A DNA stretch of 64,000 bases from contig OZ024890.1 in NCBI GenBank assembly GCA_964017195.1, forward strand, positions 17,822,201-17,886,200, written 5' to 3'. This document shows positions 1 through 64,000 of the stretch, piece after piece (positions within the stretch are counted from its first letter, which is position 1; each line of letters opens with the position of its first letter). The stretch comes from Siderastrea radians. Its lineage: Eukaryota > Cnidaria > Anthozoa > Scleractinia > Rhizangiidae. The position numbers were made by a program, and so were the translations under genes. The notes below the pieces were generated by a model, which searched no databases, was not told the DNA's origin, and saw only the letters and a program-made list of their open reading frames with translations.

Positions 1-2
1 GT

Positions 3-152
3 GGAGCATCTGTCAGTGGGAAGTGCGCATGCGGGATAACCAACTCATGTGCAGATCCCAAATGTGGTTGTAACTGTCATGCGAATGACTATGTGTGGCG
101 TAAAGACAGCGGTCTCCTCACTGACATAGTTTTCCATCTCACATGCCTTTGA
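3..152 (+). pseudogene. fibrinogen-like (FBG) domain fragment at window edge
   Basis: Frame 3 reads the C-terminal part of the FBG-like module seen intact at 20925-21655 (GASVSGKCACG, then the C-x-C-rich stretch, then DSGLLTD). Homology stops near base 125 and the frame closes at 150-152, without the usual HLPVKQLRFGD tail. The remaining sequence joins the DIRS-like retroelement. This is a broken copy; its 5' part lies outside the window. Confidence 0.8.
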
Positions 153-733
153 AAGAGTTTGTCTTCAACTCCAGCATTAGCTGCTGCGGTATCACCCCAT
201 ACCCTTAACAATTGTGTGCTAAAAGGCCAAATATAAGACACAATATTATATTATATTATTACACTAGAATAACTTTACAGGTCTATTGACAGAAACAAGC
301 TTATGTCCAGACTTACATTTCGATAACGCTCTGAAAACATAATGATCTGGGGCAACGGGCAAACATTCAACCTCAGACATATAATGCCTCAAAATCATAA
401 CAGGACAAATGTCCTTACTTAAGCCTTCAGAAATTACTGAATACTGCGCTAACTTTTCTAAGTTGATCAGTTTTACTTCTTTTACTATTTATCGCTTCAT
501 AACCAGTATGAAAATGAATATCGTCATACCTAACATGGAAAACTTTGAAAAACCCAGAATAAGCGAGAACAAAAATACAGACATTTCTCAGTTCAAGCAA
601 AATTTCTAAATTTTTCTCATCAGATCTAGAGAAACAGGATCTTTCCTCTTCACTAAACGTTTTCCATTCAGCCTTTTGGCAGCTTCCCTCACTGCATGAA
701 TATTTGGACTATCAGTGGGGGATTGTAAGCCCG

Positions 734-1036
734 CTAAACTATGGGCCCACTGAAAAACATAAATATCATGTCTACTGAGCTATGCGATTGAGTAGTGTCC
801 ATCAAATACTGAAGGTATAGAGCAACATGTTCCGGCTTGGCAGGAAAGGGCCTGAATTTCATCTCTGGTACTTGCAAAGCTCTTTCACCTGAGGAATGCC
901 CTCCTGTACGCATCTGTGGTCCAGCGGCTCTGGAAGCAATCACTGGTGTCTCTCGGCTTAGACGCCAAAGCTCTTTAGGATGGATCTTGCAAATAGCCAT
1001 AGGACGATCAAATACCATGGCTGAACACATCTTCAC
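734..1036 (-). pseudogene. tyrosine recombinase (YR) N-terminal part, DIRS-type
   Basis: The 100-aa frame carries the core-binding portion FPAKPEHVALYLQYLMDTTQ typical of DIRS recombinases. Downstream on the same strand, in shifted frames, are HAVREAAKRLNGKRL (about 690-650), a HTGYEA..SKTDQ stretch (about 520-450) and CPV..LRHYMSE (about 410-370). These follow the order of the family. The frame is broken repeatedly, so no active enzyme is expected. Confidence 0.65.
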
Positions 1037-1363
1037 TAAAAAATAATAAACTGAAAGAAAACGTACAAAAGGAAGAACAAGAAAAAGAGAAAATTAGTAT
1101 CAACTTCTCAAAACAGAAAAGTGAAAAACGACGCTTCATACGGACAGTCCGGAATTCACTAACACACAAAATTACAAACTGCACCACTGGACGATGGTAA
1201 TGGCAACAAAAGTCTGAAAATTAAACCTCCAGCTAAAAAGCTTTCAAACACAGTCATAAACTCACAAATATACCATCCCCGGGGGATTCCCAAAATGCCA
1301 CATGAATGGGCCCGTTACAAAACGAATCATCCGGCTTTAACATCTCAAAACATATGCAGCGAC

Positions 1364-1507
1364 AAATTTCCGCCGAGGAAGACTCCTACACTTCCACCAA
1401 GGAAGGCTCGTAAACTTCCACCAAGGAAATCCCGTAAACTTCCGCCTAGGAAGTCCTGTAAGCTTCCGCCGAGGAAATGTCATAAACGTCCGCCGAGGAA
1501 GTCACAA
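1364..1507 (+). repeat. 24-bp tandem repeat, about six units
   Basis: Units of the type AAACTTCCGCCGAGGAAGTC plus four variable bases repeat at 24-bp spacing with a few substitutions. Translated on the plus strand they give (K/R)LPPRKSR octapeptides inside a 75-aa open frame at 1295-1522, with no sign it is a gene. The array lies between the RT and YR remnants of the DIRS-like element. Confidence 0.75.
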
Positions 1508-1891
1508 ACCAATGCCCACTAATTGGCACAAATATAGGCTCCAGAGCCCTAATGAATATCATATAAGCCAATAACATACGGGCCTCCGAAAGCTATGCCC
1601 TTCAAAGGGGAAAACACACCAGCACCAATATGCATATCTAGTGACAAAAACCTACCTAAACTCCCTTGAAGTGGCAAACGGAAAAACTAAGGCCTGGCAA
1701 GTAATTAAGTACAGAAACTCAGCTAGGAATTACGCTTCAAATTATCAAAATCAATGTAAAGTGCAAGACATAAAACTCGAAAGCCTAGTTGCAAACAGCT
1801 TATTTTTGCTCTTCCCTTCAAGGACAGGTCCGGCCTACTAGGAAGCAACAACCAATCTCTACAGATGAATTAAAATGAAGCTAAATGAACA

Positions 1892-2200
1892 TCATCGTTG
1901 CATAAAAAAATCCAAAAAACACGCTGATTTCCACAGAGGAACAATCAGTGTTCCAACAGCTCTACAATCGCGCATGTGACTCAACACTTTGCCTATAACC
2001 GCTATAGGAGGCACTAGCCAATTGTTGTCGGAGGAACAATCTTGAGAGAAAGCGTCTACTGCTTTAGACCCTGGTTGTAGAAATCTTGAAATTAAACCTG
2101 GGCAATTTGGTATTATATAACAATACGAAAAACTGCCTATGATGTGAGGACCCCAAAGACCAACCAGGTGAGAAAACACATCGTCGTGAACAGAATACAA
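1892..2200 (-). pseudogene. RT/RNase H C-terminal remnant, DIRS-type
   Basis: A 102-aa frame contains the order SRFLQPGSKAVDAFSQD, NNWLVPPIAVIGKVLSHMRDC, GTLIVPLWKSACF. This matches the end of the RNase H region in cnidarian DIRS-like polyproteins, where recruitment of RNase H strand motifs is followed by the recombinase. The RT catalytic part (upstream, 2201-2850) is not open in any frame. Family assignment rests on recognition of these motifs only. Confidence 0.6.
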
Positions 2201-2852
2201 ATCGAAATCTGTAATCTTACTGAAAATGTCTACCTTAGAGTTCTAATCTCGCGGGATCCAAACAGTTTCCGGTTGACTGATGACGAAGAAAGCTCTCGTA
2301 ACTCATCAATCATACTGCCAACTTGAACGATTCTCACAACATTATGACTATCAGTATTCCAACAAGCTCTATTGTCAGAAAAAATGGATTACAAAAGCTA
2401 CAAACGCAAACTTAACTGCAGCTAGCTCCCTCCACGTAGAGCACTTTGAGACTCGGCAAGACTCCAGTTTCTACGGAAAATTGTAACAGAACCTTGAGTC
2501 AAAGGCGGTGCAACCAGTAGACGATGCATCTGAAAAAAATAACCTTCGAGAGAAAGATTCACGGTAGAAGGCCAAAACAAGACCCCATTTAGAGCGCGTT
2601 AGTTATTTCTCCAAACCAAAAGCTCTATTTTAGCTTGATTGTTCAAATACACAACAGGAGTTCAGCACGAAGTACGAGAATTGATAACGTGATGCAAATA
2701 ACGAGTCATAACTTGGGTAATATTTTCGCAACTGGACCTCAAAGAAATTAGCTGCCCAATTATCAAGCTTCTAAACAAGAATGAATGCAGACACCTCGAA
2801 ATTAGCACAGACCTCATTCAAATCAAGAGAAAATTTCTCCCTTCAAGAATCA

Positions 2853-3463
2853 CTAGCAAGATGAAACCGCAATGGGTGTCAATAACGTAACCAATCCATG
2901 AAAAAATACTTTTAGGCTCTCAATCTGACTTGTCTTGATCGACCTGAAAGCCGATTTACTGGCCGAGGCTTTAACAGCTTTCTCTGCTCCTTCTTCCGCA
3001 CAGCGAATTTTCTTGTCATCTTGTTCGTCATCACCCAGCTCGTGCTGTACATACTCGTTCATGGTTTTCCATCCAAAAAGGGGACTTACAGTCGTCCAAG
3101 CAATCCTGGATTATATTGGAATTCATTCCCCTAACGATTGAAGGACTTCGGCTCCTCTTGTTTTATCTTCTTGATTTCTCGTAGCTGGTCCATGGCAGCT
3201 TCTGTATGGGAACATTTAAGGTTCTCCACCGATTGAGAAACCAAAAGGGAAATCTGCGACATCAGTTGCTTATTATTTTCAGCGAAAGACTTGCCAATGA
3301 AGACTTCGACCTCTTTCGGGGTGGACATATCGAGCGCACGTGGAAGGGTCAAAAGAAAACTAGAACGAACTGAAAAAAAGGAACTCAACAGGAGAAGACT
3401 GACTGACGTAGAATGACAAAATATCTCCCGCCAAAAGCCTAAATAGTCCAGGTCACATGACAA
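2853..3463 (-). pseudogene. gag-like ORF of the DIRS-type element, with internal stops
   Basis: Starting near 3373 the frame gives MSTPKEVEVFIGKSFAENN and continues to EAAMDQLREIKKIKQEEPKSFNR. A TAG then interrupts the expected KGNE.QY motif (GNEFQYN follows directly). A second piece at 3062-2853 (VQHELGDDEQDDKKI, EGAEKAVKASASKS) continues the same protein in another frame. The coiled, charged composition is typical of these gag-like proteins. Confidence 0.55.
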
Positions 3464-4386
3464 GACCCGAGCCTCTCAATCGTGCCGTCAGAATATTAAT
3501 TTCTGACTAATTCGTTCCCAGGTCACTCAACCGTCAGAAATTACATTTTGTGAAAGTCATTTATTATGACGTTTTGGATGAGTAGGTGACGAGTGGTCAC
3601 GAGTAGCCTGTAATGTTTCTGGTGGCAACAAGCTAAATTATTTAATTTTTCTCAAGAAGGTTTGGTGTTGTGTTGTTGTTGTTCCAAGACTGATATTACG
3701 TTGTAAATAAACCAAAAAATAGCGAAATCTTTTATTGAAGCACAAAAAAATAGCCAATCTAAAAGGGTATGCTGAAAGGGTGCTACTTATCATCCAAGAA
3801 GACAAGTAATGAATGTGAGTACCACTTAACGATGTTTATCAAGCATTAACAAAGAGTCGTCAAGAGACATGTGAAGTCATTAGGGCCTGAATTGCCTAGT
3901 CAGTTGTTTGGGTATTTCCACTTCGCAAATCATACAGGGAAAGCGGAAAACAGATTGAGATGTAGGCGACTTTTCGTAATCTTTTGAATTGCATAAAACC
4001 GACGGTATGTTTGATTTCACTTTTTTATGACATTATGACTTCGCTTCTATTTGTCTAGTATTAAAGATTATGTAAACATCCCAATGGCGTGCTGATTCAT
4101 AACAAGACTAGGCAGAATGAAGTATAACACACAACAACATCTGACTTCTTTCTCTGTTTCTTATCGACGTATCGTATTTAACACCATTTAGCATACCTCT
4201 TGACCATCCCCCGAATAAATGAACGCACCCGAATGACACTCTCCCAGAAGAGGCTCTCGGAAGATAACTGAAGAGGGGCGATTATTTGCAATATATTGCG
4301 AGGTCACACTGATGACCATCCAACTTTGTTTTCGCTTATGGCCTGGACCATTCTGATTAAACATTTCCATTGATGAATACGGCAAC
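3464..4386. repeat. duplicated 3' flank of an FBG gene unit
   Basis: No gene seen. From about 3545 the sequence is collinear with the flank downstream of the intact FBG exon (21664 onward) and, more weakly, with 25860-26000. Shared landmarks include AAGTCATTTATTA, GGTGACGAGTGGTCACGAGT-like and TGCTGATTCATAACAAGACT (4091-4110 and 22410-22429). This copy lacks the SINE (22064-22325) and two further inserts found in the other copy, so it serves as the empty-site reference. Confidence 0.7.
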
Positions 4387-4390
4387 TTAA

Positions 4391-4945
4391 GAGGCAATGT
4401 CCACTAAGACCGAGCAAAATCGCAAATATGTGGCACATGATGAAAAATCAAAATTCTCCGTTTTTCGCCCAGAGATACTTTATGGTAGCTCTAGAAACGT
4501 GGTGGCATTTTTTGTTAAGAAACTATTTTTAAAGCTCCAAAAAATTAAAAAACCGTTACCGCACTACGTGTCTCTACAAACACCCCGAATAAAGGCGAAT
4601 CATACCTTCTCGTAAAATTCGCTCTGTTGAATTCGCGTCATGGAAAAATTCTGTTTTGAGCTGAGAAAGTTGCTGTTGAAGAGTTTACAAGTAATTTGAG
4701 TCAAATTATACTTTTGTGGATTAATTTTGAAGGTCATGGCAGGCTGCTGAAAATCACTAAAATTCGCTTGCTTTGAATTCTCAATTTGGCACAGTTTTTC
4801 AAGAGAAAGTTTCCCTCCCCGGTAAAACACTTGAAATTCAGAATTCTTGAAAGAGGAAATGCCGTTCTTAAAGCAGGTTTAAAAATCAGTTTCGGGCTTT
4901 TTATCAGCGCCGAGTACACGCTCTCAAAATCCCGATAATTACAAC
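4391..4945 (+). repeat. left terminal inverted repeat of foldback copy 1
   Basis: Pairs imperfectly with 8440-9003 in inverse orientation. Shared blocks include GTGGCACATGATGAAAAAT-like, CCTTCTCGTAAA, CAATTTGGCACAGTTTTTCA and CGGGCTTTTTATCAGCGCCG. Divergence is higher than between the right repeat and copy 2, so this arm is older or has decayed faster. Confidence 0.65.
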
Positions 4946-5657
4946 ATTAACACGTCAACAATTGGCACATACGTCCCACCAACTGACTGAAAATGTAGAG
5001 ATTTCTTCTATTTTGGTTGGTATTCGGTTGTAATCCACAGCGGAAAGGTTATGTCTAGCTCGTATCGCGTATTGGCAATCAACCCAAATGACCTATTTCC
5101 ATCGCCCTCCTTTTGTTAAAATCAAGAACCTTCAGGAATAAAATGATTTTGCCTTATTTGAACTTCAAAACAGTTTTCTCCTATAAGACTTCTTTTCTTG
5201 ATCTGTATTCGTTGCAAAATTTCTTGCCGAAAGCTTTATACAAGCCTGTTTAGTTTGAGTCACGCAACAAAATGTCACGCACTTGATTTTACCTGACGTC
5301 GGGCTTGACCTGCACAGGAAACAAAAAACAAAAAACAAGCAAGCAAAAAACAAACAAACAAAAACAAAGCAATGAGAACTTTGAAAACCTGTGGACCCAA
5401 GGACCGATTACCGCCAACTGCTGCTTATAAGTCTTGGGCTTATACAACTTTGTAAGGGGTTTTGGGTGGGCTTATAAACGGAACGGAACCGTCCTTTTCT
5501 TTCTTTACAAGCTTGTGAAACTATTTTATGGCAAACCTAGCGGATTGCACTTTTATACATGAAACTCAAAATTAAGTTGAGTTTGAAACTCAACTCATGT
5601 TGAAACTCATCATGACAAGGAGTCTTAATGTTCAGGGCTCTTTGTCGCTTTCCGCCT

Positions 5658-5935
5658 GATCTTCTTAGCAGTGCAGGTGGCGAAGGTGGAGAGCCATCCT
5701 TGTGACGAATGGCTAACGCTCGAAACGTCAGCTTTCAATCTCTTCACGGTGGCTCAATTTACCTTATCAACTCAGTTGATAAATCCAAAATTTTGTGTTT
5801 CGCTTCCCCACCGATGCAGCACCACAGTTTCTCTAGAAACTAACTCCCTTGTTTGTCAGGTGACAGTTGGTTGTGCGATATTTCTCCGCCTTCTCACGGT
5901 TGAGGAGAACGAGCTCGGTTTCGCTTAGAGCACTG
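5658..5935 (+). repeat. Penelope-like terminal sequence with hammerhead-ribozyme-like motif
   Basis: The block begins TGATCTTCTTAGCAGTGCAG and contains GTGACGAATGGCTAACGCTC directly followed by GAAACGTC. It then continues through CACGGTGGCTCAATTTACC and a GATGCAGCACCACAGTTTCT stretch. It recurs inverted at 52361-52633. The middle matches the hammerhead layout (CUGANGA core, short stem, GAAAC, GUC), except that core C3 reads G here. Similar blocks terminate Penelope-like elements, from my recollection of cnidarian repeats. Confidence 0.4.
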
Positions 5936-6198
5936 CTATGGACGGTAGACCATCAGATGACAGAGCCTTAGATTTCAGCGCAGATATTGGTCTTATAGGT
6001 CCCACGCCATATGCTCTTCATACACGGACGGATTCCTTCTTTAGAAAACTGTATATTCGAGAGCATCCTCACACCATCGATCTTCCAAGTGGCAACTAAA
6101 AGGCTTGAAATGGACGCGCACCGGATGACACTTAGGGATGGTTCTCCACCGGGATCTTGATGTCGTGTCCGGAGTTTAGGAGGATAAATGTATCCGAC

Positions 6199-6384
6199 TT
6201 AGTCTCCGCTGGCCTTGCGGTCACAGGCTCCCTTAAGCTTCCTTCCATGGGGAGGGAAGGGAGCCAGGAGTTTGAACACCACGCCCAGCTCTGCTCCAAG
6301 TACTCCTGCCCAATCTATGGTGGCACTGCAGGCCCTGCAGTGGTAGCAGCCAGCGCTGTCTTGCCGGAAGCTGACTGTCTTCAA
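6199..6384 (-). pseudogene. degraded transposase-like ORF fragment
   Basis: The 61-aa frame has the order SFRQDSAGCYHCRA then FPPHG..KGACDRK. It resembles the DNAGCYHS...GGKGACDRKAA signature of a DDE-like protein family common in cnidarian and fish repeats. The same frame is present in the inverted copy at 51839-52102. Both are short and lack flanking domains. It may be the last trace of the transposase, but I cannot name the family with certainty. Confidence 0.35.
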
Positions 6385-8439
6385 GGCTGGTATGGTAGTG
6401 TTAATCTGCTAAATGACGTCTGCCATCACAGCGAGGAATGCACGAAAGTGAGAATGAGACAAAAGTGTTCTTTCTTACCAGAGCCCACTTGAAGGAAGAC
6501 ACCAATGTGTTGCAAAATAGCTTTGGACTCCGACTTACCAATTCCACTGTCTGCTTTTCTCATTTTCCCGTTCGAGGCATACTTAGACAGCCCTGGTAGA
6601 ACTCAACATGACCAACGTCGATTACTTCCCTCTGCGCTATTCCCAGACAGGAGCGATGGGCTGGGCAAATGGTCCATGCTAAGAATACTAATTAAAAATA
6701 CTATTGCGCATGCTAAAAGAAAATCAGCGAAGTTCAACTTCTGAGTGGATGCCGCTGATTCCAACACTGCAAGTGTGACCCGAAAAGTCTTTTTTTGCAA
6801 CTGGAACAGCAACTGCTTGTTCATATCGTTTGTAAGAGGTGCAAACGCCTGCAACTAGTTTCTGAAAAGAATAAGTGACCTCTATTCGCAGCCAATGGTT
6901 TGATTGGCTATTGTACTCGGTGACAGGGGTCCTGACTGCGAGAACTCCAAAGAACCTATCCTTTTACAGTAGCGCAATATAGAGGAAGCGCTCAACAACT
7001 ACTGCGTGTTAAATCTGGCGTTTTCCTTTTTTTTTTTCTTTTTTTTTAACGAAAATTATCAGTTTTTGAACATTTACTCAAAGCCAAACCGCACTAGACA
7101 TTTTGTCTAGTTTCCAATAATGTCGCACCTGAAATCCTCACACGCCTGATTTCCAACAAGAAAATTATTTCCGCAAATGGCAGCTTGCTTTTTCGACGCA
7201 ACACTGGTGGCTTGCAAAAAACATTGAAATCCTTCACCATGAAATTAATTAGACTGTGGGAAAAATATCCTAAATTGCATTCACGCTAGGGAATATTCGC
7301 GTCTTGAAAAGTCGAACTCTGCAGGAAGATATAAAAAAAATTATATCGATGTTTGCTATTTAAGACTATGATCAGAAGCTAACACTTTCTGCTTCTAGTG
7401 AACACGTGACAATTTTTTCTCTCGCCAGAGCGTCACAAAATGTACATCTATGTAATCTGCAACTTGTTTTGCACAGGTCAGAATTGTGTGCTGAATAGTC
7501 CCGTCATATGTAGTATCACTCTATTTTACTAGTCGAAAGATTTTTCAGGCATAACTTCGGCGGTGTAACATGACACCAAACAGGAGGACGGAATGTGAGT
7601 AAACAAACGCAGTAATGTAGTCAAGAGCTACGCATTCTGAAAACTCACGATTATAGAGAAAAGTGAACTTAAATTTTTCAGGGAACTTGTAAAAAACAAA
7701 TGGATGCCTTCTTTGTTAACCTTCGATATGCTTTAGTTTAAATCATGGAAAAAAAATTCAGCTATCTCTGCGGTTTGTTTTTACTTTGAGGTTAGTCCGG
7801 CATCATATTTTATTAACCATGTCCGGCATCTGGGATGAAAAAGGGAAACGGTCATTCCGGTTGAATTGCTGAAACAAAAGCCATCACTATTTATATCGCC
7901 TTCTATCTTGTACAATTTCCTTCATAGCTTAAGTTATTTCAGGCGTCCTAATCTTTCGATTTTTCCCCCATTTTTGCAAACCCATCACCAAAACCTATCC
8001 TGTGACTTGACCAGAACCCGTTGCGTGACAGACAAATTTAGTTAAATCAGACCACAATAACAGTGCGGTTTCTGAGATAAATGTGGAGATCACTGCAAAG
8101 TTATTTAGTTTCTTCAGGGGATTAACACTAAGAGATTTTAAAAATACATTTGCCATTCGTTAAGGGATGTGAATGTGATGGCGGAGTCGTTATTCATTAG
8201 TTGAAAGTCAATCTGGAGAAACGAGGAGATAACGGTCCATTCCACGCGTCAAGATGGCCCTTGGACAGTACACCTAAAACTTGACAAAACCTGGCATTTA
8301 GACAAACTCTTATACAAGGTGAGCTAGATATGACCTTTATCCTGTACTTTTCATCCAAATACCAAAGGAAACAAGGAAAAAATTCCAAGTTTTCGGCTAT
8401 TCGGTCGGAGGCACGAGCCTATTGTTTGTATTGGTTGAC

Positions 8440-9003
8440 AGGTTAATGTTGTCATTATCGGGATTTTGAGAGCGTTCGTACTCGGCGCTGATAAAAAGCC
8501 CGAAACTAATTTTTAAACCTGATTTTAGAATGGTATTTCGTCTTTCAGGAATTCTGAATTTCAAGTGATTTGGTGTTTTACCGGGGAGGAAAACTTTCTC
8601 TTGAAAAACTGTGCCAAATTGAGAATTCAAAGCAAGCGACTTTTAGCGATTTTCAGCAGCTCGCCATGACCTTGAAAATTAATTCACAGATCTAAAACAG
8701 GGCTCAAATACTTCATACACACTTCAAAAGCAAACTTCCACGCTTAAAATTGGGGCTTTCTGGGGTGCGAATCAAACAGAGCGAAGTTTACGAGAAGGTA
8801 TAATAAACGTTTATTTCGCGTGTTTACAGGTCTGGACACGTGTGGCGTAAACGTGTTAATTTTTTTTTCGGGCTTTAAGAATTTCAAGAAAAAAATTCCA
8901 CCACGTTTCTTAGATTACCATAGGGTATCCGTGGAAAATTTATGAGGGAATTTTATTTTTCATCGTGTGCCACTACTCGCTCGATGTTAGTGGACATCCC
9001 CTC
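8440..9003 (-). repeat. right terminal inverted repeat of foldback copy 1
   Basis: The reverse complement matches 4391-4945 within the same element and, more closely, 49382-49990 of copy 2. The conserved 77-aa open frame (8630-8397 minus, 49755-49988 plus) reflects sequence conservation of the repeat, not a recognisable protein. Confidence 0.65.
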
Positions 9004-9007
9004 TTAA

Positions 9008-9925
9008 ACGCCTATGAACACTCTCTTGAATGATTCGAAATTATTCTGAAGCATGTTGAATGATGATGGGTGAGGTTGAATCCGTTTGACCAGAGCCCGT
9101 TATGGCTGCATATACATACAACACAAGGGACAGTTCCGTTCTGTTAAATCTTTCATCTGCTGTTCACATTGTTTTTATATGATTTTTTTTTTATATATTC
9201 TCTTTCATTTAACATCCTTTAGTTAACATAAATCCTTCATGATGAATCCTTCATGAACAATTTTTAACAAAATAGAAGTCCGGTGAGCGCGCGGATATTA
9301 GGAAACTTAAGAAACCACGACGGCGACGACAACGGAGACCTCACAAAATAAGAAGTTTAAATAACCAAAAAAATGGCCATGCAACTGCGTTAATATACAT
9401 TCTGGTGCACTTTGCCATGCTCTGAAAAATAACACGTCCACACGAAAACGCATCGAAATTTTTCAATCCACAGGAAATCGGTAACCATTTGCGGATACTT
9501 TAAGCTTTTTTTCTCTATTGTTCTTGTTTTTGGCTGTCTGTTTGTTTGCTTGTTTGTTTGTTTGCTTGCTTTTCTTTTCTTTTTTTCCTTTTTTTTTTTT
9601 TTTTGGTCACCGAGTCCGAGGTTGTGACGTTAGCGTTTGCGAAAATGTACGTTTACCTGTCCACGCAAGAATACTTAAACGATCACGTTTTTGACTGATA
9701 TCCATTTTGGAGAGCTGTCTCGAAAAAGTGCTTTTACGATGGCCATTTCAGTCGTTTTCGTGTAGAAGGAAGACCTAAACGCACAAAAAAAAACATACGT
9801 TTTCGTGTGGACGGAACTTAAGGTTTTATAGAGAACGGGAACCCATGAATCGGTGAATTTTCCTTGGCTCTACCTGAATTTGAGTGCCGTTCGTACGAAT
9901 TTAGTTCCAGGACAGTTCGGCCATA
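9008..9925. other. intergenic stretch with simple repeats and a possible MITE
   Basis: No gene seen. CGTCCACACGAAAACGCATC near 9435 and ACGTTTTCGTGTGGACGG near 9797 form an inverted pair about 380 bp apart, which suggests a small MITE. A TTTG/TTGC-rich and poly-T tract lies at about 9536-9604. Confidence 0.5.
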
Positions 9926-10333
9926 GTAGCGAAAGCTGTTGAGGAATGTCTGACTCCCACCCAGTTTGCTTACAGGCAGGGGGGTAACTGTACGAACGCA
10001 TTAATATCTATTCAACATCATGTTTATAAATATTTGGATAATCAAGAATGTAAGGCAGTTCGTATCCTCACTATGGATTTTAGCAAAGCTTTCGATTCAG
10101 TTAACCACAGTTAACTCTCTGCAAAACTTAAGCAGCTACCGCTAAAGCCCTACATAGTTAACTGGTACCACAGTTTTTTGCATGAACGACAATAGCGTGT
10201 TTCATCTGGTAACCATGTTTATACTTAGCAGGCAGTCAACAAGGGAACGACTCAGGGAAGTGTTAGCGGCCCTTACCTCTTTAATGTTTTTCTTAATGAT
10301 TTAAATCTTTTCATAATGATGTTCCTGCACTTT
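9926..10333 (+). pseudogene. non-LTR retrotransposon RT, 5' segment (split by insertion)
   Basis: Frame 9926 onward reads an RT core of the CR1/L2-like type: [20 protein letters not shown], then [13 protein letters not shown] (motif A, D-F-S-K-A-F-D). Stops follow, then [19 protein letters not shown] (motif B) and HNDVPA. The frame stops at 10333 where the foldback element enters. The YADD motif C resumes at 15030. Several stops show the LINE was already dead or has decayed since. Confidence 0.8.
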
Positions 10334-10337
10334 TTAA

Positions 10338-11653
10338 GTGGCTGTCTCCCTAAGAACCTCATAGCCCAAATTGGTCACAGAATAGGCTTCCTTCAAATCT
10401 TGTATGTGAATTGCACTTTGTCTGGGTACTTTAAAAACACTTTTCGTTTGGGCTCTTAATGCTTTCTTCGACAGTTTACAAGGGGGGTCCCCTGGTGGAC
10501 AAAAATGGACATTTTATTGGTACAAAAATGCCAATTTTCAATAGCTTTGGTAACTCCTCACAACACTTAAAATTTGATGCAGGACAAAATTCTACTGTTG
10601 GTTGATAGGTACAACTCTTCTTTATCCTACAGTGTTACTGACATTTCCATGTAGTTGTTTTGAGCAGTTAAAACAGTTCCTTTTAACAACCCAATTTAAC
10701 AGCTTTTAAAAAAGTAGGGAAAATGGGTAAACAAAAATACATGTTAACTAAAAGTGAGACCTTGTCTAGCAAATTCCTTTCAGTCATGGAAAGTTAAAGA
10801 CTTGGCCTTAATTATAATAAAATAAAATCGTGCGGCCAGACGGTTTAAAGAACGTGGCGCCGCTTTGAAACACCAGTATTTCTAAATTATGCAAATTATG
10901 AACCACAACCTATGCGTGGAATTTAAGAGTAAATGTGATGCGAGCAATGCTCCCTTACATCATGAAAACACGAAAATAGTTTCAAACTACAGCAGGACAC
11001 AAATGTAAACTGGCAACATTTCGCATATAGCTTTAATTAAAATGTACAGCATTCAAGTAGCTCATTAACTATGCTCAATTCACAAGATAAACAAGTTATG
11101 AAGTACATGCCACTCAATGATTGCTAATTGCGCTTTACAAAATAACCTTGATCTAGAACTATTAATCTGAGAATAATCAATAAAAGCAAGTCATATTGAG
11201 TATATCACAGCCTGTGTTTTGCAAACTTATTTAGCGAACACTTAGTGCCTTGCAAAACAATGAAATCAACGAAGGGCATCTTGTTCTGTTTACATTTGCA
11301 CCCATTACCTCAATTTTCTGTAATCTTTGAGATCATCTTAGAAGCGTCAAACAGTCGGTTTTTGAGAAAATTCTTCGTTCAACAACCTTCAATTACAACA
11401 AGCTTTCCATGCATTTAGTTCTCTCGTGTTGTATTATTCTGGCAGTAGCCGCTGACCAGTTACTAATGTCAACAACAACACCGGGTACTGCTCCATTTTG
11501 CACTCGCGTTTTGGCTCTTAGCTATCTAAGATTTGAATTCATGATCCTTCACCAATTAATAGTGAATTTATTTGAAAAAAAGGGTTGGAGCTCATGGGGA
11601 GAAGAAACAAATTTTTGTCCTTAATTTAATCTGCAAGCACACAACCACAATGA
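10338..11653 (+). repeat. left 1.3-kb terminal inverted repeat
   Basis: Pairs with 13703-15025. Landmarks include CAAGGGGGGTCCCCTGGTGG, GTGCGGCCAGACGGTTTAAA and GCAAGCACACAACCACA near the inner end. Differences between arms are single substitutions and small gaps, consistent with fairly recent insertion. Confidence 0.85.
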
Positions 11654-12624
11654 AGACCATGGTTTGGCCATGGTTTCAGCTAAGTGAAATAACTCGTACA
11701 GCTGGGCACGTCTTCATAAATTTGAAAATATCCTTCCTGTTTTCGACTTCTGGGGCTTTGAAAGGTTCCTTCAGTTTTGAGAAAGTAATCAGCTGCAGTT
11801 AAGAGACAACCTTGACCCTATCTAGACCAGGCCTTCTTTGGTCTTCTGCAGCCGTTGCGGGGCAGGCCTCCAGCAAACTCCGATAGTAATAAAGCAATGA
11901 AAATGAAACTTAGAGGGTCAAAAGTATGTCCAAGAATTTTTTCCAAGAATGTCTCCTTTGAGATCAGCAAGGGATACTGATGACGTCACACGACGTCAGG
12001 TTTATGTCATAATTTCCAATTGGATCCACCGTATTGGATTTCCTGATTTCCTTAAGACTCTGGAAAGCCACCCAGTTGACCAAAAGGTGAACAAAAATAA
12101 TAAAAGAACTCTAAAATTATCTAATAGCATGACACCTTCAGTAAGAAAGTCATTTTTGTTTTCAGTTAAAACAGTAATGTACCAAATAATTTCAGATGAA
12201 CACGCCTGTCAAAGTTTGATTGCCTTAGCAACGTGATTCTCACTGTACATTGACCTACCACACTAATTTGTTCCCAACTAATTTTTTCAATAAAATTTTG
12301 GCGGTGCTTGTTCACACATTATAGGGTTAATTTAAAATAAAGTAGGGTTTCAAGGAAATCAAAAATTCCTTCGGCAATGCCAGTAGTAAATGACTGGAAA
12401 CAGTATTCAAGAGGAAACGAGTTTCTGTTCTAGGTAACGGGCGTCTACTGTACAGTTAGATTAAGAGTAGTCTAGTAGAGATAGAACTTATAGTAGAGTA
12501 ATTTTTGCGCGAGCTCGAGTATCTCACCCGCTATTCAATCCCTAACAAAAATCTGAGGATACTCGTAACTTCCACCGATTAAGCCTGGTTCTCATACTAC
12601 CCAGGCTAGTCTGTGATAAACTCT

Positions 12625-13260
12625 GGAAGGGCATGTACTTAAACCCGGAACGCCGGAACGCCGGAACGCCGGAACGCCGGAACGCCGGAATACTAAAACC
12701 CGGAACGCTAGGTTAAGCCACACTACATTATTAACGTTACCTTCTGACTCCCGCCAAAACCTGCGCGCAGGTTAGTTAAGATTCAGTGTCTTACCTCTTT
12801 TTCTCTGGACTTTGGCTGGGACTAAAGGAAGGGAATAACAGTTTATCACTTTGTAAATGTTACTTTAAACGCTTTAAGTCAAAGAGACAATTTCAGCTAC
12901 ATACGCTTACCTTGCTGGAGAGTCCTCCATGTCGATGCCAGCGCAAAACAGCCCAGCACTCAAATAAATTATAATAATTATGGTTGGCGGGAAAACGTAA
13001 GGCAGGGGGTTGGGGAGGGGATAGTGAGGAGAATGGTTTTGGCGGGAGTCAGAAGGTAACGTTAATAATGCGGTAGCGTGGCTTAACCCTAATTGTTCGT
13101 CTTTTCAGCGATCTTGTGTATATTAAATCGTCATTTAGAGTTGAAGTATTCCGGCATTTCGGGTTTAAGTATTCCGTTGTTCAGGGTTTAAGAATTCCGG
13201 CGTTTCGGGTTTAAGTATTCCGGCGTTCCGGCGTTCCGGGTTTAAGTACGTGCCCTCCGG
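12625..13260. mobile_element. nested MITE with GGAACGCC satellite
   Basis: A 0.64-kb inverted-repeat unit sits in the loop of the foldback element. The left end is GGAAGGGCATGTACTTAAAC; the right end is the inverse of GTTTAAGTACGTGCCCTCC. Inner parts also mirror each other (GGTTAAGCCAC, TTATTAACGTTACCTTCTGA, CCCGCCAAAACC). Between tip and middle is GGAACGCC in five tandem units (12647-12686); the right arm has diverged CGGCGTT versions. No coding capacity. Confidence 0.7.
12647..12686 (+). repeat. (GGAACGCC)5 tandem repeat
   Basis: Five perfect 8-bp units directly inside the left tip of the nested MITE. They are followed by a diverged unit and a further CCCGGAACGCT at about 12698. The mirrored arm at 13135-13250 has related TTCCGGCGTT units, so the satellite forms part of the MITE ends. 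Confidence 0.85.
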
Positions 13261-13702
13261 AAGTGTCATTCACTATGTTCTGTATGTTTGGCGGTATACT
13301 GCTAATCTAGAGAAAGTGCAGCAAAACCAAGTCGGGGCGAAATTTCAAAAGCAAGACGTTTTTGGGGGTATCGTAGGTTCACATTTGGTAGAGCAGTACC
13401 CCACGATCAGGTGGTTCTGGGAGCTACATACTGCAAACTGGATCATAACCATTTAGTCGTCATGGACCAAGCTCCCACAACTGTTTTACCAAACAGAAAG
13501 TATTCAACGGGGGATATTTCTATCAAGTAGTAATATTTTTGCTATACTGACATTTCGCCAGGGTCAGATTCCAGAATTTAACAGCTTGGATGAAATTAGA
13601 AGTTTATTTTCAAACATGTTAAGATGCTCCCCCAAAGTCCCAGTTATGACGTTATTTCACCTTGCTCAAAATACAAAAAAATAGCAACTACGTCACACAC
13701 TG

Positions 13703-15025
13703 TGGTTATGTGCTTGCAGCTCTAAATTAAGGGCAAAATTTGAATTTTGAATTTTCCCTCATGAGCTCCAACCCTTATTTTCAAATGAATTCACCCTTCA
13801 TTGGTGAGCGATCATACATTCAAATAGAAACGCGAGTGCAACCGGTCTTTTTGTTGACATTAGCTACTGGTCAGCGGCTACTGCCTGAAACATTTAACAC
13901 GAGAGAAGTAATACGTGGAAAGCTTGGTCTAAATGAAGGCTTTTGAACAAAGAATTTTCCCAAAACCAACTGTTTTGACGCTTCTAAGATGATCTCTGAA
14001 ACGCACGGATCTATATTTGATCGAAGATGACAGAATAATTGAGGTAATGGGTGCAAATGTAAACATGCAGAACAAGATGCCCTTCGTTGATTTCATTATT
14101 TTGCAAGGCATTAAGTGTTCGCTAAATTAGTTTGCAAAACACCTACGAGCTGTGATATACTCAATATGACTTGCTTTTATTGATTTATTCTCAGATTAAT
14201 AGTTCTAGATCAAGGTTGTTTTATAAAGCGCAATTAGCAATCACCGAGTGGCATGTACTTTATATCTTGTTTATCTTGTGAATTGAGCATAGTTAACGAG
14301 CTACTTGAATGCTGTACATTTTAATTAAAGCTATATACGAAATGCTACCAGTTTACATTTGTGTCCTGTCGTAGTTTGAAACTATTTTCGTGTTTTCCTG
14401 ATGTAAGGGAGCATTGCTCGCATCACATTTACTCTTAAATTCCACGCATAGGTTGTGGTTCATAATTTGCATAATTTAGAAATACTGGTGTTTCAAAGCG
14501 GCGCCACGTTCTTTAAACCGTCTGGCCGCACGATTTTATTTTATTACTAATTAAGACCAAGTCTTTAACTTTCCATGACTGAAAGGAATTTGCTAGACGA
14601 GGTCTCACTTTAAGATAACATGTATTTTTGTTTACCCATTTTTCCTACTTTTTTAAAAGCTGTTAAATTGAGTTGTTAAAAGGAACTGTTTTAACTACTC
14701 AAAATAACTACATGGAAATGACAGTAACACTGTAGGATAAGGAAGAAGTTGTACCTATCAAACAACAGTAGAATTTTGTCCTGCATCAAATTTTAAGTGT
14801 TGTGAGGAGTTACCAAAGTTATTGAAAATTGGCATTTTTGTACCAATAAAATGTCCATTTTTGTCCACCAGGGGACCCCCCTTGTAAACTGTCGAAGAAA
14901 GCATTTAGACCCCAAACGAAAAGTGTTTTTAAAGTACCCAGACAAAGTGCAATTCACATACAAGATTTGAAGGAAATCTATTTTGTGACCAATTTGGGTT
15001 ATGAGGATCTTAGGGAGACAGCCAC
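13703..15025 (-). repeat. right 1.3-kb terminal inverted repeat
   Basis: Inverse copy of 10338-11653. Open frames here (for example 14793-15188 minus) are shared with the other arm only as sequence similarity and are not genes. Confidence 0.85.
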
Positions 15026-15029
15026 TTAA

Positions 15030-15637
15030 ATATGCAGACGACTCCACTATCTTAGCTCCTGTAAGCAGTAATTCTGATCCGTCTGACCGTTTAGTAGAAC
15101 TATTTTTAAATTGGTCTAGAGAGAACAATATGATTTGTAACCCTAGCAAATGCAAGGAACTCGTTGTTAGGAAGAAGAACAATAACACGCGATATGAGCA
15201 AATTTACAATATTCCACAGTGTAATAGTATGTCGTTACTAGGTGTTACCCTTCAAAGTAACTGCAAGTTCAGTGAACATGTAAGACTGAAATTAGTCAAA
15301 GCAAACAGATGTTTGCATGTTTTAAGGTCTCTTAGAAAGGAGCAATACTCTCAAGTAGAGATAGACCATTTATTTAAGTCCTTAGTTCTACCGAATTTTA
15401 CGTAGTGCCTTTTTGTGTATGGAGCGTCAGAATCAGATTTGAATATTATTCAACCTTTTTTGGATCGCTGCCACAAGCGCCGCTTTGTTTCTTCTCCCGT
15501 TTCTATTAAGGAGCTTTTATATAGACAGGACTGCAAGATTTTAAAGGCTATTACCTCTGTAGATAACCATCCGCTAGGCTCGTATTTACCACCAACAAAA
15601 GAGAATGAATATAATTTGCGTAAAAAACAGTGCACCC
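15030..15637 (+). pseudogene. non-LTR retrotransposon RT, 3' segment
   Basis: Continues the RT from 10333: KYADDSTILAP (motif C, YADD), NPSKCKELVVRKK, LLGVTLQSNCKFSEHV, VLRSLRKEQYSQ. After a TAG at 15403-15405 comes VYGASESDLN..QPFLDRC and YNLRKK, the usual end of this RT family. No 3' UTR follows; the sequence passes directly into a Penelope-like N-terminus near 15640, so the LINE is 3'-truncated or overwritten. Confidence 0.8.
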
Positions 15638-15639
15638 TG

Positions 15640-16191
15640 AGGGCTGTGGGCACGAAAGCGGCCCAAGGCACTGCTGTAAATAAGTTTCAATCTAAAGAAC
15701 TAGCGCACTCGGCGACCAGTAGAACCAATGTGAACAAACAATCTGTAATTGAGTTAGCCGAGAATATCCAGGAAAAATTCGTTAAGTTCAACGAATTGCT
15801 ATTAAATGTCCAGGAGTCTTTCAATAAAGACGTTGAACAGTATACATGTCTGTTAACTGAACTCCACGATATTAACAAGGGTCAAGGGGTCAATAATAAG
15901 CCGAATATAGCAAACAGAAAACGAAAAGACCGCAAAAATCTCAAGCGCATAGAACGCACAAACGAGACCTTAGAGGCAAATAAAAAACATATCAAAAACG
16001 TCTCTAATAAAGAACTGACAAACGACCAAATTAGCCTCGTGTCGAAAGGACTCAAATTTATTCCCACTCCCGTTACAAATGATAATCTTATTAGACACCA
16101 ACTTTTGCAAGACTTCAATCAGTTTGCAAGGCGAATGTGTCGTCAATACATATTTCAGGGCAAGATAAAGAACCACATCCTTTCCACGTAA
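15640..16191 (+). pseudogene. Penelope-like RT, N-terminal segment
   Basis: Residues downstream of 15700 are highly charged and then give NKELTNDQISLVSKGLKFIPTP, the conserved block before the RT of Penelope-like proteins. It is followed by a LLQDFNQFARRM segment. The frame should continue into the HPFHVKSNW block but slips near 16150-16160, where one base appears deleted between GGCAAG and TAAAGAACC. The nominal ORF starts at 15415 but its first 75 residues belong to the LINE. Confidence 0.75.
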
Positions 16192-17738
16192 AATCAAACT
16201 GGGAACCACCAGTACAACAATCAGTCGCTTTAGAGAGCTTTCTAGAAAGAGTTAAATACCAACTCGCAGAAATACACATTACAAAGCCAAGAAATAATCT
16301 CCTCCCAGCGGAACAACAAGCACCCAGAGACTTAAAAACCAACACAGAAATAAACATCAGGAAAGCTGACAAAGGGACTACATCTGTTTTCATGAGCCTA
16401 GCTGACAAGAAAAGCGAGGGGCAAACTCAATTAGACAACATGGAAAACTACAGGCCTCTTGCTGAACCTATGGTTGAACAAACATCCCGCAGAGTACAAC
16501 AATTAATTACAATACTTTACAATGAACACCACATTGACGAAATGACTAAAACATGGCTTTGTCAAACACCAAACCCGCCTCTTATTCCAATATTTTATAC
16601 CCTTACAAAAATCCACAAACCGACTCCGGTCGGGAGACCTATAATTTCCGGAGTTTCAGGTCCTACAGAGAAGTTATCAGCTTTTGTTGACAAACTACTC
16701 CAGTCGATAGCACAACAACAAAAGTCCTATCTCAAAGATACAACCGACTTTATTAACTTCATTGAGAGGACTAAAGTCCCAGAGAACGCAATCCTAGTAT
16801 CAATGGACGTAACGAGCTTGTACACTAATATTCCACAAGAGGAAGGTATTCAAACAGTATGCGAGGCATACGATGCTTTCTATAAAGACACACCTCCTAT
16901 CCCTACACGTCGACTTGCGCAAGCGCTCAGGCTAATACTACAGGAAAACTCATTCCAGTTTTGTGGAAAAAATTACCTACAAACACACGGAACCGCCATG
17001 GGCACTAAAATGGCGGTCGCTTTTGCCAATATATTTATGGGAAAAGTTGAAACAGAAATCCTTAGCCAAAGCGCACTCAAACCTCTCACTTGGAAACGAT
17101 ATATCGACGACATTTTCTCCCTCTGGGATACCAGCAGAGAGGATTTAACTCAGTTCATTGATCTAGCAAATAAACATCATCCGACTATCAAGTTCACGGC
17201 TGAAATTTCTGATACAGAAACTACTTTCCTGGATACCAGCGTTTACAAAGGCGAAAGATTCACAAATGAATCAGTGCTTGACATACGCACCCACTACAAG
17301 CCTACTGAAACATTTCAATACACACATTTCTCCTCGTGTCACCCACCAGGAGTTAAGAAAGGTTTTATCAAAGGAGAGGCCTTAAGATTGCTAAGAACGA
17401 ATTCCTCTAAAATAGCGTTTGAGGAAAAAATCAAACTCTTCCAGTCTCATCTCATTGATAGAGGTTACCCAGAGGGTCTTGTCCAAAGAACTCTCTCGGA
17501 AGTAAATTTTGAAAATAGAAAGCAGGCCTTACTACCTAAACCTAAAGCAAACAAGAGAATCTTGCCTTTTGTTACACAATATCACCCAGCAGTGCCAAAC
17601 GTGAAACAAATACTCATGAAACACTGGCATTTAATAGAAGAACAACCATTGTTAAAAGAAATATTCAAAGAACCTCCCCTAATATCATACAAAAAGGGTA
17701 GGTCCCTCAAAGACATACTCGTGAGATCCAAACTATGA
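16137..17738 (+). CDS. Penelope-like reverse transcriptase, long frame
   Basis: A 533-aa open frame. HPFHVKSNWEPP opens the conserved region, then RKADKGTTSVFM, YTLTKIHKPTPVGRPIISG, VSMDVTSLYTNIPQEEG (motif A Asp in MDV), THGTAMGTKMAVAFANIFM (motif B) and KRYIDDIFSLW (motif C, IDD). The typical THYKPTETFQY and FSSCHPPGVKKGFIKGEALR thumb blocks follow. All RT catalytic aspartates are present. Missing are the GIY-YIG endonuclease and an in-frame N-terminus (see the preceding segment), so the frame starts at an internal ATG and is unlikely to act alone. Confidence 0.85.
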   Translation: MSSIHISGQDKEPHPFHVKSNWEPPVQQSVALESFLERVKYQLAEIHITKPRNNLLPAEQQAPRDLKTNTEINIRKADKGTTSVFMSLADKKSEGQTQLDNMENYRPLAEPMVEQTSRRVQQLITILYNEHHIDEMTKTWLCQTPNPPLIPIFYTLTKIHKPTPVGRPIISGVSGPTEKLSAFVDKLLQSIAQQQKSYLKDTTDFINFIERTKVPENAILVSMDVTSLYTNIPQEEGIQTVCEAYDAFYKDTPPIPTRRLAQALRLILQENSFQFCGKNYLQTHGTAMGTKMAVAFANIFMGKVETEILSQSALKPLTWKRYIDDIFSLWDTSREDLTQFIDLANKHHPTIKFTAEISDTETTFLDTSVYKGERFTNESVLDIRTHYKPTETFQYTHFSSCHPPGVKKGFIKGEALRLLRTNSSKIAFEEKIKLFQSHLIDRGYPEGLVQRTLSEVNFENRKQALLPKPKANKRILPFVTQYHPAVPNVKQILMKHWHLIEEQPLLKEIFKEPPLISYKKGRSLKDILVRSKL

Positions 17739-17788
17739 GAATGGCTTTAACACGTGCGCAAGAGTCGTGTAGGCCTGTCTACTTATTT

Positions 17789-18412
17789 TTAACACTGACG
17801 AATCATGGGAATGAATTCTGCTAGATGGTTCCGAGATGTCAAGCGATGACCATATTTTTCAAGAAATGGTCGCAAACTGTCGACTTTTAAAAGGGGAATA
17901 CCTGCCTTCAGTAGAGCTTCCACAAGCTCATATCGATAGAGCCTCATGTCTTCAGGTAATGTGGATCCTTTTGCTCCTCCGCTTGTTTTTGCAAGAAGAT
18001 CCTTGATATTTTGATCTTTCTCCTTGCTTTTCTTAATATTCTCCAGCGCTTTGATGTGCTTTATGGATGATACGTGTTTCTTGACAGAACTCTTTTTTTT
18101 GGAAAGAGTTTCTCTGCAGGCGACACATCTTAGATTTCCCGACACTGTAGTTAGGCACTGGTCTTCAAACTCGTTCACTCTATCCCACACGGACACATTT
18201 GGATCGACTGATCCACGCACATTTCTCTTCTTTTCGGCTGGATTAGTCTGCACTTTTCTTTTCCGAGAGATACTGGCTTTTTCTGGAGTACTTAATCTAG
18301 CTCCAGCACTAGCTGCTACTTCTAAAGGATCTGAATATTCATCATCTTCACTCGAGCTTGAATAATCACTCGGCTCCGCCATTTTGAATTTTTCAGCATA
18401 TCCGCTGACCAC
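17789..18412 (-). CDS. BED/C2H2-type zinc-finger protein N-terminal part (truncated)
   Basis: A 207-aa frame. MAEPSDYSSSSEDDEYSD (second Met, residue 11) is a more natural start, with an acidic Ser-rich head and basic RKRKVQ region. The finger is LRCVACRETLS...KHVSSIKH (C-x2-C...H-x4-H), followed by a coiled stretch and ALLKAGIPLLKVDSLRPFLEKYG. This layout is common in hAT-like transposases and CGGBP1-type proteins. The frame ends just before the catalytic region, where the Penelope-like element begins, so it is probably a 5' remnant. Confidence 0.6.
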   Translation of the reverse strand: MVSGYAEKFKMAEPSDYSSSSEDDEYSDPLEVAASAGARLSTPEKASISRKRKVQTNPAEKKRNVRGSVDPNVSVWDRVNEFEDQCLTTVSGNLRCVACRETLSKKKSSVKKHVSSIKHIKALENIKKSKEKDQNIKDLLAKTSGGAKGSTLPEDMRLYRYELVEALLKAGIPLLKVDSLRPFLEKYGHRLTSRNHLAEFIPMIRQC

Positions 18413-19100
18413 CTTCGGCTGCTACCACAGGCAGACCACCAGGGGAATAGTGTTTTTTGTTTACAAAAGGTATTTTACGCAAAATCATGCATAAAAGCAA
18501 CTGATGCTTTAAATTAGAACTTGAATGGGCGGTTTTTAGTTACAAATTGCCTTAAAAAATCAAGAAACTTATTCAAAAAAGAAAAACGTTGCACGAAATC
18601 CAAAAAGTTGCTCGAAGGACTAAAAGTTGCTCCAAATCTGAAAAGTTGCTCAAAAGTTGCCGAGCAACTTATGGACAGCCCTAGCACCCTCCCAAGGTTA
18701 ATACCCAACGATTTATGACATCTTATGTAAATAGACTGATTTTTAAACACAAGATAATGTAGTTTCTACGTAGTATTTTATCATCCATTTGTAGTTTAAT
18801 TAGTTTAATTTTTAGGGTAGATTTTCATTGAATGTATAGGCGATTAGAATGTAACAAAAGGTATGTACTTTTATCTTTTGGCAATAAAGACTATTATTAT
18901 TATTTATTTATTTATTATTTATTATAATACACAGTCTAAGAACTCTAAGTGGTCTCTTTCTTGTCGTTGCAGTAGTCCGCGTTTCCTAAAGAAAGTCTCT
19001 ATTAATAGTAGGAGAAGGATGGGCTGATGCCCTGAGTTGATTGCTAATTATTCTTGCAAGGGCAAAATCCTCATACATCAATATCCCTGTATCTTAAGCT
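18413..19100. other. LINE 3' end and AT microsatellite, otherwise nothing
   Basis: 18600-18670 has four AAAGTTGCTC-type short repeats. From about 18690 to 18890 the text is that of a CR1/L2-like LINE tail, with the landmarks TTTTTAGGGTAGATTTTCAT and GGCGATTAGAATGTAAC, then CAATAAAGA. It ends in an (ATT)n/(ATTT)n tract at 18890-18927. No gene is seen. Confidence 0.6.
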
Positions 19101-19101
19101 T

Positions 19102-19470
19102 TGGCCAAACGGAGTCGAAAGTTATCCGGCATGTTGAAAACTTGCGATAACTTGCGCCTCCGTTTGGCCATGACTTGCGCGTTTGCGATGGCTTGCGATG
19201 ACTTGCGTTCACTTTCTTCGAGCTCAAATTTGCGCGCAAATGAACGCAAGTTTTTGACCGTTTGGCCACCCAACGCAAGTCGACGCAACTTGGTTTCAGT
19301 GTTGTTTTCTTTAGTATGGGCAAGCAAGTAAGGCTGCACTGAAATGGCCTTTTTGCAACTTGTGTTGAACTTGCGTCTTCTTGCAAGTCCGTTTGGCCAC
19401 CCATCGCAAGTCTGCGTACGCAAGTTAGCATTTCCAAACTTGGGCTGACTTGCCACTCTGTTTGGCCAGG
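19102..19470. mobile_element. MITE with GGCCAAACGGAGT ends
   Basis: The left tip GGCCAAACGGAGT and the right tip ACTCTGTTTGGCC are inverse with one mismatch. The interior is rich in CTTGCG and GGCCAAACG subrepeats. A related copy lies in the same orientation at 23096-23386 but lacks the first 100 bp. Open frames across it, such as 19078-19570 minus, are shadows of the repeat. Confidence 0.65.
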
Positions 19471-19478
19471 CCGTTATA

Positions 19479-19653
19479 CAGTGGAACCTCGATTTAACGA
19501 AGTGAAAGGGACTAGGGAAGTTGGTTCGTAAAAAGGAGGGTTCGTTATATCGGGGTTCTTTTCCATACATTACACTATTACTGGGCTGAAAAATATTGTT
19601 CGTTAAACCGAGGACTTCGTTATATAGAGGTTCGTTAAATCGAGGCTCTACTG
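19479..19653. mobile_element. pogo/Tigger-like MITE, TA-flanked
   Basis: A 175-bp unit starting CAGTGGAACCTCGATTTAAC and ending with the inverse GTTAAATCGAGGCTCTACTG. TA dinucleotides lie directly outside both ends (19477-19478 and 19654-19655). This tip is characteristic of pogo-group Tc1/mariner elements. Non-coding. Confidence 0.8.
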
Positions 19654-19756
19654 TATATACTTATTATACAGACAAGAGTGTTTTAATGGAAAATAGAACA
19701 CTCATAAAGTACATACGAAACTATACTACATTCGGGACTCGAGTGGCGTATTTTCC

Positions 19757-19778
19757 ATATCCTCACTAGTGAGGATAT
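19757..19778. repeat. 22-bp perfect palindrome
   Basis: ATATCCTCACTAGTGAGGAT plus AT is self-complementary. It is followed by GATGACGTCAT, a CRE-like palindrome. It probably belongs to another degraded MITE spanning 19660-19850. Confidence 0.7.
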
Positions 19779-19850
19779 CGATGACGTCATTTCTCACTTT
19801 TACGCTGTTGTTTGTGCAAAAATAGTCTTGTCAATATAATAAAAAGAAAA

Positions 19851-19950
19851 TTACACAGTGGCTTGAAGATATGAATTTTATTTTCTCCTGGTAAAAAAAC
19901 AATATTTTACCACTCAAAAATAAAATTCATATCTTCGTGTCGCCGTGTAA
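19851..19950. repeat. inverted-repeat MITE, 34-bp arms
   Basis: Arms 19851-19884 and 19917-19950 are inverse with few mismatches. They share TTACAC, GAAGATATGAATTTTATTTT and its complement. The loop is about 32 bp. The same palindromic GAAGATATGAATTTTAT unit is familiar from cnidarian repeats. Confidence 0.65.
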
Positions 19951-19953
19951 TAT

Positions 19954-20924
19954 CGTCTATTTATTTTGCATTTCGTGTTATTCATGTATCAATTTACAAC
20001 CTGACCCTGTTTGGAATCGACAACGTGCTTCACACTCTTGAAAGACCTGGCACTCGGCTACACTTCATAACAGACTACCTGACACTGTTCTCGTATTTCC
20101 ACACTGGGCAAGGACCCTGTTGGTGCCGTTGCATTTCCGCTTCACAAAATCGCCGTTTTCTTCAGTTTCGTTTCTTATCTAAACTGTGGCCTACTAGATT
20201 ATGTCATTGCACTAAATAGTCAACACCAAAACCACTCCTTGCGAACATCATACCTCTCAGCATCAAAACACGGCCCATTGAAATAATGGGCGACTTCACA
20301 CTAGATGCTAAGTAAACGTAACCCTTTAAGCCCCAACTGTGACGAGTACCTAACTTCTCCTTGCAATGTCACTGCACCGTTAAACATACAGGTCATGAGA
20401 ATGATGGAAATGATAAAATTCTCCAAACATGTATCATAAAAAAGATACGAAGGCTAGTGAGGAGAATGTGCATGTTGATGTGGGGTATAAAGGGTTAAGA
20501 AAGGGTCAAGTCAAGTAAAATTCTAATTACTTACTTAGTCTATCAGACACTAGCATGCGCGTGAATGAATACAGCTAAAAAAAAAAGATTCCAGCAGAGA
20601 TGTCTTTGTCAAAAACCTTTTACGCTTGCCAATTCAAGTTGTTAGTTTAGAGTTCCGCAAAATTTTCAAAGATAACAAAGCACGGTTTTTCGTATGCCAC
20701 GAAAATCTACTAATTCAGCACTTACAGCGCACACATTTTTAACTGGTTCCAAAATATATAAAATTGTGAAAGACTGGAAATTCTTTCCTAATTGTGTAAT
20801 GTTGAGCTATTCTTAGAGATTTCTGCGCTCACAGCTGTGTTCAGTTTATTTTTATCTATATTAGAATGTGTACGACTTCACTTTAACTGTTCGCTTAACT
20901 GTTCGAAACTCATCTTTTCATCAG
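19954..20924. repeat. duplicated upstream flank of FBG exon, copy 1
   Basis: 19980-20290 matches 23620-23930, with landmarks CCCTGTTTGGAATCGACAAC, CACACTCTT.AAAGACCTGG and TTGCGAACATCATACCTCTC. It is presumably intron or upstream sequence of the FBG gene unit. 20300-20900 shows no gene. A pyrimidine-rich stretch ending TTTTCATCAG at 20924 looks like a splice acceptor. Confidence 0.6.
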
Positions 20925-21655
20925 ATTTCAATGAATGTGAAAGAAACACACACAACTGCCATCAGCATGCCACCTGTGTCAATGAAAGGGGATCATATTT
21001 GTGCAAGTGTAACAGTGGATTCCTTGGAGATGGATTTCAGTGCTATTATGCCAACTCCTGCTCTGTCATCAGAAAAGACGCCCGAACTGTCAGCGGAAAT
21101 TACGTCATTGATCCAGATGGTAAGGGAGGTCTGCGACCATTTACAGTCTTCTGCGACATGAGTGACAAAAATGGAGTTGGCGTGACTGTCGTCAGTCACG
21201 ACAGCGAAAGCAGAACACATGTCCAGGGATGTGAATCTCGAGGTTGTTACTCACGTGACATTCATTACACAGGAGCGAGTCTGTCTCAGCTGGCGAGTCT
21301 CACCAGAGTCTCCTCGCACTGTGAGCAGTTTATCAAATACGAGTGTTTTGGTTCGGTTTTGCTTTACAATAACAACCCACGCGGATGGTGGGTGTCACGT
21401 GACTCTACTAAGATGTCGTACTGGGGCGGAGCATCTGTCAGTGGTAAGTGCGCATGCGGGATGTCCAACTCATGTGCAGATCCCAAAAATGGCTGTAACT
21501 GTGATAAGAATGACAATGTATGGCGTGAAGACAGCGGTCTCCTCACTGACAAGAAACATCTTCCAGTCAAACAGCTCAGGTTTGGGGATAATGGCGATAG
21601 TAGCGAGCAAGGTTACCACACATTGGGAAAATTGAAGTGCTATGGAACAGTCTAA
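20925..21655 (+). CDS. EGF + fibrinogen-like (CNTNAP/SOMP-type) secreted protein, terminal exon
   Basis: Best-preserved copy of the family. The acceptor TTTTCATCAG is followed by a calcium-binding EGF module (DFNEC...HNCHQHATCVN...CKCNSGFLGDGFQC). The FBG-like domain follows: [58 protein letters not shown], a Cys-rich CACG...CNCDKND loop, SGLLTDKKHLPVKQLRFGD, and stop at 21653. No stops or gaps occur. Similar modules occur in contactin-associated proteins and, as I recall, in uncharacterised coral skeletal organic matrix proteins. Upstream exons, including any signal peptide, are not identified; the in-frame Met at 20792 precedes the likely intron boundary. Confidence 0.8.
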
Positions 21656-22063
21656 ACAAACGTTTGTAAAAGTCATTTATTAACATGGATTAGATGGATA
21701 GGTGACGAAGGGTCACAAGTAGCCTGTAATCTCTCGGATGGCAACTAAGTTATTTGGTTTTTGTGGAGACAGTTTGATGTACTGTTGTATTGTTTGTTAT
21801 TCCATGACCAACCTAAAGAGGGTATGCTGGTTGAGCCACTTATCATGATCTACGATGACAAACAATAAGTGTGAGTTCTACTTAACGACGTTTATCAAAG
21901 CATTAATGAAGAGTCGTGTAAAGTTATGGGTCTGAATTGCTTAGTCAGTTGCCTGCGTAATTTCACTTTGCAAGAAAATCACGAAGGGAAAGCGGAAAAC
22001 AGATTGCGATATAGGCCACTTCTCATAATCTTTTCAGCTACATAAAACGTACAGTGTGTTTCA
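21656..22063. repeat. 3' flank of the intact FBG exon
   Basis: Non-coding and collinear with 3545-4000, as described there. The flank continues after the SINE. Confidence 0.7.
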
Positions 22064-22325
22064 TGGGAAGCGGGGATGGTGCAGTGGTGAGGGCACTCGC
22101 CTCCCACCAATGTGGCCTGGGTTCGATTCCCAGACCCGGCGTCATGTGTGGGTTGAGTTTGTTGTTAGTTCTCGTCCTTGTTCCGAGGGTTTTTCTCCAG
22201 GTCCTCCGGGTTTTCCTCCCTCCTCAAAAACCAACTTTTCCAAATTCCAATTCGATCTGGAATCCGAGGGCCACACGTTTTTTCAGTTGAAAAACTGTTT
22301 AGTGTCACCTTCGTTCAACAAAGTC
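22064..22325 (+). mobile_element. tRNA-derived SINE
   Basis: A tRNA-like head carries an A box (TGGTGCAGTGG, 22077-22087) and a perfect B box (GGTTCGATTCC, 22120-22130). It is followed by a conserved body (CTCGTCCTTGTTCCGAGG, TTTTTCTCCAGGTCCTCCGG, CAAATTCCAATTCGATCTGG). The paralogous flank at about 4015 lacks the unit, giving an empty site. The 78- and 94-aa frames over it are incidental. The acceptor-like stem is degenerate, so this is not a tRNA gene. Confidence 0.85.
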
Positions 22326-23095
22326 GATTTATTTGATTAAACGCCTTTATGACATTATGATGTTTTATTTTGTCCAGTGCCAAAGATTGTTTAAACATAA
22401 CAATGGCCTGCTGATTCATAACAAGACTAGGCAGAATGAATCGATTCTATCAACTTTATTGGTCTCAAAATTTACAATAATAATTTAAAAAAAAAAAAAG
22501 GACCAAAAAGGAATTGCGCGAACGGGAAAATAATGTTACCCATGCGAGGCGCAACCCTAAAAAACTAGTATGGTGATAAAAATCTTAAATTAAAGTATAA
22601 CACACAACAACATCCGACTTCTTTTTCTCTTTTCTTACTTTTTTATCGACTTATCGTTATTTAACACCATTTAGTGCACCCTCTTGTCCATCTCCCGAAT
22701 AAATGAGCGCACCCCACCCATGAATGTCTGATCTCCCAGAAAAAGGCTCTCGGAAGATAACTGAAAAGGGGACGATTATTTGCAAACTTCTGTTAAGTCA
22801 GAGATAAAGATTGTCAGCCAAGCACACGAAGATTTTTTGAATTAAATCTTCTACCATGATCAGTAACAATAACAGTAAAAGCATTTACTGCATTAATCGA
22901 CGATCTAGAATATTTTTAGTTTTTATTTAATTCACTAAGGATTTTTGCATACACACTGATTTTTCATTTATTATACTATCAGACCACCACTTACATTCTT
23001 TAGTGGCACTATGCAAACATCTTTTTCACGGGAAATCAATATATTACGAGGTCACACTGAGTGACCATCCTACTTTTTTCGCTTATGGCCTGGAC
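22326..23095. other. duplicated flank with two inserts
   Basis: Collinear with 4025-4350 except for two insertions. One is about 22440-22590, the inverse of a LINE-like tail ending AATAAAGTTGATAGAATCG. The other, about 22787-23033, is of unknown nature. No gene is seen. Confidence 0.6.
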
Positions 23096-23386
23096 CATTC
23101 TGATGCCTTGCGATGACTTGCGCTCACTTTCTTCGAGCTCAAATTTGCGCGCAAATGAACGCAAGTTTTTGACCGTTTGGCCGCCCAACGCAAGTCGACG
23201 CAACTTGGTTTTAGTGTTGTTTTCTGTAGTGTGGGCAGGCAAGTAAGGCTGCACTGAAATGGCTTTTTTCAACTTGTGTTGAACTTGCGTCTTCTTGCAA
23301 GTCCGTTTGGCCACCCATCGCAAGTCTGCGTACGCAAGTTAGCATTTCCAAACTTGGGCTGACTTGCCACTCTGTTTGGACAGGCC
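23096..23386. mobile_element. MITE, second copy (5'-truncated)
   Basis: Same orientation and about 95% similar by eye to 19190-19470. Its right tip is ACTCTGTTTGGACAGGCC. Confidence 0.6.
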
Positions 23387-25003
23387 CATATATATACATA
23401 TTTTTCTGGTATACCAAGGGTACAGATAAATCCCTTGCATTTATAATGAGCAATTTGAGCAACTCATCTTTTAAGCACTTACCTCCTCACCAATGAATTC
23501 CCTATTTCTACAAAACATAAATGAATCTTGTGCAAGAAGCTACAACACGTTGTTTCAACACAAAATTCCAATTCAATGTCGACTACCAGATAAAATACAT
23601 TTTTTTGCATTTCGTCTCATTCATATATCAATTCACAAGCTGGACCCTGTTTGGAATCGACAACCTGCTTCACACTCTTCAAAGACCTGGTAATCGTTTA
23701 CGTCCTCCGGCTACACTTCATAATAAACTACCTGACACTGTTCACTCTGCAAGGACCCTGTTGGTGCCCGTTGCATCTCCTCTTCACAGAATTGCCCTTT
23801 TTCTCCAGTTTCTTTTGCTACGTAATTTGTGACCTACTAGTCAGATTAGGGCAAAGCACTAAACAGTCAATACAAAAACCGCTCCTTGCGAACATCATAC
23901 CTCTCAACATCAAAACAAGACCATTGAAGCAGCAAGTCAAGTAATATTGCAAGTGGCTTCATGTAAAACAAAAGAGCTAATGGTGTCAATGCACAAAAGA
24001 TGCGAAAATCACTCCATTATAATTAATCCATTATCTCTGACAGTTGCAGTTTGCTAGTATTAATTTCTAAATTGTTCCAAAGTTGGCCTTCTAATAACGC
24101 TTTAAGTACTTGTTTTGCCTCCTTGCGTCTTCAGGGATCTAGTGTATCTAATCAGCTTTTTACCACAATGGACTGGATATTGTGCATATTGCTTGGTTAG
24201 CTAAAATGATATTTTAGCGTATCGCAATTTGTGTAATCTCACACCTGAGGGCAACAATCTCCAAGAATAACAGCTCAGTATTGCACATCTAGGAACAGGT
24301 TTCCAATCTTCAATATTTTCAAATGTTTAATTTTGGAGTAAATTGAACATGTGAGCACAAAAAACACCTTGTTTTAATATTTCTCTGGTTTCTTGACTAA
24401 CAGCGCTAGCAGTCGAGTTGGCAATTTTGAAACTAAGGTTTTTAACGTAGTCACCACTGACGAAATCTTTTTTTTTCAGTAAGATAAAACTACGTTAAGA
24501 GTAAAAACTCAAACTTGAAAGTTTGAATTGCAGGTAGAAGAGAAAGGATGAAAAAGTATAGATCTAAAACCAAAACTCATACTGTAATTTTGAAAAAACA
24601 AAAACCAACAACCAACAAACAAAGAGCCAAAACAAAAACAAAGGTGCATACCAGAAAATCGGAGGGTCGGAAGTTTATTTCCTTTGACAAGAAAATTTAC
24701 TCCACGTTGTCTGTCTCTACCAGGTGTATGAATGGGTACTGGGGAACCGTTAGGACATCTAACAAAATACTGAGGTAACCTTGCGATGTGTTATAATCGC
24801 ATCCAGTGGGGGAAAGGGGGGTGGTAATACCTACTCTTGGTTAATTGATGGTGCTGAACGCGGAGTTTATAGTCGACAGTGTGGGCCACCTGCGTATCGT
24901 GTTCGACTTCGCATAAATTCATCGCTTTACACTGCACGAAAACCTTAAGTTTCTCATGATGGTTTAATTCAATTTCAGTAAATTGAAACTCATCTTTCAA
25001 CAG
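23387..25003. repeat. duplicated upstream flank of FBG exon, copy 2
   Basis: 23600-23940 parallels 19960-20290. 23950-24960 has no recognisable gene; the 76-aa Lys/Thr-rich frame at 24548-24778 is low-complexity. TTTCAACAG at 24995-25003 is the acceptor equivalent to that at 20924. Confidence 0.55.
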
Positions 25004-25744
25004 ACCTCAATGAATGTGATACAAACACACACAACTGCCATCAGCGTGCCACGTGTGTCAATAAACGGGGATCATATTCGTGCAGGTGTAACAGTGGATT
25101 CGTTGGAGATGGATTTGAATGCCGCTATTCATTACCTAAGTCCTGCTCCGAGATCAAAGGAAAGGGCAGCAGTAGCAGCAATTTTTACGTTATTGATCCA
25201 GATGGAGAGGGAGGACTGGCACCATTTTGAGCGTTTTGTGACATGCGTGACAAGAACGGAGTTGGTGTGACAGTCATCAGTCACGACAGTTAAAAAAAAG
25301 AACGCATGTCCAGGGATGTGAGCCTCGAGGGTGCTACTCACGTGACATTCATTACACAGGAGCAAGTCTGTCTCAGCTGGCGAGTCTCACCAGAGTCTCC
25401 TCACAGTGTGAGCAGTTTATGAAATATGAGTGTTATAATTCAGTTTTACTTTACGCTGGCTATCTACACTGATGGTGGGTGTCACGTGATTCTACGAAGA
25501 TGAAGTACTGGGGCGGGGCATCTGGCAGTGGTAATTGCGCATGCGGGATGACCAACTCGTGTGCAGAACCCAGGTATGGCTGTAACTGTGATAAGAACGA
25601 CAATGTATGGCGTGAAGACAGCGGTCTCCTCACTGACAAGACACATCTGCCAGTTTAAAACAGCTCAGGTTTGGGGATACTGGCGATAAAGGCGAACAAG
25701 GATACCACACCTTGGGAAAATTAAAGTGCTAGGGCACAGTATGA
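25004..25744 (+). pseudogene. EGF + fibrinogen-like exon, pseudogene copy
   Basis: Parallels 20925-21655 throughout: EGF ([18 protein letters not shown]...), [80 protein letters not shown]. In-frame stops follow APF (TGA), SHDS (TAA), GYLH (TGA) and HLPV (frameshift with TAA), and KC-stop-GTV replaces KCYGTV. At least five disabling changes are seen, so it is not functional. Confidence 0.85.
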
Positions 25745-26122
25745 ACACTATCTTCTTCATTCAGTTATTTAATGAAGCGTTTTATCAAATACAAATCACT
25801 TCTTATTACTTTTAGATCAGAAGTTGGCGAGCAGACGTGACAGTAGCTTGTTATATTTGGGGATTTCTCATAAGCTTGCGTTGTAATTAAAAATCGCAAA
25901 ACATTTTTGTTGAAGCACAAAAAAATAACCGATCTAAAGAGGGTGTACCTGAGAAAAGCCACTCATCGAGAATGACAAAATAACCGAGAGTGCTTCTCAG
26001 TGACGTTATATCATTGGTCTCTGGAATTGCATCGGGGTGGAGAGGATGCATTGAGGCCGTTTTTGACGCGATTTGCAAGGTGATTTTTGCAGCTATTTTA
26101 AGTGCGATTTCAAGTCGTTAAA
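25745..26122. repeat. 3' flank of FBG pseudogene
   Basis: 25890-25990 resembles 3725-3850 (TTGAAGCACAAAAAAATA, CGATCTAAAGAGGGTGT). No gene is seen. Confidence 0.5.
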
Positions 26123-26321
26123 GAGGCAAGGCTGATCGAACAGCCAGTATTTTAATAGGATTGCCCAATATTCCGGTTAGACAAAACTTGCCTTCATCAG
26201 GGGCTAGAAAAGCTAATTCATTTTCAATTAGCTTTTCTAGCCCCTGATGAAGGTTAGTTTTGTCTAACCGGAATATTGGGCAATCCTATTAAAATACTAG
26301 CTGTTTGATTAGCTTTGCCTC
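26123..26321. repeat. 96-bp-arm hairpin (near-perfect palindrome)
   Basis: Arms 26123-26218 and 26226-26321 are inverse with about seven mismatches around a 7-base loop (CATTTTC). The inner part (GCCCAATATTCCGG, CATCAGGGGCTAGAAAAGCT) is nearly identical between arms. Mismatches cluster at the outer end. No coding content. Such long palindromes are usually MITEs or retroelement end inversions. Confidence 0.85.
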
Positions 26322-27597
26322 TCAGTTTAAAGTTGTTTTATCTAGTCCACTGCTGATCCTGATCTAGACGAATATCCAGCTATAAATTGTTTATGTTTGT
26401 ACAAGTCGTTCTTGGCTAGTTTACAGAAGTCATTGTGTATACTATTGGCGATTTTTGCAGTAATTTTACATCAACTCCGCCGCGCATGGATCGCAATTTT
26501 CTTGCGCTGAGAGCAGAATGCATGCGATGAGTGCATAAAACACTTCAATGCTCCCTTCAGGGGATCCTCAAGGCCGCCTTGTTTATGATGACATCGTATG
26601 CAGCTCTGTTCTCGTCAGTGTCTCATTGTAACAAAATCAAAATCAATTCGCGGTGAAATCGCCACAAAAATCGCCGATTTCAAATCCAAGTACCACAGCT
26701 GTTTGCATAATCTTTAGTCTGCAAGAAAATGCCTGCTGACAGCTAAAGAAACAGTTGCAAGGCCTAGAAAAGAAAATTGGCCCTAATCTTCACCCATCAC
26801 TTAGATATAATATTTTGCTCTCAAAAAGAAATAAAAGTCAATTTGTTAATATATTAAATAGTGACAAAACATTATTACAAATGCATCTCACAAGGATAGT
26901 TGAAACCCAGCAACAGTTAATAGCAAGCAGAAGTACCAACTAGTATGGAGTTCCATTCCCGCCAAAATTCAACGTTGTATTTTAAATCGTACTTTTTGCA
27001 TTTTATCCTACATAGCACCTTCCAACATCCAACATCACAATTTTTGACATGCTACTTTTCTGATTCAACTGTTTGTGAGATTTGACTTGCTATAATCAAC
27101 ATGGAACATTCAAGTTTTCTTATTCGACGTGGAAGTTTTGTAATTCAACATCCAACTTTCCATCTTCAACATTCGAGTTTTCGCATTCGACTTCCATCCG
27201 CTGGTCAGCAATCGATTGACATCGTGGGCTCATCCAACTGACCTACCTCCCCTCGAATTACGTGCAAAGAGCGTTCCAGTGGAGTAGGTATGGGAAACTC
27301 TCTCTACCCCTAGACAGTGTTTTAGAAAGACGGGCTCGGGTGGAAACCTGGGATCGAGTTGTTTGAGGTTGGCAAACATGGCCGATCAAAAGGAGAGTTC
27401 ACCGTCGTCTGCTGCACAGTCTGTTACATTGTAGCTTGAATGAGGTTCAGGCCACCCTTTTACGGGTTGCTGACTGCCTTTCCTCTTATGATTTAGTCGT
27501 TTAGCATTTCTAGTTTTCTTGTATTAGATATTTAGCCTTTATTGCAACTAGACCAATACCTCCTTTTGGAAAGCAAGGCAGAATAAAGACATCCTAG
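26322..27597. other. intergenic, no gene seen
   Basis: 26960-27200 holds degenerate repeats of the form ATTC-AAC/GAC-ATCCAAGTTTT at irregular spacing. The remainder shows no coding or repeat structure I can support. Confidence 0.5.
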
Positions 27598-27838
27598 TTG
27601 AGATCTTTCCTTGCTTCTGATCCCCTCCTTAATACAAGCTACAGCACCAAATTTAAGCAAAGCTATTCGGACTCTGTAAGTTTGTGTTTTCACGATCCGC
27701 GATGTTCAAGTCTGAATTTCTGGTGGGACAAGATAGAATGCGATTTTAATAGGTTTAGTGAAGCAAGAGAGCGCGGTTGTCCGAGTTGTTTGGTGGCCGA
27801 ATAATCGTCAACGTACATGGGGATGGCGAGGTTCCCAG
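27598..27838 (+). pseudogene. PAN/apple-like exon of FBG-family gene, with stop
   Basis: The frame gives LCFHDPRCSSLNFWWDKIEC and ends CPSCLVAE, then a TAA at 27802-27804, then SSTYMGMARFPG before a CAG|GTAAAT donor at 27839. The C..DPRC.S.NFW.....C pattern resembles PAN domains found at the N-terminus of cnidarian FBG-family proteins. Position and strand fit a 5' exon of the copy interrupted at 30138. The in-frame stop suggests a pseudogene. Confidence 0.5.
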
Positions 27839-29232
27839 GTAAATAGAACGTAAATCTGTAGCACAATAAGGTGAGAATGAACGAAACCACAAGGTGTTAT
27901 CCTATCTCAAACGGAACGGTATACTCCTAAGTTTTTTAACTTGTGATCATTTCTCCTCCTGAAAAATTTAGAAAATTGTGAACATTATCTTTGATTAGGG
28001 CTCTTAAGCTGTTTAGTAATAATCTCGATGAACACAGCCACAACGCAGTTGTACAACGTTAACAAGTATGTTTTCCTTTGGAAAATTTAGGCATACTTTT
28101 GTTGTGAAAGTTTGAATGCAAAGATGTAAAAAATAGGAAATTATGGATGATTTCAAAACTAGTACAGAAGAGAAAGTATTAAATATCGCCGAAAATGACG
28201 GTTGAAAACGACCAAAATTGCATAGGTTCAATTTACTTCAACAATATGGTTTTGCTTCTTGTTTTTTATCATTGTTGCTGTTGTTTGCAAGGTTTTTCGC
28301 AAAACGCGCGCAGTCCTTTTTATGACAGCCAAACTACAATAGCTTCGATACTGAGTATTTCAGTGATAAACGTTCGTCGGTCGCTCCCTTGAAACAATCA
28401 ATCAAGTTGCACAACCAGTCCTTAGGCCTTCTTCTTTTTGTTTTGGCAAAGCTACATGCAAAAACCTCGATATAAAGGGCTTCTCGTATTTTCGTCACGG
28501 TTCTTTAATTTTCCACTACATTTTCTTTGCTGATATTTCCATATTTGTCCCCAGGTACTTAGTTAAACTGCACTTCATTCAAGAATTGCTGGTTGGAGAC
28601 AAAACCTTTGCAAAGTTCATTATTTGGCACCCCAGGCAACGGTGGCATGACAAAAAATTTTTATCGAATTTGTAGTTGTGTATATTCTCTTCCTAAGGGC
28701 CCTTTTAGCTAAAACAGTACCCACAAATTAAGATGAAGTCTTTAAGAACTCTGTATTTCAAGAACGTGTGTCACGAAAACGTTCTAATTCCATGGAAAAT
28801 TGGATGTAATGTTTTCCATCCGAGCATTGAGGTCTGTTCATCTCTTATGTTCAGTGTTGTTTAAACTACATAATAAACCACATAATTAATCCTTTGCTAG
28901 TCAAGCTTGGTCGATCGTCGGCCAAGATATGGCAGGACTTAGCTTCGTTTTTCTTTCGTTTCCTTTTCTTTTTGTTGTTGTTGTTTTTTGGTTTGTTTGT
29001 TTGTTTTTTTGCAAAGGAGTCATGAATATATACTATGAATTCAAAAAAAAAAAAATCCGCCACAAAAAGGAAAAGAAAAAATAAGAACTTGGACAATGTC
29101 TGAAGTTTTTAACGAACTCTTTGTCAGCAGTTAACGGATAGGTACGGCAAGATGAAGCGTACTTCAGAAAAGAACTACAGAGCAACTTGTATGTGAAAGG
29201 TAACGCTTTATGATTCCATCCACATACCCAGT
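27839..29232. other. intron-like or intergenic sequence
   Basis: Non-coding by inspection. A GTTTGTTTG/TTTTCTTT-rich tract lies at 28940-29010. No gene is supported. Confidence 0.5.
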
Positions 29233-29352
29233 AGAGTTGACTCCCGATAACTCGAACCTTCAAGGGGAATTGAAAAAGGTTCAAGTCATCGCGAGTTCTT
29301 TACTTCGAGTTAGCGGGAGATTCAAGTTACCGAGGGTTCGAGGAGTCAACTG
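29233..29352. mobile_element. 120-bp TA-flanked MITE (pogo-like)
   Basis: GAGTTGACTCCCGATAACTC at the left end is inverse to GGTTCGAGGAGTCAACTG at the right, with TA on both sides. The inner CTCGAACC/GGTTCGAG also pair. It resembles the group of the element at 19479-19653. Confidence 0.7.
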
Positions 29353-29950
29353 TAGTTAAAAACAAATTTTAAGACAGACCACATAAATTCACACTAGATT
29401 GAATTCATGCCTGAATTGCATGCTTGTGGACAAAATGACACAAATTTTTATTGTCGCTTCACGTGCATTGCGCGTGCGACCTGTCTCCGCGACAAAACAA
29501 AACAATGGGAAAGCATTATTTATTCTAGTTCCCTGGTCCATGTACCGTCACTAAATCTAGGATTCCGTTCTTTAATTTCCTTAATCAGTTGCTTTAATAT
29601 GGTAAGTCATACTTAAGGATTTCATTCATCGATTCAGAAGTAAGAAAACTATTACTTTTTTCAATGCCTGACTTTCCATTCAACGCGGTTAAACACTGTT
29701 GAATTGGACAAGTTTAACACGTTTCCGAGGCTCCCTGTTAATGACGTTAAATGATTCTAAAGGGCGTTGATTGAGTTAATTGATTGCCCTCAAACATTCG
29801 TACAACAAAGTTGTAGCCGGCAATGTTGGATGATGTTGAAGCAATACACCAACTGAAAACACACCATAACGACAGTGACGAAAAAGCTTAATAAATCGTC
29901 GAGATGGTTTGAAAGATCACTAAACAATTCTTTGGAAATTTTCTTCACAG
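29353..29950. other. no gene seen
   Basis: Ends in TTTTCTTCACAG, a plausible splice acceptor for the following FBG exon. Confidence 0.5.
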
Positions 29951-30137
29951 CGATAACATGTTGCAGCGATATAAAGATGCTGAACTTCACAGCGGAGAGT
30001 GGAAACAGTACGTCATTGATCCTGATGGTGAAGGAGGCTTGCCACCGTTTAACGTCACCTGTGACATGAATGACAAGAATGGAGTTGGTGTGACAGTCAT
30101 CAGTCACGACAGTGAGAACAGAACACTGGTGGATGGA
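29951..30137 (+). pseudogene. FBG-like exon, left half, interrupted by Polinton
   Basis: Reads [42 protein letters not shown] and stops being homologous at base 30137, the end of the target duplication GATGGA. The matching right half starts at 45675. The EGF module found in other copies is absent here. The exon start after CACAG (29950) is inferred. Confidence 0.8.
30132..30137 (+). repeat. Polinton target-site duplication, left (GATGGA)
   Basis: GATGGA occurs directly before the left tip and again at 45675-45680 directly after the right tip. Six base pairs is the standard target duplication of Polintons. Confidence 0.95.
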
Positions 30138-30603
30138 AGTAGTGTTATAAATGGGGGTACTAGCACAGCTGGTGAATCTTAGATTAAATCTTCGGTCAAA
30201 TCTCTAGCACAGCTGTCAAACCTCTAGCACAGCTGTCAAAATCTTCAGTCAAATTAAAGAGAAATTATTCCCAGTCAAAGTATACGTCTAGCACGGCTGG
30301 TGAATCTTGGATTAAATTAATTGAACGTGGCTGAAAAATCTTCAGTCAAATTAAACAGAAATATACCCACAATTTCATATAAAATTTTATATGAAATCTC
30401 CAAGAAACTTTACCTAAATTTGACTGAAGATTTGAGTGATAAAAGCACGCGAGCGCACCCAGTCAAATTCTCACTCAATTTTCACCAAATTTTTGACTGA
30501 AAAAATATTAAAATTCTATTATGACCGTAAGCATAACTTGTCACGCCATTTTCATGAATATATCTTTTATCGTCGAAGCAGCTGAGTGATGTTTTATTCA
30601 CCA
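30138..30603 (+). repeat. Polinton left terminal inverted repeat (466 bp)
   Basis: Inverse of 45209-45674 with no difference that I could find. Contains three direct and one inverted copy of AATCTTC(A/G)GTCAAAT (30187, 30240, 30337, 30418). Several TAGCACAGCTG units and a 26-bp perfect palindrome at 30372-30397 are also present. Its inner 124 bp duplicates the 3' end of the polymerase gene. Confidence 0.95.
30372..30397. repeat. 26-bp perfect palindrome in TIR
   Basis: ATTTCATATAAAA followed by its own complement. The same palindrome is present in the right repeat at about 45415-45440. It could fold as a hairpin in displaced single-stranded ends. Confidence 0.85.
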
Positions 30604-30647
30604 CTTTTAATTAGTCCACAGGGACTTTCCCGAGGAAATGAGTCATT

Positions 30648-30900
30648 AAGTTTTTCAATTGTTTTTATAACGCGTTAGACAGTTCTTTTGTCTTGAAAAC
30701 CACAGGGACTTTCCCGATGGGTCATGTAATATCAAATTGTCATGTATTTGAAGTAAAGTTTGTTGGTAAAGTTTATTCTTGAAGTTTTTCAATTGTTTTT
30801 ATAACGCGTTAGACAGTTCTTTTGTCTTGAAAACCACAGGGACTTTCCCGATGGGTCATGTATTTGAAGTAAAGTTTGTTGGTAAAGTTTATTCTTGAAG
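30648..30900. repeat. tandem duplication with consensus kappa-B motifs
   Basis: Copy 1 (30648-30781) and copy 2 (30782-30900) are near identical apart from an 18-bp segment (ATATCAAATTGTCATGTA) missing in copy 2. Each holds CCACAGGGACTTTCCCGA; a third such block lies just outside at 30617-30634. GGGACTTTCC therefore occurs at 30621, 30705 and 30839. The region is downstream of the leftward genes and adjacent to the left TIR. Confidence 0.9.
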
Positions 30901-30926
30901 TTTGTAGTGAACAGAAAAAATGAGAT

Positions 30927-31415
30927 TTATTCTTGGATGAATACCTTGTTGTATTTTTTTTCAAATTTGTCAGTTAATGGACACATATCAATGATTATTT
31001 CATCTATAACTTTGACATAATCAAGAAATTCTTTTTCATCATACTTCAGTCCTCTCATAAATGATCGTAAATCTGTTAAAACCTTTGAATAAGATGTATA
31101 GGCGAATTTAGACATCTCAATCTTCCTTTTGTAATTTTTAGCCTCTGAATATGTTTTTAGCAAGAGACCAGCGCCAGATATTGTTCCGAGAGGAATAGGA
31201 TTTAATGTAACACCGCCAACTACTGTTCCCGTAACTACCAATAAAACAGATGCAATGTTGCATATGAGTTCTGCTTTTTTGAAGTAATTAAAGGTCATTT
31301 TGGCAAGCCAGTATTTCTTATGATAGAATTTGTATAATGCTTTCAACTCAGATATTTGATTTTCCGTTAATTTTTCTGAAACATGGTTCCAATTGAATAT
31401 ATTATGTTTATCCAT
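30927..31415 (-). CDS. two-transmembrane Polinton accessory protein (SLATT-like layout)
   Basis: 162 aa. Residues 20-45 are helical and Lys/Tyr-rich (ALYKFYHKKYWLAKMTF). Two hydrophobic segments follow at about 49-69 and 73-88, separated by a short Pro/Asn turn. A long amphipathic helical tail (KTYSEAKNYKRKIEMSKFAY and onward) completes it. This layout resembles the SLATT family of two-TM proteins known from bacterial conflict systems, but that is a resemblance in layout, not proven homology. It is the last gene of the leftward block, 18 bp after the fibre gene. A virion membrane or host-membrane role is possible. Confidence 0.7.
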   Translation of the reverse strand: MDKHNIFNWNHVSEKLTENQISELKALYKFYHKKYWLAKMTFNYFKKAELICNIASVLLVVTGTVVGGVTLNPIPLGTISGAGLLLKTYSEAKNYKRKIEMSKFAYTSYSKVLTDLRSFMRGLKYDEKEFLDYVKVIDEIIIDMCPLTDKFEKKYNKVFIQE

Positions 31416-31433
31416 TTATATTATATGATTATA

Positions 31434-33686
31434 TTAATTGAGTGAAATCGGATCATGATCAACAGCATACCATTTGCAAAGTACCTGATGATGTAGTTTG
31501 ATATTGGTTTCAGTAAGATTTTCGCCTTTGTAAAGACAATAAAAAGCTATATCACCTTTCAAGCCTGCAATACCAGATGGATTCAAATCTCCAAATGTCA
31601 TCTTGGTACTTCCTTGCGATGTTCTTGCTGTAAAACTAGCTAATTTTTTGCCGTTACACCATGTTTCAGAAGCATTGTTACCACCAGGTACATCCCAGTG
31701 AATTGATAAACAGATCCATTTATTCAGTTCACCCGCATTAGCTTTTGATTGGTATGGTGCTATAGCATTCTTACCATTGAAAGCTTTTCGTCCAATGACA
31801 ATATGTTGATTTGGTGTTCCACTTATAACTAACTCACCAGTCGGGGAGAATGTAACAAATTTATCGAAGCCTCCATTATCATGTCCAAAAAGTCCATTAC
31901 GAACGAAATAAGATCCTGTGTATGAATTCAATCGATAAACAATGAAAACATTAACTATATCAGCTTGTCCAGAACCAGGATTTAAATTTATGTTTGACAA
32001 CATTCGCTTATTTCCATTGAATTTTAAATAATATCGATAATTGATTTTTTCGGCTTTTGTACATAAAATTGGTCTATTTACTTTTCTTGTTTGAGTAGCA
32101 TTATTTTCTTTAATAGATTGATCAAAAAGATCTGATACTTCTCTAGTAGAATTGTCAAAAGTAACCTCAGCTGGTATACCTCGCTCTATCTTATATAAGC
32201 AATCAGCTAGTTGATAACTTTCCCAGAATAAAGTTTCTGATAAATTTGATGATAAATTATTAAATTTTCTTTCCACAATATTCAAAGAACGTTTATTGCA
32301 AGCATCACCTTCATTTAATGGATCGTCTAAATTGATTATTTTGTGATTGTTCATATCAAGATTCGTTTCCATCACCATCTTACCATTTTCAATAGCAAAA
32401 GCGGTGTCATAAACACTTGGGTCAACGTTTGAAATTGTTTCTTTTACACCATAAACAATAAGATGTCCAATTGTTAAAAGTGATGGAAAAGTAACTGTAC
32501 CGTTTAGATTGAGATAAATAAATTGCGGAGGCGAGCTACCCCATCGGTGAAAATTGATAACTGTTTTGGTATAGTTTCCGAATGTTTTTGTTGCATAATT
32601 AGAAATTGAAATCGTAGTGCCTTGCACTGTCACACTCAACTCATTCATTTCCGGCGGAAACCATTCAACTACCAAAGTATAGTAACCAACTGGAAGTTTA
32701 TAAAGGTTGAAACCGAGGCGTGATTGGTACTGGTTTGGTGAGCTTTTTTGAAACAGGAGTTTAAGTTGGTAAGCTTTTTTATTAATTTGATGTGGAGAAT
32801 TGGAAAAATTAACAATACCCAAAACCTGAATATTTGATTCACTTGAAGATTCGTCGTCGTTTTCCATCAAGTATCTGAAGGCGTCTTTTTTTTGTCCTGA
32901 ATTAATAATCTGAGATTCATGAATTTTTTGAGTGACAAGATTTCTCAAATCTGTTATTTCATTTTCCATTAACTCAACATTAACTGCGGATTTCGAATTT
33001 TTTGAATCGGTTTGTAAGTTAACAATTTTATTGTTATTTAAATTCAAGTCTCCCGACATACTTGTTGTGCCATTAAGTTTGAGATAATTTTTTTGCGAGT
33101 TAGTGATTCTCTGAGTGATATATTCTACAGTAGCAACGTCTTTTTGGTTTACTGGAAATTTGACATTGATGATCGCATTATTCTTCATATCGATAGTAGT
33201 GTCCTTATCTAATTTTTTCGCAAGCTGATTATCAACATATTTTTTATTTACTCCATGGTCTGAATTAACTGGGTCTTTGATATTTGTTATGAAATGGTTG
33301 TTCATGTCTAAAGATTGTAGCATAGACCCGCCTTCTTTTTTACTCAAGAATATATTCCGGGCTGCATTATAAGAGATGGCTTTATTCGTGTTTCCACGAA
33401 TTGGGTACGGCTGTGGTTGTAAAATTAGGTCTCCGTTCATAGTTGCTCCTGTCTTTTTCACAAACTGAGTTGTATCCGCACTTGGAATCTTAGCTATTTC
33501 ACTATCTAACTGACTTTTTGTAACCACATCATTATTATTAGTTCCTTGTTTTACATTCACTAATTTTTTATTCTGCATATCATAATCATTATTAGCATCT
33601 AATTTGAATCCAATACCAGGTAAACCTCTGAGACCCCTCGAATTTATAAAATGATTAAAATTCAATACTCCGTTGTAGAAACTCAT
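31434..33686 (-). CDS. fibre/spike-like protein with repeat shaft and LamG-like tip
   Basis: 750 aa. The N-terminus has a short collagen-like GLRGLPGIG. Five shaft repeats of the type LDMNNHKIINLDDP....A.NK.Y occur at about residues 30-60, 115-150, 165-195, 205-240 and 445-480. Such repeats form trimeric fibres in phage tail and adenovirus-like spikes. Residues about 555-750 form a concanavalin A/LamG-like domain (FIVYRLNSYTGSYFVRNG, WICLSIHWD, GDIAFYCLYKGENL). It is a likely receptor-binding tip. It follows the ATPase gene by 11 bp. A jelly-roll-like insert at about 290-440 is unassigned. Confidence 0.75.
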   Translation of the reverse strand: MSFYNGVLNFNHFINSRGLRGLPGIGFKLDANNDYDMQNKKLVNVKQGTNNNDVVTKSQLDSEIAKIPSADTTQFVKKTGATMNGDLILQPQPYPIRGNTNKAISYNAARNIFLSKKEGGSMLQSLDMNNHFITNIKDPVNSDHGVNKKYVDNQLAKKLDKDTTIDMKNNAIINVKFPVNQKDVATVEYITQRITNSQKNYLKLNGTTSMSGDLNLNNNKIVNLQTDSKNSKSAVNVELMENEITDLRNLVTQKIHESQIINSGQKKDAFRYLMENDDESSSESNIQVLGIVNFSNSPHQINKKAYQLKLLFQKSSPNQYQSRLGFNLYKLPVGYYTLVVEWFPPEMNELSVTVQGTTISISNYATKTFGNYTKTVINFHRWGSSPPQFIYLNLNGTVTFPSLLTIGHLIVYGVKETISNVDPSVYDTAFAIENGKMVMETNLDMNNHKIINLDDPLNEGDACNKRSLNIVERKFNNLSSNLSETLFWESYQLADCLYKIERGIPAEVTFDNSTREVSDLFDQSIKENNATQTRKVNRPILCTKAEKINYRYYLKFNGNKRMLSNINLNPGSGQADIVNVFIVYRLNSYTGSYFVRNGLFGHDNGGFDKFVTFSPTGELVISGTPNQHIVIGRKAFNGKNAIAPYQSKANAGELNKWICLSIHWDVPGGNNASETWCNGKKLASFTARTSQGSTKMTFGDLNPSGIAGLKGDIAFYCLYKGENLTETNIKLHHQVLCKWYAVDHDPISLN

Positions 33687-33697
33687 TTATTAACTCT

Positions 33698-34342
33698 TCA
33701 GATTATTTCAGTAAAATTTTTTGCATTAAATTTTCGTGGCTTATCAACATATAGAAAAGTATATGGTTCATTTGTTGCCAAGAGATAGTCGTCTTTCTTA
33801 ACGTTCAATTCTTGGCATATCCTACTCTGTTCATTCTTGCTTGGAAAATCGAAAATGCAGTGATGGGAACAGTTTAATCTGATGGTTTTGTCTGTATTGT
33901 AAAAAGACTGAGACAGATAGATACAGCTGCAATTTTTATTTCGAGAGTTCGTGAAATAGTTTCGTATCTCTTGATCATTTTTGGTTCCGGTGTTCAAGTA
34001 ATCATCGAAAATGATTAACTTTTGGTTTCCATCATCCATGTCAGGTAAAGGAATTATCTCACCGTTGCTAGCTTCAATGATATTATAACCATATTTTTTC
34101 GAAAGAGGTTCAAATTTTTTCAACAAATATTGATACTTGTTTTGTTGTAAGTTTTTAGCATATAGATAAATCTTATCAAAAAATAACAGGGGTTTGTTTA
34201 TCATGTGAAGCAAAAGATTGGTTTTACCACTCCCACTCGGAGCGCAGATCAACATTCTGAAGCATCTATCTGGCATATAAGGATACAATTGGGTGAAATT
34301 ACTGTCTTTATCACCTTTCACATCATAGTTTGGTATTTCCAT
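33698..34342 (-). CDS. FtsK/HerA-type genome-packaging ATPase
   Basis: 214 aa. Walker A APSGSGKT is at residues 34-41, Walker B KLIIFDDYL at about 109-117, with a sensor-like SRNKNCSCIYLSQSFYNTD block (arginine-finger region) at about 130-148. Size and order fit the A32-like packaging ATPases of Polintons. The ATPase would pump DNA into the capsid. It is the first gene of the leftward block, transcribed away from 34506 across a 163-bp divergent region. Confidence 0.92.
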   Translation of the reverse strand: MEIPNYDVKGDKDSNFTQLYPYMPDRCFRMLICAPSGSGKTNLLLHMINKPLLFFDKIYLYAKNLQQNKYQYLLKKFEPLSKKYGYNIIEASNGEIIPLPDMDDGNQKLIIFDDYLNTGTKNDQEIRNYFTNSRNKNCSCIYLSQSFYNTDKTIRLNCSHHCIFDFPSKNEQSRICQELNVKKDDYLLATNEPYTFLYVDKPRKFNAKNFTEII

Positions 34343-34505
34343 TTTATTAATTTACAACAGAATTTTTTCTCAATAATTTTATGCAACTCGCTATACGACA
34401 CGCCATGCGACACGCTATACGACACGCCATGCGACACGCTATGCGAGTTTTTTTCATATTCAATTGAAACAAAAAATATTATTTTTTTTGTTTCAATGAA
34501 ATAAA
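34343..34505. promoter_or_regulatory. divergent promoter region of the Polinton
   Basis: The only gap with genes leaving on both sides. It contains the 24-bp tandem repeat at 34389-34446 and an AT-rich box with TTTGTTTCAATGAAATAAA just before the ATG at 34506. Control of both blocks from here is inferred from gene orientation. Confidence 0.6.
34389..34446 (+). repeat. 24-bp tandem repeat, 2.4 units
   Basis: CGCTATACGACACGCCATGC plus GACA repeats at 34389 and 34413, with a partial third unit. It is CG-rich in an otherwise AT-rich element and lies midway between the divergent starts, so it is a candidate binding array. Confidence 0.9.
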
Positions 34506-35501
34506 ATGAGTCTCCTCAAGTGGAAAGAAATGGCTGAAAAAAGATCGAAAATAGGTCAAGATATTAATACTATCAGAGAAACGCTGAAACAAAAGAAAAT
34601 AACCGATACAATGAGTGATGTTGAAGCAGAGAAGCTTTTCAAACCGATAACATCCGGTTTGAAGGAGTTGACGCAACCTCAACCTATGAAAAGACGGTTG
34701 TTAAGGAAAAAAGCAGAGGTTCCAGATTATGGTATCAATATCGATGATGAAGGAATACCAGATTACAATCTTGAAGATTTGTTTGATGAAGGGGTTGAAC
34801 CACAAAATACAAAACAGCTTGTTCCAAAACCACCCTCCTATGATGATGTTCTCAAAGATTTGGAAACAGGAAAAAAGAAAATATATGTCAATCCTGAGTA
34901 TATGCAACAACTTGAAGACCCACCAGAATATGAAGAAGATGAAGTTCCAGATTATGAGATTTTTGAAGAAGATAGAATAAATGAGACTTTAGATGAACTT
35001 GGATTGGCCAACTATGATGACATTGAAGCACAACTCGAAAGAGAAGATATGACAGAAAAAACAAGACATTCTTTCTTGTTAAAGAAAATAGAAAATGCAG
35101 TCAAGAAAAGACAACAACTTCCAGGTTACAAAACACACGTTACAAAGCAGTTGAATAAAGGTTTGATAAGCCAATCTGAAGCACAGTTCAGAAGAAAGGT
35201 CATCGATGACGCTCGAAAAGTTCTCAATGATTATATCAACTTTAACAAAAATAAGTTGAAGAGTATCAAAGGCTCTGGTCTCAAAAGAAAAACAACAAAG
35301 CGAGGTGGAAATGTAAGTGCTGTTTTTATCAACCCTGAAGAAGCTGCCAAAAAGTTAACATTAATAATTGGATCAATTGGCGCTGGTAATAATAGCATAG
35401 AGCTAAGAAACACAGGTGTTGCTATTCTTGATATTTTATTGAGAAATTACATAATTAATAAAGATAAATATAACAAAATTTACAAAAACTTTTTCATGTG
35501 A
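34506..35501 (+). CDS. conserved-type Polinton protein of unknown function
   Basis: 331 aa, not recognised. A basic helical head (WKEMAEKRSKIGQDINTIRE) is followed by an acidic Pro/Tyr-rich middle with repeated VPDYGI/IPDYN/VPDYEI motifs at about residues 73, 83 and 155. The tail is basic. An adenain-type cleavage consensus IKGS-G is present at about residues 253-257, just before KRKTTKRGG, which suggests a virion component processed by the protease. It is the first gene of the rightward block. Confidence 0.8.
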   Translation: MSLLKWKEMAEKRSKIGQDINTIRETLKQKKITDTMSDVEAEKLFKPITSGLKELTQPQPMKRRLLRKKAEVPDYGINIDDEGIPDYNLEDLFDEGVEPQNTKQLVPKPPSYDDVLKDLETGKKKIYVNPEYMQQLEDPPEYEEDEVPDYEIFEEDRINETLDELGLANYDDIEAQLEREDMTEKTRHSFLLKKIENAVKKRQQLPGYKTHVTKQLNKGLISQSEAQFRRKVIDDARKVLNDYINFNKNKLKSIKGSGLKRKTTKRGGNVSAVFINPEEAAKKLTLIIGSIGAGNNSIELRNTGVAILDILLRNYIINKDKYNKIYKNFFM

Positions 35502-35513
35502 ATATATTAAAAA

Positions 35514-36281
35514 ATGCAAACAACATTAGTATTATCTTCTCATAACGTCAAGAAACAAACAAAAAATAAGCCTAGTGATTTTACAATCAGATATAATCAA
35601 CCAATAATACTTAATCCAAACAGACAATATGAACTTGGTTTAGGTCGAATTATATCCATGTCTTTCACATGGTTCAATATCACATCAGAGCTGGACAACC
35701 AAAAAATAAAATACTCTTCTGATGGTGGAAAAACTTGGAAAGATATAACCTTCCCACCAGGTACATGGAATTATGTCAGTTTCAATAATTTCATCAAAGA
35801 AAAAACAAAAACAAAGACTTCAAACAAAACTTCATATCCAATAACCTTGGAATTTAACAACACAACTTTCAAAACAACAATAAATCTGGCAACAAACTAT
35901 CAACTAGACCTCACAACATCAAATTTCAGAGATCTGATCGGTTTTAACAAAAGAATTTTAACCAGTTCTGAAAATGTTGGTGACTACACACCAAATCTCA
36001 GTCAAGATACAGAGATTTTGAATATACATTGTGATCTTATTTCAGAGAGTCTTGTTGATGGGGATGAGACAGATATTATTTACACCTTTGGAACAAATGA
36101 TTTACAACCATCTTATGCTTTTACTAAAGAGCCTTTGAGAGTTCAATATTATCCAGTGAATAAGTATATCATAAACACCCTGCGGGTATACATTACTGAT
36201 GGTAAACGACGAATAATAGATTTGAATGACGCAGATACATCATTTTCTCTGATTTTGAGAGAAAAAAAAAATAAAAGATAA
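35514..36281 (+). CDS. minor capsid (penton-like, single jelly-roll) protein
   Basis: 255 aa. TTLVLSSHNV at the N-terminus, then IILNPNRQYELGLGRIISM, LTTSNFRDLIGFNK, and a C-terminal VNKYIINTLRVYITDGKRRI...SFSLILRE strand pair. This is typical of Polinton penton homologues, which form the five-fold vertices. It starts 12 bp after the preceding stop and ends 7 bp before the next start, so the genes are packed as a late block next to the major capsid gene. Confidence 0.85.
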   Translation: MQTTLVLSSHNVKKQTKNKPSDFTIRYNQPIILNPNRQYELGLGRIISMSFTWFNITSELDNQKIKYSSDGGKTWKDITFPPGTWNYVSFNNFIKEKTKTKTSNKTSYPITLEFNNTTFKTTINLATNYQLDLTTSNFRDLIGFNKRILTSSENVGDYTPNLSQDTEILNIHCDLISESLVDGDETDIIYTFGTNDLQPSYAFTKEPLRVQYYPVNKYIINTLRVYITDGKRRIIDLNDADTSFSLILREKKNKR

Positions 36282-36288
36282 TTATAAA

Positions 36289-36669
36289 ATGCCAACGTAC
36301 AATTACAAACGAATTTTTCATCCAAGTCTTGGAAGATTTGTTTACAAACACAAAGGATCCGGTTTGATTGTGGATAATATTTTCAAACCAATGAAAATGA
36401 TTGTGGATAAAGTTTTAAAACCTGTTGCTAAAAAAGCTTTGAAATCAGGAATAGAAAGTGCTGGTGATAAACTTGGTAAAAAAGTTGTTGAAAAAGTTGC
36501 TGAAAAATCAGGTCATCTTTTCATGAAAGACCTTCAGTCTTTGGGAAAACAAGTTCCAAAAGCAACAAACAAACAAAAAGAAGAAGAAGATTACAATGTG
36601 ATATTGAATAGATTGATTTCTGGAAGCGGTATAAAAAACAAAAATAAAAAAAAAATTTCAAACAGATAA
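36289..36669 (+). CDS. small basic virion protein (core/pX-like)
   Basis: 126 aa, strongly Lys-rich. YKRIFHPSLGRFVYKHKGSG leads into an amphipathic stretch with LKPVAKKALKSGIESAGDKL. ISGS-G at about residues 110-114 fits the adenain cleavage consensus (M/I/L)xGx-G. Size, charge and place between the capsid genes suggest a DNA-binding or membrane-active core protein. Family assignment is an inference. Confidence 0.7.
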   Translation: MPTYNYKRIFHPSLGRFVYKHKGSGLIVDNIFKPMKMIVDKVLKPVAKKALKSGIESAGDKLGKKVVEKVAEKSGHLFMKDLQSLGKQVPKATNKQKEEEDYNVILNRLISGSGIKNKNKKKISNR

Positions 36670-36676
36670 ATAAAAG

Positions 36677-37966
36677 ATGACTTTCAGAACAAGTGATAAA
36701 CTGCAGAGATATGAAATGGTTAGGTTCTCCCCTGACAATATTATTGAACAACCTGGAAACAACAATTCTCAGAAAAAAACAGGATATAAATTCACAATAA
36801 CCGACAGATCCACTTTTTTTGATTATTTCAACGGATATTTCGAGGTAACCAAAGAGCTCCAAAAGAAAGCCGATGGATCCGGTTTTGCAGCTGCTGACCG
36901 AATTTCAATGATTAATGGGTCACATTCTCTCATCAAACACATGGTTATCAAATCTGCTGGCAAAATAGTGTACGATAGTGACAACATTCATAGAATTGTA
37001 AATGCTAAAAATTTGTTGGAGTATAGTGATGATTTCAGCAGGTCGGTTGCTAAAAATAGTTTTTGGTATCTTGACACAGAAGATTCAACAGCAAATACGA
37101 ATTCGGGTTTTGAAGCAAGGCGACTTTTAACTCAAGCAAAACAGAACAATGGTGGTGGTGGAGCCAAAAGCATAAATGAGATCATTCCGTTGAACAGATA
37201 CAGTTTCTTTGAGGAATTGGAAGACAAGATGCTTCCTCCCATGCAGCTCACATTCGAACTGGACTTGAATAATGATGATGAATTGATTCACAAAGCAGCT
37301 GCTGCTGATAATGGACGGGTGGTTGTCACTCGACTTTATCTTTGGCTTCCAAGATTAACTCCTAAAGATAGTGCATACGGTGAATTTGTGAAAGATTTTC
37401 TCAAACCAACCAAATGGACGTACATGAAAGATATGTATATTCAGAGTGCAAATACAAGAGCAGTTCAAAACATGTTTCAAATTAGCCCAGCCATTGACAA
37501 TGTTAAACATGTATTCATTTATCTACAGAGAACTAATGGTCCAAACAATGAGGAATCTGAGAGAACTCCTTACATTTTTGATACTTTCAAGCTGAATTCT
37601 GCAGATGCTGATAGCTCTCTTGCATCATGTCGTTTGGAGTATGGAAACAGTACTTTTTATCCTGAATTGGAGTATGATGCTGATTCGAAAGTAAGAATCT
37701 TCAACGATCTAATGTCTTATGCTTTTCGAAAGAATGATCTGAACACAGGAACGCAGTTGAATATACATAATTTCGCATCTATTTACGGTCTTGTTTATTT
37801 TGATCTGACCTACCAAAAAGAGGCTATCACTAGAGATCCAAAACAACTGATTTTGAACTACAGATTGAATACGGCACCAACAGCTAATGTGAGAGCTCAT
37901 GCTATCGTATTTTACGAAAATGAGGTTATTGTCAACAAGGTTGGAAACGAACTTATGATTGTCTAA
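36677..37966 (+). CDS. major capsid protein (double jelly-roll)
   Basis: 429 aa, the usual Polinton size. Recognisable blocks are STFFDYFNGYFEV, DRISMINGSHSLIKHM, GKIVYDSDNIHRIVNAKNLL and SDDFSRSVAKNSFW in the first jelly-roll. SFFEELEDKMLPPMQLTFEL lies near the domain junction, and IYGLVYFDLTYQKEAI near the end. It forms the hexons of the icosahedral shell. It starts 7 bp after the upstream stop. No frame damage is seen. Confidence 0.92.
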   Translation: MTFRTSDKLQRYEMVRFSPDNIIEQPGNNNSQKKTGYKFTITDRSTFFDYFNGYFEVTKELQKKADGSGFAAADRISMINGSHSLIKHMVIKSAGKIVYDSDNIHRIVNAKNLLEYSDDFSRSVAKNSFWYLDTEDSTANTNSGFEARRLLTQAKQNNGGGGAKSINEIIPLNRYSFFEELEDKMLPPMQLTFELDLNNDDELIHKAAAADNGRVVVTRLYLWLPRLTPKDSAYGEFVKDFLKPTKWTYMKDMYIQSANTRAVQNMFQISPAIDNVKHVFIYLQRTNGPNNEESERTPYIFDTFKLNSADADSSLASCRLEYGNSTFYPELEYDADSKVRIFNDLMSYAFRKNDLNTGTQLNIHNFASIYGLVYFDLTYQKEAITRDPKQLILNYRLNTAPTANVRAHAIVFYENEVIVNKVGNELMIV

Positions 37967-37991
37967 TTCAAAAACATTTCCTGAATTTATT

Positions 37992-38007
37992 TTATTTCGT
38001 GAAATAA
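37992..38007. promoter_or_regulatory. TTATTTCGTGAAATAA inverted repeat
   Basis: A 7-bp arm palindrome in the 48-bp gap between major capsid and pVI-like genes. A related box with 11-bp arms precedes the polymerase (41403-41433), and CGTGAAAC(A) occurs near 39310 and 39428. It could act as a shared transcription or termination signal. Confidence 0.55.
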
Positions 38008-38014
38008 AATAAAT

Positions 38015-38821
38015 ATGACTCAATTGCATGAGATTAACGTTACGCTTTCTGAGAATCAAAAAATGAAACTAAGTAAAGCTTTTCACAACCGTGAAACAAT
38101 CACCCTGAGGTTAACAAAAGATGCCTTAAATGGAAGTGATACTCTTCTTGTTCCTTCAACAACTGTTAAAAGGTTGGAAAAGAACCGAGCTATGAATAAA
38201 GGAATGGAAATAAAACTGTCGAAGACAAATATTAGAAAACAGGTTGGTGGTTCACTTTTGAGTTCAATCTTGACACTTGGTCGAACTTTTGGACCAACAT
38301 TAGCAAAGACTCTAGGATTATCAGCTCTCGCTGGTGCCGCTTCTGAAGGAGCATCTCAAATTGTTAAAAAGATATCTGGAAAAGGTTTACAGACAGGTGG
38401 TTTTCTCATTCCAAATTCCAAAATAAATCAACTCATCGCTCATAAACATCTTTTGAGTGATAAACAGAAAAAAGATATTCTCAATGCCTTGCAAACTGGT
38501 TCTGGTGTTCATATAAAACCCACAAAAAACCAAACAGGCGGGTTTCTTGGCACTCTTCTTGCATCAATTGGTATTCCACTAGCTCTTGAAGCTTTCAAAA
38601 AGATGACGGGTTCAGGAGTTCCCAGAATTGGAAAACCTCCTAAAAAAAATGGTGGATCAGCCCCTAGAATTGGAGTGTATCAACCACCACCTCCATTTTA
38701 TGGAACATGGGAAGAAAACTCTTTTTCAGGTGGAGGAAAAAAAAAAAAGTTGGGAAATGGGTTGCTTCTAGGGAAAAACAGTCCATTCAATGGGATTCCA
38801 CTCCTCGGAACAATTCTTTAA
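38015..38821 (+). CDS. membrane-active virion protein (adenovirus pVI-like)
   Basis: 268 aa. Amphipathic/hydrophobic segments are at about 80-110 (SLLSSILTLGRTFGPTLAKT) and 175-194 (GGFLGTLLASIGIPLALEAF). Adenain-type sites are ISGK-G (120-124) and MTGS-G (197-201). A Pro-rich segment precedes a C-terminus LLLGKNSPFNGIPLLGTIL, a motif common at the end of such proteins in cnidarian Polintons as I recall. It probably acts in membrane disruption and as protease cofactor. Residues 240-244 are encoded by an A12 run that overlaps the protease frame. Confidence 0.75.
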   Translation: MTQLHEINVTLSENQKMKLSKAFHNRETITLRLTKDALNGSDTLLVPSTTVKRLEKNRAMNKGMEIKLSKTNIRKQVGGSLLSSILTLGRTFGPTLAKTLGLSALAGAASEGASQIVKKISGKGLQTGGFLIPNSKINQLIAHKHLLSDKQKKDILNALQTGSGVHIKPTKNQTGGFLGTLLASIGIPLALEAFKKMTGSGVPRIGKPPKKNGGSAPRIGVYQPPPPFYGTWEENSFSGGGKKKKLGNGLLLGKNSPFNGIPLLGTIL

Positions 38822-39285
38822 AATTCCACAAAGAAATACCCTTGAGCAACCACGATTTGTTAAGATGGTGTCGCCATCTTAAAATACCAATAGACAAAGG
38901 TGGTGTCTTGTCAAGAGACCAAACTGCTCCACACAACCACAAAATGGCGCTATTCATTTTCAATCTTGAGCCGTCATACATGAGTGGAAGTCATTGGGTT
39001 GCAACACATGTCAAGAATGGGAAAATCAATTATTTCGACAGTTTTGGGTTGCCACCATTTCAAGAGATTGTAAATCACGCAAAGAAAAAAAATCTCACTC
39101 TAATTCATCAAAATAACCAGATACAAGCCTTGAATACAACGACTTGTGGATACTTTTGTTTATACTTTTTGAATGAGATGAATAAAGGTGTGTCATATTT
39201 CAACCTTTTGCAAGTCTTTGATGTTCATGATACCATGAAAAATGAGAGATTCATTGAAAGATATTTTGAAAAAATTAATATGTAA
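38707..39285 (+). CDS. adenain-like cysteine protease
   Basis: 192 aa in the -1 frame relative to the pVI-like gene. Catalytic residues are visible: H96 in GSHWVATH, D111 in NYFDSFG, Q140, and C147 in TTTCGYFCLY, with Q-to-C spacing of seven as in adenain. Homology to the family begins only near residue 38 (LKFHKEIPLSNHDLLRWC), just past the upstream stop. The first 37 residues overlap the pVI-like gene out of frame and hold the only upstream ATG. It matures capsid proteins at (M/I/L)xGx-G sites. Confidence 0.9.
   Translation: MGRKLFFRWRKKKKVGKWVASREKQSIQWDSTPRNNSLKFHKEIPLSNHDLLRWCRHLKIPIDKGGVLSRDQTAPHNHKMALFIFNLEPSYMSGSHWVATHVKNGKINYFDSFGLPPFQEIVNHAKKKNLTLIHQNNQIQALNTTTCGYFCLYFLNEMNKGVSYFNLLQVFDVHDTMKNERFIERYFEKINM
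38737..38748 (+). other. A12 homopolymer inside the pVI-like/protease overlap
   Basis: Twelve adenines read GGA AAA AAA AAA AAG in the pVI-like frame. A_AAA_AAG and A_AAA_AAA heptamers are in phase for a -1 slip into the protease frame. No strong downstream stem was found by eye. Either an overlapping AUG start or slippage could produce the protease. Confidence 0.6.
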
Positions 39286-39296
39286 CCATATTGTAA

Positions 39297-39449
39297 ATGA
39301 AAACGTATTGCGTGAAACAAAGAAAAGAAACTGAGTGTGTTGAGCCTTCGGGCTATAAATATGCAAAGAACGGTCGACTTATGTTCTTTTGCACATGTGC
39401 TGAATGTGGTATAACTAAAACTAGATTCGTGAAACAAACGGGAAACTAA
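39297..39449 (+). CDS. 50-aa zinc-ribbon-like protein (DUF5679-like)
   Basis: A short frame, ATG at 39297, stop 39447-39449. It reads KTYCVKQRKETEC at the start and CTCAECGITKTRF at the end, with KNGRLMF between. This is the layout of the small YCVKCR...KNGR...C.CG.K.S.F proteins found in large DNA viruses and Polintons. The second Cys of the first knuckle is Gln here, so metal binding is doubtful unless C14 substitutes. It lies 11 bp after the protease stop. Confidence 0.7.
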   Translation: MKTYCVKQRKETECVEPSGYKYAKNGRLMFFCTCAECGITKTRFVKQTGN

Positions 39450-39484
39450 TTAGCCCGTCTGAAGGGGCGGGCATTCTGGATACA

Positions 39485-40096
39485 ATGACATCCACTGGTA
39501 CTGATATGTTAATTCAACACGGTATTCCTTGGCTTGGAAAAAAAGCAGTTGAAATGGGAAGATATTACGGTAGTGAAGCTCTGAGGAACCCAAAACTGCA
39601 GAAAAAGGCTCTCGATTATGCTCTGGAAAGAGCAACTCCTTTCATTCAAAAAACAGGATCAGAGATGCTTGATCAATTATCCACTAAAATCAGACCAAAT
39701 AGAAAGTATAAAACCGACAGAAAGGATTTGGATGGAGGTGGGCTTGACATTCATAAAGCCATTGGAAAACTCCCTAAACCAAAAGGGGGTTGGACTCTTC
39801 CAGGGCATAAATACACAGGCCCCTACAACGATCTTGAAAATCAGGTCAGATGGGATCCAAAAACAGGAGAGATACTCGAGATATATGACAAACCAACGGG
39901 TAAGACCGATGCCATAGCGATGCAACATGATGTTGATTATTCAGTTTGCAAAGATGATAAAAAATGTAAGAACAAAGCCGACAGGAAAATGGTCAAAGCG
40001 TTGGATTCTGTTCCTTATAATGAGAGACAATGGGGTCATTGGATGGCACGAAATATTATTGATAAAAAGCAGAAACTGGGTCTTGGTTTAAACTGA
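39485..40096 (+). CDS. parvovirus-type phospholipase A2-like virion protein
   Basis: 203 aa. The head is amphipathic (residues 1-65), then an adenain-type site LDGG-G at 82-86. A PLA2 fold of parvovirus VP1 type follows: calcium loop GHKYTGPYNDLE (108-119; Tyr replaces the usual second Gly of GPGN), catalytic QHDVDY with H148-D149, then a helix with Cys at 155 and 161. It would breach endosomal membrane during entry. The stop at 40094 directly follows a T TTA AAC heptamer (see 40087-40180). Confidence 0.8.
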   Translation: MTSTGTDMLIQHGIPWLGKKAVEMGRYYGSEALRNPKLQKKALDYALERATPFIQKTGSEMLDQLSTKIRPNRKYKTDRKDLDGGGLDIHKAIGKLPKPKGGWTLPGHKYTGPYNDLENQVRWDPKTGEILEIYDKPTGKTDAIAMQHDVDYSVCKDDKKCKNKADRKMVKALDSVPYNERQWGHWMARNIIDKKQKLGLGLN

Positions 40097-40180
40097 AAAG
40101 GCCGCCGGGTGAAGAAAACTGGCAAGAAAAATTAGCTGATGAGCTTCATAAACCGATAAAGCGTAACTTCACCCGGCGGC
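40087..40180 (+). promoter_or_regulatory. candidate -1 programmed ribosomal frameshift signal
   Basis: T TTA AAC at 40087-40093 is in phase with the PLA2 frame (X XXY YYZ). The next codon is TGA. After a 7-nt spacer (40094-40100), GCCGCCGGGTGAAG (40101-40114) pairs perfectly with CTTCACCCGGCGGC (40167-40180), leaving a 52-nt loop. The -1 frame is open from 40066 to 41046 and encodes the whole integrase. Heptamer, spacing and stem all fit the viral frameshift design. Confidence 0.8.
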
Positions 40181-41046
40181 GGGTAATTGTAAACCATATT
40201 GACGAGACATGGTGTTCAGATATCGTTGAGATGCAAAAATTCAGTCGATGGAATAAGGGTTATAGATATCTTCTCATGGTACTCGATGTGTTTAGTAAAT
40301 ACGGTTGGATCATTCCTTTGAAGGATAAAAAAGGTGAAACCGTTGCTGAAGCATTGAAAACCATTTTAAAAGAAGGTAGAAAACCGGAATATCTTTGGAC
40401 AGATAAAGGAAAAGAGTATTATAATAAACATGTTAAGGAACTACTGGATAAGAATAAAATAACCTTGTACTCAACTGAGAATGAGGAAAAGTCGTCAGTT
40501 TGTGAAAGATGGAACCGTACAATCAAAACCAAGATGTGGAAGCAGTTTACTGTTCAAGGTAATACACAGTATCTTGAAATGTTACCCAAATTAGTGAAAC
40601 AGTATAACAATACCAGACATTCAAGCACAAAGATGACACCTACAGAAGCAAGCAAAAAGAAGAATGAAGGAACTGTCTACTTTAATCTATATGGTGATAT
40701 GGAAACATCAAGACAAAAACCAAAGTTCAAAGTCGGTGATAAGGTTAGAATATCTAAGTACAAACGTCCTATCTTTGACAAAGGATACACAGCCAATTGG
40801 ACAGAAGAAGTTTTCACAGTTGACAAGATACAATACACCAATCCGATCACTTACAGACTCAAAGATCTCAGTGGTGAGGAGATATCAGGTTCTTTTTATG
40901 AACAGGAGATGCAGAAGGCTGTTCAAGACGTTTACCGTATTGAGAAAGTGATTCGACGAGACGCTCGAAAAGGTAAAGCTTTGGTGAAGTGGAGAGGTTA
41001 CCCAGAAAAATTCAATTCTTGGGTAGATATTAACGATCTGATGTGA
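40093..41046 (+). CDS. retroviral-type DDE integrase with chromodomain
   Basis: The family-conserved region starts upstream of the first ATG (40231). The -1 frame from 40093 includes LADELHKPIKRNF, then DETWCSDIVEM with the first catalytic Asp at 40219-40221. The second Asp is at 40402 (LWTDKGKEY) and the Glu at 40504 (VCERWNRT), giving D-60-D-33-E. An SH3-like region (FKVGDKVRISKYK) and a chromodomain (YRIEKVIRRDARKG...GYPEKFNSWVDI) follow. AUG initiation at 40231 would lose the first Asp, so expression by frameshift from the PLA2 gene, or from a non-AUG codon, is required. It integrates the element DNA. Confidence 0.92.
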   Translation: MKRPPGEENWQEKLADELHKPIKRNFTRRRVIVNHIDETWCSDIVEMQKFSRWNKGYRYLLMVLDVFSKYGWIIPLKDKKGETVAEALKTILKEGRKPEYLWTDKGKEYYNKHVKELLDKNKITLYSTENEEKSSVCERWNRTIKTKMWKQFTVQGNTQYLEMLPKLVKQYNNTRHSSTKMTPTEASKKKNEGTVYFNLYGDMETSRQKPKFKVGDKVRISKYKRPIFDKGYTANWTEEVFTVDKIQYTNPITYRLKDLSGEEISGSFYEQEMQKAVQDVYRIEKVIRRDARKGKALVKWRGYPEKFNSWVDINDLM

Positions 41047-41047
41047 A

Positions 41048-41088
41048 AATAAATTTAAAAAAAAATCTTACATACAAGAAAAGTGAAA
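41048..41088 (+). promoter_or_regulatory. upstream box shared with polymerase gene, copy 1
   Basis: AATAAATTTAAAAAAAAATC, then TTACATACAAGAAAAGTG, precedes the ATG at 41089. The same text with small changes lies before the polymerase ATG (41432-41472). Conservation in non-coding DNA directly before two adjacent starts suggests a promoter module. Confidence 0.6.
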
Positions 41089-41400
41089 ATGACAAAAATT
41101 TTAACTCTTAAAGAAATTCGAAAAATAGCTGTAGGAAAAAATATCAGATTTTCAAACAAACTCTCAAAAGCAGAGCTGGCAAAAGAGTTAAATCTTGATG
41201 AAGAATTGTATAACAGACCAAGTAACGCAAAGGAGGTGTTAATTACAAATGTTGACACACAGGTTGCTACAAAATGTAAAAGCATCTATCAGTGTTCAAA
41301 ATTGGTGGGTAAAAGTTATGGTTCGACTCATTATTTTGTGAATTGTGGACATGCGTTTGTGGATAAGGATGGAAATAAGGTCAGATTGTCTTTTGCTTGA
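41089..41400 (+). CDS. small SAP-like/NUMOD-like DNA-binding protein
   Basis: 103 aa from the ATG at 41089; the frame is open two codons further up, at a GTG. The N-terminal LTLKEIRKIAV...SNKLSKAELAKELN resembles a SAP/HeH helix-extension-helix. The C-terminal CKSIYQCSKLVGKSYGSTHYFVNCGHAF.DKDGNKVRL resembles NUMOD1-type helix-turn-helix repeats. Both suggest DNA binding. It sits between integrase and polymerase. Assignment is tentative. Confidence 0.65.
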   Translation: MTKILTLKEIRKIAVGKNIRFSNKLSKAELAKELNLDEELYNRPSNAKEVLITNVDTQVATKCKSIYQCSKLVGKSYGSTHYFVNCGHAFVDKDGNKVRLSFA

Positions 41401-41402
41401 AC

Positions 41403-41433
41403 TTTTTCATTTCGTGAAACGTGAAATGAAAAA
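41403..41433. promoter_or_regulatory. inverted repeat upstream of polymerase gene
   Basis: TTTTTCATTTC (41403-41413) pairs with GAAATGAAAAA (41423-41433) around GTGAAACGT. It directly follows the stop of the SAP-like gene, so it may serve as a terminator-like hairpin or regulator. Confidence 0.6.
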
Positions 41434-41472
41434 ATAAATTTAAAAAAATCTTGCATATAAGAAAAAAGAAGA
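41432..41472 (+). promoter_or_regulatory. upstream box shared with SAP-like gene, copy 2
   Basis: AAATAAATTTAAAAAAATCT then TGCATATAAGAAAAAAG, ending at the ATG. See 41048-41088. Confidence 0.6.
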
Positions 41473-44400
41473 ATGGATTTACAAAAAGTTCCTTTGAAAG
41501 CCTTTGCGAAAAGCCTTGGGTTTAGAGGTTATTCACGCTTGAGAAAAGCGTTTGATACCACAAAAGATAAGATAACAAATATTTTTAACAAATCAACACC
41601 AACACCGGCACCGAGACAACCCCCTAGCTTATTTGGTAAGATTAACGTTCCCATCCTCAAACCAACAGTTGTCACAACAACACTCAAAAAGCTACCAAAT
41701 CTAGTTCAAAAAACGACTGAAAAAGTCATTAATTGGGGAAAGTGGTTAAAAAATGTTGATAAAGTGATTGAAGAGAAAACTGAAGAAAAAACTGAAGAGA
41801 AAACTGAAGAAAAAACTGAAGAGAAAACTGAAGAGAAAACTGAAGAAAAAACTGAACCAACTTTCACACAGAAAGAACAAGCCATGCGAGGGTTCACAAG
41901 ATCATATGAAATTGGTCTCACAAACAGACAAGACCCATTAATTCAACTTCAGAACACCCGTTCAGTGATTAAGAACAATCTATTAAAGGTTCTAAATGAG
42001 ATGAAAGGTCTCAAATTCAATGAAATGTTGAAGATTACGTTTGAAAAACAGAAAGGAGATGAGTTGATTGAAAAGACAGCTTATTTCAATGCAAAGCCAC
42101 AAACAGTAACAAACGAGACAGATATTGATAACTTGTTGCAAATAACACAACAACAGATTGTAAATATGATTCAGCAATGGATTTCAGAAGGATCAGCATG
42201 GACTATCCAATCTGTTGATGGTCATTTCATCAATGTTGTAAAGTACAGACCACTTAGAGGTTCTTCATATATTCCTTTACCCAAAGAGCTGCAGAACCCA
42301 GCTAAAGGGATTATAAACATGAAAAATAATGACGATGAATGTTTTCGTTGGTGTCACATTCGTCACCTCTTACCACAGAATAAAAATCCACAGAGAATAA
42401 AAGAGTGTGATAAAAAATATGTAGAAAAATTGGATTACTCGGGAATTGAGTTTCCCGTTTCTGTGAAACAATACAACAAAATAGAGAAACAAAATAATAT
42501 TCGTGTTAATGTCTTCGGTTATGAGGAAAGACAACCGTATGCAATTTACCTTTCAAAAGAAAAGTTTAACTCTTGTTTGAATCTGCTCTTAATAACCGTA
42601 GGAGAGGTAAAACATTATTGTTTATTAAAGGATTTCAATAAATTTATGTACAATCAAACGAAGCACAAAGGAAGAAAGCATTTCTGTATGTACTGTCTTT
42701 CATGTTTAAGCTCTAAAGAGCATCTTGAAAAACACAAAGTTGATTGTATTGAAATTAATGGGAAACAATCCATTAAAATGCCAGAACCTGGATCAAAAAT
42801 TGCATTCAAAAATTATCGTAAACAGTTACCGGCACCTTTCGTGATTTATGCTGATTTTGAAGCCATCACCGAAAAAGTTGGTGAGAAAGCTCCGCAAAAA
42901 TCCTGCACTGAACAATATCAAAAACATACGGCTTGTGGATATGGTTATAAAGTTGTTTGCTATTATGACGATAAATTTTCAAAACCAACCAAAATTTACA
43001 GAGGAGAAATGGCCATTAACAAGTTCATGAACGACATGTTGGCTGAAGTTAAATACTGTCAAAAGGTTGAAAGAACCCACTTTAGAAAACCTATGGAAAT
43101 GACAGACGAGGATAAGGAAAGTTTTAAAAGAGCTAAAGAATGTCACATCTGCAAGATACCTTATATCACAGGTGATAAGAAAGTAAGAGATCACTGTCAT
43201 GTCACCGGTAAATACAGAGGATCAGCACATGAAGATTGTAATCTAAATTTCCAATTGACTAATAAAATACCTGTGGTGTTTCACAATCTCCAGGGGTATG
43301 ACAGTCACTTTATAATGCAAGAGATTGGTAATATTGTGAAAAAGAATGTGTATTATGATATGAAAGGAAATGAACATGAGATGAGCATAAATGTCATTCC
43401 CTGTAACATGGAGAAATACCTGGCCTTCATGTTGGGTCACAACCTTGTGTTCATCGACAGCTTTCAATTCATGAGCTCGTCATTGAGTAATTTGGTGAAT
43501 AATCTTCCTGCTGAAGCATTCAAACACACGGGGCAAGTATTTCAAGGTGAACAATTGAGTTTGATGACAAAGAAAGGTGTCTATCCTTATGACTATATGA
43601 ATAGTTTTGAAAAGTTTGAGGACAGCAGGTTGCCAAAGAAAGAAGATTTTTTCAGTATTATGAATAATGAACATATCACAGATGAAGAGTATCAACATGC
43701 ACAAAATGTTTGGAACGAATTTGGTTTATCATCAATGGGAGAGTATCACGATCTCTATCTCAAATCGGATATTTTGTTGTTGACTGATGTTTTTGAAAAT
43801 TTCCGCAAAGCATGTCAACAATACTATGGATTGGATCCTGCTCATTATTTCACAGCACCCGGTCTGAGTTGGGATGCAATGTTGAAAATGACAGAAACTG
43901 AATTGGAGTTGATAAGTGATGTTGATATGTTTCAATTCATTGAAAAAGGTATGCGTGGTGGAATCAGTTACATCGCCAATCGATATGGAAAGGCAAACAA
44001 CAAGTATATGGAAAACTACAATCCGGAGGAGGCATCAAAATACATCGTTTATCTGGATGCAAACAATCTATATGGTTGGGCAATGAGTCAATATCTTCCA
44101 ACAGGTGAGTTCGAATGGTTGACTGAAGAAGAGGTGGATTTATCCAAGTATAATGATGAGTCTGAAAAAGGATTGGTATTGGAGGTCGATTTGGAATATC
44201 CAGAGGAGTTGCATGATCTCCACAACGACTATCCACTGGCAGCAGAAAAAATCAAAGTAACTGAAGATATGTTATCACCTTATTGTCGAGAAATTGCTGA
44301 AAAATTTAAAGTAAAGGTTGGATTGGTCGAAAAGTTGGTGCCAACGTTGTCAAATAAAGAGAGATATGTTTTGCATTATCGCAACTTGCAACTCTATATG

Positions 44401-45330
44401 TCTTTGGGGTTGAAACTAACAAAGATTCATAGAGCTCTCGAATTCGATCAGAGTCCATGGTTGAAACCTTACATTGATTTCAACACAAAAAAGAGAGCAG
44501 AGGCAAAGAACTCTTTTGAAAAGGATTTTTTCAAATTGATGAATAATTCGGTGTTTGGAAAGACGATGGAGAATCTGAGAAAGCGACAGGACATTAAACT
44601 TGTAACTGATGAAGAAAAACTATTAAAGTGGGCCAGCAGACCGAGTTTCATAGGCTGTAAAATATTTAATGAGGATTTAGTTGCCGTTCATAAAATCAAA
44701 CCAACTTTGACATTGAACAGACCGGCATATGTTGGAATGTGCATCCTAGACTTATCAAAAACATTGATGTATGATTTTCATTACAATTACATCAAAAGTA
44801 AGTATGGTGACAAAGCTCGGTTGCTGTTCACAGATACTGACAGTCTGACCTATGAAATTGAAGCAGATGATGTTTATCAAGATTTTTGGAAAGACAAACA
44901 TCTTTTTGATAACAGTGATTATCCAAAGAATAGCCCGTTTTTTGATGACTCAAACAAGAAAGTCATTGGAAAATTCAAGGACGAAGCAGCAGGAATCCCA
45001 ATCGTGGAGTTTGTTGGTTTGAGCTCAAAAATGTATTCTTACATGAAAGACAATAAACAGGATAGTCGCACAGCAAAGGGAATAAAAAAGAATGTGATAA
45101 AACAAAAAATACAACACGATAATTACAAAGATACGCTTTTCAATAAAAAACAGATGCGTCACATGATGAGACTAATTAAAAGTGTAAAACATCAAATTGG
45201 TAGCTATATGGTGAATAAAACATCACTCAGCTGCTTCGACGATAAAAGATATATTCATGAAAATGGCGTGACAAGTTATGCTTACGGTCATAATAGAATT
45301 TTAATATTTTTTCAGTCAAAAATTTGGTGA
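41473..45330 (+). CDS. polB: protein-primed family B DNA polymerase (pPolB)
   Basis: 1,285 aa. A basic head is followed by (EEKT) repeats at about residues 100-127 and the terminal-protein/N-terminal region. A C2H2-like knuckle FCMYCLSCL...HLEKH lies near 400. Exo I FVIYADFEA is at about 456-464. An endonuclease VII-like zinc insert (CHICKIPY...RDHCHVTGKYRGSAHEDCN) is at 556-590. Exo II HNLQGYDSHF is near 603, motif A YLDANNLYGWAM near 860, motif B KLMNNSVFGKTMENL near 1022, and motif C FTDTDSL near 1117. All catalytic acids are present. The last roughly 40 codons lie inside the right TIR. It replicates the element using a protein primer. Confidence 0.95.
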   Translation: MDLQKVPLKAFAKSLGFRGYSRLRKAFDTTKDKITNIFNKSTPTPAPRQPPSLFGKINVPILKPTVVTTTLKKLPNLVQKTTEKVINWGKWLKNVDKVIEEKTEEKTEEKTEEKTEEKTEEKTEEKTEPTFTQKEQAMRGFTRSYEIGLTNRQDPLIQLQNTRSVIKNNLLKVLNEMKGLKFNEMLKITFEKQKGDELIEKTAYFNAKPQTVTNETDIDNLLQITQQQIVNMIQQWISEGSAWTIQSVDGHFINVVKYRPLRGSSYIPLPKELQNPAKGIINMKNNDDECFRWCHIRHLLPQNKNPQRIKECDKKYVEKLDYSGIEFPVSVKQYNKIEKQNNIRVNVFGYEERQPYAIYLSKEKFNSCLNLLLITVGEVKHYCLLKDFNKFMYNQTKHKGRKHFCMYCLSCLSSKEHLEKHKVDCIEINGKQSIKMPEPGSKIAFKNYRKQLPAPFVIYADFEAITEKVGEKAPQKSCTEQYQKHTACGYGYKVVCYYDDKFSKPTKIYRGEMAINKFMNDMLAEVKYCQKVERTHFRKPMEMTDEDKESFKRAKECHICKIPYITGDKKVRDHCHVTGKYRGSAHEDCNLNFQLTNKIPVVFHNLQGYDSHFIMQEIGNIVKKNVYYDMKGNEHEMSINVIPCNMEKYLAFMLGHNLVFIDSFQFMSSSLSNLVNNLPAEAFKHTGQVFQGEQLSLMTKKGVYPYDYMNSFEKFEDSRLPKKEDFFSIMNNEHITDEEYQHAQNVWNEFGLSSMGEYHDLYLKSDILLLTDVFENFRKACQQYYGLDPAHYFTAPGLSWDAMLKMTETELELISDVDMFQFIEKGMRGGISYIANRYGKANNKYMENYNPEEASKYIVYLDANNLYGWAMSQYLPTGEFEWLTEEEVDLSKYNDESEKGLVLEVDLEYPEELHDLHNDYPLAAEKIKVTEDMLSPYCREIAEKFKVKVGLVEKLVPTLSNKERYVLHYRNLQLYMSLGLKLTKIHRALEFDQSPWLKPYIDFNTKKRAEAKNSFEKDFFKLMNNSVFGKTMENLRKRQDIKLVTDEEKLLKWASRPSFIGCKIFNEDLVAVHKIKPTLTLNRPAYVGMCILDLSKTLMYDFHYNYIKSKYGDKARLLFTDTDSLTYEIEADDVYQDFWKDKHLFDNSDYPKNSPFFDDSNKKVIGKFKDEAAGIPIVEFVGLSSKMYSYMKDNKQDSRTAKGIKKNVIKQKIQHDNYKDTLFNKKQMRHMMRLIKSVKHQIGSYMVNKTSLSCFDDKRYIHENGVTSYAYGHNRILIFFQSKIW
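41774..41855 (+). repeat. 12-bp coding minisatellite in pPolB (EEKT units)
   Basis: GAAGA(A/G)AAAACT units repeat in frame seven times, giving a flexible acidic/basic linker. Copy number is likely to vary between element copies. Confidence 0.9.
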
Positions 45331-45674
45331 AAATTGAGTGAGAATTTGACTGGGTGCGCTCGCGTGCTTTTATCACTCAAATCTTCAGTCAAATTTAGGT
45401 AAAGTTTCTTGGAGATTTCATATAAAATTTTATATGAAATTGTGGGTATATTTCTGTTTAATTTGACTGAAGATTTTTCAGCCACGTTCAATTAATTTAA
45501 TCCAAGATTCACCAGCCGTGCTAGACGTATACTTTGACTGGGAATAATTTCTCTTTAATTTGACTGAAGATTTTGACAGCTGTGCTAGAGGTTTGACAGC
45601 TGTGCTAGAGATTTGACCGAAGATTTAATCTAAGATTCACCAGCTGTGCTAGTACCCCCATTTATAACACTACT
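45209..45674 (-). repeat. Polinton right terminal inverted repeat (466 bp)
   Basis: Inverse of 30138-30603. It includes polymerase codons up to 45330 plus the non-coding end. Right tip CCATTTATAACACTACT, then GATGGA. Confidence 0.95.
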
Positions 45675-46102
45675 GATGGATGCGACTCTAGGGGATGTTA
45701 CTCACGTGACATTCATTACACGGGAGCGAGTCTGTCTCAGCTGGTGAGTCTCATCAGAGTCTCCTTACACTTCGAGCAGTTTGTCCAGTATGAGTGTTAT
45801 GGTTCAGTCCTCCTTCACAATAACGATCCATACGGATGGTGGGTGTCACGTGATTCTACTAAAATGACCTACAGGGACGGAACATCTGTTAGTGGTAAGT
45901 GCGCATGCGGGATGACCAATTCATGTGCAAACCCCAGTTATGGTTGTAACTGTGATGTAAACGACGGGAAATGGCGTGAACATAGCGGTCTCCTCACTGA
46001 CAAATCACATCTTCCAGTAAAACAGCTCAGGTTGGGGATACCGGCGCCAACGAGGCAGGCTACCACACACTGGGGAAATTGAAGTGCTATGGAACAGCGT
46101 AA
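45675..46102 (+). pseudogene. FBG-like exon, right half, after Polinton
   Basis: Begins with the duplicated GATGGA and reads [87 protein letters not shown] 1-bp deletion in AGGTT-GGGGAT (about 46032) then shifts the frame. The shifted frame reads on to the normal end (GYHTLGKLKCYGTA, stop 46100-46102). So the copy has a second lesion besides the Polinton. Confidence 0.85.
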
Positions 46103-46139
46103 ACGCTAACTTCTTAGTTTCAGCTAATAAGAATTGTAG

Positions 46140-46290
46140 TCATAAGAAACTTATGCAGACGACAATAATGTATATGGCAAAGCACATCTACCAGTCAAAC
46201 ACCTCAGGTTTGGGGATAATGGCAATAGCAGCGAGAAATAAGGTTATTACACACCGGGAAGGTTTAAGTGTTATGGGACAGCATAAACAT
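46140..46290 (+). pseudogene. duplicated FBG C-terminal fragment
   Basis: Repeats the last part of the module (NVY, then CATCTACCAGTCAAACACCT, GGTTTGGGGATAATGGCAAT, and a degraded GYHTLGKLKCYGTA tail, CTTA/TTAAGTGTTATGGGACAGC). It appears to be a short tandem duplication of the end of the preceding exon. Confidence 0.7.
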
Positions 46291-48471
46291 TGACTTCTTC
46301 AATTAGTAGTGATAAGAAACGTATGAACACCTGCACTGCTCGGGAATCAGTTAAGCGTATTCAAATGGGCACTTTTTCTTGTTATTTGTTTGTTCCTTTG
46401 TTTTTGTTGGTTTTGATTTGTTTTTGTTCTTGTTTTGTTTTAAAGGTCTGCACATACGATGGAACCCGCCCATGGGTAATTTACATAAACTGCACTCATT
46501 TTCAACAAAAGATCGAGTCCCAGGGACCAACTTTTGGTCACTGGGACTATTCCCATGAATTCAAGCTGGTTTGAATTGAGGGGACTAGTGTTAGTACTGC
46601 TAGTGCGACAAGTCCAGTTTAACTAAAACTAGTAGTAATCGAAGATTAAGAGAGTGCATTCGACTGGTTGCATTGTAACAAGGCATCTGGTTTCCAAGTT
46701 GTCACCAAGGAGATGAAAGCTTTGGAGTCCTTTGCTTTCTCGTAAATGAAAGCATGGGTCTTTGGCATGGGGCCTTTGCATGTTAAACGAGCTCAGGTTT
46801 ACATATTGTTTTGACTGAGAATTCCTGTGAAATGACTTGACCATGGTGAACAAATTTTTTGCTGACAACAAAAGTCCTTGAATATGTGCTAGCAATGTCT
46901 TTCCTTTAGTGGAACAGCAAGCACCCAAGCCAGCTAAATCACTTGGTTAGATAGCACAAAAGCCCCAAATATGAACTAACAAAGGGCCGAAACTAATTTT
47001 CCAGAAATCTTTGATGACCTATTTACAATAGAAAATTCACATGACAAATGAAACTGACAATTAAACTGTTTAATTAGCAAAGACATTTGCAACATAAAAG
47101 TGTGACAAAATTTTCTCATCTACACGAGCAAATACAGTTTGCAATAGTATTTCTAGTATTTCTAGTTTGCATGGGCCTTTGGGCTGTACAGCTTCACAAG
47201 TAGGCATCTCAATTAGTCAATATACAAAATTACTGGAATCAATTCAACTATAAGCCCTTCGGTGGTTTGTACACGATTTACATCAACGAATTTGCCAGTG
47301 TCATGTTTTAAAAATGATCACCAAGGTAAGCACTACATAACAATGATGAATTAGTATCAAGGAGCAATCTGATGCCTCAGTAGACAAATTCACATTTCTG
47401 GTGTCAAAAATAAAACACAGCTAGGCTGTTCCGTGTCTCGAGAAGTAACAGAAGTGTCCACTTTTATCTTGCATTTAATGTTATATTTAGCCTTCCCAGT
47501 CTTTATCGTCATGATTTACAACAACATGACCAGTTTCTGGCTCTGAAAGTCATCAGAAATCACTCTCAAAAGTCTCTAAATTCAGCAACAAGGAATAAGT
47601 ACGAATAATAACAAGCGATGTTTTCTCCAGCGCTGTAGATCCTACCTCCGCCGCTTGTGTTTGTAAGAGCACTTCAAACTGTGTCTTGTCAACCAACTTG
47701 AAAAATTTCCCAGAAAAGTCAGTTTCTGGCTCCGAAAAGACTTGTGAAGGCCTTTGTGGTCCTCGGCAAATCTCAAACTTTTCTCTTCAAATTCATAATC
47801 AGCAACAGGCACGACAGTCCGAGTCCATACGAATAATCGATCTTTTCTCGACCACTAATACATTCTAGCTGCGCTGCTTGTGTTTATAAGTGAACTTCAA
47901 ACTGTGTCTTGTCGGCAAACTTGAAAACTTTTCTCAAAAAAACGAAGAAAATAAACAAAATACCTCAACCAGAATCCGTAAGTTTCGCCCGCTCTCGTTA
48001 ACTGCTTATGCGCTACATTGACGGTTTGGGACCTGGGCGACATGAAAGCGAGGCCAAAGTCCAAACCAGTTTCTGGCCGAGCTTAACCTGCAAAAATCTT
48101 CGGGGGGCTAAATTGGCGTCGAAGACGACCCATTACAGAGAAAATCTCCATTTTTTCTGGCTGTACTGGACACAGGACACCCAACACAAGATTAGGAATG
48201 CGTTCTCCTTCGTCGATTCGCAAAGAGTACATGGCTCCCGCGAAGTAATGTCTTAGTCTGCCCTTTTGAACTCTTTGCTCTGTTGTTATCGCGAAAAACA
48301 ACAAGTAGTTTTGCAATATCTCTGTATTGCTCCGCCTCTAAGACTAAAATTTCCTTATCATTTAATCTTAGCCTGCGCGCAGGCCATTTAATTGGTGTTA
48401 GCAAAGTCCCTATGTCTTAGCCTAGGGATTGTGTAAAATAACGGCGACGTAAATATAGCTTCATGTGTCTG
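46291..48471. other. intergenic, no gene supported
   Basis: 47632-47745 and 47862-47945 are a diverged direct repeat (GCTTGTGTTTGTAAGAGCAC / GCTTGTGTTTATAAGTGAAC, then CTTCAAACTGTGTCTTGTC). 48000-48420 is richer in CG than its surroundings and could be a promoter-proximal exon of an unseen gene. The short frames (46629-46928, 48008-48256) have no recognisable domain. Confidence 0.45.
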
Positions 48472-48597
48472 TTGTAGTTCAATTTTCTGCATGGTTCAAT
48501 TTTTATTTTCCTTTGTTTTTGGGTATGGTAATGTATGATAACGAGTGTAAAACAAAGGAAAATAAAAATTGAACCAAAGGTAAAATTGATCTACAAC
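48472..48597. mobile_element. MITE with about 50-bp inverted ends
   Basis: GGTTCAATTTTTATTTTCCT plus TTGTTTT (48493-48519) is perfectly inverse to 48549-48575. Outside this, TGTTGTAGTTCAATTTT pairs with AAAATTGATCTACAACA. The 29-bp centre is unpaired. Confidence 0.8.
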
Positions 48598-49377
48598 ATA
48601 TCCTTATATCTCTATCTTTAAGATCTTCAAGCAATTATTTAATGATCGCCGCCGATACTCCCTTGAAGTAGCTGAGGTAGAACCGCTTTCCCTTGAAGTA
48701 AAGAAGAATCCCAGTTTCTTGGAAAGAACAAAAGAGGTAGAATTAAAAGTGATGTCATCTACCAAAATTTCGAAAAGGTGGCCTTCGTATGATAGAATTT
48801 GAAATAATGACTAAGGCTTTAAGGCTAGCCTGGATACCAAGTCTGCTGGAAAACAGCAAAAGGAATTGGAAAAGTGTCCCTGGCCACGTTTTTAAAAGAT
48901 GTGGGGGTATTAATTTTCTCCTACAGTGTAATTACCATATCAAATACTTTCAGGGCTTGCCAAAGATTTGTAAGGACATTCTCACCTTTTTCGACGAACT
49001 CAAATCTCTTTATCGCTTATTTCTACTATGATAAAAAAACTTTCTTGAACATTCAACAATAAGGAAATTTTAGTAGATGGTAAACCATTGTTTTTTAAAG
49101 TTTGGTTCTCCAAAGGCGTTGTCTCGGTAAAGGATCTGTTAAATAATTCAGGGCAATATCTTTCTTTCCACGAATTTTTCTAAGCATCATTGTATAACTA
49201 ACTTTCTTCAGTGTTACCAAATTTTGAGCTCCTGATCCCGAATCATTTGTTAAACAAAGCGAGAGACGCAGGCAATATACCAGGGGCAAATTATATTGAA
49301 GGTTCTACATTATTTCAACTAGATAGGGACACCGAGATAGACTTGGCGAAGTAAAATCAAAGGATTTCTATCGGCTG
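48598..49377. other. no gene seen
   Basis: AT-rich sequence with short incidental frames. The right edge is the TTAA (49378-49381) of foldback copy 2. Confidence 0.5.
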
Positions 49378-49381
49378 TTAA

Positions 49382-52300
49382 GAGGGGATGTCCACTAACA
49401 TCGAGCGAGTGGCGGCACATGATGAAAAATAAAATTCCCTCATAAATTTTCCACGGATACCCTATGGCAATCTAAGAACCGTGGTGGCATTTTTTTCTAG
49501 AAAAAATTTTTTAAGCCCGAAAAAAAAAATTAACATGTTTACGCCACACGTGTCCTCAGAAACACGCGAAATAAACGTGTATCATACCTTCTCGTAAACT
49601 TCGCTCTGTTTGATTTGCACCCCAGAAAACCCCCATTTTAAGCTTGGAAGGTTGCTTTTAAAGTGTGTAGGAAGTAATTGAGTCCTGTTTTAGATCTGTG
49701 AATTAATTTTCAAGGTCATGGCAAGCTGCTGAAAATCGCTAAAATTCACTTGCTTTGAATTCTCAATTTGGCACAGTTTTTCAAGAGAAAGTTTTCCTAC
49801 CCGGTAAAACACCAAATCACTTGAAATTCAGAATTCTTGAAAGACGAAATACCATTCTAACATCAGGTTTAAAAATTAATTTCGGGCTTTTTATCAGCGC
49901 CGAGTACAAACGCTTTCAAAATCCCGATAATCACAGCATTAACCTGTCAACCAGTACAAACAATAGGCTCGTGCCTCCGACCGAATAGCCGAAAACTTGG
50001 AATTTTTTCCTTGTTTCCTTTGGTATTTGGATGAAAAGTACAGGATAAAGGTCATATCTAGCTTACCTTGAATAAGATTTTGTCTAAATGCCAGGTTTTG
50101 TCAAGTTTTAGGCGTACTGTCCAAGGGCCATCTTGACGCGTGGAATCGACCGTTATCTCCTGGTATCTCCAGATTGACTTTCAACTAATGAATAACGACT
50201 CCGCCAACACATTCACATCCCTTAACGAATGGCAAATGAGTTTTTAAAGTCTCCCAGTGTTAATTCCCTGAAGAAACTAAATAACTTTGCAGTGATCTCC
50301 ACATTCATCTCAGAAACCGCACTGCTATTATGGTCTGATTTAACTAAGTTTGTCTGTCACGCAACGGGTTCTGGTCAAGTCACAGGATAGGTTTTGGTGA
50401 TGGGATTGCAAAAATGGGCAAAAAATGGAAAGATTAGGACGTCTGAAATAACTTAAGCTATGAAAGAAATTATACAAGATAGAAGGCGATGTAAATAGTG
50501 ATGGCGTTTGTCTCAGCAACTCGACCGGAATGACCGTTTCCCGTTTTCATCCCAGATGCCGGACTACCTCAATGTAAAAACAAACCGCAGAGATAGCTGA
50601 TTTTTTTCCCATGATTTAAACTAAAGCATATCGAAGGCTAACAAAGAAGGCATCCATTTGTTTTTTACAAGTTTCCAGAAAATTTTAAGTTCACTTTTCT
50701 CTCTAATCGTAAGTTTTCAATGCGTAGCACTTGGCTTCAACTGTGTTTGTTTACTCACATTCCGTCCTCCTGTTTGGTGTCGTGTTACACCGCCGAAGTT
50801 ATACCTGGAATATCTTTCGACTAGTAAAATAGAGTGATACTACATATGACGGGACTTTTCACCACACAATTCTGACCTGTGCAAAACAAGTTGCAGATTA
50901 CATAGATGTACATTTTGTGACGCTCTGGCGAGAGGAAAAAATTGTCACGTGTTCACTAGAAGCGGAAAGTATTAGCTTCCGATAGTCTAAAATAGCAAAC
51001 ATCGATATATTTTTTTATATCTTATGCAGAGTTCGACTTTTCAAGAGTTCGACTTCGGTGAAGGATTTCAATATTATTTGCAAGCCACCAGTGTTGCGTC
51101 GAGGAAGGCGCCTCGAGAAGCTGCCATTTGCGGAAATAATTTTCTAGCTGGAAATCAGGTGTGTGAGAATTTCAGGTGCGGCATTATTGGAAACTAGACA
51201 AAATGTCCTAAGTGCGCATCGGCTTTGAGTAAATGTTCAAAAACTGATAATTTTCATTAAAAAAAAGAAAAAAAAGGAAAACGCCAGATTTAACACGCAG
51301 CAGTTGTAGAGCGCTTCCTCTATATCGCGCCATTGTAAAAGGATAGGTTCTTTGGAGTTCTCGCAGTCAGGACCCCTGTCACCGAGTACAATAGCCAATC
51401 AAACCATTATCTCCCTTGGCTGCGAATAGAGGTCACTTATTCTTTTCAGAAACTAGTTGCAGGCGTTTGCGCCTCTTACAAGCGATATGAACAAGCAGTT
51501 GCTATTCCAGTTGCAAAAATAGACTTTTCGGGTCACACTTGCAGTATTGGAATCAGCGATATCCACTCAGAAGTTGAGCTTCGTTGATTTTCTTTTAGCA
51601 CGGGCAAAAGTATTTTTAATTAGTATTCCTAGCATGGCCCATTTGCCCAGCCTATCGCTCTTGTCTGGGAATAGCGCAGAGGAAACTAATCGACGTTGGT
51701 CATGTTGAGTTCTACCAGGGCTGTCTAAGTATGCCTCGAACGGGAAAGTGAGAAAAGCAGACCGTGGAAATGGCAAGTCGGAGTCCAAAGCTTTTTTGCA
51801 ACACATCGGTGTCTTCCCTCCAGTGGGCTCTGGTAAGTACATTTATTTCTCATACCCACTTTCGTGCATTCCTTGCTGTGATAGCAGACGTCATTAAGCA
51901 GATTAACACTACCATACCAGCCCTGAAGACAGTCAGCTTCCGGCAAGACAGCGCTGGCTGCTACCACTGCAGGGCCTGCAAGGCCACCATAGTTTGCGCA
52001 GAAGTACTAGGAGCAGAGCTGGGCGTGGTGTTCAAACTCTTGGCTCCCTTCCCTCCCCATGGAGGGAAGGGAGCCTGCGACCGCAAGGCCGGCGGAGACT
52101 AAGTCGGATACATTTGTCCTCGTAAACTCCGGACACGATATCAAGATCCCGGTGGAGAACCATCCTTAAGTGTCATCCGGTGCGCGTCCATTGCAAGCCG
52201 TTTAGTTGCCACTTGGAAGATCGATGGTGTGAATATACAGTTTTCTAAAGAAGGAATCCGTCCGTGTATGAAGAGCATATGGCGTGGAACCTATAAGACC

Positions 52301-52633
52301 AATATCTGCGCTGAAAACTAAGGCCCTGTCATCTGATGGTCTACCGTCCATAGCAGTGCTCTAAGCGAAACCGAGCTCGTTCTCCTCAACCGTGAGAAGA
52401 CGGAGAAAAATCGCACAACCAACTTTCTCTTGACAAACAAGGGGGTTAGTTTCTAGAGAAACTGTGGTGCTGCATCGGTGGGTAAGCGAAACACAAAACT
52501 TTGTATTTATCAACTGAATTGATAAGGTAAATTGAGCCACCGTGAAGAGATTGAAAGCTGACGTTTCGAGCGTTAGCCATTCGTCACAAGGATGGTTTTC
52601 CACCTTCGTCACCTGCACTGCTCAGAAGATCAA
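49382..52633. mobile_element. foldback/TTAA transposon, copy 2 (inverted, truncated)
   Basis: Starts after TTAA with GAGGGGATGTCCACTAAC and runs as the reverse complement of copy 1 from 9003 down to 5658. It breaks at TGATCTTCTGAGCAGTGCAG (reverse strand, 52633) and joins an FBG exon fragment. The second terminal repeat and the 4391-5657 portion are absent. Divergence from copy 1 is modest. Confidence 0.75.
51839..52102 (+). pseudogene. transposase-like fragment, second copy
   Basis: Reads AVIADVIKQINTTIPALKTV, SFRQDSAGCYHCRACKA and GGKGACDRKAGGD, the same signature as 6384-6199 (minus). The preceding 25 residues of the open frame derive from unrelated repeat sequence. See that entry for the family caveat. 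Confidence 0.35.
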
Positions 52634-52745
52634 GTATGAATGTTATTATTCAGTTTTGCTTCACAATAGCAATCCACATAGATGGTGAGTGTCACTGGAT
52701 TCTACTAAGATGACGTACTGGGGTGGAGCATCTGTCAGTACGTAG
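52634..52745 (+). pseudogene. FBG-like fragment beside foldback copy 2
   Basis: Reads KYECYYSVLLHNSNPH, W-stop-VSLDSTKM, TYWGGASVS, then stops at a TAG. It matches the middle of the FBG module only. The junction with the transposon end at 52633 is sharp. Confidence 0.75.
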
Positions 52746-54473
52746 TACCGTATTTTCCCGATTTAAAATCGCCCAGGGGAGTTTATTCGAACCCACCGGT
52801 TATTCATTAAGTGAATTTCTTAACCATTTATTTATTTATTTTATATTTATTTTTTTATCATCAGCACTGAAGGCCGGGTTATTGAGTTAAGAACCAAATT
52901 TCAACAGAAACGTTAAAAAACGTTTAAAAGAATGTTACCAACTTTGTCTCATCTCAATCTGGTAAGTCGTTTAGCAAAAAACATCTCTGAAAGGAGCACT
53001 GTGATAATGACTGAACTCAACGTTACCTTTCTTTGTAATCATAAAACACGGAGGAAGTGTATCGGCAACAGTACGACAGAAAACGTACCGTTTGAGCGAT
53101 TTAGAACAAGGTGGTGTCGAGGTTCCTGTTATTGTCCTTTTCCAGCAGTTCTGAAAAAGACAAAATGAAGGAACGACTCAAGGAACGACCGGGGAAACGC
53201 TGGAGAGACCCACGAGATGAAAAAAGATAACACTCTTTATTACACTAGAAAGAAAGCTCTTAGACAAGCCCGCAGAAAAGTTAACATGGTTTGACACGTT
53301 ACCCGATGCGTCGTTTGTTTCAACCGTTTCTGTTAGAAGTGCAATTGTAAATGGTAGTTTTCGTCTGATTGTAAGAGGATAAATTCAAATAAAATAGGAG
53401 AAAGAGAACTAGTATGCAGTTACGGCATATAAGCAACTTAGTATACCCATATCTTAAGGTACAAATACTCCGATACTCTGTTGTCCCCGATACTCCTGGA
53501 ACCGCGGTGGATTTGAATTCGGTCCTAGGCTCTTTGCTAGGTAAATAAGTTTCCGAGGAGGGTGGGAGAAAGGGGTTGAAACTGTGACTTCTAAGGGGGG
53601 GGGGGGGGTAGCTTACGTTTACCTGCCTTTCAGATTCCGAACACAAAATTTAGAAAACCCACAATTTGCATTTACCGTGACTGTTGACAGCTGATTAAAA
53701 TATCCCCCCCCCGGCCCCACTCCCCCACTGCACGTGCATTCACTGGCTCAGGGAACTATGAACTCCCAGATGAAAGAGATATTGTTTCTCTTTACAGTAA
53801 ATAACTAGCTATAGTGGCACTGTGGCGAATCAAGGAAGAATTCAGGGATTCCGGACCCTCCTTTTAATCTGGCATTTGTGCATTTATGTTTATTTTCGAA
53901 TTATCAAAATGAATTTTTCAAACCAGGAGACCAAAAGTTTATTGGGAAATATATCAAGTCAAATCAAAGAAAGATGATGACGGAATAGCGCTTGTCACGG
54001 CTCACGCAAGTGCCTGCACGTCACCGGGGCATCATTTGTTTATGGAGAATAATCAGAGAATAATGATAACTTTTAGACTGAATTATACATTTTCTATAGT
54101 GTTTACTTTGTACAAATTGCAAAACTACGATATGGATTCACTTCTTTCAAAAATTTCCGGATCTGCCCCTTGGCCCGACTAACAATGATGTACTTCCTTT
54201 GTTAAAAAATCCAAGTTATTTTTAACTCCAATTTAAGTTAAATAAGTATTCATGTTTCACGTTCATCAGTTTATCTCGGACGCAATAGATTTACCTCGTT
54301 CTTCTTCTTTTTACCGATTGACTGAACGGTACTGGAAACATCTGAACAGGGCTACCAAGAACTGTCTTCGATCTCAACTGATAACTGAAGTTTGATTGCG
54401 TCAGTTGAAATGATGAAGAAACAGGGTCAAGAAAATAAGCACACGAACGGGAGAAAAACACCGGTTTTGCTCC
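52746..54473. other. no gene supported
   Basis: Contains G12 and C9-10 homopolymers (53596-53608, 53704-53713). No domain is recognised in frames 52932-53168 or 53646-53320. Confidence 0.45.
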
Positions 54474-54670
54474 ATGTCAGGTTTATTGTTGTCTGTTTTG
54501 TGTTGTAATGCACTAATTCACGTGGAACTCAGAATACAAGAACATAATCGACTGATATTACACTCAGCAACAGTTTGTGACCAGATGGAGGCCGAAATTC
54601 TTCGAAAATTACGGAAGATGGCAAGAAATGAAAGGCAGCCATTCAGAAGGCCAGCGGTAGGCGAAAGGAG
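54474..54670 (+). CDS. possible first exon of collagen-Ig-FBG gene
   Basis: MSGLLLSVLCCNALIHVELR is a short hydrophobic head. A helical region (MEAEILRKLRKMARNERQPF) and a donor-like GGAG|GTAAGG at 54670/54671 follow. The collagen-containing exon lies 360 bp downstream. The splice phase to the acceptors I considered (55058 or 55066) does not fit simply, so the link is tentative. Confidence 0.4.
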
Positions 54671-55033
54671 GTAAGGATCGTCCTTTGGCTTACATTAATT
54701 CGTTATTTTCTTCAATTCCCTTTTGCCCGTATTAGAGTAATTTAAAAATGCAGGCTTTCAAGAGAATATAGATACTAAATCTTAGTAAAGAAAGAGCGAA
54801 AAATTTGATTCATTACTACTTAAAGAAGTGGCTGTTTGCCAACACCTTGGTTCAGCTTTGGCTCGATCTACTCAGCAGTCTGTGTGATGTAAATTCTCAG
54901 CATTCTATGTGATGTAAATTCTGAGTATTCTGTGTGACGTAAATATGATGCACCTTTTTAATGTACCTTTTTAACTTTCTTCGTAACCGTGTAAACGAAT
55001 GGCTTCGGCTTGTACGATTTTGAATAAATTATA

Positions 55034-56251
55034 ATGACCTCTGTTATTTATTTTGAAGATCATCAGCTCTCAAGAGATAAAGGCGCTTCGCCCGAAAACT
55101 CACAACAGAAATCTGTCCACACGGCCTTTGGAGATAAATTGCTGATCAAGCATGAGCTTCGTATGCTGCAAAACCAAATCTGTGCCAAGAATGAAATCCT
55201 CTGCCGTTTCGGACCAAAAGGTAACGCAGGACGTAGGGGAAAACCTGGAACCCGAGGGAGACCAGGTCCCTCGGGGAGGCCCGGACCAGAAGGACCTCCT
55301 GGTAAACATGGATCTATAGGACCTCAACGACCGATTGGCATAAAGGGGGAACTCGGAGTACCCGGCGACCCTGGTCCAGCTGGACCTGTAGGCCCGCCAG
55401 GTGTCAAAGGTGCCAAAGGTGAGCCTGGCCAGTCCATCTCGGCTCCTTCTCTACTGCCTTCTTACAGTCTTGTTAAGAAGGACGGTGGAACATACATTTG
55501 TAAGGCAGAGAATATTCTGGGATCAGCAACTCACGCTGCTCAACTTATGGTATTCTCTCGTCTGCAGTTCAAAGTCCGTTCTCCTCAAGAGGTGACTCCT
55601 GCAAGGTTTTGTTCCACAGTTCGTCTGCCATGTTTGGCTGAAAGTGACTTGAGAACAACAATCACGTGGATAAAAGATGGCAAGTCTTCACTTCTTGTTG
55701 ACTCTAACGTTCTATTGAATGGAACACTGGTTCTTCAGAACGTTAAGAAATCCCATGAAGGATTATACACCTGTAGAGCGACTAATACACTGACAACAAC
55801 AGAAGCTAAAGTCAAAATCAGTTCATCACTTAGTGCCTCTTCTTCTTCTGTGCTTAGGAAATATGTCACAGATGTTAGCGGAAATTACGTCATTGAACCA
55901 GATGGTAAGGAAGGTCTGGCACCATTTACAGTGTACTGCGACATGACAGACAAAAATGGATTTGGTGTGACTGTTATCAGTCACGACAGTGTAGGCAGAA
56001 CATACTTGGATGGATATGGTAGTCCAGGTAGTTACTTACGTGACATTCATTACACAGGAGCGAGTCTGTCTCAGCTGGCGAGTCTCGCCAGAGTCTCTTT
56101 GCACTGTGAACAGTCTATTAAGTATGAGTGTCGTGAGTCGGTATTGTTTTACAACAACAATCTATGGGACGCCATATCATTCAAAAGTGGTATGAGTTCA
56201 CGATTGGTTATCGAGAAAACGATCGCTATGGTAGAGATTGTCGATTGGTGA
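55034..56251 (+). CDS. collagen-Ig-fibrinogen-like extracellular protein, 3'-disrupted
   Basis: [18 protein letters not shown] neck precedes a Gly-X-Y collagen stretch (about residues 60-130) including [20 protein letters not shown]. Ig-like pieces follow ([14 protein letters not shown]; then an Ig domain with RLPCLAE...TWIKDG...[11 protein letters not shown]). The FBG module starts [14 protein letters not shown] and runs to YNNNL near 56165. There homology ends and a 41-bp repeat array begins, so the last 28 residues are foreign. True coding starts after a splice acceptor at about 55058-55074. Probably a matrix or cell-surface protein truncated by the following transposon. Confidence 0.7.
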
Positions 56252-56456
56252 TCGAGAATGACGATCGCTATGGTTGAGTTTATCGATTGGTGATTGAGAA
56301 TGACGATCGCTATGGTCGAAAAAACGATTGAATATTGAGAACATGATCGCTATGGTCGAAAAAAAGATTGGTGGTGAGAAATGACGATTGAAAGGATCGA
56401 AAATATCGAGTGTCGATTGGTGATTGAAAATGTCGACCGCTGGGACTGAAAATATA
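56201..56456 (+). repeat. 41-42-bp tandem repeat, about six units
   Basis: Units beginning CGATTGGTGATCGAGAATGA at 56201, 56242, 56284, 56325, 56366 and 56414, with GATCGCTATGGTCGAAAAAA in several. It lies between the broken FBG exon and the transposase ATG, so it is plausibly the subterminal region of that transposon. Confidence 0.85.
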
Positions 56457-56542
56457 AATTGGCAATTGAGAGCTGGAAAGGACTGGGAACAAGCGGGGAT
56501 AATACACTCACGCTAACATGAAGAAATGTCCTACGGATAAAG

Positions 56543-58018
56543 ATGGCGGCCTGCGAGCGTGATTGTCGCGACATAGCGGAATTTCTAGACTCTATGTGGC
56601 AGTGCTTTGATAACGTGGATAAGGCACTCACTGATGAACGTAGCTCTATTCCTTTAGACTACTTAGAGAGCAGGCTGGAGGACCACTTCCAAGTTGTCAA
56701 TGCAATTGCAATTGTAATACAAGATAATAGTGCTGAACTGAAGCAGCTTGTTGAAGATCTGTTGATGTTGTCTCGAGAATTGCTACAGGAAATCCACGCC
56801 GTTAAGAGTCAGAGGGAAAAAGAAAATAGAAGGTCAACGGCTTGGGTTCCTAGCACAGAAGCAAGTACAGGGGGAAGGCCCAGGTTCAGGGTTACCAAAG
56901 ATCAAATAGAAACTCTGAGGGAAACTGGTATGAACTGGAAAACAATAGCACTTACGCTTGGGATAAGTGAAAGCACTCTATATCGGCGTAGACAAGAATT
57001 TGGACTTTACGAGAGCTTTGTGGATATTGGCTATGAGGAACTTTATACTGTTATTACAGGAATGTTGAGCCAGACACCTTATGCTGGCGAGTCTTATGTG
57101 AGTGGTGGTCTGCGAGCTCGTGGTATTTTTGTTCAAAGACACCGAATGAGAGACATTCTAAGCGAGATTGATCCTGTTGGTAGGGCACTGCGGAGGAGAG
57201 CTGCCATTCAAAGGAGGCAGTACAATGTTAGAGCCCCTAATCACCTTTGGCATATTGACGGGAACCATAAACTTGTGAATTGGAGGTTTGTCATACATGG
57301 ATGCACAGACGGCTACAGCAGGGCAATAGTTTACCTAAAATGTGCAACTAACAACTTGGCATCTACAGTTTTACAATGTTTCGTTGAGGGAACGCGTGAC
57401 TTTGGGTTGCCTCTACGTGTGAGAGGAGATCATGGCGTCGAAAACGTTGAGGTTGCAAGGTTTATGGTTGAGAACAGAGGTGACAATCGAGGTAGTTTCA
57501 TTGCAGGACGCAGTGTCCACAATGTCAGAATTGAGAGACTTTGGCGGGAGATGAACAGGGTTGTCATTGCATTCTACAAAGACATCTTTCATTTTTTGGA
57601 AGATTCCTGCTCACTTGATTCAAACAGTGAGTTAAATCTGTTTGCTCTGCAGTTCATCTATTTACCAAGAATCAATGCATCACTTGAGCAATTTGTAGAG
57701 CAGTGGAACTACCATGGGATACGTACTGCGGGATACCAGTCACCAATGGCATTGTGGCATACTGGCATTATGCACAGTATGGACGATGAAGTACTTTGTG
57801 AACCGGAATCTTATGGCATTGACTTTGAATCCCGTGTGTCAGAGATGGATGATGATTACAATGTTGTAGTTCCTGAGTATCAACTCCAACTGACTGAGGA
57901 AGAAGTGGCAGCCTTAAGGATCCATGTTCCAGATCCCTTAGAGGATGATGGGAACTCTGGTATTGATCTTTACATCAAAGTTTGTGACATTATCACAACA
58001 ATGAAAAACTTTCCTTAA
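56543..58018 (+). CDS. IS3-like (IS3EU-type) DDE transposase
   Basis: 491 aa with a good initiation context (AAAGATGGCG). An N-terminal helical region is followed by a resolvase-like helix-turn-helix ([34 protein letters not shown]) at about 118-156. The integrase core has D239 (LWHIDGNH), D296 (RGDHGVEN) and E331 ([10 protein letters not shown]), giving DD34E. No intron or stop interrupts it. It is probably catalytically complete. Similar single-exon genes are widespread in cnidarians and fish. Terminal repeats of the element were not found. Confidence 0.85.
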
Positions 58019-59843
58019 TAAATTATGTAATTCTTTAAAATTACTACCTGAACTGTGCAAGTTAATTCTATGAATGTATTTGTAATGAAGGGTAAACTTC
58101 CCATTTTCATCCAGGTTTCATGCATCTAGACGTTATATGTATGTTAACTATTAGGAGTGGTAGTTTACCACAAAATAAGATACCAACGCTAAAGGTAAAA
58201 ATTAAATCACTTCTGTGTTTTAGATTGCCTAAAATCAGGGCTTGATACTTACTCAACCATTCACCTGTGAAGAGTAAAAGTTAAGTAAAAACTGTAGATG
58301 AACTGAAAAACACTCATCCAGTCTGGGGAAAAGCTTCAGGGAAATGAGGAAAGTACTGTAGTTTTTGGCATAAAATACAAAAAAGAGAAAGACACACTGT
58401 AGTTTGGTGGTAAAGTGGACTAAAAGCAACACCTTTGATAACATGCCAGTAGAAAATATATTTGTGTCCTTTTTGTGGAACCGAATTTTGCTATGGAAAG
58501 TAAGTCTTCCTACACTGTCTTGAAAGTTAGAATCAAGCCCTGAAAGTTGCGTTCTTGATAATGTACTGTCAGTTAGTACTTTTGCATTGTTCTGCATTAT
58601 TGTAGCATCATTATGCAGTGCTGCACTTAGGTTGCCTAGGTTGTATTCTGCTCTAGATCCAGGTCAACAGAAATTGGACAGCTGAGTGGGAAAATGGGCT
58701 GACCACTGAAAAAGGGGAGGGCAATGTGCATCTGGAGGCAGGAAATTATGATTCTGATAGTGTATATCATTTGCATTATGTAATCTCAACCCTTACCCTG
58801 AGGGCAAGATTTTATTGCAGTTTGAGTTTGACATGTTAAGGGTTAATATCGGCCACCATGTGCTCATTTAACAATGCTTGAGTTTTGTATCCACAATACC
58901 CAAACATCTATAATGTATTTGCTACCTTGAATGGAGAATGTGCTTTCAAAAGGAAGGTCATTCAGCAGTAAGAACTTTATTGTGGATATGTGACAAGCTA
59001 CAGAGTAACCCATTTTTCCTAAGGTCTCTGAAGTCAGTTGGTAAGATGTGTTTCTGATTTGACACTTTCTGTAAATCTCAAGTGGGTTAATTTGCAGAAA
59101 GATACAATGAGACAACATTAACAGATCAGGGTTTATTTTATTGGAAGAACATGAACAACATGTTATGTCATCTTACACAAATATAACCTTAACAGTGGCT
59201 GTTGATTACTTCCCCAAATTGTACAAGTTTCTCTCAAATTAACATTTGCTTGGTTAAAGAAGCAAAACTAGAATTGCTATGAAAATAATAAAGTGGTTTA
59301 CTTTAACCCACAATTTCTTTACTTTCCAAGCTTCCTTATTAAGGCACATAAAGTAGTGCCAATGTTTAACTAAACTGACTAATGGCCCCAAATACTACAA
59401 AGAGGAATGGCTACTCTGGACTTTGCAGGAAGTGCCAGTGAGATAAACCAGAAATTCACCAAATTCACTGAGCAAGGTTTTTCATAAACAAAAGACAAGG
59501 CATTTCCACTAAGAAAAGAATTTGATGAACAAACTTGCTGTACATCTATTTCAAATGTCTTTTCAATGAAAAAAATGAATGCCCAGGAGGCTGGAGGCTG
59601 TTTACAAAATACACATGGTTTTATCACTGCAGAAACAGAGCTGTGGCCCATAGCTAAATTCATACTTATTATAGACTGGCACACTTAACTAGAATTTTGA
59701 GAGTGCGATTCCCCACAATTTTATTTGCTGCAACACAGACTGGAACACATAAATATTACTGATAATCTGAACTAGAAGTACTACAAGTTCTGTGACTTTC
59801 TGGTCATGTATGCAATAGGTCTACAATGTCCTCAAAGACCACA
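58019..59843. other. intergenic between converging transposase and HECT genes
   Basis: No convincing gene. Frames such as 59379-59684 (minus) have no recognised domain. It could be shared 3' UTR if both genes belong to one element. Confidence 0.5.
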
Positions 59844-61555
59844 CTAAACAATATTAAACGACCAGGATTCCTTGTCATTAAGAAGAGCTGTGAACTCTTC
59901 TGCTAATTCGTTGTAACACTGATAAGTTGATGGCAACTCTAGTGAAGGTCCACAGGTGTGGACAACAGGGCGACGAGCAGTGCCATCCAGAGTCGTGAAA
60001 GTTCCAGTAATGGTTTCACAAACAATAATGTTACTTCCAGTCAAAAACTGTAAAAGGCCTCCAAGATCATTAGCATTAAGGCTTTTTACAAACCTTTTAA
60101 AATGCTCAAAACTATTCTGTTCAGCTCCTGGTTCAGGGTTTGCTGACAATAAATTAATGATCTTCTTGGAACTTGGCTTCTTTGCACTATAAAAACTTTT
60201 CAGATCTTCTAATGTTTGGAAAGGTGTGTAAACCCTCAAAGCATTTACTATTGGTGAAAGACAGTCTGCTATATAGCGTGGTTTCTGCACTATTTCCTGA
60301 TGTGCCAGCTCATGCAGTATGGTGAAAATGTTGTCGTTTGTTGGAATTTTATAACACTTAAAGCTACTTAACAAATCCAACAAATCTCCATCACTGAGAT
60401 TGAAGTCAACTTTAAGAGAGTTCTCTAAGACCTCTCGCTCATCCAGTGACACATACAACTTAAAGGACTCAATTAAAAAGTCAGGTGTTAAACTTTCTTC
60501 ACCGAAAAATACAGTAGCAACAAAGGCAGGAGACAGGGTTATTGGGAAATACTTAACAACTGAATAACTGTAAACAATGATACGACCAATTGCCTCCCAC
60601 TCCCCTTTTTGATAGTCATGTCTGACAGTTGGAACCTTTTCTATAGCACCAACAGTCAGGCAACTAAAACACTCCTTCCAAAAGCTTGTTAAAACCTCTC
60701 GAAGCACACCTGAGCCCCTCCCCTTCTCCTCCTTTCCATTGTGTGCAATGATAGTTATATCTAGATCATATTCCAAAATTTTGGGATCTCTAAATGTATT
60801 AAGCATGTCGGCCTTCAGTAGGGCCCTGTGAAAGGTGACTGCCTTTAGAGGCCGCACTCCTGAGGACGTCCCAATTGGAAGTGCTGGGAAACAATAAAAA
60901 ACAACATTGAAACAGAGTCAAATTGGCTTCAGAACACTCTACACTTCCTTGTTATTTAATTTTTACAAACTAAAATGGGTCTGTGTATCAGAAAACCCTT
61001 TGTAGGAACACTTGGTAATGTCTACTTCTATGTCTAAGAATTTGAATTCACTCTTTTTGTTACCTTACTGTCTACACATGCAAGAATTTGAGACTTTTGA
61101 GATTTTCAAAATACAATGTTTATCTTGTTTGAATGTAGTATAGTATTTAAATGAAATGTGGAAATGGTAAAAGGAAAACTGGGTTTAAAATGGTGCCAAA
61201 GTTATAACTTGTCGTATTTGACTAAAACAATTAGTTACCTTCAAAAACATCATCATTCATGTGGGATGAATCTAAGCCACATGAGGACTCCGACATGTGG
61301 GTAACTTGACTTGTACTTGGACTTTCTGTAAACAAGGGATGGTCTAAAAACAAAAATTTCAGTGGTTTCAGAAGGTTCCATTCCTCTTTACATAATTTCC
61401 TACAAAATTAGGTAGGTTATGTCCTTTTCTATCCAAGGGTCAATTCATTACATGTACCTCTGATAGCAGTATTATCAGTGTGCGAAGGTTCCACATGAGA
61501 CGAGTGCTCTAACATCTGAGGAAGATCCTCTTCTTCTGCATTTACATTGAGCTTC
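59844..61555 (-). CDS. HECT-domain E3 ubiquitin-ligase-like protein, three predicted exons
   Basis: Main exon 60883-59844 follows a TTGTTTCCCAG acceptor and covers most of a HECT domain. The N-lobe (DPKILEYDLDITIIAHNGKE, GSGVLREVLTSFWKECF) is present. The C-lobe ends RRPVVHTCGPSLELPSTYQC, keeping the catalytic Cys in HTC. Upstream exons with GT/AG borders are predicted at 61325-61239 (ESPSTSQVTHMSESS) and 61555-61459 (LNVNAEEEDLPQMLEHSS), both acidic and Ser-rich. Resembles G2E3-like HECT genes multiplied in transposon-rich genomes. More 5' exons may exist. Confidence 0.65.
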
Positions 61556-61998
61556 TATAATAAAAAATAAAGGGAAGAACACACTATTACTGTAAAGTAT
61601 TTATTTGAAGAAATGTCCAGTTGCTTAGAGGAGGCATTAATTAAAAATACATCAGCAAAAACGAAGTGGGGTGCAGAGAATCTCATACTAATTAAATGAT
61701 GTGAATAACATTACTTTGCCACAAAAACTGGAGGGGGATTATTTCCTTTTCCATCACGTAATTAGGCTCGTGAATTTGAGAGGTTGCATGTAGGAGGGGC
61801 CATTTATTCAAGTAAATACAGTATTACACATATTTCAAGGTTGGTGAACATGGGAATGTGAAGCACATTGCAGAGACCATACTTAAAAACACAACAATTT
61901 TCAGACCAGGAAAACCACATTTTCAAATTGATAATAAACATGCAAAGTAATTTCCCTACTCAGCCCCCACGCCGCTTCTCCCCCAACCCCACTTGTGG
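61556..61998. other. no gene seen
   Basis: AT-rich sequence upstream of the HECT exons on the minus strand. It abuts the Gypsy LTR at 61999. No clear terminal repeat of the HECT/transposase region was found. Confidence 0.45.
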
Positions 61999-62137
61999 TG
62001 TTGTACCGCTTAAATAAAACCACCGCAAGTTAAACACAAGTCTGATTTATTGACTCCATGCTCGCGACGACTACAAGGGAAGCGGGAGTTCCTTTCGACC
62101 GCGTGCTCGTATGATTGACAGATGTCACAACACTACA
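61999..62137 (-). repeat. 3' LTR of Gypsy element (139 bp)
   Basis: On the minus strand it starts TGTAGTGTTGTGACATCTGT right after the polypurine tract and ends GCGGTACAACA. TG...CA ends and an AATAAA-like signal (AGTCAATAAATCAG) are present. The 3' limit is inferred from the terminal ACAACA/TGTTGT symmetry. Confidence 0.7.
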
Positions 62138-62151
62138 TCTCTCCCCTTCTT
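62138..62151 (-). promoter_or_regulatory. polypurine tract (plus-strand primer)
   Basis: AAGAAGGGGAGAGA on the minus strand directly precedes the LTR. Confidence 0.8.
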
Positions 62152-62269
62152 GATAATAAACTTACAATCATATATGTCGGCTAACAAGATCAAATAACTT
62201 TACAATAACATCAACAAATGATAAGCATGCCTTCTAGTAACGAGTCTTTTAAAATGTTAAGTGTTTATG

Positions 62270-64000
62270 CTAGTAGATTATTTGAACGTAATCTGCGAGA
62301 CTCGCAGGGGGTCTCCTTTGTCTCTGTGACCTCCGCAGGCCTCCGTCATTTGCGCTTGGGGGGTTTGGATCTTCATCTTGTGTCGGAACTTCGGTTTGTT
62401 CAGCAGGTAAGTCCTCTGGTTCTTCCTGTTCTCTGCGATCTCCTTCAGCTCTCAGTTCTTTAGGGATGATTTTAAACATGGATGAGTTTCGCGTTATGGA
62501 CTTGAAACCGTCGCTAGCTGTAACCATAGATCCTTTCTTTTCCTCAACAACAAGGGGTTCTGGGTTAAAAGGAGTGCTTAGTTTGTTTTTCTTTGGTTGT
62601 CTCACAAGCACTGTATCTCCTGGTTTGATATTGCTTGGTTTCGTGCCCAGTTTCGAGTCTGCATATGCTTTGATCTTTGACTTCTGTTCTGCATCTCTCT
62701 CTGCCATAGTCTTCTGAGTTTCCTGCAGGGTGTGCTGTCTAGCTGGTGTTGGTGATACTTCTGGCAGGGTGATCTTGAGTTTCCTTCCATTCAGTGCTTC
62801 GCTTGGAGATACATTCGTGGTCGTGTGCGGTGTCGCACGACACTGTCTGAGAAATTTGTACAGTTCCTGTTTCCAATTTTTTTTCTCAACGACAGCAGTT
62901 CGCACACACTTCTCAAGGTTTGGCATAAAACGCTCTGCCTCGCCATTGGCTCTCGGCCAAAGAGGTTGAACTTTCCTGTGATGGAAACCTAAATGCTTCG
63001 CAAAATTGCTGAACTCGACTCCGTTAAAAGGGGGGCCATTGTCTGTCTTCAGCTCGTCAGGGATTCCTTGCCTTGCAAATATGGCGTCGAGCCTAGGGAT
63101 GACAGATTTGGCTGATGTGGACTTGACGATCTCAACTTCCGGGAAGCGGCTGTATTCGTCAATGACTACTAGGAGATAGTCACCCGAAGGGAATGGTCCA
63201 AGGAAATCCATTGCCAGCATTTTCCATGGCCCACTAGGTAGCGGCGTCATCTGCAGAGGTTCGATTCGCGATGGCTTGCTTGGAGTTACTGCTTGGCATG
63301 CTAGGCAGTTATCGACTTTATCCTTGACCATCTTGTCTATCCCAGGGAACCAAACTTTCTCACGAATTAAGCGCTTCGTCTTTACGATGCCTTGATGTCC
63401 CACATGCGCCAGTTCTACGGCTCTTTCTCTCAGCTTACTTGGGACAACGATTCTGTTACCTCTCAGTATCACTCCACTGTAGACCAGTAGCTCGTCCTTG
63501 AGTCTTTTGTAGTCCAGTATCTCAGGATCAGTCCAGCGGTCTGTCTCGATCGCCTTGATCAGTGACTGGAGTGTGGAATCTTTCTCTGTTTCAGCTTGAA
63601 TCTCTTGAAGTGTCATAGCCTTTGGTACGGCATTGGTGCAAACATAGTTCACATACTCATCGGCAACGTTTCTCTCTACGGTTGCTTGGAGGTTTGGGTG
63701 TCTGCTCATGAAGTCAGCGGGGTTCTCAGCATCCTTTCCGGGTCGATACACAAGATGACAGTTGTACGGCATCAGTCGTAGCTTCCATCGGTCCATGCGA
63801 GCTGAAGTGGGCTTGTGACTCTTAGAGATGCCTAGGAGAGGCTTGTGATCCGTCACGATTGTAAACTCAGATCCGTAAAGGTAAAGATGAAAATGTTCCA
63901 GAGCCCACACGATCGCTAGCATTTCCCTTTCTGTTTGTGAGTATCTGGTTTCCACGTCACTGAGTGCTCGACTCGCGTAGCTGATAACCTTGCCGTCCTG
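62270..64000 (-). CDS. pol: Gypsy pol: RNase H and integrase (partial at window edge)
   Basis: The frame is open from the window edge (63998-64000) to 62270. The RNase H region has ETRYSQTEREMLAIVWALEH and VTDHKPL. The integrase zinc finger reads HVGHQG...NCLACQ. The DDE core has D (MLAMDFLGPF), D (LKTDNGPPF) and E (ANGEAERF). A C-terminal GDTVLVRQPKKNK GPY-like domain follows, then an acidic/basic tail. RT lies outside the window. No stops, so it could be recently active. The nominal first codon at 63955 is only a GTG inside the frame. Confidence 0.92.
   Translation of the reverse strand, partial: QDGKVISYASRALSDVETRYSQTEREMLAIVWALEHFHLYLYGSEFTIVTDHKPLLGISKSHKPTSARMDRWKLRLMPYNCHLVYRPGKDAENPADFMSRHPNLQATVERNVADEYVNYVCTNAVPKAMTLQEIQAETEKDSTLQSLIKAIETDRWTDPEILDYKRLKDELLVYSGVILRGNRIVVPSKLRERAVELAHVGHQGIVKTKRLIREKVWFPGIDKMVKDKVDNCLACQAVTPSKPSRIEPLQMTPLPSGPWKMLAMDFLGPFPSGDYLLVVIDEYSRFPEVEIVKSTSAKSVIPRLDAIFARQGIPDELKTDNGPPFNGVEFSNFAKHLGFHHRKVQPLWPRANGEAERFMPNLEKCVRTAVVEKKNWKQELYKFLRQCRATPHTTTNVSPSEALNGRKLKITLPEVSPTPARQHTLQETQKTMAERDAEQKSKIKAYADSKLGTKPSNIKPGDTVLVRQPKKNKLSTPFNPEPLVVEEKKGSMVTASDGFKSITRNSSMFKIIPKELRAEGDRREQEEPEDLPAEQTEVPTQDEDPNPPSANDGGLRRSQRQRRPPASLADYVQIIY

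Follow-up and report, generated by a model that had tools for sequence, protein, structure and literature searches.

In several retroviruses (MMTV, HTLV-1, BLV and SRV-1), gag-pro-pol is expressed through two -1 ribosomal frameshifts, and GGGAAAC, TTTAAAC and AAAAAAC are all used as heptamers in retroviral gag-pro-pol. Restricting and tethering the integrase by frameshifting is characteristic of retroelements. A comparable arrangement is known in the IS3 family, where OrfA and OrfB are joined by a -1 slip on an A-rich heptamer. For adintoviruses, frameshifts have been predicted with KnotInFrame in Penton, near its 3' end, and in Hexon-Adenain (PMC11071296), and these predictions precede the present one, whereas the original prediction knew of no frameshift described in Polintons. 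In the portions of the sources available, PMC11071296 is the only one to treat programmed frameshifts in this group, PMC10120064, PMC8097293, PMC12567637, PMC12721341 and PMC8363768 not doing so; and no account of a frameshift at the integrase junction was found in the available portions of the Polinton, Maverick, adintovirus and virophage literature, which included few subscription papers.

The locus presented here belongs to a Polinton of Siderastrea radians in which three ORFs, encoding a zinc ribbon, a phospholipase A2 (PLA2)-like protein and an integrase, would be linked by two -1 frameshifts into a single unit with graded expression, a reading to which we give a probability of roughly 0.85 from the DNA of a single genome. 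The window, i.e. the whole 64-kb stretch of DNA analysed, contains this 15.5-kb element at 30138-45674, whose ends are:

30138..30603, forward strand: left terminal inverted repeat (TIR), beginning AGTAGTG, 466 nt, 100% complementary to the right one
45209..45674, reverse strand: right TIR, 466 nt, 100% complementary to the left one

Both ends are flanked by a 6-bp target duplication (GATGGA), which together with the complete complementarity of the 466-nt TIRs suggests that the Polinton is young. The assignment to Polintons made in the original prediction agrees with these ends and with the gene content, which includes an rve integrase with a chromodomain (PF00665, E 3.6e-12; PF00385, E 3.6e-07) and a packaging ATPase (Pox_A32, E 3e-10, at 33698-34351). 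An adenoviral-type protease may be represented by a Peptidase_C5 match (E 5e-4) of 20.2 bits, under the cut-off of 21.3. A presumed polymerase ORF of 1289 aa (41461-45330) has an FTDTD motif and endonuclease VII matches, the resemblance to endonuclease VII lying around residues 541-595, and gave no PolB family match and no PDB match; 12-bp tandem repeats lie inside it, at 41757-41868. Three ORFs in 34500-37966 had no match in Pfam or PHROGs, while a 750-aa ORF on the reverse strand (31434-33686), which may be a spike or fibre, has short-stretch matches to phage tail-fibre and head-decoration families. Outside the element, a long near-perfect inverted repeat at 26159-26285 is perhaps a MITE-like hairpin.

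The junction between the PLA2-like and integrase ORFs is made up as follows:

39425..40096, forward strand: PLA2-like ORF (PF08398, E 1.4e-10), in the -1 frame relative to the zinc-ribbon ORF
40066..41046, forward strand: integrase ORF, rve core plus chromodomain (PF00665, PF00385), in the -1 frame relative to PLA2
40087..40093, forward strand: proposed slip site 2, T TTA AAC, then TGA
40101..40114, forward strand: 5' arm of stem 2, after a 7-nt spacer, a perfect 14-nt arm in the predicted fold
40167..40180, forward strand: 3' arm of stem 2, a perfect 14-nt arm in the predicted fold, also encoding integrase N-F-T-R-R

Heptamer, TGA, spacer and 14-bp inverted repeat all lie where they had first been placed, the -1 frame proved to be open from 40066 to 41046 with its rve and chromodomain matches, and the PLA2-like and integrase identities proposed from the letters alone were recovered as Pfam matches. 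T TTA AAC is in phase with the PLA2 ORF, the TGA occupying 40094-40096, and the integrase frame of the window has no in-frame ATG between 40066 and 40231, so that its first catalytic Asp (residue 52, at 40219) lies upstream of the ATG at 40231. The 107 nt 3' of the heptamer are predicted to fold at -36.6 kcal/mol (z -4.9), none of 200 dinucleotide shuffles being as stable, and 1000 resamplings of synonymous integrase codons over 40096-40191 gave no equally stable fold.

Across 12 ORFs of the element, 36 in-phase heptamers of the form X XXY YYZ were scanned, and 31 of them were rejected because no stop close by is paired with a long -1 frame. The fold in an 88-nt downstream window is strongest at heptamer 40087 and second strongest at 39440; in a near window (5-45 nt) heptamer 39440 ranks first and 40087 third among the 36. 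Each of these two adjoins the stop of its own ORF, with a -1 frame open over more than 200 codons. The features expected of a programmed -1 frameshift are thus found together: X XXY YYZ in phase with a downstream ORF in the -1 frame, a structure predicted within 5-9 nt downstream (at 7 nt for site 2 and 6 nt for site 1), and conservation of these elements with a change of coding frame, placed at 40087-40131.

A search with the integrase ORF in the 805-Mb host assembly gave at least 123 copies, each 91-100% identical and with a frame uninterrupted by stops, 123 of 2943 candidates having been scored, so that copy counts are lower bounds and biased to close copies; over 800 sampled pairs, the identity of the aligned 1.1-kb junctions is 75-100%, with a median of 90%. 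The heptamer is TTTAAAC in 121 of the 123, TTTAAAA in L093 and AAAAAAC in L157, and a sequencing error in a single copy is ruled out by this sharing. The codon that follows TTTAAAC or TTTAAAA is TGA in 114 copies, TAA in three, GGA in three and GAA in two; the five copies with GGA or GAA keep TTTAAAC, and their PLA2 frame continues for 39 nt to a TAG.

A second class of copies was found via a PLA2 relative (P0137, at least 150 places), from which 36 loci were picked by hand and aimed outside the copies of the integrase search. Most of these 36 read A AAA AAC in the PLA2 frame, followed by 7 nt and the same stem. The two sets amount to 159 loci, of which 153 were scored, the integrase motif search having failed in six (L181, L197, L208, L213, L214 and L218). 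Of the 153, 152 have an in-phase slippery heptamer (121 TTTAAAC, 30 AAAAAAC and 1 TTTAAAA) whose spacer measures exactly 7 nt, the one exception, L212, having lost the 5' arm by deletion; the conservation of X XXY YYZ across copies that was proposed as a check is borne out to this extent, at the DNA level and in one genome. Among the six unscored loci, L181 has TTTAAAC and the stem, a long A run but no stem 2 is seen in L208, L214 and L218, L213 has its integrase in +1, and the integrase start is absent from L197. In the AAAAAAC class, 22 of 30 loci have a PLA2-frame TAG 36-42 nt past the heptamer, inside the loop. As the residues encoded by TTTAAAC and AAAAAAC differ in both frames, it is the motif class and not a peptide that has been kept, and a swap that keeps the slippery class and the spacing is what would be predicted for a working slip site. 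Past the TGA, the PLA2 frame of the window still reads GRRVKKTGKKN (40100-40135), the tail with which PLA2 ends in the AAAAAAC class, and which here looks like a remnant of a longer PLA2 end.

The perfect 14-bp stem of the original prediction holds for the window, and less so for the copies: over the 153 loci, 14 of 14 pairs form in 35, 13 in 114, 12 in three and nine in one, with an A.C mismatch at 40108/40173 in 115. The states seen are C-G with G-C (window), U-A with A-U (L134 and L139) and a mixed U-G with A.C. One pair has changed on both sides and five of the 14 never vary. Covariation across copies, which had also been proposed as a check, is not significant, its score being reached in 54 of 500 shuffles with 56 distinct rows (56 of 67 distinct segments, rows with another loop length left out), and so does not prove stem 2. 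When codons were resampled in 12 copies, 0-2 of 500 resamplings were as stable in eight of them, against 7 in L065, 19 in L192, 56 in L188 and 71 in L203, with weak z values in L192 (-1.9), L188 (-1.3) and L203 (-1.1). Third positions in the 3' arm vary little among the 123 copies (none at 40179, four at 40170, six at 40173 and four at 40176), while 40182, the third base of the Arg codon just beyond the stem, varies in ten. Since other perfect 14-bp inverted repeats with loops of up to 100 nt occur in the window, stem 2 alone is not unique; it is distinguished by its position and recurrence.

Which frame is under selection on either side of the heptamer was assessed by pN/pS, per codon against the commonest codon and with distinct single-base variants only, a crude measure given that the copies are related. 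Over 40030-40086, the ratio is 0.18 in the PLA2 frame and 2.7 in the integrase frame (123 copies), and over 40097-40218 it is 0.20 in the integrase frame and 1.4 in the PLA2 frame; Fisher tests on variant counts gave p 6e-5 and 1e-3 for the two stretches, from copies that are not independent. The AAAAAAC class (29 copies) behaves in the same way, with PLA2 and integrase ratios of 0.15 and 1.44 ahead of the heptamer, 0.58 and 1.04 in the short stretch from heptamer to TAG, where the signal is indistinct, and 1.71 and 0.19 beyond the TAG. Right behind the heptamer, selection is not resolved, since the DNA itself hardly varies there: a minor base exceeds 1% at 5 of 45 sites of 40087-40131, compared with 44 of 80 on the upstream side (39950-40029) and 23 of 87 on the downstream side (40132-40218), and the integrase frame has one synonymous and four nonsynonymous variants over 40096-40131. 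By these ratios, purifying selection passes from the PLA2 to the integrase frame between 40086 and 40132, a reversal indicating that the protein product follows the PLA2 frame as far as the heptamer and the integrase frame from shortly beyond it.

A rival to the frameshift would be splicing, in cis or in trans, that joins PLA2 to integrase or provides the integrase N-terminus. In the window, 42 in-frame GT-AG pairs span the junction, and some are kept in 121-123 of the 123 copies; the pair 40086-40126 (41 nt) is kept in 122 and 40086-40135 (50 nt) in 115, and the protease ORF likewise has no conserved start. The longer introns, however, would excise PLA2 or integrase sequence under selection, and the remaining ones, confined to about 40080-40135 and with members kept in 115-122 of the 123 copies, measure 35-56 nt, which is below or near the minimum intron length of animals, and have acceptors without a pyrimidine tract. 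The would-be intron bases vary less than their flanks, being the least variable stretch of all, the acceptor at 40135 is lost in seven of 123 copies and the donor at 40086 in one, and neither the conserved class of heptamer nor its spacing of 7 nt nor the stem would be accounted for, so that splicing at this junction is unlikely.

An initiation codon would offer another entry, with the integrase starting at ATG 40030 (inside PLA2, in a good context) or at ATG 40231, through leaky scanning or a transcript of its own, and the slippery layout being incidental. The overlap ATG at 40030 is open into the integrase in 35 of the 123 copies, and several database relatives are called from such a start. 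Database proteins printed with an initial M may begin at TTG or GTG, and the window has TTG where one relative (P0003) shows M, so a printed M was not counted as an ATG. The start at 40030 is blocked by stops in most copies, and even where it is open the integrase frame from there to the heptamer is unselected (2.66, 35 copies), while the low ratio over 40097-40218 places selection on this frame upstream of ATG 40231. The claim that no start precedes the first Asp, for which homologous copies with such an ATG had been named as a refutation, is correct for the window and for 85 of the 123 copies, and incorrect for the other 38, which have an in-frame ATG (at 40030 in 35 of them); the absence of selection behind it argues that it is not a functional entry, and initiation at either ATG seems very improbable. 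Hardly credible, finally, is an entry by a non-AUG CUG at 40093 or by stop-start reinitiation at CTGA, with help from the stem: in 113 of 123 copies a CTG does overlap the TGA, and one (L093) has ATG at this place, but the CTG is lost where TTTAAAC precedes TAA (three copies), GGA (three) or GAA (two), and none of the 30 scored AAAAAAC loci has it (CGG 23, CGT 3, CGA 3, CTA 1), while heptamer class and spacer stay in all these cases; CTG is therefore not the general entry.

The candidate frameshift at the PLA2-integrase junction is accompanied by a second one upstream, where the original prediction had recognized a single cassette and missed one built on G GGA AAC:

39297..39449, forward strand: zinc-ribbon ORF, 50 aa, first of the set (DUF5679, PF18930, E 4.9e-06, 27 bits for a cut-off of 27)
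39440..39446, forward strand: proposed slip site 1, in-phase G GGA AAC, then TAA
39453..39472, forward strand: hairpin 1, GC-rich, arms 39453-39459 and 39466-39472 of 7 nt each, after a 6-nt spacer

The zinc-ribbon ORF ends in ACG GGA AAC TAA, with PLA2 in its -1 frame. Slip site 1 reads GGGAAAC in 109 of the 123 copies and GGAAAAC in two, and in the other 12 it is GGTAAAC, which is not canonical. None of the 14 arm positions of hairpin 1, the fourfold sites 39457, 39466, 39469 and 39472 among them, varies in any of the 123 copies, while 74 of 85 fourfold PLA2 sites do. Codon resampling over 39452-39499 gave no fold as stable in 1000 trials, whereas the 94-nt fold reaches a z of -1.7 only, with 14 of 200 shuffles as stable. 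The zinc-ribbon frame has a pN/pS of 0.165 before slip site 1 and 2.0 after it, and the PLA2 frame has 0.28 between slip site 1 and its ATG (30 copies, only 11 variants). PLA2 has an ATG of its own, at 39485 in 100 of 123 copies and next at 39506 in the other 23, and does not therefore depend on slip site 1. A C-terminal GN, as GGA AAC followed by a stop predicts, is found in 35 of the 120 zinc-ribbon relatives listed. From this pattern, the zinc ribbon-PLA2 junction is probably a -1 frameshift as well, with less certainty than the integrase junction.

A third -1 overlap lies further upstream, at 38668-38821, between an ORF at 38003-38821, which we take to be pX-like, and the protease ORF at 38668-39285. 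Among 30 copies, the protease frame shows selection past 38824 and none ahead of it, and some copies have a stop downstream of the ATG at 38707. Heptamers at 38737, 38740 and 38752 open onto a -1 frame of 177-182 codons, and an A run and GGGAAAT are present upstream, with no clear hairpin in the overlap. A third -1 frameshift may perhaps operate here; yet the protease ORF, which has no conserved start, shows no evident cassette of the kind described above, and this counts against the main reading.

How would such a unit work? Ribosomes on the PLA2 ORF would pause at the stem (40101-40180), and a fraction of them would move back by one base at T TTA AAC, or at A AAA AAC in the sister copies, into the integrase frame, yielding a minority PLA2-integrase protein, while the remaining ones would stop at the TGA. 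Upstream, G GGA AAC and the hairpin at 39453-39472 would let a fraction of zinc-ribbon ribosomes enter PLA2, so that a zinc ribbon-PLA2-integrase chain might exist beside PLA2 begun at its own ATG. Slippage itself, its efficiency and the resulting dose at both sites are what we infer from these nucleotide patterns, and the purpose is likely a low, fixed dose of integrase attached to the PLA2 protein. PLA2 of the PF08398 family breaches endosomes in parvoviruses. A tentative extension, rather doubtful at present, would be a retrovirus-style pair of -1 frameshifts (perhaps with a third at the pX-like/protease junction) producing a graded polyprotein, in which a small dose of integrase enters the particle fused to a membrane-breaching PLA2; carriage of integrase in a virion or particle is a guess. 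If the main reading is true, double-stranded DNA elements have reached the solution of retroelements, with two consecutive sites in more than 100 copies of one genome; it would also account for integrase ORFs without a start codon, and bears on the question of whether Polintons carry integrase in particles.

Relatives from other genomes show that the fusion can be obtained otherwise. Both PLA2 and integrase domains are found in 32 of the 120 integrase relatives listed (one of them, P0080, being a gene model), and P0011 and P0121 join zinc ribbon, PLA2 and integrase in one ORF, the DUF5679 match of P0121 being below cut-off. The presence of PLA2 and integrase in one ORF elsewhere suggests that the fusion protein is an accepted form, and the frameshift would be one of two ways to make it; these in-frame fusions do without a frameshift, which also counts against the main reading. 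Homologous copies in which PLA2 and integrase stand apart without slippery site and stem had been named as a refutation; heptamer and spacer are kept in 152 of 153 scored host loci, and some relatives are fused in one frame. The aberrant host loci (L197, L208, L212, L213, L214 and L218) count against the main reading. PLA2 C-termini among the 120 relatives listed end in KLGLGLN (32) or KKN (43), which correspond to the two classes seen at the DNA level, and Oculina patagonica and a Stylophora coral adintovirus are the only names given for the 120 integrase relatives listed. A search for relatives in viral contigs and genome contigs found none, and a degenerate DNA pattern retrieved 53 stretches in viral contigs, with no relative among them by tblastn.

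Set beside the adintovirus predictions, this Polinton belongs to the same broad virus group, with slippery sequences predicted in both; they concern other genes, however, and in the available portions of PMC11071296 the PLA2-integrase junction is not named, the term PLA2 is absent and no frame-of-selection test appears. The single ORFs of relatives (P0011, P0121, P0014 and others) have the same PLA2 and integrase domains in the same order, in one frame and with no slip needed. As in the IS3 family, a -1 slip would attach a DDE catalytic domain of rve type to a domain encoded upstream, but IS3 elements are bacterial and short, and their upstream ORF encodes a DNA-binding protein, not a PLA2. 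With retroviral gag-pro-pol, the locus shares three ORFs that are each -1 to the previous one, canonical heptamers, a stop near the heptamer, and an integrase that comes last and would be the rarest product; it differs in being a double-stranded DNA Polinton and not a retroelement, in its modules (zinc ribbon, PLA2 and integrase), and in its predicted structures, site 2 having one stem with a long loop and site 1 a short hairpin, with no pseudoknot shown.
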